DNA of 64,000 bases from Azadirachta indica. Lineage: Eukaryota; Streptophyta; Magnoliopsida; Sapindales; Meliaceae. Position numbers and translations under genes: made by a program. Below, piece after piece: positions 1 through 64,000 of this stretch. Below the pieces are notes generated by a model. That model made no database searches. It saw nothing but the letters and a program-made list of their open reading frames with translations, and was not told where the DNA came from. Location of the stretch: NCBI GenBank assembly GCA_022749755.1, contig CM040445.1, forward strand, positions 558,001-622,000, given 5' to 3'. Position 1 is the first letter of the stretch; every line of letters begins with the position of its first letter.

Positions 1-105
1 GATTCCTTTTTCCTTCACAGTATTTTGCCTTACTCTCTACCTCTAGCCAAGAAAACTTAAATCTTATAACACTTGCAAGAAATGTGTTACTGGGTGGTGA
101 AGCAG

Positions 106-1906
106 ACGTCTTTAACAAGTTCAAGGACGCCAATGGGAACTTCAATGCTTCTCTTACAAAAGATGTTCGAGGAATGTTAAGTTTGTATGAAGCTGCACAT
201 CTGAGGGTGCCTGGAGAAATTGTACTCGACGAAGCGCTTGCTTTCACTATGAGTTACCTTGAGACAGTGGCAGACCAGTTCAGCTCCCCACTAGCAGCAC
301 AAGTTAATCGTGCGATAAATCAACCTCTGCGCAAAAGCTTACCAAGGCTTGAAGCAAGACATTACATGGCATTCTATCAGCAAGACCCTTCACACAATGA
401 AGCTCTATTAACCTTTGCAAAGTTAGATTTCAACATGCTACAGAAATTGCACCAGAGAGAAGTCAGTGATATCGTAAGGTAACAATCATTTCATGCTACA
501 GTAAGCAGCTCAGGATTATTGGCTTCTTATATATGCATGCATACATATATATATATATATGTAAACAGGTGGTGGAGAAGTTTTGATGTTCCGAATAAGC
601 TACCATTTATAAGAGACAGAGTGGTGGAGTGCTATTTCTGGATATTGGGAGTGTATTTCGAGCCACAATATCTCTTGGGTAGAAGGATATTGTGTAAAGT
701 GATTGCGATGTCTTCTATTATCGATGACATATATGATGCATACGGGACCCTTGAAGAACTTGAGCATTTTACCACAGCAATTGAGAGGTTAATTTGATTT
801 AGTTTGTTCACTTTTGTCTTTTGCCCAAAAATCGATATCTACTTAATATTATCGTTATTATTCTAAAATAGGTTGTCATTTTTAATTTGTTTTTCCAGGT
901 GGGATATCAGTGCCATAGATCAGCTGCCTGAGTACATGAAATTATGTTATGGGGCCCTTCTTGATATTTACAGTGAATTTGAGAATGATCTGGCTAAGTA
1001 AGGAAATTTATACCGCCTTCCTTACGCAAAAGAAGCGGTGAGTTTTCTATGTTAATCGTACCTCTTTGTGGAGAAACGAAATTTTAAAAAGAAAAAAAAA
1101 AATTCATTTTAGTTTAAAAATCCCCATCCTCTTCTTTTATTTTTTAATACATCGGAAGTGTAATTTTCAGTCCATCATATACGTACAATTTTACTTCAAA
1201 ATCAAATTCCTAAATAAAAATAAAAATAAAAATATGATTGCTGTTTTTCATTTCATTTCTGATCAGATGAAGAATTTAGCAAGAAATTACATGATCGAAG
1301 CTAGATGGTGTGACCAAGGATATATACCGACGATGGAGAAATACATGTCTACTGCATTAATTACCTGTGGCTACTTACTATTAGCAACATCTGCTTTCAT
1401 GGGAATGGGAGATATTGTTACCAAAGAATCGATGGAATGGGTGTCCGGCAATCCTAAAATCGTCAAGGCTTCCTCAGTAATTTGCAGACTCATGGATGAC
1501 ATGGTTTCCCATAAGGTACTTACAGCAATAACTAACCGGTTGATTAGCAATACTAATTAATTAGAGTTATTTTGGACTAATTAATTAATATTTATATCAT
1601 GCGAAGTTCGAGCAAATGAGAGGACATGTTGCCTCAGCTGTAGATTGCTACATGAAGCAGCATGGCCTCTCGGAAGATGAGGTGGAAAAAGTGTTTCGTG
1701 AAGAAGTTGCAAATGCGTGGAAAGACATAAACGAGGAGGTCCTCAGGCTCAGAGCAACAGGTGTTCCCATGGCTCTGATGGATCGGGTTCTTAATCTTGC
1801 GCGTTTAATGGATGTTCTATACAAGCATGGGGATTCCTACACCAATCCTCATTTGATGAAAGATCATGTTGCCGCGTTGCTCAAGGATCCCGTTATGGTC
1901 GTTTGA
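106..1906 (+). pseudogene. Sesquiterpene synthase (TPS-a class), exons 3-7, with in-frame stop
   Basis: Class I terpene synthases of the TPS-a clade cyclise farnesyl diphosphate in the cytosol. Exons: 106-478 (373 bp), 569-787 (219), 899-1037 (139), 1267-1515 (249), 1607-1906 (300), all with GT/AG borders and matching phases. This is the canonical TPS-a exon-size series; exons 1-2 lie left of the window and 1-105 is intron. Exon 4 carries the metal-binding DDIYD motif, and the exon 6/7 junction forms the NSE/DTE motif (DD..S...E). The C-terminus ends LLKDPVMVV. In exon 5 the codon expected to be Glu (…LAK-E-G…YAKEA) is TAA at 999-1001, so translation would stop before the second metal-binding motif. 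The same change creates a donor-like AA|GTAAGG, but using it breaks the frame into exon 6. It is probably a pseudogene or null allele; a base-call error is the alternative. Confidence 0.85.
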
Positions 1907-4190
1907 AGATTAATAATATTGTTACTTCTCTTAATATATAATGTTATATATGCTACCTCTTTAATAATTATAAATTACTTCAAAACTTGGTGCATGTCCT
2001 CGGGGAATCCATCCCATCTTGCACATGCACGCATGGAATAAAAGGTTTATTGAAGTAATCACTCAATTCTTTGATGTTTTTACAGTCATTATTAATTTTC
2101 TAATTACCCTTGCCAGAGAAATAAAGAAGAAGATTCATATTAATAATTACCATAATATATGATCGTTACATAATTGAAGAATTAATTAATATTGCATGGT
2201 AAATGCCAGATAAAGTAGTACGATCGAGGATGCGTGGCCATAGGTTTTCGGAACGTGGACAACGTTGCGGTGCCGGTCCTTGTAACCCTGGATTCCTTTC
2301 TTGTGTTTTCTGCTGTTTCATGTTATGGCTTAATCGTCTGTCTTTTGGCCACTCAATAGAACTGTGCTGCGCTTGCTTTAAATTTGCTAGAGAAATTAAG
2401 ATGATAACACGTTTGTGGCCACGATTCTATTTATTTATTTATCTAATAATAAAACCACAATCTACTGAGACCAGATCCTAAAATTACCAAAATTAACTTT
2501 AAATTTTTTGAAATCATTGTATAAATAAAAATTAAATTCCTTGCCAAATTGAATAACAGCTAGAGAAAACTCCACTACAATTGAAGAGCTAATTCTTGTC
2601 TATGATCCAAAATACCGGGCATGACTATAATGAATACTGTATGTACGCATATGTTTTAGTGAGTTATATTGTATATTTTATAAAGTATTTCACATTTATT
2701 TTTATAACTATATTAATTTATTATTAATATAATATAATATAATATAATATGCATAACGGGAGTTATAAAAAATATAATATGAAAATAAATCAATTTTTAT
2801 GGTATTATATATTTCATTTTACCATGGTTTTAGTTAATTTTGTACCACTGATCAAATTTAAATTTGATTTAATGGTTATAAATAAAAAAATATTATAGAA
2901 AGACATGTCTCAAATGAAATAGTATATATATACTTTTAGATAAATATCATATTTTACTCATAAAATATAGAGAGAAAAAAAAAAATCCTTTCTACACTCT
3001 TCTCATCTTCTATCTCTTCAAAAGTTTATTAAAGAACATAAAAATATTTAATGTTGATCTAGGATTTTATATAGACAGTACATTCTTAAATAATTAACAG
3101 TCATTATATCCTAGGGAGGAGGTTATCTTTCGTGTAAGGTTAAAAATTTTCCTAACACAGTCTTGGTTTATTAGTCTTCTGATATTAATTCTTTGTATCA
3201 TCAATTTTTCAAATTCTCTAACAAATTATGCTTCAATGTATAGTATAAATATCAAGATTAATATTTTGCAATATTCGAGAAGGATTCTTGGTATGTGCTA
3301 TTAATTCAAATTATTTGATTTTGACCTCCACCTCATACACAAACAAATTTGACCTCTTACTTCAGATAAACCATCTAAATTATTTCCTTAATTAATTAAA
3401 AATAAATATATAAAAACAATAAAAAGTAGTAGAATAAAATTTTGGATTAGTCTGATTGCAACATGGGCCAATTCAACAATAATACCGACAAAAAAAAAAA
3501 AAAAAGAAGAAGAAGAAGGTAAAATGTAATTGATGTAACGGTCGCAACATATTCCGAGAGTGCCTACTTTTGATATCGGGCCGAGATGTGCTTTAAGCCT
3601 CAATATTCCTCAGCATATATACATAGGAGAGAATGCAAATAAGCAGGCCTTTGATTGATAAAAGATAAGGTTAATATTAATCAGTTTGTTGATCCAATAT
3701 TTTAGAAATCGCTGTCACGTAATTGGACGGTATTTTGAGAAATTAATGGATGCTATTTTGGTTAACACCCGATTTGGATTGAGAATTTTGAGATATGATT
3801 CAATTAAACCAATTAAGAATGAGAATTTGCGAATCGCTCGTACACTTTTGTGTTGATTATTCCAATACAACACTGATTAACCTTACATATAAGCACTTCA
3901 TGTTCAATTAAAGGGAATTACTTGATTGAGGCTAGCAAGACATGACAAGCAGCTCTAATGATATATTATAGTCAAATTTTTAAATACAAGACTATGTTTC
4001 AAGAATTAAATTTAAATAGTGTATAGAAGGTTATACAAATTCATTCTACAGATGAAATGCCGGAAAATTTAAAAGAATTATATATAACATGATGATAATA
4101 TAATTTTTTTTACATATAAAAATTTATATTTTTAATATTATTGATCCACATCAATTTACTTAAATTCTAAAGAGAATTGACGACATATCT
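1907..4190. other. AT-rich intergenic DNA
   Basis: This holds the terpene synthase 3' flank and then simple AT-rich sequence, including a short TAATA array near 2720-2750. A slightly GC-richer stretch at 2203-2400 can be read as a 92-codon Cys-rich frame. I see no splice partner, homology or codon bias there and do not call it a gene. Confidence 0.5.
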
Positions 4191-4785
4191 CACTATTGGT
4201 ATTGAAAATTATAACTTCCAATATTACACAGTAAAAATTATATTTTTTTTATTTTTTTGTAAAAAAGAAGAATTTTATTGCTTAATTAATAAAGAAACGT
4301 GCCTCTATCTACATAGATAGAGCATATTATATATTCTGTTGGTTTCCTTATCCTAATAGTATTAGAAATTAAAATTTTCATAAAATTTAAAGTGTATCTT
4401 GCGGGATTCTAATTTACTTTAAATTAAAACTTCCAATTTCAGCTTTTCTTTTTTCATAAGAATTTCTTTTTACTGATAACCTTACTAACTAATTAGACTT
4501 ACTTGTGTGATACCTAACCAAAATTCTTCTTAAACTGATCTAAATAAGACGTATTGGAACTACTCAAACATCAAACCAGTTAGCACGTAGTCCATTCGCT
4601 CCATACGCCCAAGGTCTCTTTCCCATACACCAAAATGGTTTCCTTAAGCTTGCAACGTCAGCCAGATTTTTCTGATCAGACATAGTCTAATCAGGATCCC
4701 TCTTCAACCAAACTGAATAGATATATGGGCTTATTGTCGTGTAGCCTATTAACCCCTCAGGCCTCAAGCCATTCTCCCAAACATC
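4187..4785. repeat. Long dispersed direct repeat, copy A
   Basis: Collinear with copy B (8668-9234), roughly 80-85% identical by eye. Shared blocks include AACTTCCAATAT near the start, AACGTGCCTCTAT, AGTGTATCTTGCG, the ACACGTAGTCC region and CAGACATAGTCTAATCAGGA. Both copies end near TTAACCCCTCA. They could be LTRs of a degraded element (copies open TGGTATTG and TGATACCG), but I found no primer-binding site, polypurine tract or coding sequence between them. Confidence 0.65.
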
Positions 4786-5034
4786 AAGCCCCTCAATTTT
4801 TAGTGAAACTACATATTTTAATGAAACTAACCCTTTCACTGGAAACTTTATTTAAGAATGATCCACAGACTTGAATTTAAAACCTGAATCTAAGCATCCA
4901 CCAACAATTCCTTTTCTCAATTATAGATAACCAGGAGATTTCTGGGCCTGAGTTCATTTTCAAGTCTTCTCCATATTTTTTGAATAAAATAGCATAGGCC
5001 TTTACCACTTCAAACGGGCGCTTCACCCCTATTT

Positions 5035-5400
5035 TCTTTTTTTTTTTTTGAATTAGAAAGAACGGGTCCTTACTTACTTATGGGGGGATGAAAGACAAAG
5101 AAAGGAATCAGGGGGCTTTATGATCGGAGAAAGGGAGGGGGCGAGGTTGGTGTGTCACTGGGTCGGTGGGGGAACCTGTAGGAAGGGGGGACGACCCGCC
5201 GAATTCACATCAGAAATCGCCAACATGAACACAAACGAAATCTTGAATTGCGTATAGAAACAGAAACAAAACGAACCACTTATATTCTCGGAGCTGAGGT
5301 ATATGGAGAATGGCTTTTTGGTCCCTTTCATCCAATGGTTAGGACATCGTCTTTTCATGTCGAAGACAGATTATACTATTCTTGAATAAAGGGCGGAGTA
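5035..5400. other. Organelle-derived (probably mitochondrial) nuclear insert
   Basis: A sharply GC-richer block in very AT-rich surroundings that ends in a truncated organelle-type tRNA-Glu. I read it as a nuclear mitochondrial segment (NUMT) of about 0.35 kb. The contrast in composition and the tRNA are visible; assignment of the remaining bases to mitochondrial DNA is inference. Confidence 0.5.
5321..5367 (+). pseudogene. Truncated mitochondrial-type tRNA-Glu (UUC)
   Basis: The segment begins GTCCCTT (acceptor 5' strand), then TC, a D-arm with GTCC-like/GGAC stems around CAATGGTTA, and an anticodon arm with loop TTTTCAT (anticodon TTC). After CGAAGAC the sequence diverges, so the T-arm and the 3' acceptor strand are missing. 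It cannot be functional. It matches my memory of plant mitochondrial trnE, not the plastid gene, which begins GCCCCCAT. Confidence 0.6.
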
Positions 5401-5477
5401 AGGCTTGGATTTTGACCAGGTCTTCTCTTTTATCCGTTTTTGAATTAAATAAACTTTATGATTCTCTTGATTATTGT

Positions 5478-6362
5478 ATAGTTTGAACTGAGGTCAAATT
5501 TTTTTATAACAACTTTTTGAGACTTATTAATTCTTCCAGCATCTGTTGTTCAATTGAAACTAAGGCCGAATCTTATTGCAATATTTTACTAAGTAAACGA
5601 ACTCCACTTGAATTTCGAACTATTATTATTTGATTTAAACTGTGATCAGATCTTTTTACACGAGTTTGTTGAATAAACAAAATTTGTCGATCTTTCGATC
5701 TGAACTATGGTCAAATCTTTTTATGAAAATTTCTCGATCTTCCAATCTGAATTGTGGTCAAATCTTTTTATGAAAATTTTTCGATCTTCCAATTTGAACT
5801 GTGGTTAAATCTTTTTATGGCAGTTTGCTAAATAAATAGAATTTATTGATCTTCTGACTTGATTTGAAATGTGGTCAGATCTTTTTATAGTAGCTCGTTA
5901 AATAAACAAAATTTATTAATCTTCGAAGTACTATTATCTAATTTAAACTGTGATAAAATTTTTTATAACGAGTTACTGAATAATCAAAATTTATGAATTT
6001 TCTAGTCCCTATTATCTTATTTAAACTGTGATCAAATCTTTTTATGACAATTCATTGAATAAACAAAATTTAATAATTTTCTAATCATCGTCATCTAATT
6101 TAAACTGTGATCAGATCTTTTTATAACAATTGGTTAAACAAACAAACTCCGTGAAATTTTCAATCATCAGTGTTTTGATCTGAACTGTGATCAGATCTTT
6201 TTTATAATAACTGTCCGGATACTAAGATATCAGCACAAAATAATCGCTGTGATCAAAATCATGTTTAAATCTTTTTATCAACGATTCTTCAAGGGTAATA
6301 CTTCTTCAGCGTCTCTACGTTCCATGGTTGCTTGATTTGAACTGTGATCAGATTTTTCTCCT
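5478..6362. repeat. Degenerate tandem array (about 12 units)
   Basis: A core of the type GAACTGTGATCAGATC followed by TTTTTAT recurs at about 5481, 5634, 5699, 5747, 5792, 5863, 5941, 6018, 6099, 6179, 6248 and 6335. Spacing is irregular, mostly 45-80 bp. Units often continue with an AATAAACAAAATTTAT-like spacer and a GATCTTC-like segment. The units are too divergent and unevenly spaced for a CRISPR-like structure, and this is a plant. Confidence 0.75.
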
Positions 6363-8330
6363 GAAGAGTAGAATATTAGCCCATGTAACCTCTTTTTTTT
6401 CTTTTTTTAAGAGAAGCTGACACTGCGAAGGTGCATGGTGTTGGTTTTTTACTCTTCTTCACTTAGAAATAGTGAGCCATGAAAGTTTATACAAAAAACC
6501 ACCAGAAATTGATTAAACGTAAACGAATAAATGATGATATATATACTCAAAACACTTGTATAATATAAATAAATTAAACATATCATCAATTCATGATATG
6601 TAGAAAAAAATTAGAGGAGAGTATACATTAAATGATAATTGAAACTCATTTGGTTTGTATAATATTATATCTTATAAATTTATTCAAAACATAGATTTTC
6701 TATAATAAAAGGAAATCAATTTCAATTTAACATATACAATTATTTTCAATAGTACTTGTTCTTCTCATAGTTAAATAGAAATAACTAATCATGATCTCTT
6801 TTTTTATTATTATTGTTATTTCTTTATTCATACTGGTAATTGATGAATTTTTTTCTAAATTATAAAAATAATTATCAATTATAAATAAAGAACAAAAACT
6901 ACAAAGATACTTTGAAATTATATTATAATAAATTAAGAACTATAGTATCTTCAATTCAAAACATAAGTATAGTATGCTTAGAATAAATCTATAAATAAAT
7001 TATAAATTTTTGGCTATATACCAATAATTGAAAATTACTAATCATATAAGAATTATTTTAATAATCATTAGGATCAAAATATTAAGGATTCAGACAATTT
7101 TGCCTTAAAAGATAAGTTTTTAAAGTCAAAAAGCATAAATAATCAACAGATAAAGGTATATAAAATAGACATATTAGATTCAAATGATATTTATCTCTAA
7201 ACCCAAATGATATTTATTATTAGTCGGGTGATATTTATATGGAACTCAATTGACGTTGTTGGCAGAACCCAATGATATTTAAGTATTTTAATAATATTTA
7301 TTATTAGTATGGGTGATATTTTTTAAGTAGATTCAATGATATTTAATTTGAATTATGTATTTTTGCAATCTTTTTTTTTTCAGCTCCAGAATTTTTTATT
7401 TCTATTTTTTTAATATTACTTTTTTGTTTAAACTGATCAACTTGCCAAATTATTATTACAATTAAATTACGTGTCTCACGTAATTCCTCACTAAAATATC
7501 CTATAAGTTTATTTCTATAAAATCTAGGACAATGAGACTCATTAAATCTTAAGCAATAACTAAAATTTTTAACATAAACAATATCTTATAAGCATCTTTG
7601 TACCACAAACAGCCAACTAAATGTGGCTACAGTTGATTAATGTGTTACAATTAATTAATATTCCTATCTAATCATCAAACCAGCCAGTTTAAGATTTCAG
7701 TCTGACATGCAGTCAATTCTATATGAATATATGTCTGCCTATATGTATATAAAAACAACTGCATTGAATATCAACGTATGTATATAATAATCTTATACTG
7801 TTAATTATATTTTAGCTTTGAATTGTAAACATTTAATCAATGCCTTTGTAACTAAGACAGGTAGCATACGTGTATACAATTCATTCCAATGAAGTTGTCA
7901 CATTATTTGCCATAATATATATAAACAATGCTAAGTAATAAATTGATTAATAAATATTAGATAAAACAGGGTTACAATTTTGTAAGACCCTTAATTGCAA
8001 CGAGTTCCATATTTCACATCTATAAGCTGCATTCCCGCATTAATAACAGTTCCAATCAAACCATCAAAATTCACTACAAATCAACGAACTTATCAAATGC
8101 CATTCACTCGTAAAAGCAATCTCACCAACCAATATATGAATTGGGACCATGCTTATTAGATAATTACTTAGTTCCTAAAATTGTAAACTTCAAAAACCAT
8201 AAAACAGTAATTATAAAATAAGGGGTTTTAAATTATTTTTGATTACATACAAATTAAATTTCTTATACTTTACTTTGAAATTAAGGGTATTATAGTCATA
8301 TAAATAAAATTAAATGGTCAACTAATGGTT
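6363..8330. other. AT-rich non-coding DNA between repeats
   Basis: No gene, RNA or terminal repeat recognised. A short family of GATATTTA-type motifs recurs at about 7185-7345, which may be a decayed repeat. Confidence 0.45.
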
Positions 8331-8332
8331 CA

Positions 8333-8416
8333 GGGGAGGTAAGTGTGCCTTTCCTTAAACCTTTCATCTAAGTGTTAAAATCTCAAACCTCAAGAGAGGT
8401 ATGTGTTAATAACCCT
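8333..8416. repeat. Orphan terminal repeat related to the element at 20367-21543
   Basis: AGGGGAGGTAAGTG, then CATCTAAGTG, AAATCTCAAA and a TAATA-CCCT-like end occur in the same order as in the right terminal repeat of the 1.18-kb TIR element (21457-21543). I found no partner arm nearby, so this is a solo or decayed terminus. Confidence 0.5.
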
Positions 8417-8667
8417 ATAAAATAATTATATGCAACATATTGGGCTCGAGTTTAGATAAGATAGTTAGACTGCATCCCAAATATCTATGCGCATTTTAAT
8501 ATCAAATTAACTACAGTTATATATTTATATCCATTAATTATTCTACGATTCGATAAATCATTATACTTAACTTATGTTTTACCATGAAATTTTGTTGTCG
8601 TGCTAAACTCTTCTCAAATAATAATAAATTGACTTCTTGTCCTTTTCTTATAAACGGCATTAACTGT

Positions 8668-9234
8668 TGATACCGAAAATTGTAACTTCCAATATCGCAC
8701 AATAAAAATTATATATTTTTTTTTTCTTCTTTGTGAGAAAAAAAAAAAAATTTTATTACTAAATTAGTAAAGTAACGTGCCTCTATTTACATGGATAAGA
8801 CATAATATATATCCAGCCAGTTTTCTTACCCTAATAGTATTAATAATTGGAATTTTCATAAAATTCAAAGTGTATCTTGCGAGATCATAATTTGCCTTAA
8901 ATTAAAACTTTTAATTTCAGTTTTCCTTTTTTCATAAGGATTTTTTTCTAGTGACAATTTTACTAATTGATCAAACTCACTTGTGTGATATCCAACCAAA
9001 ATTATTTCTAATCTAATTTAAATAAAATATATTAGAACTGCTCAAGCATGAAGCCAATTAACACGTAGTCCGTTGGATCCATGAGCTTAAGGTCACTTTC
9101 CCACACACCAAAACAGTTTCCCTGAACTTGTCACGTCTGACAGATTTTTCTAATCAGACATAGTCTAATCAGGATCCTTCCTTAACCTCATGTGCAACTT
9201 ATTAACCCCTCAAGCTTCAAGTTGTTTTCTTAAA
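8668..9234. repeat. Long dispersed direct repeat, copy B
   Basis: Second copy of the repeat at 4187-4785, same orientation. It ends close to the truncated OCT promoter copy that follows. Confidence 0.65.
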
Positions 9235-9609
9235 CACTCCCGGTTATAATTAATGGTAAAAAATAAAATAAAACAAAAAATGTATTGATTTTTTAATAAT
9301 TTTTTAATGGTTAACATAATAGACAATTATTATTTAAATGATATTTGACAATATTAAAACGGAAAATGTCAAATGTTTAGCACGCCCTACTTGTCTTATA
9401 AAATTAGATTTCCGACTCACTTCCAATATTAACTTGGAATAAATTAAATTGACTTTATTAAAAGCAAGTTTTCTGTTTACAATGCTAATCCTTTTTCCAA
9501 TATGGCACTGGCACGTTTAAAGTATCAAACTCCGAGATCCCACGAACATTCCCTCTTTCAGTCTCTGTCGACATTTGTCGCCCCTCCCTTCAGAGAAGAA
9601 GAAACGTGG

Positions 9610-9889
9610 ATCATCCATAATCAACGGCTCCAAAAGCCTCCACGCGTCACATCAACAATGGTGTGTCTAGCTGTAGGACAGCCAATGACAGCATCACCCT
9701 GACTTTAACTTTATATAAACGCTCCTTTTCTCTTGCTCTATTTACAGAACACGTTAACTGGTGGTACCACATAACATGAAATCAGATCCGCCCCACCTTG
9801 GAAGCCCGGGAACGACAAATCTCTCCGTCAGAACAGCGGCCACAGTCACCGTCCCCATCACCATCACCATCACCGTCGCCTTTAGTTAA
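9610..9889 (+). pseudogene. Truncated duplicate of the OCT promoter and first codons
   Basis: A block containing ATAATCAACGGCT, CAAAAGCCTCCACG and CATCAACA, then a TATATAA box (9711-9719) and CTCTTG, matches the region directly upstream of the OCT gene (about 12720-12840) in order and spacing. The ATG at 9776 opens MKSDPPHLGSPGTTNLSV, which aligns with the OCT start MRSKPASDPGDDKSLRL. It then runs into a short ATCACC repeat encoding Thr/Ile/Val and stops at TAA 9887-9889 after 37 residues. No transporter core follows. The G-box/ABRE CACGTG of the intact promoter reads CACGCG here. Confidence 0.7.
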
Positions 9890-12690
9890 AGTGACTCCTC
9901 GATAATCAATATCACACATTGTTAGAGATAATATTTTTAAAATATGTAATTTATACACTCTTTAAAATAAATAAAATTAATATTTTTTATATCTAATATA
10001 AAAAAATTTTAATTTAATATTAATATATATAAGTGTCACATATACAAGAGAATTAAAATTATAAATAATAAAATAAAATAATTCGTAATAAATTAATTAA
10101 AATTAAATTTTTTTAATTAAATATTATTAGTGTAATTCATTAATATTAATATTAAAAATATAATAATTTTATTTGAATTATAAATGTAATAATATTATAA
10201 TGGAAGTACTTTATATAATATAATTATATAAGATTAAATCAAATATAGTTTGAATTCTCATATAAATTCCGTTATTAACTGAAAATTTAAATAATGTCAA
10301 TAGATGATCATATGCAGTTCAATCTTAATCCTAAATAATCATAAATTTCTATTTATGTTATTGAGTCTCCTAAATAATCATAAATTTCTATTTATGTTAT
10401 TGAGTCTTTTGAGTTACTTGTTAAGGTTTATTCTAACAATAAACTCAACACTTGTATTTTAGAGATTTAATAAAATAAATAGGTAAAAATATGACATATA
10501 AATATAGTATCAATTTCTTCCTATTGGAAGTCAGAAAAATAGTTCCTTTAAGTGTTAATTTTGAAATTGAACAGTTTGATCGCTCAATTTATAACTGATT
10601 TACAAATTAACTATTCAATGAAGAATGAATGGAACTCAAGAATAAAAATATAATTAAAGAAGTAAAACGAAAAATTGACCTAATTCTAATTATAAACCAT
10701 TTATGGAGGATTGATTGCCTATAATGATTATATCAATAGACTGCTCAAAATTTTCTAAATAAAATATATTTATAATTTTAGTAGTTCAATTTCAAACTTT
10801 TAGTAAAATAATACTAAAATTAATAAATTAGATTAATTAATTAAAGAATTTAATTAATTATATAAATTTATTGAAGCTTGAAATTATAGGTTCATAGATC
10901 CCTAATATCACCTCTTATATTAGTGCAATAAATAATATAATGAATAAAATTATTACATTGGATATTTATATGTCTAGAAAATAGTTTTCTAAACTATATA
11001 TTTGGATTTAATTAATTAATTAGTAAGATATTTTAAGAAAAATATCTTTCATTAATATCCAAATAATTTAATTTAAAAAATTAAATGGATAAATTCTCAT
11101 AAAAATATTTATCCTTTTCATGGTCTGTTTTTAATATTATTTTTGAATTAATTAGAATTTCACTTCTATTAGAAGTTATTTTACAAATTTAATTAATTAA
11201 TAAATGTATGTTATTAATTAGATTATTTTATTTTAATTGAAATTATTTTAATAAAAAATATTACTTATATTAGAAGTTGTATTACATATTTAATTAATTA
11301 ATAAATGTTATTAATTAATTCAATTCAATTCTAATTAAAATTATTTTAATTAAAATACAACTGATATAAAAGAAACATAAAGGGTGGCGAAAAAAAGAGT
11401 TTTGTCTTTTAACATATTAAAAAAAATTTAATTTTTTCTAAACACCATTGTATTAAAAAAAAGTTTATTATATTAAAAAAAAAAGACTCATTAACTATTG
11501 GTGAAGAAAATTTTATAGTTAAAGTAATTTAAAAGTATTAAAAGGCATATATTCTTTTTAATCTTTTTATTTATATTAAAATCATATGCTTATATAAATT
11601 TTATATCTATCTTGACTTAATTTTTTGTTATTTATTTGATAAAATTTTTTACTCACACATGATATACACGATGCCGATCCATCTCATGTACAAATCACAT
11701 ATGCTTGAAAATGAGTGGCCAATCGGAAGTTATGTAATAAAGTAAGATTGAGAGATTTCAATATTTTAATTTTGAAAAAGCATTAATTGTCACCCTTGGA
11801 CCGACTACTATACCAATCTTTTAGAAATCAAGCAAATAAGCATATAATAGGTGTCACTTTGGACCCCAAGAGAGAGGAGACTGTCGAACTGTGGGGACTA
11901 GTGTCATGGACAGGCTGACAATTAACATTCACTTGCTAATTTTGGAGCAAGAACACTTATTTCAAACAACATTAACAGATAACACATCACTTGGGATAGA
12001 ATAATATTTCGGAGTAAATCGATTCCCATATCCGGAGGTCATCATTTTTACTACAACTCCAAATTGACTAACCCTACACAAATAATCCATGTTTTGAGGA
12101 AATAAATTAATGTACATGACGATAAGCTAGCGCCTATAAATTAATGCATATTAAAAACAATCAATTTCTTCAACCAAGCCTATACGTACGACATAAAATT
12201 CACATCAATATTAATATTAATCCTCTAACGCTTATTTTATGTATACAAGTGAATTATGATAATACAATTAATAATTATCATATATTATAAAACAGACCAT
12301 GAAATTCACACGACAAGAAAATAAAATATATATTATTTTATATACACATATTTGAATTCTGATCATGAATATACATTTTATAAAACAAAACATGAAATTC
12401 ACATGTATATGGTATTTTATATAAACACACAATCCTTTTAGGTTTAATATAATACAAAATCTTATTCTAAATATCCGATAGAATTTTATTAGAACTAATA
12501 ATATTATAAGTAACGCGGTGGGGCTGTCCTGTTGTGTACTGAGCACGTTCTGATCGACAACTTCTATTACGAAAGTAACAACTCACTTCAAATTTATCAA
12601 AGCCTTACCAATTACAACACAATCACACTTCCCATATATATATATATATATATATATTATTATACATGGACTACCAAACCTAGACATCCC
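9890..12690. other. AT-rich intergenic DNA upstream of OCT
   Basis: Mostly A+T sequence. A perfect tandem duplication of about 40 bp containing TCCTAAATAATCATAAATTT lies at about 10330-10405. Near-duplicate TTAGAAGTT-AATTAATTAATAAATGT blocks occur at about 11160-11210 and 11260-11310. No coding evidence; small reading frames here look random. Confidence 0.45.
12634..12658. repeat. (TA)n microsatellite
   Basis: Uninterrupted TA dinucleotide run about 190 bp upstream of the OCT leader. Confidence 0.9.
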
Positions 12691-12720
12691 ATTAACATTG
12701 TCTCTTGTTCAACATCGCCT

Positions 12721-12820
12721 ATAATCAACGGCTGCAAAAGCCTCCACGTGTCACACCATCAACACTCCATCTTTTTCTAGAACAGCAAGATGACAACCAT
12801 ACCCTCGCTTTATCTATATA
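12721..12820 (+). promoter_or_regulatory. OCT core promoter with G-box/ABRE and TATA-like element
   Basis: CACGTG at 12745-12750 sits within CCACGTGTCA, an ABRE/G-box type bZIP site. A TATATA lies at 12815-12820, about 130 bp before the ATG at 12950. The block is conserved in the duplicate at 9610-9760, which supports its being a functional promoter unit, although the G-box core differs there. Abscisic-acid or stress control is inference from the motif class only. Confidence 0.5.
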
Positions 12821-12949
12821 GACTCTTGTTCTCTTGATTATCTCTCTATATATATATATACATGTATATAGACATTACAAAACATCCGCCATCTTGACGC
12901 AAGAGCTACAAACCAAATATCAGTAGCCCATAACATTAAATAGCCAAAG

Positions 12950-14265
12950 ATGAGATCCAAGCCAGCTTCGGATCCCGGAGACGACAAATCTTTACGGTTA
13001 CCGCTCCTCCCTCCGTCAAAAAAGCCAGAAACCAAGCCGGAGAAGCTCCTGATAGATGACATGCTATCTAAATACTGCGGCGAGTTCGGGCCGTGGCAGC
13101 TGCGCCATTTTGTTTTGACTAGCCTTGCTTGGGCGCTGGAGGCGTTTCATACGATGGTCATGATTTTCGCCGACCGGCAGCCGGAATGGAAGTGCCTCGG
13201 GCCGGGATGTGACCCCTCGGGGAAAAACATATGTGGGTTAGAACCTGGTTCGTGGACTTGGACTGGCGGTGCCGATCGCTCGACGGTGGCACAGTGGGGG
13301 CTCATTTGTGAAGAAAAGTATAAGGTTGGACTTGTCCAGGCCTTGTTTTTTTGTGGCTGCATGATTGGTAAGTTTTTCCAGTTCCTTCTCTGTTCTGTTA
13401 ATTTATATTAATATTAATATCAGAACTTATCATGTTGATGTGAAATTAAGATATTTTCTTAAAAGTTTAGAAACGCAAGGACATGGAGAGACTGGGTGGG
13501 TTAGATTCAAACTTCAAAGTATATATATATATATACACACACAAATTTATATATAAATTTTATATGATAAATTTCACGTGTGTTGTTCTTTGATTTATTC
13601 AATGAAATCTAATTTTAGTTGGTATATAATTTAATTTATATTAGCGGAGATGAAGACAAATACAGCAGACACAGCCAAAAAGGGTGGTCTAAGTTGGCTG
13701 GCCCTTGGTATTCGGAGATTTTCATTCACACACTTGTCTTAGCAAGACATGTATCACCTAACTTAGTCTGACTCATGGGATAGCAAAAGCTTTTCGTTTA
13801 CGAGACCTGGTTTTTAGTTCCCACCATGGACATCCAGCTTCTTAATGGTCTTAAGAGTTAATAGTCTTACTCTTCAAGAGTAAATCCCTCTTTCTGGGTC
13901 GCTGAAATTACAGGAAAACATAAGTCAAAATTGGTGCTGTATAATTTGCAGCTTAATTTGATTAATTAGGATCAGAAAGATGCCAGCTTGTTGTCAACTA
14001 GGATATCAATCTGCATTTAATATTAACAAAGATAATAACTCCACGTGATTAGCTGCTGTCGATTTACTTCAATTCAACTTAAGAAAGAAAAATCAAATTA
14101 GATTATTTAGACTAGAATCCAAATTCCAAGGCTGTTTAACAGGTTTCTAGGCTATTAGCTTGTGGGTCCGAAGTTCAATAATTATAATTATCTTGTTGAT
14201 GCTTTAATTGATTGTCTTATGATATACGGATCCAATGGGCAGCATGTGTGTCTACTTACTTTGTA

Positions 14266-14308
<43 letters not shown>

Positions 14309-16710
14309 TGATTGAAGTTTATCCTGAGCTGCAAGTTGGAATATTCTATTTTGTATGGGATTTGCTATGGTCCAAAATCTTCGTCATTAAAGGTCAGGAT
14401 AGCTTTGAGAAATTTGTGTTCAATTCCTCTCCTTCCTATCTTATTTTTGACTTGTTCTTCTTCATTGGAGTGCTTTTGTTTTCTCTCTGACCGATTCTTT
14501 CCGGAACAGAATGTTGTTAAAAAGTTATGAATTCCAAATTACTTTACTACTTTTTCAACGTAAGAAAATGACTAATTATGAAAAGTGCTGTTTGTAACAA
14601 GCACGTCTTTGGAATTAGAGATTGTGTATTACCCTTGAACTAACTCAGGAAAACTATCTTGTGAAATAAAATCAGAATTATTTTTTCTCGTACCACATTT
14701 AAAGTTCTTTTTTTTTTTAAATTTTAAAAATGAATTTTTTGTATTCTTTTTCTAAATTCTGTTTTGGGAGCTGAACATTCGCTCTTCACAGAGTGAATTA
14801 ATTATGTATTTTTAAATGTCATGCTCATATATTCTATAATTTTTTTTTCTTTTTTGGAAGGAAAGAAAAGGAAAAAGAATGGCTAGAAACGTGATGGTTT
14901 TTAGATATTATTAAAAGACAAGTCTCTCATTTAATGGTGCGATTGCGGAAAGTAAACACTAAAAGCATATGAGAGTCACATGTAAACACAAATATATAAG
15001 TATGTAGCTGATACAAATGATTTCCAGACAAGGGCGGGTTTGTTTTTTATGCTTAGAATTTCTCCTAAGCTTTAAGACCTTTCTCGAGTTCACAACTCAT
15101 ATGTCTTTCCGGAATTAATACTTTTTTGTGCTGGTAATAATGTAATCCACTATCAAACATTTCATCTAGTCCCCGCCTGTCTTAGTTTCCTTCATATACA
15201 TAAAGCTAAAAGCGATCACGTTGAATTGTTCATGTGGGTCGTCATTACAAAGCGTTATGGCCTGCATGCTTCCATATGATAATTATAGTTTAGAGTTTTT
15301 TCTTTGCACATGAAGAACATATGATATTTTATCTGTACAAGACTAATTAAGTAATGATGTTATAGCATGGTAACCAACAAAAATATGTAATTAGGCATAT
15401 AATTATAATATATATGTGGTCTGGAATGAACTGTTCATTAATTAATTATGTAAAACTTGTCGGTTTAAGCAGTTCAATTAGCTTCTCAAAAAAAAGGGAT
15501 TAAGAGAAAAGATTGAAGTCGTGTTGTATTTTCAGGTGCCGGGGTATTTGGACATCTATCAGACTCGCGGCTGGGAAGAAAAGGTTCTTTAACAGTGGTT
15601 TGCATATTGAATGCCGTTTTTGGTTTCTTAACATCATTTTCACCGAATTACCCAACCTATCTTCTACTCCGGGTACTTACCGGTTTCAGTACCGGAGGTG
15701 TTGGGCTTTGCGCGTTCGTGCTTGCCACAGAACCCGTTGGCCCAACAAAGCGCGGTGTTGCTGGCATGTCTACATTCTACTTCTTTTCAACAGGAATAGC
15801 CATACTCTCGGGCATAGCTTACACTTTTCAAACTTGGCGTGCTCTTTACATTGCTTCTTCAATCCCCTCCATTTTGTTCCTTGTCATTATTATGCCTTTC
15901 CTCCCCGAGTCTCCTAGATGGTTCCTCGTTCGTGGTAAAGTAAATGAAGCTATGAAACTCATGCGCACAATTGCCAAATCTAACTGCCGCAACCTGCCTG
16001 ATGGGGTTGTTCTCGCACTTGATGATGAAGAAGAAAACGATGCTTCAAATGATAACCAGAATTACGACGAAGAATTGACAACAAAAGAAGCAATAACAGG
16101 TTCCCTCATAGATGTAATCAAGTCGCCGATCACTCGTAAACGCTTGTACTTAGCTGTAGCCATTAACTTCTTGTGCTCGGTCGTCTACTATGGCCTTAGC
16201 TTAAATGTTGTCAATCTCCAAACCAATCTTTACCTCAACGTGCTCCTCAATGCAGTAGCAGAGATGCCAGCATTCACCATTACAGCACTTTTGTTGGATA
16301 AATTCGGAAGGAAGCCATTGGCAATAGGCACTCTTTGGTTCAGCGGATTTTTCTGCTTACTGGGTTGCTTGATAAAATCCGACGGAATATGGAAAGTAGT
16401 GAGAATGATTTGTGGCGTTCTAGGAATCTTTGGGATGGCTGGTACTTACAATTTGCTATTCATATACACCACGGAGTTGTTCCCAACAGTGGTAAGAAAT
16501 GCAGCGCTAGGGTGTGCAACACAGGCGGCACAGATGGGAGCCATATTGGCACCGTTTGTGGTGGTTTTGGGTGGTTCCTTGCCTTTTGCGGTGTTTGCAG
16601 CGTGTGGTGGTGTTTTGGGAGGGGTGTTTGCATTTTACCTACCGGAAACGTTGAACAAGCCGCTATACGACACAATGGCCGGAATGGAGGAGGGAGAAGC
16701 TGATGTCTAA
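12950..16710 (+). CDS. Organic cation/carnitine transporter (OCT4-like, MFS)
   Basis: Two exons, 12950-13367 and 15536-16710 (GT/AG, split Gly codon), give 530 residues, close to the 510-540 of plant OCT proteins. These are 12-helix major facilitator carriers moving organic cations such as carnitine or polyamines, typically at the plasma membrane or tonoplast. The N-terminus is cytosolic. The first helix segment contains AWALEAFHTMVMIFAD, followed by a Cys/Trp-rich loop (EWKCLGPGCD). The MFS loop motif GHLSDSRLGRKG directly follows the splice site. PESPRWFL follows helix 6, DKFGRKPL is the second MFS loop motif, and TTELFPTVVRN is near the C-terminus. The 2.17-kb intron contains a TG/TA microsatellite. 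The start gives MRSKPAS and is the first ATG in frame. The closest Arabidopsis paralogue seems to be OCT4, from memory. Confidence 0.93.
14264..14305. repeat. Compound (TG)n(TA)n microsatellite in OCT intron
   Basis: A TG run followed directly by a TA run inside intron 1 of the transporter gene; likely polymorphic. Confidence 0.9.
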
Positions 16711-17150
16711 GCTGCTGTTAAGTACTGTTTCGTTTTAGCAGGCAGAAAAAGGTCTGTTGGTGAGAATTTTCAAGAATGAGTTTCCTATTTTGGTTGTTCT
16801 CCTGAATTTGAAATTCACCAGTGGAATGGAAATAACCGAAACATTTACTCTGGGAAGCAATTTATCAAAATATCGTTTACCTTGCATTCCTAATTTGGAC
16901 ATAATGCTTATCATTCAGGACAAAACACAAAGCTGCGAAGATCAGGAACTGTTTAATGAAGCCGACGTTACTGGGCTTTTGAATGGACCAAACTACTTCG
17001 TCACAAAGCGCCTGACCTCTTTTCCTGTTAATTGTCCTCATAAGCCTGTAAACTTGGGCTTTCAGATACCCAACTCTTTGTTCAAACAGCTTACGTAGTT
17101 TTCAATGCAGAAAAATGAGAAGTGACCTGTAAATAATTATATCATTTTAA
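16711..17150 (+). other. Probable OCT 3' untranslated region
   Basis: Sequence of exon-like composition continues for about 390 bp after the OCT stop before dropping to AT-rich DNA. It contains an open frame to 17098 (about 113 codons starting near 16757) with no recognisable domain. I treat it as 3' UTR because it is collinear with and immediately downstream of the gene. Confidence 0.4.
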
Positions 17151-18205
17151 AAATATTTTTCCGTATATAATTATTTGAATTATTAAATAAAAAAATTATC
17201 ATTTTAACTTGGACCAAAAATGAAAAATTATAACTAAATTAATATGTTCAGTTTCAGTTCAAGTAATCCTTGCGACATTGGTTTAGTTCAGCTTAATTTA
17301 TTTTCTAAGAACTGAATCCTTTTGTAAGTAGATTAATTTTTCTTTTAGCATTTTGGATATTAAGCTCTTCACTTTAATTTTTTGCTATTCTTTTTATTTA
17401 AACAATCAGGTTGATGACCATTTTCCTCTCATTTAGAATTTATTTTCGTCGTGTAAATATTTTCCCTTTCATTTTGAATTTTTATATTAAATTGTTATTG
17501 TTGTAATAGCCATATTTATGACTATTTCTCATTTCTAGTAAATATTACCATTTTTGCTTATCCTTTTCATGCTCTTTACTGTATATTTTGATGTAAATAA
17601 ATTGATTTTAGGGTTTTGAATCATATGATGTGGAGAAAATACAGGAAACTCAGATGAAAAAATTAAGCAGTGAAATTGGAAGCAAATATATTATTATGAA
17701 TAAAAAACCGGAATTTAATTTGATGATAATCAAGCAGAGGATTTGAAGAGATGGAAGTGATGAAGATTTTTGTAGAGAACTTTGAAGAATTTCAGTTGCA
17801 TGTACAAGTCATATAAAGAAAGTTTCATAGGCGTCATTACGTAATGTAGTTCCAACTTACAAATATGCTTTCGTAACGAAAAGTCAACGAAAATCGTCCC
17901 TGGGTCAGGTGGTATATGATATGTGTAGTTACAAATTCCCAATTATGTGCATATATTAAAATACAATAATTAACCCATTGTTTGTAGAGACTTAAGGACC
18001 TTAATTCAGTTGATGAGAAGTTGGCAGTTCATTGCTAGTAAAAATTTAACTATTACATTAGCTACTTCATCATAATATAGAAATTTACATTACTCAAATT
18101 ATGCATAAGAATTAAACATATAGCACTAAATATTTACATATACAAATAAATATATATGTATAAATCCAATCACAGGCTTTGAGTGACTTGGAAAATCTAG
18201 ACTCA
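17151..18205. other. AT-rich intergenic DNA
   Basis: No gene recognised. It separates the plus-strand transporter from the minus-strand small gene and probably holds the 3' flanks of both. Confidence 0.45.
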
Positions 18206-18913
18206 TCAAAACATGAATGGAGTCGGAGAGAACGCTGGAATGAAGGTTGGTATTGGACTACTTTTCCTGAAAAGAGAAAGTAAAAAATTATCCAGTTAAT
18301 TAAAAGGTTGTTAAATAGAAATCCAAATAAAACAAACTGCTAAAAAAATTAATAATTTTACACACCAATTAACGCATATATAATTAGCCAAATATTCGTT
18401 AATATGAATATTTAATATCAGCCATGTGAAATGGGATAATTAAGGACGGCTCGATTTTATCTCTCGCCACCTCCGACAACACACAGTATTCCAACGACAA
18501 AACAAAAAGAAAACATCAGAAAAGCAAACGGTAACCGAAGTACGTAAAACAGAAAAACCGAACACAACTTACCCGAAATCCTTGCTATAACTACGAACAC
18601 GAACTCTGTCTCGGTTAAATCCCCCGCTCTTCCTATTCACAATTCTCTCCGCTTCGGTTTTCTGACTTTTCTCCTTCTCCAACACAAAAACGTTGTCCTC
18701 CGAAATCGAACATAACGACGGCGTCCACTCATCCGTCCGCCCCCCTCCACCACAATCACCAGCGCCATTTCTTCCCCTTCTCCTCCGCCGATAACTCCGC
18801 CGTACTACCGGTACCAAGGAATTCGTGTCGGACGGCCTCTCAGGGACCGTATTGGCGCCACCGCATGATCCATGGCACCCACAACACCAAACGAGCTCCG
18901 AGAAGAACTTCAT
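18206..18913 (-). CDS. Small conserved plant protein of unknown function
   Basis: Two exons on the minus strand: 18913-18573 (donor GTAAGT) and 18266-18206 (acceptor TTTTCAG), joined through a split Gly codon, give 133 residues. The start MKFFSEL is followed by a Cys/Gly-rich segment (WCCGCHGSCGG), an Arg-rich patch (RRSYRRRRRGR), WTPSLCSISEDN and a C-terminal SYSKDFGKSSPIPTFIPAF ending PTPFMF. I recall the W-P-SL-ISED and PAFSPTPF blocks from unnamed short plant proteins but know no function. There is no signal peptide or membrane segment. The Arg patch could serve nuclear targeting, which is inference. The transcript probably begins near 18960-19050, where CT/AG-rich leader sequence lies. 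Confidence 0.75.
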
Positions 18914-19059
18914 CTGTAAAGTTTCTGAAACAAGCGGAACGACGCGACGGACAGAGAGAGAGAGATAGAGAGGCTCTCCACTCGTTCGTTTGGTTTTGGT
19001 TGTGGGTGATGGTATTTTTACCGTTGTGTGGATATTAGCAGTCGAAGTCGTCGTTTGGT

Positions 19060-20358
19060 GTTCATTATTTATAGGAAAAAAAATTAATTTATATGATTAA
19101 TAAAATTCAATAAATTCGGTTTTTTCAAAGCATAAGAACGCCCTTCATTTTCGGGACTATTACGAAAATGGGACGAATGATGGAGTCATTCCCCAGCGGG
19201 GCCCATCGGTCTTCTTTCTGTCTTTTCAGTTCTTTTAGTTTCGTTTTCCAATTTGTAATTGAACACGATTTTCAGCTATCTTTATAATGATAATTTCTAA
19301 AATATTTATATGTGGCTTGTGATTTACCCCAAATCTTATTATTAAGTTATATATTAAATGTTTTTCAATCAATTAACTCTTTTTTCTTATAATATAAAAT
19401 GTAGTGGCTCATATTAATTTAATAAAATTTTCGTATATAGTTAATATATAATTTAATTAAATATAATATATGACGTGAAGCGCATTGGCCATGGCAAACT
19501 CCAATTCCTATGCTGCTTTTAAGTTAAAAATTTTATTAAGTTTTTTTTGAAAAAAAATGTTATAGGCAATATGGTTGAGTCCACTCAACCCATTGGGAAT
19601 TAATCAATAAAAGATTAGTGGAATTAATCATATGTTGATGTTGACAATGATTGCAAATTAAGGTTTCAATCAAATTGATGTGATTTAAGTTTTTTTTTTT
19701 TTTTTTTTCAATTATTAACAAAGATTCACGATTTCAAATTTAACAAATTAGAGAGAAATATGTACATTTATCTATACATAAGGTCTCTCTTCGCATTAGT
19801 CACTATTACTGCTTTGTTAACAAGACGGGTAGGTAATTAATTTATAAGAATGAGTGGTCAAGTTGTCACTACATAAAGTTAATTGTATTTAAAATTGGAT
19901 TTATTTTGTTTAATTGTCTTCATGGACAATCTACTCACTCAACTACCAACAAAGTTAAAATTATATATAAAAAAAATTATGTATTAACCCATAATAGAAA
20001 AATTAAAAAAATCAAACTTTTAATTCATTTTAATTATATTTAATATTGTTGTCTTTAATTGAATTTTTAAAAGCATACAACTAAAAATATCTTTTAAACA
20101 TTCGTTAATTTTTAATAATATCTATTTTTATGCTTAAATTGAATAATTTTATTCCGTAATTGTTATGATTTTAAAATGACAATATATACATCAATCTTGA
20201 TAGATGGAAGTGACATGATTTCCATTAATTTCGTAGAATTTCATTAATATTGATAATAGGAATTGTATAAAAATTGTATCAATTATTCCAAAAAGCAAAT
20301 AAAAGTAACAGCAATTTATTATGCAACGAGAATCTCATCTGACTATGGGAGTAACGGT
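19060..20358. other. AT-rich intergenic DNA
   Basis: No gene recognised; contains homopolymer T/A runs (for example near 19690-19710) and nothing with coding structure. Confidence 0.45.
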
Positions 20359-20366
20359 ATTTTGGA

Positions 20367-21543
20367 GGGGTATTATCACTTTTCTTTTCCCCTGAGGTTT
20401 GATGATTTATCACTTAGATGGGAGCAAATCCAAAAATAGGCACTTACCTACCCTCTTAACACCTCTCGCTACAAGAATTTAACAAAATCTTATGCAATTA
20501 CCGATTTATCCTTCTCTAAACAAATAGAAGTCCAATAATTCAATATTAAAATTAAAAACAAGGTAAAACCCCTAATTTATAATTTTTAATGTGATTCACT
20601 GAAGAAATCGAAGTTATGGGAGCCATGCCGCCATCGCCGATCGTACATGTTGAACATCAAGTTGCTGTCATATCTTGCTCAATCTTCTCTCAATTTTTGT
20701 TCCCTTCTCATCTATAGATGGAAATTGAAAACCTCTGCCAAAGTTTAACTTAGTTTGGTAGTCTTGCTAAGCTTTCATATCTCAAAAGACGCACACCAAG
20801 TATTTGTATTTGTGGTAATGTCAATGTACTGAACGAGGATGACGAATTGGATGGGATATATAACCAAAGAGCCACCCACTACCAACTAGCTAGAGAGAAA
20901 GAAAGAGAGTAGTTTATTATTTATTTTGAATTACAAGAAAGAAAGAATAAGTTGCTTCTAACCTTTGGAGGTTAGACCATATCCACACAAATCTTTAACT
21001 CCTGCAGATCTTGTTCCACCTTTACTTGATCATCTACATCACTGTTATGCTTCATTTTTCAAGATATTTTGTGTTTGTATTTGTGTTGCAACATATGAAG
21101 GGATTGAACAAGAATATAGTAATGTTTCCACAAAAGCTGAACTATGATGATTAGACAAGTGATATGAAAGGAGGCTTGTCTTCAGTGTGGTGGTGCTGTC
21201 AAGAGGATGATGATGAGATGAGAAAGGTAGTTGGATGGATAGGTGGTGCAATGATCTGAGATGAGACTTGCCTTAGACGCGGGGTGATGTGAAGAGGACA
21301 TCGACGAGATAAGGATGATCGATTATATCAAAGGGTTGAGGATGACGATGAATAGGGAATAATTGAATATATTTTCTTATTTTCTTTTTTTTTTTATTTG
21401 ATTAAATGACCGAAACACCCTCTATTTTGCTATGTCAATTAACGGTGTGAAAACGCTAGGGGAGGTAAGTGCCTATTTTTGGATTTATGCCCATCTAAGT
21501 GATAAATCGTCAAATCTCAAAGGAAAAAAGTGATAATACCCGG
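20367..21543. mobile_element. Non-autonomous TIR DNA transposon (1177 bp)
   Basis: Left end GGGGTATTATCACTTTT and right end (reversed) CCGGGTATTATCACTTTT begin terminal inverted repeats of about 95 bp. The arms share GATTTATCACTTAGATGGG and AATCCAAAAATAGGCACTTA. The element is flanked by the perfect 8-bp duplication ATTTTGGA at 20359-20366 and 21544-21551. The interior has no transposase frame. Eight-base duplications suggest hAT, while long terminal repeats suggest a Mutator-like family with an 8-9-bp duplication; I cannot decide. A related orphan terminus lies at 8333-8416. Confidence 0.85.
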
Positions 21544-21555
21544 ATTTTGGATTTT

Positions 21556-21575
21556 ATATATATATATATATATAT
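21556..21575. repeat. (TA)n microsatellite
   Basis: TA run next to the right target duplication of the TIR element. Confidence 0.85.
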
Positions 21576-24141
21576 TTATGATCCTACTACTGTGTACTAG
21601 GCGTAGCTAGCTTTCACATCCTGTGAATTATAGGTGGAACTCCGTGGGCTTTTATCTAATATATAATTTAATTAACATTTATGATTTCACCAACCCAAAA
21701 CGAAAACAATTAAAACAATTAAATGCTTTCCACTTTTTCTTCTTCTAATGCCTTCCTCTCCCTCGTTCATTCAATGCTAAGATAGAGCAATGGATAATCA
21801 ATAGAGGTCTGGAATTGTTTTTGTTTGGTAAACACCGCCCACGTGTGATCCTGTTGCATACTTAATTTGCAGTGGTATATGCTATGTATATCTCAGAAAA
21901 TTATTTAAATTCTTTTAATTACACCATTTATGACTTTGTTTTCTTAATCTATCATTTTAATTTTATAATAATATTATATTCTTATCACTGAACTTATGAC
22001 AATCGTATGATACATATAAGCTTCTCAATTTTTTTGGATGGATAATATTGTATAAAAATTTATATGCATAATCCTACTGTTAAATTTTAATCGTGAAATA
22101 TTTTATAAATATATTATGTTTATGAGTGGGACATGAGTTCACGTGACCCATATACATGTGCACATATATATATATATATATATAGATATATATCAAATTC
22201 TTCAAATTCAGAAGCTGTCACTTACAATATTTATATATATAACACCTAATAATTAAACACAATATATAAGAATGGACTCGCATCAACAAAATGGGTAGCA
22301 TGAAATGTCCTTAAACATAACTATTAATGATTGTTAAGTTAAATTAAAACGTGTCTGGATAAGAAATGAACAAAGAAAGAAAGAAAAAAAAAAAGTGTTT
22401 CTTGGCATAAACAGAAAATGAATTAAAGCAGACATAAAATTCTGCATATCTTGTGGGTTCATTTGCCACCACAATTTTGTTAGGCAGGCAGGCTAGCATG
22501 CATTAACATTTCTCTCAAGTCTCTCAAATATAAATGTATATGATGTTACTTGAATACATGTTTTATATATATATACACACATTTTCTCTGGAAAATTCTT
22601 TCAATTTCTATCAAGAAAACAACCAAACGAAAACCTGAGATAACCCACGACAGGTGCCGAGAAACGAAGACGCATTTAATTGATTTCATCTTCTTCTGCA
22701 ACAAAATTTTTTGTCTTAATACATGAAAAATATCAAGTGATAAGTTACTTTCAGTTCATCGATCAGTTTGCCTCAAAGACAAGGCATTTTGTTATTTGCC
22801 CCTACGTTTAATATGCAATTTATATACATATACAGTATCTGTGATGAAATCGTTTTGATGGGTTCACTATAAGCAATTCATCTAGACATCTTGTGTCGTG
22901 TACAAAAATACAATTGAATATGTCAACTCTCGATCGGCAATTAAAACACAAAATATTAATTATGAGTAAATGTAACACGCAGAAAAATAACAAGGCATGC
23001 TCGTGGTCCATACAAGATTGTTAATTTGGCTTCATTATTTTTGTTTCAATTTTAGTTTTCTTTTATCATTATTATTATTATTATTATTGAAAAAAAAAAA
23101 AACACCCAAGATAATTGAAAATGACAATGCTAATCCCAGTGGTTTAAACATAGACAGATAGGAAATTTCTCGTTTCTTAAAGGATGAAGTGAGATCCATC
23201 ACATAATTAATGAAATTCATTTAAGAGAAGAAATTAATAAGAAATTGTTTCATTATAGATTTCAGATGACTATCAATTAATAATATACAACAATATTTTA
23301 CAAATTTATTCAAGAGTAGACACCTGTGGAAGTTGGAAGTGCTTGTTCCATATTGTTTATTAATTAGTATTTTCATTAAATAAAAAATGAAAATATAATA
23401 ATATTTTTTATCTGATATCCTTTTTTAATCACAATATATAATTAACTGTTGATTTCAAGTTATGTATTTGAAAAATGCACAACCTTTTTTTATTTTATTT
23501 TATTTTATGAACTAATTTTTAAAAAGCAATTAATAAAATAAAATTATACCTAACCACCCATAATTTTCAAATATTTGGTACAGTTATTTGGGCATGGGCC
23601 TGGGCCAGTGCCAGGGCTAAATTTACTGCTGACAAATTAGTTAAAACTTTTTGAGGTCGTTAATTTATTTTCAATAATATAGCAACAAAGAATTGATTTT
23701 ATTCCGTCAAATCAGAGTTTATCGGGTATCTGCCATTTTCCGATGAATAAATTTGTCTGAAATTTACTGAGAAGATATTGATGCAAACAAACCTAAAAAC
23801 TAACCATCAATAATAATTCATCCATTATGGAAAACTCCAAACAGTTTTTACTTCATCTAGTACAAATTACAATTTTCCAATAAAAATGTTGTTAAAATGC
23901 AAAAGACTCTTGTTCATAACATAACAGTCTCAATATGAATTGGGGACAGAACAAGAATATTTCTGAGTTCCATCATTCAGTTTCACCTACAAAGCTGATA
24001 ACTCCATGAGTGTGTACGGCTTCAGATGATACAAGACCAACCAATTTCTTAATAAAGAAACCCATACAATCATTCATAAATATTACTTACTGACAAAGGC
24101 TAGTATGGAAAATGACAAGCATGTCGACAGACATGAAAAGG
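21576..24141. other. Intergenic DNA
   Basis: No gene recognised. Short AT-rich frames are present, and an ATT trinucleotide run sits near 23067-23090. The last 200 bp probably belong to the 3' UTR of the minus-strand RRM gene. Confidence 0.4.
22165..22184. repeat. (TA)n microsatellite
   Basis: TA run in intergenic DNA. Confidence 0.85.
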
Positions 24142-25627
24142 TCATTGTCGGCCATATTGTGCAGACATATTGTTCTCAGATGGAGGTGCTAACGGTGCTC
24201 TGGGTCTTGCATACTCTGCAAATATCACCCAACCATCCAGAAACTGCAAATTACAAATAAATGAATCAGTTGCCAGAAAATCAGGAGAGAAAAAAATACC
24301 AATACAATAATTACAACAAAAATAAATAAATAAGGAAAAACTTGAAAAAATAAAAAAAAAAAATTCCATTTTATAAAGCGCCCAACCAGCATCAATAAGA
24401 CAAACAATGGCATGTCAAAATATTCACTAACACAAGCATTCTCAACATCCTTCAAACAAAATATAAGATTCAAATTTTAATTCCTCAAAACTTGAACTCA
24501 AGTGAAAGGGAAGAAAATGGCTTCGTTAACCTTAAGTTTCTTCCCAATTTCTAAAGTTTCTTAGTTTCTTCCCAATTCCTAAAGTTTTCAAGAAAAGAAA
24601 CAGTGATTCTGTATCACAGTAGAAAATTAGCTTCTATCAAACTGAGTTTTAGCAATGGAAATGAGCATTTGAGAAGGATATTAAAGAGATTTAAGAGGGT
24701 GCATCACAAGGTTAGATAGTGAAGGAGTAAAGTAGTGTAAGGATATGGCAAAACCCATCTTAGCATAATGTTGCTGGCAGAGCATAAGGGAGGCACAGGG
24801 TAAAAAGGTGGATCAATTTGGTAGATATGCTCTATAACACAAATGAACAACTATATGTGACAATGCTCTATAACAAAATTGAACAACTACTACAAGTGGC
24901 TCTCACTTTACTACTATTTCAGGTCATTTACCACATTGAAGCCCTTGATCTTTGGTACATATACTTTTTCACTTGCACCAATTTTTGTTTTAATTACATG
25001 GGCCAAAATGGAAGGATTCATTTGGAAGGCTGCACAATTTTTTTTCTCAGCAATTCTAACAGCAATAGAAGAATATTTTAATATGATGAAAAGCAGTCTT
25101 AACTCATTGTAGCTCACTATGCTTTTCAGCAATCAAGGGACTACCACTCTCAAAGCTCATATTATATTTTCAGGCATTCAGGCAATATCTTGGGCCTCCT
25201 AGATATTCCTAAACTGTGAGGTTTTAGAAATCTATGTATGCACTATGTTTAAAGAGATACAACACGATTGATGATGGGCTTTCCACCTTTGTACACTTAT
25301 TGATATATTTTAGCATATTCAACAACAAAGCTCACAAGAGTATCATCCTGAATAGGAATCAGCTACATAAAAAGCTTTACAACATTTGCAAGGGAATATA
25401 AATTAAGGACTTGTTTCAACACACCTTGCCATCCATGCCCTCTATACCTTTTGCAGCATCTTCTAAGGTAGCATATCTTACAAAACCAAAGCCCTTAGAA
25501 TATCCAGATACCCTGTCAGTAACTACTCTAGCTGCAAACAGAAAAAAAGGAACAGTTAGTAATCCACAGAAGCAACAGATTAAAGAACTTAAAGAAGAAG
25601 TACAAACCATGAACCACTTCGCCAAAT
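24142..25627 (-). CDS. RRM RNA-binding protein, ORRM2-like (5' part lost in gap)
   Basis: Minus-strand exons: up to 25627-25608 (FGEVVH, cut by the N gap), 25531-25425 and 24243-24142 (stop 24144-24142). Splice phases agree and give FGEVVHARVVTDRVSGYSK, then GFGFVRYATLEDAAKGIEG, MDGKFLDGWVIFAEYARPRA. This is the second half of an RNA recognition motif: RNP1 is KGFGFVRY, with the usual β4 strand and a short C-terminal tail ending SAQYGRQ. The sequence closely recalls Arabidopsis ORRM2 (At5g54580), an organelle RRM protein of C-to-U RNA editing complexes. The transit peptide and RNP2 should lie in or beyond the gap, yet I see no matching exon in 25728-26900. The gap may collapse real sequence, or the gene may be truncated. 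The last intron is about 1.2 kb. Confidence 0.85.
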
Positions 25628-25727
25628 NNNNNNNNNNNNNNNNNNNNNNNNNNNNNNNNNNNNNNNNNNNNNNNNNNNNNNNNNNNNNNNNNNNNNNNNN
25701 NNNNNNNNNNNNNNNNNNNNNNNNNNN
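25628..25727. other. Assembly gap (100 N)
   Basis: Exactly 100 N, the conventional filler for a gap of unknown length. It falls inside an exon of the RRM gene. Confidence 0.99.
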
Positions 25728-26760
25728 GTGTAAACCTAAGTGATGTTAATGGGGAAATCTTCAAGTTCAAGGGTATGAATTGCCAATGTGGTGTCAAGGC
25801 TGGGGTGAGAATATCAAGGAGTTCAAAAAATTCAAACAAACTATATTTTGTTGCAACCGAAAGGAGAGTTGTGGGTTTCTTAGTTTTTGGAAACCAACCA
25901 AGCAGAAGTAAATGGTAATATGGTAGATATGGCAACATCAAGTATGATTTCTAGTAATGCAAGCCCAAATACATCATGTATAAAGCAACAAGGTGAATTA
26001 AATGAATAACCTAGAAAAATACCAAGGGCTTATGGAAATGCTGAGAATATAATGATGGTAATAATAGTGTTGCTATGCATTTGTATAATGCATTTTTGAA
26101 AAAAATTTCAAATAATTTGAGTTGTACATAAAAAATGTAATTGTATTCAAAATGCAAGGTGTTTGATACAATATGTTTATAGGTTTTAATATTCAATTAT
26201 TAAACGCAATTCAATCCACAAAAAGTCCAAAGGCAAGATGCATACTATTTGATACAAGATTAGTAAGCAAAATTAGTAAACATTTAATAATTGAATTTGT
26301 ATCTTATCACATGCATTCCATGTCCAAAAAGTTTTTAGAACGTCCAAAAAAGTCTGCAAAAATTCTCCAATAGTAGTTGCATAATGAATCATTGCTGCAT
26401 TCGAGGAAAAAAGTTCCTAAAATTCATTTTTTATCAATATGTTGTTAACTACTGTGTAAATAGCTTTTACAAAGAGTTGAGTAAAACTGAGCATACCTTT
26501 TGAGGTTATGCCTATGGTTAACTTGTTACTATAGCTTTTGGGAATTCATTCTTCTCTTACCAGTTGCATTTGGATCTTCTCTTTCAACTTCACTCTTCTT
26601 CTTTTAGTTCCTTGCACCTGATAAAAAAATGTAGTAAGCATAATATCAAGGTCACACTTGAATTAAAACAAGTTAAAATAGTTTAGCCTTGTACACAAGG
26701 CAGTAAAGGTTTACCTCAAAATTCTAACTTCCTATATCTAAAGTATAAAATATTAGACTA
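25728..26760. other. Intergenic or upstream DNA right of the gap
   Basis: No exon of the RRM gene and no other gene could be recognised. Confidence 0.4.
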
Positions 26761-26764
26761 AGCA

Positions 26765-29700
26765 ACCTGTCATAAACTCTCTTTGTTGTGCTGCAAAGCT
26801 AACAAACATCCTCTTGGAGGTGTCAATAGGATCTTTTTGGATTTTTAAAGTTGTTCCTCTTTTTTTTTTTTTTGTTTTAAGTAAAATGTGACCATAATTT
26901 TGAAGCCGTGCAAGAACTCTAGAAGTTAGCTGTTACCATCTTAAGAGTTTTTCTCTTTACTATATACAACCTTTTCTTTTATTATCCTAGCATTAAACCT
27001 TGTATATAACTTGATAACTAATGCATTTGAACTTATAGTTGGGTTCCTCTTAATGGTTGTAAACATTTTTTTTGCAATCCAATCACTTGTGACCTCAAGG
27101 TTCTTGAACTTCCTTTTACAAGTATGATCTTCAATTGAAACTGACCTCACTATAAAAGTTAACCATCTACCAAAACAGAGGCATAAATCCTCCAATTACA
27201 CCACACACTATAGTCACCCTCGCGCTCTTGTTTTTTATTTTGTTCAAACAAAACCTCTCATGGATAGTATAATCTTCCAAAACATCTCTAAAGTGATGGA
27301 CACTGTTAAATATTTGGCCAACTAAAATAATAATGTCACCCTTTGTTGGTAGTCTATATAATTTGTCCTTTGAATCCTTCACCATTCTGTGATAAATATC
27401 TAAATACATTATATACATATATTTTATTAGATACTATTATATTACTATTAAATTTAATATCCCTACTTATGCATAAATTGTTATTTTACATTGTTTTAAC
27501 TTTAGTTTGCACGTTTTCATAATGTAGAACTCAAATACATGCAAATATGCATAATTGTACAAGATGGCATGAGTGTGATACTTGTTTTGAAGTATTAACG
27601 TGATATATTTTTGTATATAGGTGTAAAAGAAGTGCAAGTTGCAATTAAAAATGTAAAGTATCCACTTGCATACAACTCACTTGAGCATGAATCAGTATCA
27701 TAGCCATAACTTTGTGCAGACATCTCTAAATGCAATGATTCTTGTTGTAATTGAAAGCTTATGCAATTTTACATAATTCTGTTTAAGCAACTTTTGCTAG
27801 TTCGGAATGGATCTATGTAGAAAGTGTGAAGAATTATAATAAAATATGATCTGCCCATGTGCATCCGAGCCTATAAACACCTTTCTATCTTTTGACCATA
27901 ACTTTCTGAATACTACACCAATGGAGTTGATTCATGAAGTCATGGAACCTTGAAAAAGGCAGCTATAACTTTTATGTTATGCATAATTTCCAATTTGTGC
28001 ATCTGGGCTGTGTACATTAGTCATCATTCTAGAAATGACTGTCAAAATTGCAATTTGAGCATGCTTGACTATTTTGATCATATCTCACAGTAAACACATC
28101 AAAATGACACGATTCTTGAATCATGAGAAAGCATATTCAATTATACACAATGTTTATGAAGGTCATTTTCTCTACTTCGGCATGGGAGGTAATTAAATGT
28201 GAGCTAAAATTTGGCAGACAGAGATATGATAAATTCTTTAACTTACATGTGTGAACACATGTAAAGCCTCCATGATCTTGCCTATATAAACTATGATTTT
28301 GATCATCTTAGGAGAATCCTTTTGGCCACCCTTTTGGGGTTTCTCTTTGTTTTACTCCCTTTAAAGGGAGTCCTCTCTTTGTTTTTCCTACTGAAAATAA
28401 TTTAGATTTCATTTACTTAATTAATTTCCATTCTTTGTCACTTAATTTTCGTCAAGAAATTGAAGATAAGGATCAATGAATTTAAAATCTTGGAGTAAAT
28501 CATTGATGAATGTAAGTTTACTTTTAGATTTGTTTTGTTTTCCAATATGCTCCTAACTTTTATAATTGAATTCAATGATTTGAATTAAAAATGAAAGAAT
28601 AAACATATTGGAAGAGCTTGGTTTATCAACTACAATAGTGTTGGATATTTTATGAATAATGTTTAATTAATGTTTAAGATTATTTCTTATTCATTAATTT
28701 TCATATCTTTACTTATGAATTATGGATTGCCCACTTATAAATAAGAATTAAAGTGCTAGACACATCATTTTACCTTAATTAAGCTTCTTGAACAAGTGTT
28801 TGAATTGAATTCATTGATTTAGTTTGATTTAAATGGTTATATGATTTTCTTGTAAATATATGAATTAATTAAGTAGAAGCCTCACATCAAGGATATATTT
28901 AATTGATTGGAAGTTAGAATTGCCATAATCATTAGAATTTTCTAGGCTTAGCGGAAAGACCAATAATTTAAACATAGGAATATTTCACTAATTCACCTAA
29001 TATTTCAAAACATAAGTAGAGAGCTAGCCAACTCCCATTTTATTTCATTTTTTTATTTTTATTTTTATTTTCTTTACGTTCTTCAATTTGCTTAGTCAAT
29101 TATTTAAATTGCATTTGCATCAAACCTCATTTGATCAATTCTTAAATTTAATAATTAAAAGGAAACTAATAAAATTTTAAACCACTACAATTCCTTGAGA
29201 GATCGACTTCGGGATGAACTTATCACTATCTATTAGTTATTTTTGTGCACTTGCGAGCATTTAAAATTTACATATCATTCTGCTCACAACATTTTTTTCA
29301 TCTCTAAAACTCATTTCAACATCTTCAAAATCATCAAAATCATGTTATGACAATAACTCATCATCGTTTGGTAGTGATAACTCACCATTATCGATAAAAT
29401 TTCCAATACCGTCATCCTGCTCAAAATCCAAAAGGTCTCTAACATCATTATCAATCCATTGAATGAAACCTCCACACTTAACTTCAACATCTTCTTTTCC
29501 ATTGTCATCAAATTGTGCTTCACCTTGACTGTTATAACTTGTTTTAGCTTTATCACCATACTAACTATGCATTTCACCAACATCAATAGCCTAACTTTCA
29601 CCACTAGAGTCCTCATAAACCACATCATTTTCTCTCTTTACACATGTTGAAAATAACCTATTAATTGTTTCCATCATGTCTGTATATATCTTATCAGCTA
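26765..29700 (-). pseudogene. Mutator-like (MULE) transposase remnant, split by a solo LTR
   Basis: Minus-strand reading shows, in order, an acidic N-terminal region (29640-29283; for example DVRDLLDFEQDDGIGNF, FDDFEDVEMSF), the MuDR-type domain (27384-27170; GDIIILVGQIFNSVHHFRDV, SARVTIVCGVIGGF) and the following module (27150-26945; RSVSIEDHTCKRKFKN, VTSDWIAKKMF). A shifted segment near 26860-26770 reads IDTSKRMFVSFAAQQ, where MULEs precede the catalytic core. The catalytic DDE domain is not found. Several stops (two near 29560-29600, one at about 29346) and frameshifts show decay. Removing the LTR at 27390-29277 plus one TTCTG joins the two halves in the same frame (…NVVSRMVKDSKDK…). Confidence 0.75.
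27390..29277 (+). mobile_element. Solo LTR (1888 bp) with TTCTG target duplication
   Basis: It begins TGATAAATATC and ends TTACATATCA, giving the 5-bp terminal inverted repeat TGATA/TATCA. It is flanked by TTCTG at 27385-27389 and 29278-29282. A TATATAAA promoter-like box at 28283-28290 and the 3' segment CTTGAGAGATCGACTTCGGG followed by GTGCACTTGCGAGC have the look of plant Ty3/gypsy LTRs. No internal domain is present, so this is a product of LTR-LTR recombination. Confidence 0.8.
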
Positions 29701-31360
29701 TAAAAGATACTTGTCTTTCCGCTGTATGATCTTCTCTTACTATTTGTGTTTGTGCTTGAGTGTCTTACGAGATAGGGTACTTATCATCATATTATCATTA
29801 GCATTAACATTAGCATCAACTTTAGTAGCAGTATTATCTGCTTCATCATCTACAACAAGGGTAGTGTTCTATTTAAGAGATCTTGTGTGTTTAGGTTTAG
29901 GTGTCGAGTCTAGATTATGGAATAATATTCTTTGAAATGGCTTTTTCTGTTGTAAAGGGTAGGGATCCATCTCAAATAACAATTTGTCAAAGCCTTTTGT
30001 CAAAGGTTTCTGAAATAGTGTTCATGAAGTCATTATCATTGTCCAATACCAATTTTTGCTTTGATTAGGGCACAACAAATTTGATAATGAAGTGTTCATC
30101 GTTCAATTTGTGTCGACTTTCAATCATCTTCAGCACACCATTTATAGTTGATATCGAACTACAACGATCGATATTGATCTCCCCAGCTTCAACTTTTGAC
30201 CACAAAACATAACATCAATGTTGATTCGAGTAATGTTCATCCTATCAATAACAATACACAACCATCAATATCCATCAAAATACCAGTTCTTCATGAATAA
30301 ATGTACAAAAACATTCTCAAGTTGCCCCTATTTCAAGCATGGTACATGCAACTAAAGAGTTGAGCAAAAACAAATAGACAAAACCCACACCAAACACATC
30401 TAAGAAGCAAGTTTAAACTCAAAAAAAAATCATGATATATGCATACACACCCATCTAAAAACAATGACCACAAAATCATACCATATTCAACATCAATACC
30501 CATAGTTTATCAGTATATAGCCATTGGATAGAAAAAAAAATCACAAACCCAAAAAAAACCCACATCTAAATAGTAACCATTATACCATCAAATCACCTTG
30601 CATCTCTATAAATTATTCTACAATAAACAATGATAATGAATACAATATCCAATCAAGAAAATACCTATACTTACAATAGATTTACCCACAAGAAAATACA
30701 CTTCTTCAAACACCTAAAAAAAATACATTTTTTCAAAAACAATAGCATTAAACAAGTAACACACATAACAAGCATAACTAAAACAATAGCTTTTCAAAAC
30801 CAAATAAAGATTATTTGGATACTCACTTGTGTAATGTTTTTTTTTACTCCAACAAAGATTCTTTGTGTCAAACTATCGTCAAGAGCTACGAAGAAAGCCT
30901 AACAATGATTTTTCCTCCCAATGACTGTCAAACATCGCAAATGTTAATGCAAGTCTAGTGTTTGTTCATTTGAGTTTGCAGCTGGGTTTGAATACAGGTT
31001 TAAAGGTGGATTGTGTTTGCTACATAAATCAAAGCCAAGGCAAGCTAAAAGCCTTTTGTTCAATTCTTTGTGATAAGCATTATTTGCTTCTAAAGTGTTT
31101 TTTAAGTTTGAAGTTTTTTTAATTTGTTTTGGCTTTTCTCATTAACTTTGATTATAGGAACCATTTTGGTTTCAAAATTTGATAACAAGGATAGGTTTTG
31201 CTACTGTTACACATAATCCGAATAAATTATGTAATTGCCCTCAAAATTTAACCTTTCAGCTAATGGACAATATGTTAAAGGGTATTAGAGCATTTGCGAA
31301 ACAACATAGAGGCAAAGACTATTTCAATAAACAACTGGGAAGAATTGGACATTCTCTCTC
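29701..31360. other. Unresolved repeat-like intergenic DNA
   Basis: Probably includes the 5' flank of the MULE. Minus-strand fragments continue in the MULE orientation to about 30000 with stops. No terminal repeats or host gene recognised. Confidence 0.35.
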
Positions 31361-31548
31361 AATTTGACTTGTTAAAATATTATCAGTTTAGTCCTTAAAC
31401 TTAGTAACAAAACAAAATATGATATCATTTTCTCATAATTAACAATTTAGTCCTTACTATTTACAATATATTTGGGATTAAAATGTTATATATAAAAATT
31501 TATTGTATTTTATTATTTTGAAACTTTAGAAAAAATATATATAATTAG

Positions 31549-32559
31549 AGGTATTGATGATACTCAACGTTTAAACTAATAGGCAGATATCCTTAATTTT
31601 CGAAAAAAAAGAATTATCTCTAACATTTTTACAAATAGATGATACTTCCACTTACTTTTATTTTCATAAGTTGACTTCTTATAATATTATCATTGGTATC
31701 CCTAAATTTTTATAAAATAATAAAGTAATATATATTTTTGTTTAATCATAATAATTTTATCCCTATTTTAATATTTTTCACAATATACTAAGAATTACAT
31801 AAAATTTTTAATTTATTATTTTAATAAAAAATTTAGAAAAAATTTTTTTAAAATAATTTATATCAAACTCATGCGCTAAAATATTTATAAATCTATTATT
31901 TTATTTTTTAGTAATAATTTGATATTTAATTATTAAAAAATTTAATTGAAATATTTTTAATATGTTATTTTTATATTTAATATATCTTTAAAAATATATG
32001 AAATTTATTATATTTTCTTAATAAATTATGAAAATATAAATAAAAATATAAAATAATAAGTACATGTCATCTATATATATATATATATATGTTACAAATT
32101 AAGATAATTAAAATGTTCTTCTTTTTATACACTTTTAAATTAAATTATATTAGTTAATAAGAATATAAAATATATCTAATTACTAATTTTATTAACAAAT
32201 GACATCAAATTCTCTTCTTTTTATATTTTTTACTTATATTTTCATAATTTTCTCAAAAAATATCAAATTATTACTAAGAAAGTAAAAGAAGAGAGTTAAT
32301 ATTATTTTACCATATGAGTTTGATTATATGAAAATATAATGTGAAAATATTAAAATATGGACTAAATTGTTATAAATAAAAATGTATAACTTTCTTTATT
32401 ATTTTATAAAAGTTTAAGAATACAAATGATAATAATTTAATAGAACGAAAATAAAAGTTAAAGAGAATATTTTTCTGAATATAAGGGAATATTTGTTTTT
32501 TCATAAACATCAGGGATACCTACCTATTAATCCAAATATTAACAATATTTGTCAATACC
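31549..32559. mobile_element. Nested inverted-repeat element (family B, about 1.0 kb)
   Basis: Left arm about 31549-31800 and right arm about 32330-32559 are inverted copies sharing GGTATTGA, AATAGG-AG-TATCC and TTTTATAAAATAATAAAG. It sits between the A left arm and element C. Foldback MITE-like, non-coding. Confidence 0.6.
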
Positions 32560-32661
32560 ATATACAATTATTTAAATTAAAATATTAATAATAAATTTAG
32601 ACAAAATAATAAGCTAAAATTCTCCTAGTCATTTAAATTAAAATATTAACAATAAATGTAA

Positions 32662-33140
32662 TGATCATAAGAGATTTTAAATAAAACATATATAACTTTT
32701 TATTTAATATATCTATTTAAAAATTATATTATTTTTATTATATTTTGTTAAAAAAATAATCAAGCATATAATAAAAATTTCAATAAAAGAAATATAAATG
32801 CATACTATATTTATCACAAATAAAGATAATCAAATTCTCTTTAAAAAATTTTAATCAAAATTAAATTGAGCTATTAGATAAGAATATAAAAATATATTTA
32901 ATTGTTGATTACATTGACAAAGCACTAAATTTAATAATTTATATTCTCATTTATTGGTTTAGCTTAATTTTGAAAAAAAAAAAATTTCATTATCTTCCTT
33001 CGTGATAAATATTGTATGTGTATTTTATTATATTAGTTTTATACTTGATAATTTTTTCTAGATAATACAATGAGAATAATATAATTTTTAAATAGATATA
33101 TTAGGTAAAAGGTTATATATGTTTTATTTAAAAACTCATA
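32662..33140. mobile_element. Nested inverted-repeat pair (family D)
   Basis: The arms 32672-32745 and 33065-33138 share AAAACATATATAAC and AATATATCTATTTAAAAATT, then ATATTATT, in inverted orientation. Inside element C. Confidence 0.6.
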
Positions 33141-33171
33141 TATTTATTATATACCAAATTTGGGTAAAGGC

Positions 33172-33885
33172 CTTTTTAGTCGTAAAAGTTTGATCTAATA
33201 TTCTTATTAGTCCTAATAGTTTTAAAAATACCCTTAAAAATCTTAATTTATTAGAAAAAGACAACACTATGCCCTATATAATAATATTTATTTAAGAAAA
33301 CTAATTAGAAAATCTCTAAAATTTGATAAAATAAAATATATTTATGTAAAATATATTAATTGAATCAATAATATTATCATTTTATAGCATATGAATAATA
33401 TAAATATTTATTAATATTTATACATTTATTCATTTGTATTGATATCTTATTTTATTAATTTATTTGTATTTTAACTATATATACAATATTTTATTTAAAT
33501 TAAAATATAATCATAAATATTTATTATATAAATAAATAAATTTATAAATCTATATTTCATTAATAAATTAATATTTATTATGTTTAATTTTTATTTAATT
33601 TCTAATAATATGAATGTGTATTCTTACAAAAAGTTACAAAATGATTATTTTATTAATACATTATCAAAATGTTATTATTATTAATTTAATTAATGTATTT
33701 TACATCAATGTATTATTTTTTATCAAATTTAAGATATTTACTAATTTTTAAATAACTATTATTATAAAGGAGTATAGTTATCTTTGTATAATAAATTGGG
33801 ACTTTTAAAAATATTTTTGAAACTATTAGAACTAACAAAAAATATTAGACTAAACCTTCGGAACAAAAAGAGTCTTTACTCCTTA
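33172..33885. mobile_element. Nested inverted-repeat element (family E, about 0.7 kb)
   Basis: Left arm 33172-33282 and right arm 33770-33885 (reversed) share GGTAAAG/GAGTAAAG, CTTTTT-GT, AGTTTGATCTAATATT-like and CTAATAGTTT-AAAAATA blocks plus AATTTATTA. The arms are about 110 bp. Inside element C. Confidence 0.6.
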
Positions 33886-34155
33886 ATTATTACGAAAAAA
33901 GGAAAAAAAAAAAAAGGAGTTAGCATTTTAGCATGTCATTTTGTCTAAATTTATTGTTAATATTTTAATTTAAATAATTATATTTTTATTTCCAGAATTT
34001 TTTTAAATAATAAAATAAAATAAACTTTTTAAGTTTAACATTTAATCTTCAATATAATGCAAATAATGGGGATTAAAATGTTAATTATGTGAACATTGTA
34101 TTTCATTGATAATTTTATTAAGTTTAGGGACTAAATTGATAATATTCTAACAAGT

Positions 34156-36480
34156 TAAATTTATGAAAGTTAAGTTTAATTGGGTATTTTCTTACTCGCG
34201 CGAAACTCGGAGATATCAAGCATACTCTACAAATTCAAGGGCATTTAATCTTTCTTCAAAAATTCAGGGTAAATAATAATCTCCCTATAAAATTTAAGTT
34301 TCAAACTTTTATAAGGTATGTTTTAAATTTTACGTAAAAGAAAAAAATGAAATAATGCATCTAAAATATTGTAACAATGTGCATTGTAAACATGTTCTTC
34401 TTTTACAAAATTCAATTTTTTTTTTCTTTCATCTCAGAAGAGTTTACTAGTTAAATTTAGAAAAGTTATATATTTTTAAATAAATTAAAGTAAATAATAA
34501 TGTATAATTAAAAAATTATATAAGTACTATAAGAATTCAGAAGTAGTTGTGTTTAACTTGATGAATAACTAGAAAAAAATAATTAGTTTGCCTAAATTTG
34601 ATGAACATAAAATTGCTGAAATAACTAGTTAATAATATCATATTTATCGCAAGTATTTTTTTTCTTTTTAATAGACAAAAATATATCCATTTTTCATATA
34701 ATTTAATATGATCAAATTATATTATTGTGGTATATTTTATGTGATTTATTTTTTAATAATAATATCAAATTTCGTATTATATAATTTTTATATAGCAATT
34801 TCTATGCTTAGCAGTACTCTAGAAATTTCAACAACAAAACTATACACAATAAATTGTAATATTAATAGAAAAGATATGTAGATTCTTTTGAAATTAGTGT
34901 TATCAATTTTTTTTTCAAAATTACATACGAAGTACCACAATCTCAAAACAAAGTTTGTTAATAAATTTAACTATTTTAAATAATTAAATACATTTATTTT
35001 AAATTTAATGAAAATTTTAAAATAATTTATTTTTTTCTTTTTACTCCCTAAAATGTCACAATAATTTTATTTAATCTATTCTCCGAAATATTTGTATCTA
35101 ATTAATAAATAAGTACAATGCATTTTAATTTCAAAGATTTGTCTATTTTATTATTATTTCTAATGGTTTCAAAATTATCTAATTAAAATAAAATTTTTAT
35201 TAACTTCTGTAATGGTTTGGCAAAAATAAATATAATATATTTATTTAACACATACGTCAACAAAAACAAATATAATAATATTAATATTATTTAGTTCTTT
35301 ATGGTATATTAATAAATTAATACATTATAACTAAAAAATAAAATTATTTATTTCTGTATAATTTTTATTTAATTTATAAATATTTTATTAGCAACAACAA
35401 AACTACCACAATCAGCATCACTATTGTAACGAAAATAAAAAACAATATGTTCTTTTACTGTTAAAGAGATCACTGTCCAAACTATATAAGTATACCATAT
35501 TATCCATTTCTTTTATATTATTAGAATTATCATTATAATAAGCTAAGCATATCAACAAAATATTTTTTACTCATTTTTTATCTTATTTTCTAGTAATCAT
35601 ATTATGATTATATGTTAGATTAAGATAAAGATAATAGCTTGTTGAAAATAATATGTTAACTATCTTTAAGAGCTTAGTCAAATAAGTTAATGTCTAATAT
35701 ATATATTTTTTATTTTTTAATTTAAAAAACAAAGAGATAATATTAAAAAAAGAAAAAGGAATATTGCACCGAATTTCAATTCCAGCCAAACCATCTTAAA
35801 TAGCGGAGGAACATCAAATAAGATCATATACTTTATTTTATTTATGAAGCACATGCTTTCCAATACCAATATAATATGTAAAATTATATTATTTAATATG
35901 CGAATTATGAAATCAAACGTATTCCAAAATTAAAAAATCAAGATAGGTGCAAGTTTGATGTTATTTTCAAAAATTTGCACTCCTATTTTAACGAAATTTA
36001 CCTGAATTTTAAAAAAATTTACTTAATGCGATTGATAGTAGAGATTCGAACTACAAAAATATATTATATCTTATATATTATAATAAATATATATTTTTTA
36101 TTAATATTATTTAGATAAACATATTAAAATTTTTCGTATTATGTCCTTAATTGGATGTAATCAATGATAAAAATAATATTTTTTAATAAAAAAATAATTA
36201 AGATAAGGATGAACACGTATAATAGTAGTGAAGTGGGTATCATACTAGTCGTATCAAGTTGGTCAAGATATAGTAGTAGTTGTAGTCTCCACGTTCATTG
36301 ATGAAGAATCAATGGAGACAATAAAGTTGTAGACTGTTAATGGCGGCCAGTGATGACCAAATAACCCATCAAGATAAACTTTCCCTTTGAGCCCTTTTTC
36401 AGTTTTTACTAGAAGGTTTACAAAAAAGCGCGCGAATAAACCGCAAACAAACATAACAAATTGAATCATTCTTCTGTTAT
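34156..36480. other. Very AT-rich intergenic DNA upstream of UGE
   Basis: No gene, RNA or terminal repeat recognised. The last few hundred bases (36260-36670) rise in GC content and hold the UGE promoter and leader. Confidence 0.45.
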
Positions 36481-36670
36481 TCTTCTTTTTCAGTCTCTAT
36501 CTTACATCATAATTCTTATCCCCTTAGAAAACACAACTGTGTCCTTGATTTTCTCAAACACGTCACTCTTTTTTAATTTTTAATTTTTCTATTTATATTA
36601 TATTGTCTTTTCTCCTTTTGGGTTTAACAAAGGCAGCGGTCTTTCTCAAGCAGTGTGTTTTCTTTTGGCA

Positions 36671-38815
36671 ATGGCGTCTTCAGAGCTGAAAATACTGGTG
36701 ACTGGAGGAGCTGGGTTCATTGGAACACACACTGTACTTCAGCTTCTACAGAACGGTTTTAAGGTTACAATTATTGACAATCTTCATAATTCCGTATCTG
36801 AAGCTCTTGACAGAGTTAAGGAGTTGGTGGGTCCTAAGCTTGCCGGGAATCTTGATTTCCATTTGGTATTACATCCTTCAATCCCTCTGTTACCCTTCCC
36901 ATTTCAGAGATTTTTCTTTAGGGTTTTGTGAATTTTTAATTTCTTTTGTTGCAGGGTGACCTTAGAAACAAGGATGATTTGGAGAAGATTTTCTCTAAGC
37001 ACAGGTAAGTGAAAATACTTTTCTGTTTTGTTACCAACATTGTTTTAGAAATAAATTAAATCACATTTCTTTTGACAGATTTGATGCTGTGATCCATTTT
37101 GCTGCCCTTAAGGCTGTTGGGGAAAGTGTTCAACATCCTTTCAGATATTTTAACAATAATTTGGTTGGCACTATCAATTTATATGAAGCCATGGCTAAAT
37201 ATAACTGCAAGAAGGTTAGCTTTCTTTAATCATATATGTCTATATGAAGCATAAATTTAGGTTCCATAGTTTCCTGTTTATAATAATTGTTTCTGCACAT
37301 AATTTCTTGCTTTTCCTATTTGTCACATTAGTGACAGCAGTTTTGAGTGTTTATCAGTCTCTTAAAGAAGACTTTAAACTTGGACAATTTATTTGCAGCC
37401 TCAAAAATTGCTCTTGTTTTTTCACATTCTTGTTTTCTGTTTTCTGTTTTCTGTACTTTTGGTCTTCTTTCATTTCTCAAATGATTTGCTCAAGTGGATA
37501 GAGATTGAGTTTTGATTGTCATGCTGATTGTAAAACATACATAGCTTTCATTTTCTCCTGAATAAAGTCTCATGTTTTCCCCGTTACTAACTAGAGGAAT
37601 ATAATTTCTTTTTCTCCTCCAATAGTTAGTATTTTCATCTTCTGCAACTGTCTATGGACAACCTGAAAAAGTTCCTTGTGTTGAAGACTTTCAGTTAAAT
37701 GCAATGAATCCTTACGGACGGACTAAGGTATTTATCTTCTTTTGCAGTTCATGCAGTTTTATAAACCTTATGTTGTTGGAATAGCTTGTTTCAGGTTCAC
37801 ATCAAAGTAGTGTAATGCCTTCTACCTGTCTTTTCATCTTGATAGCTTTGGTGCGAACAAATGGCTTATGATATTCACAAGTCAGACCCAGAATGGAAAA
37901 TCATTTTATTGAGGTACTTCAATCCTGTTGGGGCTCATGAAAGCGGAAGACTTGGAGAAGATCCAAAGGGCATCCCAAACAATCTCATGCCCTACATACA
38001 ACAAGTAGCTGTTGGCCGATTCCCGGAGCTTAATGTATACGGTCATGATTATCCAACAAAGGATGGTACTGCGGTAGGTAACATTAATTATCTGTATTTT
38101 CTATATAGCTCTATTTTGCGTACTTGTTTCGAATGAATCTTTTATTAACTGCTAGTTGTTTTACTGAGAAGGTCCGAGACTACATTCATGTTGTGGACTT
38201 GGCAGATGGTCATATTGCTGCTCTTAAGAAGCTCTTTACAAAAGAAAACATAGGTGATCATATATATTGTTCATACTTTAGGCAACTCTTGAAGCTGATC
38301 ATATATTTTTCCTGTCCGATTTTTATAACAATCTTGCATTGGGTTCATGTATTTGAATCACTTATCTTTTAATAGGTTGTGTTGCCTATAACTTGGGGAC
38401 GGGACAGGGCAGCTCTGTTCTTGAAATGGTTGCTGCCTTTGAAAAGGCTTCCGGCAAGGTGATTTTCTTCTTCTCAACGCCCTTTCCTAAGTAGTCTCCC
38501 TCTCTCTCCTTCACACATTCATTTGCTCACACCATGCTTTTCTATTCAAAAAATGCAGAAAATCCCTATCAAATTTTGCCCCAGAAGGCCAGGCGACGCA
38601 ACAGCTGTTTGGGCTAGCACAGAAAAAGCCAAGAAAGAACTTGGTTGGAAGTAAGTCATTAATCCACACTCTCATAAGTTGCACTAGGTTTTCTTTATGT
38701 CAGTAATGGCTAGTTTTCATTTTACAGGCCGAAGTATGGTATACAGGAGATGTGCCGGGACCAATGGAACTGGGCAAAGAAGAATCCGATGGGGTACCAG
38801 TCAAAAAAGGCTTGA
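36671..38815 (+). CDS. UGE: UDP-glucose 4-epimerase
   Basis: Interconverts UDP-glucose and UDP-galactose using tightly bound NAD+, in the cytosol, feeding cell-wall and galactolipid synthesis. Nine exons: 36671-36865, 36955-37004, 37079-37214, 37626-37727, 37846-38073, 38172-38253, 38376-38458, 38559-38650 and 38728-38815. All have GT/AG borders and consistent phases, giving 351 residues, the usual plant UGE length. The Rossmann motif TGGAGFIG is at residues 11-18, the catalytic Ser lies in FSSSATVYG (about 130-138), and YGRTK gives the Tyr157/Lys161 dyad. Sugar-binding landmarks [12 protein letters not shown] and RRPGDA are present. I chose the ATG at 36671 ([13 protein letters not shown]) over one 18 bp upstream because the family starts there. 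No lesion is seen; it should be functional. The paralogue number cannot be decided from this sequence alone. Confidence 0.96.
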
Positions 38816-39581
38816 ATTATATATGTTGTGAGAAAGAAAATGAAAATATAAGTTACAATAACTACTAAGGTTCAAAACAGAACCTTTATATCTACATCTA
38901 CAGTGAAAACTCTTCTGACAATTTAGGAATACACTTATTATTGACCGGTCATTTTCTTTCTTTTTTTTCTTTGGGACTTACGTGCATTACGTTGTTTTAA
39001 ATTTATAAATAATTTAAGCTTCCAATCTACTAAATTGTTGAAAAACCAGCTGGAACTTCCATGGACGTAATAAAATGTTAATCAGAAGCAAATGGCTTCA
39101 CGTATTTTGTTGGATTGAGGAAGATGACCTACCCAAGTAGTCTATACAAAAATTATTGTTGTTAGTTACTTTATTGTTGCTTGCAATGAACAAGTCTCTA
39201 ATCTTTTATTATTTCAAGTTCTGGAAAATTAAGCCAACATTTGACTGAAAGAGAGTTGAAATATCTATTTCCATGCCACCATGTTCTTTGAAAAATAAAA
39301 TAACATAAGATACATTGTTTTTTTATTTGACCGTATTAAAAATAGTGCAGTCAGCGAGACACAAATGTTCTCCCTCCTCATCTGCTTATGAAAGCTTAAC
39401 CACCGGGGACAGAAGAAATTGTAGTGTCAAACTACTCAAAATTAACAAAGACTAGCAAGACAATTTCCTTGAAACTACATAAATGTCACCAACTCATTAT
39501 ATTTATTATTGTTATTGTAAACGACCGCTTTAAAAAAGAAAACCAAGTTGCTCTAGAGAGGGCTCCAATTTCATCAAGAAA
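38816..39581. other. UGE 3' flank and CASPL promoter region
   Basis: Intergenic, about 0.77 kb between two plus-strand genes. No separate gene seen. Confidence 0.5.
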
Positions 39582-40446
39582 ATGAAAGAAGAAAGAGATG
39601 TGTTGGTGATTGGTTGTAGTTGTAAGGCCATGGGCAGTGCTTCCCCTGCCGCGGTGGCCGGTGTATCGCCTGTGCCAGAGGCAGCAGTAGCTACTTATTT
39701 AACTCAACAACCGTTTCCAACTCCATCCCCTTTCTCTTTTTCAGTTGCCTCTACAGGGTTGAGCTCTAGACCTTCCGTTCAGTTTCCTAACCTTGTTCTT
39801 AGATTTTTGGGGCTTCTCTTCTCCTTTGTCTCTGCTCTCTCACTCTCACTGGTTGGCTCTGGCTCAACAAAGAAAGGCGGCCGACAACCTTCTTCTAGCT
39901 TCACTGCATATCCAGAGTTTCTGTAAGCCTACCTATTTTGGTTTTTAAATTTATCTATGTGGTAAAGGAATTTTAGCTGTTTCTTAATGAGATTTGTCTT
40001 CATGATGTTCATATATATAGGTACTGCTTCATAGTAAGCATTTTGGCCTGTGTATACTCATTTTCCCAGCTGTCTAAAGGTATTTGTGATATTGCCCACA
40101 GAGGCATTCTAATATCAGACATGACTTCTGACTACATAAGCTTCATCCTAGATCAGGTGGGTGGATTGGATACAACACTGGTTACCTTTTCTTTCTTTTT
40201 TAAGTTTTTAACTTCTTTGGAAAAGCCTAATTTGTCACTAACATCAACATGTGACAGTTGGTGGTTTACCTTCTTATTTCATCTTCTTCAGTGGCAATAC
40301 CAGTCATCCAAGACATTCAACAAACAGCACCATCCATCTGGAGGGCAGCCATCATCTCCACCACCATGTCCTTCTTAACTTTTCTTATCTTTGTACCTTG
40401 TACTCTTGTATCAGGCTATAAACTTTGCAAGAGAATCATCTGGTGA
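39582..40446 (+). CDS. CASP-like protein (CASPL4-type membrane protein)
   Basis: Three exons, 39582-39922, 40021-40156 and 40258-40446, with GT/AG borders, give 221 residues. CASP and CASP-like proteins are four-helix plasma-membrane scaffold proteins related to MARVEL proteins; founding members organise the Casparian strip. The N-terminal ~70 residues are Ser/Pro/Ala-rich and cytosolic. Helix 1 is around 73-93 with the typical LRF arginine (VLRFLGLLFSFVSA), helix 2 starts YCFIVSILACVYSF, the conserved Asp precedes helix 3 (ISFILDQLVVYLL), and helix 4 is TMSFLTFLIFVPCTLVSGY. The tail is short and basic (KLCKRIIW). The long N-terminal extension and tail fit the CASPL4 subgroup; that subgroup call is less certain than the family. 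Confidence 0.87.
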
Positions 40447-41007
40447 TACCTCTTCATGTTGCTTGCTTCTGTAAATCCACATCTTTCTGTCCAGAGATAA
40501 TAATATGAAAGGAAGAATGTAAAAAAAATGTTCTCTCTCTCTCTCTCTCCCTCTGATTCATTTCTTTCTGTACAGAGATCTCCTGCAATGTGTCTCCAGT
40601 AAGACAAAATGTTGGACTCAAAACAACTTTGAATGGTGGCCTATGTGCATCCTCGGCCCATAAAAGTTCCATTTAATTCTCATCAAATATCAAGTTCGGC
40701 TGCCAAGGGAGCGGGAGCAATAGCAGATGTTGATATTCCATAAATATGTTAAAATTATTATAAGCCCTCATGACAGCAAGACCAAATTACTGTAATGATA
40801 TTTCAAGCTACATAATTGTTATTCCTTACCTTAATGGAATTTCAAACTTATAAAGACATATATTCAATAAATGCTTAACCATTACAATCACTAACTGATA
40901 AAGAGATATTCTAACATGTTAATTTAACATATCTTGTGAGAGGCAGATATAACCAGGGAACTCAATCAGTTCGGCAGATATGGTATGGAAAATAAAAAAA
41001 ATATGCA
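40447..41007. other. Convergent 3' flanks of CASPL and RH47-like genes
   Basis: Short intergenic stretch with a CT dinucleotide run near 40531-40552. No gene seen. Confidence 0.5.
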
Positions 41008-42684
41008 TCACCTGACAGCTTCTAAAGCCTTTTCTTCTTCTTCGCTTACAACAAGCTTGCCCTCAGTGAACTCACAAGGCCGAATAGGAATCCCAAGCCG
41101 CTTTTGCAGCTTCTTTACAACAAATACTTCTGGCTCCTCACATATGGTTACCACAGTGCCCTTCCTGCCGAGCCGACCTGTTCGGCCAGCTCGATGTGCA
41201 TAGTGAATTGAGTCTGTAGGTAAGTCTAAATTTACCACCAGGTCACACTCAGCCACATCCAAACCCCTTGCTGAGAGTTCGTTTGTCACCAGAACTCTCA
41301 GCTCTCCATTCTTAAATTTTTTCAAGGTTGTTGATCTAGCAAGCTTGCCAAGATCCCCATGCAGCTCAGCTGCTTTTATCCCTCGAGCTTCTAGCTTGAA
41401 CACAGCATCTTTTAGCTGCTTTGTGTGGTTCATAAAGGCTATCACAGACCTGGCATCAAGTGCATGAACACACCTTCTCAATGTATCAACCTTATGTTGC
41501 AACTTTGCAACACAAAAGTAGTGTCTCAATGTGGGAGGTAATGTCAGTTCAACTGCCTGATTTGTGTTTGAGCTTGAACTAGAACTCAGCCCTGACAAAT
41601 TTACTGGTCCAGAGGGAACAGATTCAAGTGGGACAACTCTTTTTGCTTGAATAAGCAGTGGGTCATTTCCCCAGCTCCTAGCTGCTCTTATCACTGAAAA
41701 AGGCACGGTTGCAGAGACCATAATAATCTGGCGTTCAGACCTCCTGGCAAGTGAGCTTTTTTTGCTTCGCGTGAGTTTGCCCCTGATCTCCTCCCTACAT
41801 GTTCCAATATCCGGTGCATGGATTCCCGGAAATTAAAAGAAAGGAGCTCATCAATTTCATCCAATACCAGAAAACGACAACCATGAGTGTGAAGCTTCCC
41901 AGCTGCACTAATCTCTGCAATACGGCCGGGGGTCCCAACAATAATTGCTGGCTTGTTTTTCTTCAGAGCTTCTTCCTGCCTTGATCGGTTTGCACCTCCT
42001 ACAAGTTGCTGCACCACTTTCTTGTCTGAAGGTCCTAACAGCTTCTCAATCTCCCTTACAATTTGCATTCCTAGCTCTCTAGAAGGAGCCACAATTACTG
42101 CTTCAATATCTGTCTTCTTCCCAGATTCACCATCACCAGTGGAAGGTTTATTCTTCAGTGGGCCTACTTCAGACAGTATGGGAAGCAGATATGCCAAAGT
42201 CTTTCCCGAACCAGTGTAGGACTGAATCACAACATCAAGATTTTTGAGAATTGTAGGAATTTGCTGCAGACTGAACATCAGTTGGAACCTTGAAACCCTC
42301 CCTCTCTAGCCTCTCTAACAATAAAGGTGGGAGCCCAAGCTCTGAAAATGAGCTAGCTGCAAAAGGAGCTGATTCTATCTCAAGCGATTTTTTTGACCTA
42401 ACAGCTTTGATCTCATTTCTTCTAACTGCTTTCGGTTTAGTTGTGGGGACTTCAATAGCAGGACTCTGATTCTCAAGTTTGTTCACTTTATTTTTGTTTG
42501 TTGCCTCAAGCTCACTCCTGAATCCAAGGCTTGCAAGGGTAAGAGGTTCCCGATGACGACTAACTTGACTAAGGAAACGTACGCTACCATGGCACCAAGC
42601 CACCCTAGAAACAAATGATAACTTACAAAGGGGTAATGATTCCCCCACAAGGAGGAGCAATCGAGTTGAAACTAGTGCCGGCAT
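41008..42684 (-). CDS. DEAD-box ATP-dependent RNA helicase RH47-like, two apparent frameshifts
   Basis: Single-exon gene on the minus strand, about 558 codons, near the roughly 550 of Arabidopsis RH47 (At1g12770), an organelle-targeted DEAD-box helicase needed for embryo development. The N-terminus (MPALVSTRLLLLVGESL) is Ser/Arg/Leu-rich and transit-peptide-like. Motifs in order: FSELGLPPLLLERLEREGF (Q-motif region), SYTGSGKT (I), PSRELGMQ (Ia), GTPGRI (Ib), VLDEIDEL (II, DEID), VSATVPF (III), SARGLDVAECD (V), HRAGRTGRLGRKG (VI). Two single-base shifts interrupt the frame: near 42260, between DVQSAA and PTILKNLDVV (one extra base in an A run), and near 41749, between EAKKAH and ARRSERQIIMVSATV. 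Everything else is intact, so assembly errors are as likely as a pseudogene. An in-frame ATG also exists at 42720. Confidence 0.88.
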
Positions 42685-44783
42685 CTTTGGGTGAAGTTTC
42701 TTACACTGATAATTATACAATCCCTTTACAATAATACCTCGCTCCAGTATAATGTGAAAATCAGTAACAAATGAAAAGCTACCGAAACATAATGCGCATT
42801 ATTTCCCTCAAGCTGCAATTTCAAGTGCATAGAAACAAGTAAAGAAAAGTCAGCGTTAGAGTGACGGAAACATTCAATGAGCTTCTGCGAACGCAAAATG
42901 TAAAAAACAAAAAAAAAAATTGTCCAGCAAGTTAGATGCCCATTGATTTCAGAGTTTAACTCCTTCCGTCAACCATAAATGACGCAGTAAAGCTTAATCA
43001 TATAATGTTCATGGTGCGATAAAATTTTTCAGCAGCTTCCTCAACAAAAAATTTTCTTCAGAAAATCATTACCCTGATACAGGGAATCAACTCCTAACGT
43101 TCATGAAGTGGATAAAGCATAAACCCCTTTGCTGAAATGTTTAAAATTATCTCATAATTACTATTATTATCTGTTAAAAAAATATCAGAAGATAAAAGTA
43201 TTTTCACATTTGTTGAGGCATTTTGTCAAACAGTTCGAAGGCCATAGCATCAACAAATAAAAGTGCGCAGCTCCTAACTAAAACATAAAAAACTCGAAGT
43301 AAATGGAGTAACATATCAGAATCTAGGAAAAGATATTATATATACGTTGATAAGAGAGATAACAAACGAACCAGCCGTCGGGCGATTGCTTTGTTCGTTT
43401 TCTCTTGTGAAGAAAGAAATTGAAGGGGAATGGAATGGATGAATTTGGAGCTCCGGCAAAGAAAGAGAGATATAGATATTGGAAAAGATAAACGACGTCG
43501 TTTGTATGCTCTGCGAACCTGATGGAGGCACACATGATATCACATCCCTGTTTCGTTACGAGTGAAACGCATCGTTTTACACAGGAAACTCCATGGAACA
43601 ATTTTACGGACCCCGCTACCCGCAGATTTTTCTCAAAAACAAAAAAAAAATCTTATGATTGACAACAATTACTTTATTTTTTTTTTTCAAACTATCATTT
43701 AATTTTAAAAAAATAATGATATTTTAAATTATCAAAAAAACATAGAGTTGGACGATTAAACCCTTCCGTATCAAACAACCTCAACCTTCTTAATTTTATT
43801 CCAATTAAAAAATTCACCTACAAAACTCTAAGACACAGAAAATGACAACGGCGGCAACGAGTACCTAAAAAAGGAAAGTACCATCATTGCGTGAGTCTGA
43901 CCTCCCAGCTCTTATCTCGCTGCTTTCGCAGTACTTGTTACCACCGGCCGTCTCCATGAATTAGTGTTTAATTGAAGATAAAATTAAGGAGATTGGAGAC
44001 AAATTTAGAAAGATTGGGGTTATTTTATTGATATAAGTAAAATTATCTAATTTTCTATTTTTTTAATAATTTTGACGATAAAAAATACTAATATGCATTT
44101 TAAAAAATTTCTTTATAATTTTGGATAATTTTGGTACATTTTTCAAATAAATAAGACTGATGTATTACATTATTTCATTTATTATTCTATCCTATAAATT
44201 TTAATGGCAAATGCAAATATTTTTAATTTATAACGTAATTTTATTGAGACCGTGCTTGAAAACAGAAAAGAGAAAGAAATAAAAAGCATATTGAAAGGGG
44301 AAGCAATTAAACGTGCTTGGCATATTCTCACCTCCCGATTCGAAGTCTCCAGAGGTCTTGAAAGCCGTCTTATACGCAGTCGTTTCGATTCCCTTTGCAA
44401 GAAGAAAAGGAATGTGCTAAAGCAGACAGATGCACGATTATTTCCATTACCTGTTCTTTCCATTGCATTTCCAAACAGGATTTACAGGCCTTTGATTTTC
44501 CTGATCAGCAACGAGCTAGCTTCTTCGAAGGTATAAAATATTTCGTCTTTTTGCTTTGAGATTAATGCTAGGGCTGATAATTTGATTATCTTTGTTGTTG
44601 ATTTCTTAATTTCCTCTGGTTCCTAAATCTTTTTCAGCCAAAATCGGTTCTACTTGAAGCATTCTCGGCATGTTCTGGGCGTCCACAACATCAAGATGTT
44701 CAAGTAGTTTAAAAAATACACTCTCTTTATTAATTTACTGTTCATCAATTGGAGTTGTTATCATATCATCATTTTGGATACAG
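42685..44783. other. Region between RH47-like and inhibitor-2-like genes
   Basis: Contains the RH47 leader and promoter (to about 43600). A plus-strand stretch at 44250-44530 ends in AAG|GTATAA, and an acceptor TTTTTCAG lies at 44630-44638; these could be spliced leader exons of the next gene. No confident coding exon seen. Confidence 0.4.
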
Positions 44784-46424
44784 GAAACGTGTGAGTTGGA
44801 ATGAAGCAAATCTTGAGGAAATTGAGGCAAATAAACCCGTGAGGCAAAAGATAAATGAACCCAAAACACCATACCACCCAATGATTGAGGAAGATGGTAA
44901 CGATCGATATATAACTGAGTTGTCTCTGTTTCTGAAATTTGCAAAACAGATTGATTAATTTAATGGGTTTATGATCCAGTTTGTTGTTTGATTCTGTATT
45001 AGGCTGTTATTCCCGAGCATTGGATTTTGCTGATTCCGTTAGTTACACTGCGCATGCCGAAGCTATACGGAGTGCATTAAACAAAGTGGCTTTAACTGAA
45101 AGGCAGTCTACGAAATTTGGGGAATCGGTATCATCATCGTCATCTGAGGATGAGGCTGATACCAGAGAGGAAGAAGGTTCTAAAACGTAACTCTCTGTTT
45201 CAAATGTATATATGTAATATCATTTTATATCTTGACTGCGGTTCTTAATAGAGTACCAAATGTGTGGTATTGACTTTTTAATTAGTTAAGAGTTTTTTTA
45301 ATGTTACTTTTTTTTTTAAATTTTGTTTTAATTAACATTAAAAAAGAATTTTTGACAATAAAAAATTTCTTTTTAATTGAAATACTTTTAAATTTTGAGT
45401 TATTTTCAATCTTTGAGCTTGTTGAATGTTTTTAAAAGGTTATATTATTTAAAATATTTTTGTTTAAATTTAAAGATTTTATATCTTTTTATATAATATA
45501 GTCTTAAAATTTTATGTATTAAAATAATTATACAATTTTTTCTAATGATTATTTGTATTAACTAAATAATGAATATAAATTTATTAAAATTTTATTTATA
45601 AAAAATTTAATTATAAAAGTTTATCAAAAAATTATATTTAAAAAATTATACTAATTGAATCATTAATCCCTAAAATTTTGAATTGCATTTGCTTTTTTTT
45701 TTCTAACGTAATTTTTAACATTTTACTTAATTATTCACACATTCATGTTGACCCACCTACTCTTCCGCTTAACTCTCATATTTAAAGTGTGAGTTTGATT
45801 TGTCACTCGGGCTTTGTCTAAGTGGTAAGGAATCCGGCCTTCGAGCCTTGCAGTCAACAAGTCTCATGTAAACTTTCTTTTATAAAGTGAGGGTAAATAT
45901 TTCAAGTCTCATTTAGACTTCCCTCTATAAAGTGAGGGTAAATATTATTTAAAATAAGTGTAGTTATTCGAATTGTAGTATATGTGATTTTATTATAATT
46001 TTTTTTTAAAATTTTAACCTAATATTAATAGTATGTAAATATAGTATTCAAAAAAAAGAGTGTGAGTTTGACTTGAATTCATATTGATTCACGTCCTGTA
46101 ACGGATCTTTATTTTTTATATCATATTTATATGTTCTGACCTAACTTATTTCAAGATTTCAACTAATTGTGTATATGCTCATAATTTTGTGCCTCATTTA
46201 TTTATTTAGGATCTGTAAAAGAAAGGCAAGATGTGAACTTTGAAGAGCATAGAAGGGCACATTATGATGAGTTCAAGAAGGTTAAGGAATTGCGGGAAAA
46301 GGGTAACTTGCTAGATTACAAAGATGATTATTCAGAGGAAGAAGAGGTTCATGTCAGAGAAATACACATTCATGAGAGCAGTGATGACATTCTGCAAACA
46401 ATAAACATTCAGGGAAATTGGTGA
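44784..46424 (+). CDS. Protein phosphatase 1 inhibitor-2-like (IPP-2 family), first exon not found
   Basis: Exons 44784-44896, 45003-45176 and 46210-46424 join in phase. Inhibitor-2 proteins are disordered regulators that bind and block PP1 catalytic subunits. Landmarks: [18 protein letters not shown] followed by [15 protein letters not shown] (the PP1-binding N-terminal block), [13 protein letters not shown], a serine/acidic patch ([15 protein letters not shown]) and [19 protein letters not shown] (the conserved C-terminal helix block). The tail ([20 protein letters not shown]) is longer and less conserved than I expect. The first exon must end two bases into a codon. I find no ATG in that phase upstream except a weak candidate at about 44670 (MFWA with a poor GTCCAC donor). 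Either the first exon is remote or short, or the copy is a 5'-defective paralogue. Confidence 0.75.
45805..45870 (+). repeat. Possible tRNA-derived SINE head (inside intron)
   Basis: GTCTAAGTGGTAAGGAATCC resembles a polymerase III box A, and CTTCGAGCC sits where box B would start. It lies in the last intron of the inhibitor-2-like gene. It does not fold into a full tRNA by eye. Weak call. Confidence 0.3.
45868..45950 (+). repeat. Imperfect tandem duplication, about 41 bp x 2
   Basis: Two adjacent copies of CAAGTCTCAT-TA-ACTT…TATAAAGTGAGGGTAAATATT, directly after the SINE-like head. Confidence 0.7.
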
Positions 46425-48200
46425 AGAGATTCTTTCTTTATAAGAGAGAATTCTTCATGATCTAAAACTTTTAATCTTAATATTATGTATTAAATTAATT
46501 ATTACATAAATGTATAATTTTTCTAATACTCAATTTGAATATATAATTTTAAATAATATATTTACTTTTTATTTATATAAAACTATAGTTTTGGCGTATA
46601 ATACCTTATACTTGTTTACATACATTTATACGTTATAAAATAAGATAAAATTTATAACTTTTTAAAAAATTATAATTAGATAAGTTTATTTAAACATTTT
46701 CTTTCAACATTAAATTAAAAATTTAAACAATTTTATTTTTTTTGTAACTACTAAATTTGATGTTAGCAAAAAACAAACCTCTTTGAAAAATAAATAAAAT
46801 CAAATTAAACAATTTCGAAAATATTCTTTAAAAGTTAATTAATTTAATTATATGATATTTACGCCTTCTAAATCTTACCACTGATCGTGTACTTTTTTTC
46901 TTTATATATTTGACAATATTATAATTAGATATCAAACATATTTGTACCTTGGAAAAATTTATGTTTTCTTGTCATATATGTATATTGTGGTACAAGTATA
47001 GCATAATTATATCATAATTTTAAGTCCACATGAATATAATTTATTTATTAATAGTGCCAAAATTTAAGTATGCATATATATCACTTATTAAATCAATAAT
47101 ATGATAAAACATAATTAGAAATGATTAATAAAGAAATAATATTCAAATTGTGGCATATACAACATGACATGATTAGACTCTTTTAATTAAACAAGTTGTA
47201 TTAGTTTTATGATATGAATAAATACTACTAACTTATTAACACGATTAAATATGATCAAAACATTTAACATGATTACACGCTAATTTGATTTGTTTACTTC
47301 AATATAAAATATAATTTAATTTTAAAATTAAATATTATAATACTTAAAAATAATAAGAAAATTCATTTGGCATGATTAAATGCTATTAACGCATTCTACA
47401 TGAGTAAATCTAAATTGGATTAGTTTAACGTCAATATAAAATTTATCTTCATTTCAATGTTAATAAAATAAGATTTGAAAACAATAAAAATTAATCAAAA
47501 TTTATATCTATCAATAATAAATAAGAAACACAAATTAATATATGTTTTAACTTAGATAGAATACTAAAAGAAAGTAAAAATCATAAAGTCCAGTTTGATT
47601 TAATGTCTAGATAGGATTTTAAGTTTTCAAAATAAAAAAATTATAATAAATTTTAAAAAAATATATAAATTTCATCCAAGAACAAATTTTTATACAGAAT
47701 TTTTAAAGTTAGTGCAACTTAACAATGAAAAAAAGTCATTATCCTCCTTCTTAATAGTATCCAATGGAATTCATGTAGTAGGTGGCAAACCTTTTTTCAT
47801 GGGATTTGTTTTTGAATTACAAAATCTATCGATATTACATTTGACATTTATAAAAAATTAAGAGTCTTGATTGATCTAATTTGGCACTACTCGAAAATCT
47901 AAACTCAATTCCAGTGAAATCTATTATCACAAATATTTAGAAGAAAATTGGCCTCCACTATAAGTAGATGGGAGGCATTGCACTCATACCTTGCAAGTGG
48001 AGGGCATGAGTTGGAAACCACCCTTACTACAAATAGTTGGCTTCCTTATAAGATTAATGTTCATATATCGTGTACCAATGTGATTGAAAGAAACTAGTTG
48101 GCTATAAATCATATATTAATAGTAAGATATTTAATATCTATATGCCTAGATATAAACTTTTATTGTTCCTTGAATATATAATTGTAGCAAAGCTGTCTAG
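46425..48200. other. AT-rich intergenic DNA
   Basis: No host gene. At 47940-48060 a GC-richer segment (CCTCCACTATAAGTAG, GGAGGCATTGCACTC) may be the edge of the copia remnant that follows. Confidence 0.4.
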
Positions 48201-48229
48201 ATATTTGATGTTTTCAATGTTTCATAGTT

Positions 48230-49740
48230 GGATTAGTTATTTCTTCCTAAACAACAAAGTCTATATCTAGTTGTTTACAAAGTTGAGTATACATTAAGCT
48301 CTTGATATCAGATGCATAGGGAATGCTTTTCATTAAATCTCATTTTATATCATTGCTTAGACATTGGGATTTACCAATTTTATTTTCTCTTACAATATGT
48401 ACATTATAAATACCTTTACAATGTTGCATCTCAAATCTTTCAAGAACTTTATTTATATAGGTTCTTTGAGACAATCAAAGAAGCTCATGAGCTCTATCTT
48501 AATGAATCTTTATGCTAGCAATAAAAGAAAGCTTCACCATGATATTTAATCTCAACATTTTGAGGTAAAAAAAATAAGTCTCATGTAATGCAATAATGTC
48601 ATTACCAAAAAGAAATTATTACCACTAGCTTTCATATACATAATATATATATGTGTGTGTGTGTGTACATGTATATATAGAAAGAAAATAAATAATGTAA
48701 TTATCTCATCAAATTTTAAGTACCATATTGTCTAAATGCTTCTTTAACTCATAAATGGATTTCTGAAGCTTACAAATTATATGCTTCATACCTTAAATTT
48801 TAAAATTAGGTTGTATGACATAAACATATTCGAGCATTTTATCATCTAAAAAAGTAGTCTTAACATCCATTTAATGAAACTCTAAATCAAAATGAATTAA
48901 AGCACCCAAGTCTAGCCTGCGTGGCCAAGGGACTAGACCTCTCAGTGGGAGGTCTAGTCTTCGAAGCTTACCATTAGTAAGGATTAATTTTCCACTTTTG
49001 TGTGGGATTATCTCTTTATAATCAACCCCTGTTAGAGTATGGGTAGATTTTCCTGCATAAATAAGAGCAGGTTTTTCAAATAGGAAAAATTATCTCTTTA
49101 TAAGCAACTCATGTTTATTGAATGTAATAACTCTTAGCACTAGTATGCTCTTATATTGTTTTAACTTATATCTTTCAAGTTTTGTTTAGTTTTAAACACC
49201 TATTTGCAATCAATGGAATTAATTCCATCAAGCAAGTTAACTGAATCCTAAACCCTGTTCCTTTGCACATAATTCATTTTATTGTTCATGGCTTCTAACC
49301 ATTAAAAAGAAATGATTTTGATTATCTTCCTTTTCTTTTTCAAAATCATATTTTTGTAGATTAATTACATAATCATACGAAATAATACTTTTCACTTCTT
49401 TTTGTGACCTTTGTAATCGCATTTATCCCACTAGTTTAACTAGAACTTTATTTATGTGAGATTTTGCTCTTTAGGGTCAATTATTACTTTCTTACATAGT
49501 CATTGTTAGAAGTACAAGGTATACTTCAAGATTTTTGAAAATAGTTTGATTTTCCTCAATTTCCATAAGGTTGGGCTCTATAATACTCAATGTCAAAATA
49601 GTGTTCAATAATTTTATTATTGTTTGATGGGCAATAAAGTTATAACCTTTCGAACTTTCTGGTTAACTTATAAAATAAAAACTTTTTTCCTATGATCAAT
49701 TTTTTTTTCTTATTGTGAAGAATAGATGCTTCAAATTTAA
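48230..49740 (-). mobile_element. Degraded Ty1/copia pol remnant, minus strand
   Basis: Reading the minus strand downward gives decayed copia reverse transcriptase. GLGFS-LAWWN-like and KWVFKTK-type traces lie near 49200. HLMDVKTTFLDDKMLEYVYV lies near 48880-48810 (canonical QMDVKTAFLNG), then CKLQKSIYELKK near 48770 (canonical CKLKKSLYGLKQ). GEAFFYC…SKNLYK and MKSIPYASDIKSLMY lie near 48530-48320. Many stops and shifts show it is dead. An insertion (about 48895-49105) splits it. Confidence 0.65.
48895..49105. mobile_element. SINE-like insertion in the minus-strand copia remnant
   Basis: Begins near AGCCTGCGTGGCCAAGGGAC, a box A-like motif, with GTCTTCGAAGC as a box B-like motif about 35 bp on. 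It interrupts the copia reverse transcriptase reading between the KWVFKTK and MDVKT blocks. ATTATCTCTTTATAA-CAA is repeated in it (about 49008 and 49088). Boundaries are approximate and no clear target duplication was found. Confidence 0.35.
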
Positions 49741-51364
49741 AAGTTAAGGTTGGCTAAAATGCAGAAATCTTTAACCTAAGATGGAAAACTATACTAACCG
49801 AGAACCTAGAAACCTGAAGACTTAAGGTGGAGTTGTAATCTTAACTTGAGGAGGATCAACAATAGTATATAGGAACTCAAAACCTAACACTTTAAAGACT
49901 TTAAGTAGGGTTGTCATGCTAACTTAAGAATGATCAATTATATTTACCAAAAACTTGAAAACTTGAGGATTCAAGGACTTAAGGTGAAGTTATCATTTTG
50001 ACTTGAGGAGAATGAGTGACTAAGATCTTGCGAACTCAAGGAGAATCCATAAAGCTAAATTAGGTTTTAGGTTTCTCAAGGGTATTTTTGTAAAAGAATT
50101 TAGGGATTATAAATATCTTACATGTCGAGGAAATCAATGAGATGATTTGAGAGAGAGAGTCATCTTGTAAATATTTTATCTTTTATTTATAATGAAAAGA
50201 CTTTATATCTATTTATTCTATAAACATAGGCAATCCTGTCGAGCAATGTAAATTCTTGTCTGTTTTTATCTCTACTTTGATCTTATTTGTTTTTTCTATG
50301 TTTTGTGTTTGTTCTCTAGTCGAACATTGTTAGGGTTTCATCAAGGGGCAATCTTGATTCATTTATATTAGTGTTAGGGCATTATTATGAGGTTTGTTTT
50401 TTTTCTCAACAACTGATATTAGAGCATCAGTTCATTAGTAAAAATATCTCTAACTAATTTTAATATAGAGAATTCCGATGGTGACAATGGCTTAAATGAG
50501 AAAATAAGATGACAATTACTGAAAGAAGAAGAGGAGAGAGATATTATGAGGAAAGCTTGAAACAAAATTGTGTTAAATTTAAGTAATGAGTTCTAATAGA
50601 AGTTTCAAAGCAGAAGACAATTGTTAGATTTTTGAACAACTTAAAAGCTTCACGTTACCAAATCTTTGGCCGATATAATATACTTGAAGAAAATATTGTA
50701 TAATTTTGCAATGGCTGAAGGAAACCTATTTAAATAACACATTGATTTGTTCAGCGAGGTAGTTATATTGATGTGAAGATTAAAGATGAGAACCATATAG
50801 TGATCTTGTTGAGTTTTTTGCCAAAATCATATAATCATTTTGTTGAAACTTTGACATGTAATCGAACCTTACTCTCTATAACAAATGTTAAGGTAGCTCT
50901 GAACCTCACTCTCTATGACAAATGTTAATTCAGGTTGTGCTTTTATATATGCCTCAACTTGAATATATTTGGTTTTTGACAAACATATAATGGTGGTAAA
51001 ATATTAATGAGTAAAAATAAAGCATGTAAGGTCATCAAGATTAAAAGTGTTAAGATTAGACATGGAATAGTAAGCGAATTACATCAGGTTCGGCATATAC
51101 CATATTTGAAAAGAAACTTGATCTCTTTAGAAATTTTAGATTAGATATGATTTGTATTTAAGGTTGAGAAAGGAATCTTGATAGTAGTTAACGGTTTTAT
51201 GATATTCATGAAAAGGGCAAAGAGAAATAGTTTATATGTCTTCGATAAATTTATTGTCATTGTTTCTGTCAATGCAGCAACAAGATTAGATAATAGCAAG
51301 ACTAGCCTAGAGTATATGATGTTACACTATAGAAGTGAAAAAGGATTGAAATAGTTATGCAGAC

Positions 51365-52766
51365 TGCTACAACTTAAAGGTTGTAACTCCCAAGTATAGG
51401 TTGTCTCAAGTAATAAAGTTCGAAAGTTCGAGTGTCGGTCCACAGGGAATATGTTATATTAAGTCTACAAGTCCAAAGGTCTAAATATTACAAATTCGAA
51501 TATTCCAATGGAGTGAATTTACTTATTGTCAAATTTAAATTCTATATTATTATATATTAGGTCATGAGGGATCCATTTTAATGATTTGTATAGAACTTAT
51601 TCTTGATCTTTTTTTTTAAAGAAAAATACAATTAAGAATCAAAAGAAGTGATCTTAATTGGATGATGAAAACAAAACATTTAAGCACAAAAAAATTAAAA
51701 GACTTGCCTTTTAGTTGATGGTAAAAAACTATAAGTTGCCTTACTCTTGATATGTAGAAAATATCCAAGCATTCAATGTACCATTTGTTAACAATGAATC
51801 AAGGTTTCTAACAATTCAAAATCACTTGCAAAATATAGAACTCAATCAATAAAAAGATTAACAATGAAGAACAAAACAAAAGATCAAAGAACAAAACTAT
51901 AAAATCATCAAAAGTTCACCCTTAGCCCTAATTATGAAATTAGAAATACATCATTTAATTAAAGTTCAAATTACAACAATAAAATAGAAATGGAAAACAA
52001 AACTGGTTTCCCTCCTTACTTCCACGTCTTCCTTTATATAGGTAAAACAAAAGACATTCCACATGTGTGAACATAATTTAGTCAATTTCCAATTAATCAC
52101 GCTTTACCAACTTCCAACATATTTTTGACCATGAAAACTACCGAATTTCGTAAAGCATCCTTCTTCAAAGTTGTAGGTGGATGACTCATCTTTCTAATGG
52201 TCCATATCTTGCTCTTATTTCTATTTTAGACCATGAGTTGTGTTGAAAATAGGCAGAGATGTTCAAGTCACATTTCTCCACCGCCCTTCTAGAATGATAG
52301 CTCTTTTTGGTAACCGATCAGTTGAAATTTGAGAAAGTACAAAACATAAACAATTTAGATCCTTTTCTCAGCTTTCTATATCATCCAACCATGTAATTTT
52401 TCGTTACATATTTAGGGAGATACGGCCCAAATACGGAAGTATGTTGGACTAGTTCAAAGATGCGCTTGAGTTCTGTTGAAGCCCAATTTCGTCCCATTAA
52501 TTGCTCGAACTAGTCCAACCTTTGGCTTACAAAGTTGTGAAATCATGAGTTTATATTTATCTATCCCAAGAATCGTATCAATTGATAATTTGGATTGAAA
52601 AATACGCTCATTATACGAAACCTGCGCAAAACCAACTATTTAGTCTAATTCATGTTTTACAATTCAATATAAAGAAATATGCTTCATTATTGGGGAATAG
52701 AAGGACATTATTAAGTGTAAATCATAATATTTCTTTTGATAAACCTACACTTTTAAACATTCATCA
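51365..52766 (-). repeat. 3' LTR of the gypsy element (1402 bp)
   Basis: On the plus strand it starts TGCTACAACTT and ends ACATTCATCA. A TATATAAAG box on the minus strand lies at about 52032-52041. Aligned end to end with 60133-61534. Confidence 0.95.
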
Positions 52767-52778
52767 CACCCCCCAACC
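52767..52778 (-). promoter_or_regulatory. Polypurine tract
   Basis: GGTTGGGGGGTG on the minus strand, directly next to the 3' LTR. A second, similar tract (GGTTGGGGGGAGTG, with TTGGGGACAATGTT before it) lies at about 53000-53040. Confidence 0.8.
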
Positions 52779-53183
52779 AGCTTATTACTAGTCTCTAGTA
52801 ATATAAGCAATATCATTTAGAGTTGATTTACAGAATTTACATTCAAAGTAAAAATTATTCTTTTCCTTTTCATCTTATCAAAATAAACAAACTCTCACTT
52901 AAAAATTTACTATATATGTGTCAAATACTCATCAGTGGAATTATTCATAAACCTTCTTTTTGTGCTTTTATAAAAAAAAAATTGTTACTTATGTCGACTA
53001 CACTCCCCCCAACCAGATTGCAACATTGTCCCCAATGTTTAAATATAAAGAGGTATAGTATAGAGAATATTACCTGAGATAGTAGTTATTGAAACACAAG
53101 TAAAACCTGAAACAAACTTAAGCAAAAATAACGAAAAAAAATAATAAAATGCAATGAGTAAAAAAAAAAAGAGATAAGAAAAG

Positions 53184-53834
53184 TTACAAATGAAGCGACA
53201 AATCCAGCTTTCCCTTTTTACTGCTTTCACTTGACCATTCTAATCGTGCCATTGTTGGATCTGATTCATAGACAAAGTTCTGCAACTGATTGATCAAGTC
53301 ATTAGCAGTCGGAGCAGAAATGAGGAGTTTGCGAGCCATCTGTGAAATAAAATTCTGTTCTACAGCATGATCAAGAAAAAACAACAACTTGTTAAAGAAA
53401 CCATTAACATTTAACAATCCTATGGGTTTTTGATGAACGGTAAGTTGTGCCCAAGATGCAATTTGAAAAATTTCTTCTAAGGTCCCAAAACCACCTGGTA
53501 AGGCAATAAAAGCATCTGCAGAATCAAGCATTTTAACAGTTCTTTCATGCATTGTTGAGACCATTAGTTCTTCTCCAATTGTTTTGCCAGATATGTTACC
53601 TGCAGATAAAGCCTTTGGTATGATACCTATGACTTCACTTCCTCTTATCTGTGCGGCAGTTGACACACACCCCATTAACCCAAGGCTACCTCCTCCATAC
53701 ACTAGATTAAATTTTCGATCAGCTAAAACTCGACCCAGGTTGTCTGCTGCTTTTACAAACTCTTCACCTTTCCCAGAACTTGACCCACAAAAAACACAAA
53801 TAGTTTTAATTTAATGAGCAGAAACTCCTTTCAT
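53184..53834 (-). pseudogene. Captured LOG-like cytokinin-activating enzyme gene inside the retrotransposon
   Basis: LOG (LONELY GUY) enzymes are cytosolic phosphoribohydrolases that release active cytokinin bases from their ribotides. The minus-strand frame reads without intron from ICVFCGSSSGKGEEF through LVYGGGSLGLMGCVSTAA, GIIPKALSAGNISGKTIGEE and MHERTVKML to the hallmark ADAFIALPGGFGTLEE and SWAQLTVHQKPIGLLN, ending KGKLDLSLHL at 53184, about 215 residues, full family length. The catalytic PGG.GT..E and the MHER arginine are intact. An ATG at 53834 is in frame but codon 8 is TAA (53813-53811), just before IKTICVFCGSS, so initiation is blocked. Plant LOG genes normally have several introns, so an intronless copy in the sense orientation of the element, between pol and the 3' LTR, implies capture of a spliced mRNA. 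The donor gene is not in this window. Confidence 0.88.
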
Positions 53835-54119
53835 TTTTTTTTTTTGCAGTCTTTTACCCTCGTCAGTGATTCAAATTTCTTATGAAAATAAAGAAGTGAG
53901 GTCCTGCATTTATACAACTTAAAGAGAATGCATTAATGAAACCAACTGTTGTCATAAAAGTTAAAATTTAAAAATGTAAAAATGTCAAAGATAACAACTA
54001 ATATAGGAATCTAAAACATAAAAATTTCAACGACAGCTAAAAGTAAATATTTATAGATAGTTGTGATTGTGGCTCACATCTTCCTCTGATTTTATGTCCA
54101 GTAATGGCTTAAACGCCCT

Positions 54120-54365
54120 TTATGGGTCGAGGATTGACTTCCTATCCAATTTTCTTACAAATTGGCAAACAGGGTCTTTTAAAATCAGATTCCCAAGACT
54201 ATAACGATCACGTTCTTTTTGAAATAATGTATACAAATTGAGAATTTCACGTTGCACATATTCACTAGGATGCGTCTCAAGAGTCAATAAGATATTATCT
54301 AAAGACTCCTTACTCAGTCCATCCTTAATGAATTTAATTTTATCTTCTCTATTAGTAGACACCAT
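54120..54365 (-). CDS. Small ORF of unknown function in the retrotransposon (81 aa)
   Basis: ATG-initiated frame on the element's sense strand, 15 bp after the previous ORF ends, upstream of the LOG-like frame. It starts MVSTNREDKIKFIKDGLSKE and is rich in charged residues and Leu, predicted helical, with no membrane segment. I do not recognise a family. Its close packing with the preceding ORF suggests the two were acquired or kept together. Confidence 0.4.
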   Translation of the reverse strand: MVSTNREDKIKFIKDGLSKESLDNILLTLETHPSEYVQREILNLYTLFQKERDRYSLGNLILKDPVCQFVRKLDRKSILDP

Positions 54366-54380
54366 GCCTAGAGAACGACA

Positions 54381-54668
54381 TTACTTGTTACAGGTTGAAC
54401 GTGCACAATTGTGACACACTTGTAACCTTTTCGCTCTTCGTTTCTTTGTAAAAGAGCTCTTAACTAAACTAGGCATGCGTGAAACAAATGAATCAGAAAA
54501 CTCACCTGCTAAACGTACCTTTGCTTCAATTATCCATCGCACATCTTCAGGAATGACTTTTTGCATAAGCATTCTTAATCTTGCACACCTAGCTTGGTAC
54601 ATTTTTCGTAGAACATCTTTAGGAAAAGAAGGAAAATATGTTTGCAATCTAGAAAGAATGACATCCAT
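54381..54668 (-). CDS. Small basic Cys-containing ORF of unknown origin (95 aa)
   Basis: ATG at 54668 (MDVILSRLQTYFPSF) reading to the stop at 54381-54383; the frame extends upstream to 54758 through a hydrophobic run that is probably not coding. The C-terminus has a basic patch followed by cysteines (KKRRAKRLQVCHNCARSTC, that is C-x2-C-x4-C). This layout, basic RRAKR just before C-x2-C, recalls small Cys-rich nucleic-acid-binding proteins of some filamentous plant RNA viruses (betaflexivirus type). The resemblance is short and may be chance. It could also be a retroelement nucleocapsid-like accessory protein. Confidence 0.4.
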   Translation of the reverse strand: MDVILSRLQTYFPSFPKDVLRKMYQARCARLRMLMQKVIPEDVRWIIEAKVRLAGEFSDSFVSRMPSLVKSSFTKKRRAKRLQVCHNCARSTCNK

Positions 54669-54868
54669 AATGAAAGAAAAGAATAGAAAAAGAAGTGAGA
54701 GAAAAAAAAAGAGTATCAGTAATTTTGGGCAACTGAAAGAACCGACTTGAAGAGTCACGGAGTACCGTTATCCGTCACTTGACCAGGAAAGTAACTGAAA
54801 ACAAACAATGGAATAAAAAAAAAATTAATAACACAAGAAAACAAGTAATGTATATACAAAAAAAAAAA

Positions 54869-56160
54869 TCATCCAGTGTTGTAAACAGGTTCATTCAAAG
54901 TGATAGATTCTAACTCACTTGGAAAATTCTCAAAGAATGGCTTTAAACGGTGTCCATTAACTTTAAAAACATTACCATTTTTGGGGTTCTTAATCTCAAC
55001 AGCGCCATGTGGGTAAACCTTCTTAACAATGAAAGGACCTGTCCATTTTGAGCGAAATTTGCCAGGAAATAGATGCAATCTTGAATCATACAAAAGAACT
55101 TTTTGTGAAGGTTCAAATGATTTTCTAATGTTATATTTATCATGAAACACCTTCATTTTCTTTTTGTAAATTCTAGAATTCTCGTAAGTTTCATTCCTAA
55201 TTTCTTCGAGTTCATCTATTTGGAGTTTTCTTAATGATCCTGCTTTATTTAAGTCAAAATTAAGCATTTTAATGGCCCAAAAAGCTTTATGTTCTAATTT
55301 CACCATTAGGTGACAAGCCTTTCCAAAAACAAGTCTATAAGGAGACATGCCAAATGATGATTTAAAAGCAGTTCGATAAGCTCAAAGTGCATCGGTTAGT
55401 CTTAAAGACCAATCCTTACAATTCGGTTTTACCGTTTTTTCCAAAATATGTTTTATTTCTCTATTGGCAAGTTCAACTTGTCCACTTGTTTGTGGGTGAT
55501 AAGAGGTTGACACTTTATGTGTAATTCCATATTTTTTCATTAAATTCTTAAAAGGCTTATTACAAAAATGTAAACCTCCATCACTTATTATGGCTCGAGG
55601 TACTCCAAATCTTGAAAAAATGTTTTCCTTCAAAAATTTCAAAACAATTTTATGATCATTATTTTTGCAAGAAATTGCCTCTACCCATTTTGAAACATAG
55701 TCAACTCCAACTAAAATATATTGATACCCAAAAGAAAACGGAAAAGGACCCATAAAATCAATACCCCAACAATCAAATATTTCAATGACTAAAATAGGAT
55801 TTAATGGCATCATGTTTCTACGAGATATTCCACCTAATTTTTGACAACGGTCACATGTTTTACAAAATGTATTTGTGTCTTTAAATAAGGTGGGCCAATA
55901 AAATCCACATTGCAATATTTTCGCAGCAGTTTTTTTTGAAGAAAAATGACCACCACATGCTTCAGAATGACAAAAAGAAATGATATTTTGAATTTCATTG
56001 TTAGTACACATCTTCTTATAATTTGGTCAAGGCAATATTTGAAAAGATATGGATCATCCCAAAAGAAATTGCGTACCTCCTTTAAAAATTTCTTTTTATC
56101 TTGAGCATTCTAATAATTTGGCATTTGACCTATAACAAGAAAATTGACAATATCAGCAAA
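54869..56160 (-). pseudogene. Gypsy integrase region with stops and a frameshift
   Basis: Sense strand is minus. It follows FNVSILP, whose next codon is TGA (56163-56161), with ADIVNFLVIGQMPNY, a TAG (56112-56110) and [13 protein letters not shown] one-base shift near 55997 leads into the zinc finger and core: [59 protein letters not shown] (catalytic D), [11 protein letters not shown] (second D) and [15 protein letters not shown] (E). TGA at 55384-55382 replaces a Trp (…LTDAL-W-AYRTAFK). The C-terminal domain then runs [14 protein letters not shown] to [18 protein letters not shown] and ends at 54869. Confidence 0.9.
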
Positions 56161-57342
56161 TCAAGGTAAAATAGAAACATTGAAAAGTTGCTCATCAGGG
56201 AAATTGTCATTAATCGGTGTTGTCTTAATCGATTCTTCAAACATAAGTCTTGACAACTGATCAGCAACCACATTTTGTACTCCCTTTTTGTCTTGAATTG
56301 TGAGATCAAATTCTTGAAATAGTAGAATCCACCTAATCAATCTAGATTTAGCGTCTTTTTTTGAAAGAATGTGACCAAGCACAATACCATTTGTGACCAT
56401 GAAATGACATTTTTCCCAATTAAGCACAAGATTTTTTTCTTTACACCTAATCAAAACTTTTTCCAAGTTAGATAAACAATCATCAAATGAATCACCAAAC
56501 ACAGAAAAATCATCCATGAAAATTTCAAGAAATCGTTCAACCATATCACTAAAAATACTAAGCATGCATCTTTGAAATGTAGCTAGTGCATTACACAATC
56601 CAAATGGCATCCTTCTATATGCAAAAGTTCCAAATGGACAAGTGAAAGTGGTCTTTTCTTGGTCTTCAAGTGCAATTTCAATTTGGTTATACCCAGAATA
56701 CCCATCTAGGAAACAATAAAATGCATGTCCAGCTACCCTTTCTAACATTTGATCCATGAATGGTAACAGGAAATGATCTTTCCTAGTCATTGAATTGAGT
56801 TTCCTATAGTCAATGCACATTCTCCAGCTAGTAATTGTTCTAGTTGGAATTAATTCATTATTTTCATTTTTGACTACAGTAACTCCAGATTTCTTAGGTA
56901 CAACTTGTGTAGGACTTACCCATGTGCTATCAGAAATAGGATAAATGATCCCTACATCTAAAAGTTTAAGAACTTCATTTCTCACTACCTCTTTCATATT
57001 AGGATTCAGCCTACGTTGCATTTGTCTAGATGATTTGGCATTATCTTCCAAATATATCTTATGTGTGCAAATCAAAGGACTAATTCCTTTTATGTCAGCT
57101 ATTGTCCATCCTAAGGCATATTTATGCAATCTTAGAATTTTGAGCAACTTACATTCTTGAAGAGCACTGAGTTTAGAAGAAATTATCATCGGAAAAGTTT
57201 CATTAACACCCAAGAAAGCATCCTTGAAGTCAGATGGTAATGGTTTCAATTCAAGTTTTGGTGGTTGAACACTCGATGGCATCGGTTTATCAACTCGTTG
57301 AGGTAAGTCTTCAAATTTTGGTCTCCATCCATTAACTTTCAA
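56161..57342 (-). pseudogene. Gypsy reverse transcriptase with RNase H region largely deleted
   Basis: Reverse transcriptase blocks WRMCIDYRKLNSMTRKDHF, DGYSGYNQIEIALEDQEKT, TFAYRRMPFGLCNALATFQ and FMDDFSVFG (active site) are intact. After NGIVLGHILSKK the reading jumps straight to DAKSRLIRWILLFQEFDLTI and QDKKGVQNVVADQLSRL, skipping the connection and most of RNase H (I estimate 150-170 residues from the family layout). The junction (about 56352-56363) falls in a Ser-Lys-Lys-Asp codon run, fitting a microhomology deletion that kept the frame. Confidence 0.9.
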
Positions 57343-57525
57343 AACCTAAGAAGATTTTAAAAGAGAATAAATATGAGATACTTCAAAATTTTCATCAAAA
57401 TTGAAATCATTGCAACTATTTAAACAAGAATCCAAGGGATCAGAAAAAGATGAAACATTAAAGTAGTCATGAACGAGTTCCTCGATATAACTAACTTCAT
57501 GCATGTCATCATTTTCACTAGGTTG

Positions 57526-57920
57526 CTAACAAATATTAAACACATTCATTTCCAATGTCATGTTTCCTAAGGATAATTTTAGAACTCCATTTCTACAATT
57601 AATTATTGCATTAAATGTAGTAAGAAATGGACGTCCTAATATGACAGGAATTTGGGTGCTTGAGTTAGAAACAGGTTGTGTGTCTAAGACAATAAAATCT
57701 ACAGGAAAGTAAAATTTATCTACTTGAACTAACACATCCTTAAGTATTCCTCGTGGTATTTTCACAGAACGATCAGCAAGTTGAAGTGTTGTAGAAGTAT
57801 GTTTAAGCTCACCTAAACCTAATTGCTCATACACTGAATATGGCAACAAATTAACACTTGCACCAAGATCAAGTAAAGCATGGTTTATCCTAAAGTTTCT
57901 AATTACACAAGAAATGGTGG
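57526..57920 (-). pseudogene. Gypsy aspartic protease domain
   Basis: Retropepsin-type segment: NHALLDLGASVNLLPYSVYE (active-site D-[L]-G-A), QLADRSVKIPRGILKDVLVQ and IPVILGRPFLTTFNAIIN. It ends with a TAG (57528-57526) inside gag-pol, before the linker to reverse transcriptase. Confidence 0.85.
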
Positions 57921-58268
57921 GACAACCAGGATCTTTATATTTTGGTGGAGTGTTATGTTGAATAATCGAACTAACATTCTTAGTTAAAAATGCTTTCTTT
58001 TGAACATTAAGCTTCCTTTTAACAGTGCATAAATCTTTTAAAAATTTGGCATAAGAAGGAACTTACTTAATTGCATCTAATAAAGGAATGTTAATTTTGA
58101 CTTGCTTAAAAAGTTCAAAAATTTCAGAATTTTAGTTCAACTTTTGAATTGGTTGCAATCTTTGAGGAAAAGGAGCAGGGATAGGGCATTTTTTAACATC
58201 ACACATCTTAAGTTCAACATTATTTTCCTCACTCACTAATTTTGATGGTTCTTTAGGTTCAATCTCTT

Positions 58269-59714
58269 TCAAAAAAATGGTTTTATCAATGACCTACCAC
58301 TTCGGAGAGTAGTGATGGAGTTGGCATTCTCGTGTTGTGTGCCATTTGAGTTAAAATCACTTACATGAAATTGACCTGCTAGATTTGGCTGTGGTTGAGC
58401 AGGAAATTTACCTTTCTCTTGACTGCGCAAAGCTGAGGTCAATGTTGAAAGTGTATTCTTGATATCATCAATGGTTTGTGATGTTTGATTGTTTATGCTT
58501 GTTTGCCCTTGCATGAATGTTTGCAATGTTTCCTCAAGAGTTTTCAAATGTGATGAACGGTATGATGGAAAATTTGAAGGTCTTTGAGGTGGTGGATGGG
58601 CATGATTATCATTTCTCTAACTAAAATTTGGGTGATTTCTCCATCCAGGATTGTATGTTTCAGAATATGGAGAATTAAAGGAAAAAGACTTTTTAAAGGA
58701 ATTCATAGAATTTGCTTGGTCATGCAACACTTCTTTAAAAATAGGAATATTTGGACAATCTTGAGTGGAATGTCCCATGACTTCACAAATTTCACAAATT
58801 TCATCATTATGCACAGATTTGACCTCTTTAACTTTCCTTAATTCCATGGCTTCAATCTTTCTCGTTAAATTTGTAATTCTAGCACTTAGATCATTTTCTT
58901 GACTCAAATTATATTTACCCCCACTAGAACTAGTCATATTAGATCTAATTGAATTTTCAAAGGAGATAGAGGTTTGCCAGAATTGAGAGTTCTCAGCTAA
59001 ATGATCTAAATACTCTAAAGCTTCTTCTGGGTCTTTGTCTACAAATTCACCATTATACATCGTTTCAACAAATTGTTTTGTCTCTGGTGTTAACCCTTCA
59101 TAAAAGAAACTTATCGTACGCCATTTTTCAAAACCATGGTGTGGGCATGAATTCAACAAGTCTTTAAATCTTTCCAAACATTGAAAATAGGTTTCATTTC
59201 CTTTTTGACAAAAATTTTGAATTTGTCTCTTGAAAGCATTTGTTTTATGTATTGGAAAAAATTGCTTTAAAAACTTGGTTTGCATTTCTTGCTATGTGCC
59301 TATAGATCTAGGTCTTAATGAATTAAGCCATGTTTTTGCTTTATCTTTTAAAGAAAAAGGAAAAAATTTTAGCTTAACTATTTCTTCACTACATGTTTGA
59401 TCTATAAATGTGGCACATACTTCCTCAAATTCTTTCAAATGTAAATAAGGACTCTCAGACTCTAAGCCATGGAAATTAGGAAGTAAAGGAATCATACCGA
59501 GCTTAAATCTGAAGTTATTTGCATTGAGCGGAAAAATAAAGCATGAAGGAGATGAATTTCGAGGAGGCTGCAAATATTCACGCATAGTTCGAACATGATG
59601 ATTTTCATTTTCTCCATGTATACTTTCATTTTCAGCCATAGTGTTAGTTGTGTGTGAGTTTGAAGATGAATCAAACAAATTTCCAAAGGAGGTTTCAGAA
59701 TTACCTTTCACCAA
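58269..59714 (-). pseudogene. Gypsy gag with zinc knuckle, interrupted by stops
   Basis: The gag core reads IPLLPNFHGLESESPYLHLK, FPFSLKDKAKTWLNSLRP, then TAG (59294-59292) where Trp is expected. It continues MQTKFLKQFFP, CLERFKDLLNSCPHHGFEKW, FYEGLTPETKQFVETM and the CCHC knuckle CEICEVMGHSTQDC. A second TAG (58619-58617) stands where Trp is likely (NFS-W-RNDNHAH). The frame then continues to about 58269, where it degenerates. Confidence 0.85.
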
Positions 59715-60108
59715 TCGACGAGAATGAGGATCACAATACTATCCAAGCATAAAAATAATAATAATAATAAAAAAACACAATACAATAAATGTTAGCACAA
59801 TAAAACAAATAAAAAAAAAAGAAAAGAGGTGGTATAACTTTCCTCTTAATAAAATTATTGTAAATGAAAATAACAACACAATACGTAATAAAAAAAATTA
59901 AGAAAGGTGACAAAGCCTACCATGAACAAAAATTAGGTGGTATGTGTAGAACCAACCATAATGTAAATATAAATGAGCGGCTGAGCCTCCCAATAAAAAT
60001 AAATAACAACAAGTAAATTAAAAAATATATATATTGAAGTTAGAGTTAGAGGTTAAAGTTAGTAAAAGAAAATTAAACAAGAACTAGTAAACTTTATACA
60101 AACCGTAT

Positions 60109-60126
60109 TCCCCGGCAATGGCGCCA
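60109..60126 (-). promoter_or_regulatory. tRNA-Asp-type primer-binding site
   Basis: TGGCGCCATTGCCGGGGA on the minus strand, 6 bp after the 5' LTR. It is complementary to the 3' end of plant tRNA-Asp with a single mismatch (A for G at position 8). Confidence 0.85.
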
Positions 60127-60132
60127 AAAATT

Positions 60133-61534
60133 TGCTACAACTTAAAGGTTGTAACTCCCAAGTATAGGTTGTCTCAAGTAATAAAGTTCGAAAATCCGAG
60201 TGTCGGTCCACAAGGAATATGTTATATTAAGTCTACAAGTCTAAAGGTCTAAATATTACAAATTCGAATATTCCAATGGAGTGAATTTGCTTATTGTCAA
60301 ATTTAAATTCTATATTATTATATATTAGGGCATGAGGGATCTATTTTAATGATTTGTATAAAACTTATTCTTGATCTTTTTTTTTTAAAGAAAAATACAA
60401 TTAAGAATCAAAAGAAGTGATCTTAATTGGATGATGAAAACAAAACATTTAAGCACAAAAAAATCAAAAGACTTGCCTTTTAGTTGATGGTGAAAAACTA
60501 TAAGTTGCCTTACTCTTGATATGTGGAAAATATCTAAGCATTCAATGTACCATTTGTTAACAATGAATCAAGGTTTCTAACAATTCAAAATCACTTGCAA
60601 AATATAGTACTCAATCAATAAAAAGATTAACAATGAAGAACAAAACAAAAGATCAAAGAACAAAACTATAAAATCATCAAAAGTTCACCCTTAGCCCTAA
60701 TTATGAAATTAGAAATACATCATTTAATTGAAATTTAAATTACAACAATAAAATAGAAATGGAAAACAAAACTGGTCTCCCTCCTTACTTCCACGTCTTC
60801 CTTTATATAGGTAAAACAAAAGATATTCCACATGAGTGAAGATAATTTGGTCAATTTCCAATTAATCACGCTTTACCAACTTCCAACATATTTTTGATCA
60901 TGAAAACCACCGAATTTCGTAAAGCATCCTTCTTCAAAGTTGTAGGTGGATGACTCATCTTTCTAATGGTCCATATCTCGCTCTTATTTCTATTTTAGAC
61001 CATGAGTTGTGTTGAAAATAGGCAGAGATGTTCAAGTAACATTTCTCCACCGCTCTTCTAGAATGATAGCTCTTTTTGGTAACTGACCAGTTGAAATTTG
61101 AGAAAGTACAAAACATAAACAATTTAGATCTCTTTCTCAGCTTTCTATATCATCCAACCATGTAATTTTTCGTTACATATTTAGGGAGATACGGCTCAAA
61201 TACGGAAGCATGTTGGGCTGATTCAAAGATGCGCTTGAGTTCTGTTGAAGCCCAATTTCGTCTCATTAATTGCTCGAACTAGTCCAACCTTTGGCTTACA
61301 AAGTTGTGAAATGATGAGTTTATATTTGTCTAGCCCAAGAATCGTATCAATTGATAATTTGGATTGAAAGATACGCTCATTATACGAAACCTACGCAAAA
61401 CTAACTATTTAGTCCAATCATGTTTTACAATTCAATATAAAGGAATATGCTTCATTATTGGGGAATAGAATGACATTATTAAATGTAAATCATAATATTT
61501 CTTTTGATAAACCTACACTTTTAAATATTCATCA
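60133..61534 (-). repeat. 5' LTR of the gypsy element (1402 bp)
   Basis: Same length as the other LTR. It carries the sense-strand TATA box (TATATAAAG, minus strand, about 60801-60809), the presumed promoter for the gag-pol-LOG transcript. Confidence 0.95.
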
Positions 61535-63625
61535 CAGACATGGAGTGTTTGATGCTAATAAGATTTAATCATTAAGCTTTTGTGAAAAATGTATCTTAGA
61601 AAATTCTACAAGAGTGAAGTTTGGAATTGTTGAGCAAAAAAGAAAAAGGTTTTAGAATATATTCACTCAAATTTATAGGGACCTTTCTTAGATGGTTTCA
61701 AAATATTTATTATCCTTAATAAATGATTACTCTAAAAGGACTTCGGTCTATATGCTAAAATCTAAAGATCAAGTGCTTCAAAAGTTAAAAAAATTGAAGT
61801 TGCAGATAGAGAACTAGACAAATAAAAGGGTGAAATGGCTACAAATTGACAATGACATATTGTAATTAAGAATTAGAGAACTTTGCAAGAAAAGTGATAT
61901 TTCAAGATAGAGAACTATGGAATGACCTTAAAATAGAATAGTCTTACTAAAGGGATGAGTAAGAATTTAATGGAGAAGATAAGATACTTATTAGTGTAAC
62001 TAAGGCTTTAAAGTTTGTATAGGCAGAAGATTGATGATAATAACATATTTTGTAAATAGAAGCCCATCAACGATAATTAAGCTCAAAACTCCTACTAAGA
62101 TATGATTTAGGAAGAAAGCTTTATAAAATCACTTGAGAATCTTTAGTTGTCTTGCACATGCACATACAAAATCAAGGGAAGCTTGATACTATAATGATAA
62201 AAGGTGTGTTTGTATGTTATCGAAAGGGTATTAAAGGGTATAAGCTTTATTGTCCCTCACTTAAGTCATCGAGATTCATCCTAAGTAAAGATGTAAAGTT
62301 TCATGATGAAGTTTTACTTGATTTTCAATAAAAAGGATAAAAGTCAAACAATGACCCTACATAAGAACTAGAATTTGAGAGGTTTCACATTAGAAAGAAA
62401 ACACTAGGATATTGGGTTCTAGGCTCCTCGATTCAGAACTTAACTCAAACGAATAAGAAAGAGACTTGATATGAAGAACAAGTTGAGCAAACAAGTCAGG
62501 ATGATGTTGATGACTATTAATTAACAAATGATAGAACAAAGAGACTAATCAGACCTTCGACTAAGTTTTGTTATGCTGATTTGATAGCATATGCATTGAA
62601 GTCTGATTAGTAAAGAATCTACTTGTCACAAAGAAGTTACGAATTCAAACCATAAGCAAAGATAGATTGAAGCTGTGCAAAAAGAAATAAAATCTTTGAT
62701 GAAAAATCATACTTGATAGCTTGTTAACTAGCCAGAGACTAAGGAAGTTTTTAGGTCTAAATAGACCTATAAGATGAAAGAGTTATTTTAGTGAAACAAA
62801 AAGATACAATGGAAAACTTATTGCCAAAGTCTTCACTCAAAGAAAATAGGTTGACTTTACCAAAGTATTTTCTCTAGTGGTGAAACTAACTCTATTAAAG
62901 CACTTGTAGTATTTATAACATCTCAAAACTGGAAAATTAAGCAAATGAATGTCCAGATAGCCTTCGTACATGTTGATATGTTTGAGAATATTGTGCTAAC
63001 TCTACTTAAGGGATGTGTAATTATCAAAAAAAAAAAAAACTGGTGTATTTATTGAGAAAGTCACTTTATGGCCTCAAGTAATCACCGAGAGAATGGTTCT
63101 TGAAATTTGATGAATTTATAGTTCAAATAAAACTACATCATAAGTAAACATGACAATTATTTATACTTTAAAACTCTCAGGGCTAAAATAACATGCAATT
63201 CATGTACTCTTGTATGTAGATGAAATGTTGATAGATTTTCAAAGCAAAGTTGAGATTGATAAGTTGAAAAGCAGTTGAATAAAGCAGTTGAAATGGAGGC
63301 TACGTAAGGCCAACAAAGAAAATCTTAGGCATTAAGTTGAGAAGGATTATAAACGAAGGATCAATATTTTTATCACAAGAGAAGTATATCATGAGGGTTC
63401 TAAAAAAATTTAGGATATAGAATTCCAAGTCATGACACCTCTAGCAGCTCATTTTAAGCTCTAAAGTTTGTAAAGTCTAGAGATAGAAAATGAGAAGAAA
63501 CAAATAGAAGTAATTCCTTAAGCAAATGTGGTTGGAAGCTTGATGTATGCTATGATATGTACAAGGCTAGACATTGCTCATATAGTTAATGTGTGGTTAG
63601 CATGTTTCATGGCTAACTTTAGAAA

Positions 63626-64000
63626 TAGAGGTGACACATGGGTTAGGCCAGCCCACAAAATTAAAACCCAAAAAGGCTCACGTGCAGAGTTAGCCCAAAC
63701 ACACACAATAGTCGTGTCAGGAAAAATTGAGTTTGTTTCATAATTTTTTAGCTTGACATGACCCATGAAGCTTGGCCTACGCGGATCATGCCAGGCCTGT
63801 GCTTGGGCAAACCTGTGGGGCAGTTTGATTTTTGTTTGACTTCAAAAAATTAATAAATATTTTACATTAGTGGAAATTAAGTACGAAACTTTGAAACAGT
63901 AGTCAAATAATATTACCACTGGGCCACTTACAATCTTTTGTAAAATTGTATAAACAAATCATATTTAATAAGCATACATATTTAATTTATACAAATAAAA
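63626..64000. other. Unclassified repeat sequence replacing the copia 3' end
   Basis: The copia reading stops near 63625 and a GC-richer block follows with recurring GCCTACG/GCCAGGCCTGTGC/GGGCAAACC motifs (63640-63830), then AT-rich DNA. It resembles ends of plant DNA transposons with GGCC-rich termini, but no boundaries are visible. Confidence 0.35.

What the first reader, a model, noticed from the sequence alone, without database searches (positions are those of the whole stretch)
53184..53834. A cytokinin-activating LOG gene captured, intronless, by a Ty3/gypsy retrotransposon
Seen: a full-length, intronless LOG-family frame with intact PGGFGTLEE lies in sense orientation between pol and the 3' LTR, inside an element with paired LTRs and target duplication. 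Known: plant LOG genes carry several introns, and LTR elements can pick up host mRNA by template switching. Inferred: an ancestor of this element packaged a LOG transcript. If other copies are intact, this would be a mobile, LTR-driven source of a hormone-activating enzyme. This copy has a TAA at codon 8, so it is probably dead.
Basis: partly seen in the sequence, partly recalled or inferred. Interest (0 to 1): 0.88.

Follow-up and report, generated by a model that had tools for sequence, protein, structure and literature searches.

The report
Retrotransposon carrying LOG and virus-like gene
A common plant jumping gene carries an old, intron-free copy of a cytokinin-activating enzyme gene, which was known before, but beside it sits a gene resembling silencing-suppressor genes of plant RNA viruses, and most element-type copies of the enzyme that I listed end in a repressor-like tail not seen in the cellular ones.

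Summary
A 10.2-kb Ty3/gypsy element (1,402-bp LTRs, 5-bp target duplication, PBS- and PPT-like sites) lies on the minus strand. Between pol and the 3' LTR, in sense, is a LOG frame that crosses the intron positions of the intron-bearing host LOG genes read. This copy looks dead. LOG in Citrus LTR elements is already in print, so the headline is not new.

The slot is shared: 28 of 30 loci fetched by the neighbouring ORF also hold LOG, and the genome has at least 152 LOG matches. The capture is old: 39 element-type LOGs stand on one side of a 100/100 branch from 18 cellular LOGs.

Two further features. (1) An ORF between pol and LOG matches Pfam Viral_NABP and Carla_C4 (flexivirus silencing-suppressor families) above curated cut-offs in an open copy; four paper searches listed no such report. 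(2) 110 of 131 element-type LOGs end in LxLxL, the EAR repressor pattern, against 0 of 29 cellular LOGs.

Against function: recent copies show no purifying selection (LOG pN/pS 0.80, interval includes 1), structural matches to viral proteins are weak, and there are no expression data.

The parts
51360..51364 (.). target-site duplication CAGAC, left copy
   Evidence: sequence at the LTR border
51365..52766 (-). 3' LTR
52767..52778 (-). PPT-like GGTTGGGGGGTG next to the 3' LTR
   Evidence: read from the sequence; label by position
53184..53834 (-). LOG ORF, ATG at 53834, TAA at codon 8, tail KKGKLDLSLHL
54120..54668 (-). NABP-like ORF (182 aa in open copies), one internal stop in this copy
   Evidence: open copies
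54869..56026 (-). integrase, split by an in-frame stop
56161..57345 (-). reverse transcriptase; no RNase H domain found
57526..58062 (-). aspartic protease
58617..59738 (-). gag-like frame, split by an in-frame stop; zinc-knuckle-like CEICEVMGHSTQDC
   Evidence: identified by position and by eye, no Pfam scan
60109..60126 (-). PBS-like TGGCGCCATTGCCGGGGA
   Evidence: tRNA not tested
60133..61534 (-). 5' LTR
61535..61539 (.). target-site duplication CAGAC, right copy

Best explanation
The window holds one dead copy of a multi-copy Ty3/gypsy LTR retrotransposon (probably Athila lineage; the lineage name is recalled, not tested). Downstream of pol the family carries two accessory genes in sense: a ~182-aa basic, cysteine-rich protein of the flexivirus NABP type, and a LOG-type enzyme captured long ago from a spliced cellular mRNA. 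Shown: anatomy, shared slot, absence of introns, separate old branch of element LOGs, LxLxL tail. Inferred: both ORFs are expressed from the 5' LTR, perhaps through a spliced subgenomic RNA; the NABP-like protein dampens host RNA silencing of the element; LOG either raises active cytokinin in cells where the element replicates or, with its basic plus LxLxL tail, acts in the nucleus on host transcription.
For: LOG frame unbroken over host intron positions. LOG present in 28 of 30 NABP-selected loci; NABP nearly whole in 28 of 30 LOG-selected loci, partial in one, absent in one; the two sets share copies and both include the window copy. 39 element-type LOGs versus 18 cellular ones, branch 100/100. 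An open NABP copy scores 33.4 bits on PF05515 (cut-off 23) and 22.2 on PF01623 (cut-off 20.9); three more copies pass PF05515, one of them also PF01623. 30 of 37 and 28 of 37 relatives match these families at E<=0.01; 0 of 6 shuffles and not the reversed sequence. Signs of the same gene order in other plants: an Acer model with NABP and LOG fused (P0251), a Rhamnella model with integrase C-terminus and NABP fused (P0220; integrase by eye), consecutive Xanthoceras locus tags for NABP and LOG (P0127, P0247), and two NABP/LOG pairs listed with equal contig lengths, 8723 and 4511. LxLxL tail in 110 of 131 element-type LOGs, 0 of 29 cellular. PGGxGTxxE kept in 115 of 132 element-type LOGs of 205-232 aa.
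Against: Among recent copies pN/pS is 0.80 (0.60-1.12) for LOG, 1.01 (0.73-1.46) for NABP and 1.12 (0.74-1.76) for an integrase fragment; nonsynonymous to synonymous counts do not differ between shared and single variants: LOG 101:33 and 130:41. Since pol looks the same, the test has little power, but it gives no support. A neutral simulation leaves 2.5% of frames open at 65% protein identity, so open frames in databases, which are selected for being open, are not proof of selection. Structural matches to viral NABPs are weak: best E 0.099 on a poor model and 0.69 on a better one; no PDB match. Of 17 Sapindaceae-type element LOGs none has the LxLxL tail. No RNA evidence.
Confidence: 0.6

Rival explanations
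1. LOG and NABP are passengers: acquired once, copied along because they do no harm, and decaying neutrally in each copy, with no role for the element.
For: No purifying selection visible among recent copies. Most sampled copies lack one or both full frames: both present in 7 of 30 and 8 of 30 loci of two overlapping sets.
Against: LOG is 216-217 aa long in 103 of 132 element-type proteins from many plants, with the active-site motif in 115 of 132 (the list holds proteins called from open frames, which biases it). NABP relatives show a mean column identity of 73% over 37 sequences from several plants. The LxLxL tail is kept in 110 of 131.
Confidence: 0.25
2. The NABP match is convergence of a basic zinc-finger protein, not kinship with flexivirus suppressors; it is an ordinary element protein of unknown function.
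For: Structure searches give no significant match; scores are modest, and the reversed sequence reached 23.4 bits on an unrelated family, below its cut-off. The C-terminal half matches nothing.
Confidence: 0.25
3. LOG is a stray retrocopy that inserted into one element by itself, unrelated to the family.
For: The frame has no introns; intron-poor LOG copies outside the element also exist in this genome (C5 pair).
Against: The slot is filled in 28 of 30 sampled loci, and element LOGs form their own branch across plant families.
Confidence: 0.03

Closest known systems
LOG/YgdH-bearing LTR elements of Citrus and Populus (PMC9289625, passage; Steinbauerova et al. 2011, not held, abstract recalled)
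   Same: LOG domain inside plant LTR elements; Citrus sinensis, C. clementina and P. trichocarpa named in the passage
   Different: The passages seen do not mention an NABP-like neighbour or a LOG tail; here the family, its neighbour, copy state and wider distribution are described
Orchid Ty3/gypsy elements with an AlkB-type RNA demethylase (PMC9289625)
   Same: Ty3/gypsy family that kept an extra host-type enzyme ORF
   Different: Other enzyme; no virus-type suppressor ORF mentioned in the passages seen
Flexivirus NABP / cysteine-rich suppressors (chrysanthemum virus B p12, PMC7588395; mandarivirus CRPs, PMC12172455)
   Same: Pfam families PF05515 and PF01623; basic stretch plus zinc-finger-like cysteines
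   Different: Encoded by an integrated retroelement; extra conserved C-terminal half; no tested activity
Cellular plant LOG (At2g37210, PDB 2a33; LOG7-type proteins)
   Same: Whole domain and PGGxGTxxE motif
   Different: No introns; separate branch; basic plus LxLxL tail
Insect LINEs with viral helicase domains (PMC4686597, PMC5563155: search listing only; PMC6338049: passages)
   Same: Retroelement with a gene of RNA-virus kinship, proposed to suppress silencing
   Different: Other element class, other viral gene, animals

Membership tests
Ty3/gypsy LTR retrotransposon | paired LTRs with target duplication | tested here: met
Ty3/gypsy LTR retrotransposon | protease, RT and integrase in the order PR-RT-IN | tested here: met
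   RNase H domain not found in this copy
Athila lineage | RT/IN phylogeny with Athila references | not tested
   no reference set at hand; name recalled
LOG (cytokinin riboside 5'-monophosphate phosphoribohydrolase) | PF03641 domain and PGGxGTxxE | tested here: met
LOG (cytokinin riboside 5'-monophosphate phosphoribohydrolase) | enzyme activity | not testable with these tools
   needs an assay
Flexivirus NABP | Pfam profile match above curated cut-off | tested here: met
   for open copies; the window fragment alone scores 20.2, below the cut-off of 23
Flexivirus NABP | significant structural similarity | tested here: inconclusive
Flexivirus NABP | silencing suppression | not testable with these tools
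   needs an assay
EAR-motif repressor | LxLxL pattern | tested here: met
   window tail LDLSLHL
EAR-motif repressor | binding to TOPLESS-type corepressors | not testable with these tools
   needs an assay

The most novel reading that the evidence does not exclude
A eudicot retroelement lineage, present in rosids and an asterid (by common descent or by spread between hosts), carries a retrovirus-like pair of accessory genes for host manipulation: a silencing suppressor related to those of plant RNA viruses, and a LOG enzyme turned into a nuclear, EAR-tailed protein that recruits corepressors. One mobile element would then both blunt RNA silencing and alter hormone or transcription state in the cells where it moves.
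Probability: 0.22. Interest if true: 0.88.

Novelty: new variant of a known kind. Interest (0 to 1): 0.66.

Why it matters
Many extra ORFs of plant LTR elements have no known origin or role. Here one has a clear cellular origin and the other a likely kinship with a studied viral suppressor family, in elements found in several plant orders. If the NABP-like protein suppresses silencing, it would show one way such elements escape host control. If the LOG is active or recruits corepressors, the element carries its own hormone or transcription lever. It also bears on where flexivirus suppressors came from: the direction of transfer is open.

Tried and rejected
Recent local capture from a host gene: disfavoured, because the exons of the host LOG genes read are about 42-60% identical to the window LOG in ungapped matches, while P0002 and Melia P0004 are 83-85%. 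Only 4 intron-bearing host loci were read of the loci found by two motif patterns (5, 10, two shared), so a closer host gene could have been missed. Xanthoceras P0090 as the cellular donor: rejected, since its near relatives form clusters of up to 39 members and one lies at a locus tag next to an NABP protein. A pattern for a P0090-like host gene found 0 matches. L063 as an ancestral empty slot: rejected; the gap (window 52702-54052) takes LOG and about 65 bp of the LTR, with a 5-base overlap at the join. Relatives in viral contigs: none for either gene. Purifying selection among recent copies: not found. Structure searches: weak. A Pfam-family search for further NABP loci in the genome did not complete. 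Papers: for LOG capture, 33, 42, 54, 89 for NABP-type genes in retroelements, 65 and 73 for function; I made no search for an EAR tail on LOG proteins.

Full report
Observation. The frame at 53184-53810 (-) matches PF03641 and PF18306 (E=1e-40 and 8e-16) and aligns over 193 residues to Arabidopsis At2g37210 (PDB 2a33, E=2e-62). An ATG at 53834 is followed by TAA at codon 8. The element runs 51365-61534 with 1,402-bp LTRs, K2P 0.0345 and CAGAC target duplications. With assumed rates of 2.5e-9 to 1.3e-8 per site per year (recalled), the insertion is about 1.3-6.9 My old. No RNase H domain was found in the RT frame, and the gag-like and integrase frames are each split by a stop, so this copy looks dead.

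The family. In the LOG list I counted by eye 30 matches that cover at least 199 residues without an internal stop, the window copy among them (its codon-8 stop lies outside the match). Of 30 loci fetched with NABP (L039-L068), 28 have LOG. Of 30 fetched with LOG (L009-L038), 28 have nearly the whole NABP, one a 200-nt piece and one none. The two sets share copies and both hold the window copy. In L009-L038 an ATG-to-stop LOG frame is found in 12 of 30, an NABP frame in 19 and both in 7; in L039-L068 the numbers are 8, 21 and 8 of 30.

Origin of LOG. Host LOG loci at C4, C10 (two) and C13 are split near residues 28/29, 61, 70, 105, 128 and 176 of the element protein; not every break is resolved in each locus. 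The C5 pair runs through most of these positions and looks like an intron-poor, degenerate LOG copy. In a 57-row tree the 39 element-type proteins (7 of them the Sapindaceae type) lie on one side of a 100/100 branch from 18 cellular LOGs. Which rows are 'cellular' was set by motif and annotation for the database proteins and by introns for the host loci. The window LOG groups with P0002 and Melia P0004 (100/99). Names attached to element-type LOGs include Melia, Xanthoceras, Acer, Reevesia, Diplodiscus, Pterospermum, Populus, Parasponia and the asterid Paulownia (lineages of Reevesia, Paulownia, Rhamnella and Xanthoceras checked). I had no DNA for these plants, so that each protein lies in an element is inferred from multi-member clusters (up to 327), uniform length and fused or neighbouring gene models. 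Spread between hosts is not excluded.

The neighbour ORF. The window copy of 54120-54668 has one internal stop and as a fragment scores 20.2 bits on PF05515, below the cut-off of 23. The open copy in L043 (182 aa) scores 33.4 bits over residues 7-123, and 22.2 on PF01623 (cut-off 20.9). Of three more open copies, three pass PF05515 and one passes PF01623. 414 relatives were found, 120 listed, each listed row bearing PF01623 as a precomputed domain. 30 and 28 of 37 aligned relatives match the two families at E<=0.01; six shuffles and the reversed sequence match neither. Conserved are a basic stretch, C-x2-C-x4-C-x3-C, and a C-terminal half that matches nothing. A first AlphaFold model (pLDDT 58.3) had 35 viral-library hits: of the first 27, 24 are named, all flexivirus proteins, 22 of them called suppressor or nucleic-acid/RNA-binding protein, but the best E is 0.099. 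A better model (pLDDT 72.6) had 15 hits, of which ranks 2 and 3 are such proteins, best E 0.69, and no meaningful PDB match. So the kinship rests on the profiles. For function I saw: PMC7588395 (abstract and opening), where p12 of chrysanthemum virus B is a nuclear transcriptional activator and cytoplasmic silencing suppressor; PMC12172455 (abstract and one section), where a mandarivirus CRP suppresses silencing.

The LOG tail. Among 177 LOG-like proteins listed, 110 of 131 element-type ones have LxLxL in the last 12 residues, usually after basic residues; 0 of 29 cellular and 0 of 17 Sapindaceae-type do. The 131 include two cellular-type and three Sapindaceae-type rows that the text rule missed, and truncated proteins. 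LxLxL is a consensus of the EAR repression motif (PMC9956375, abstract). That this tail works as one is inference.

Selection. Among recent copies pN/pS is 0.80 (0.60-1.12) for LOG (33 rows), 1.01 (0.73-1.46) for NABP (28) and 1.12 (0.74-1.76) for an integrase fragment (22); rows dropped for coverage: 2, 2 and 8. Nonsynonymous:synonymous counts for shared and single variants are LOG 101:33 and 130:41, NABP 61:19 and 87:24, integrase 32:7 and 67:18. Five divergent LOGs, chosen for open frames, give dN/dS 0.73-1.15 against the rest. The data show neither constraint nor a difference from pol.

Expression, inferred. A pyrimidine-rich stretch ending TTTTCAG lies upstream of the NABP ATG, and that ATG is the first one after it. 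This would fit a spliced subgenomic RNA, as described for barley Bagy2 (PMC7264820, parts 1 and 2 of 3 read). There is no RNA evidence.

Literature. PMC9289625 (passages) reports the YgdH/LOG domain in LTR-element consensuses of Citrus sinensis and C. clementina, and in P. trichocarpa with a filter off, in line with Steinbauerova et al. 2011. That paper is not held; I recall its abstract as naming two Athila-like elements with LOGL4 similarity. Searches listed no paper that by title or abstract start reports an NABP-type gene in a plant retroelement; PMC6338049 and PMC3136472 were checked by passages. The library holds only open-licence papers.

Noticed in passing
window 53004-53015: A second PPT-like stretch (CCCCCCAACCA on the + strand) lies between LOG and the 3' LTR, matching the one next to the LTR at 52767-52778.
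   Followed up: no
L075 and L076 (C5:8740100-8748100, C5:18958600-18966600): Two near-identical LOG-like stretches run through host intron positions with little break and look degenerate; possibly LOG retrocopies outside the element.
   Followed up: no
Melia protein P0004: This LOG gene model begins with residues like the element's gag leader (DPHSHRLVKGNSET; window leader CDPHSRRLVKGNSET), so the annotators joined the 5' leader to LOG; possibly a spliced element RNA.
   Followed up: partly
window 45858-45946: Two head-to-tail copies of a 44-base stretch, 89% alike.
   Followed up: no
window 12944-16710 and 41008-42798: Frames that by eye look like an organic-cation-type transporter and a DEAD-box RNA helicase (names recalled, not searched).
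   Followed up: no
window, 100 N near 25.7 kb: A run of unknown bases shows as X in a frame at 25528-25950.
   Followed up: no
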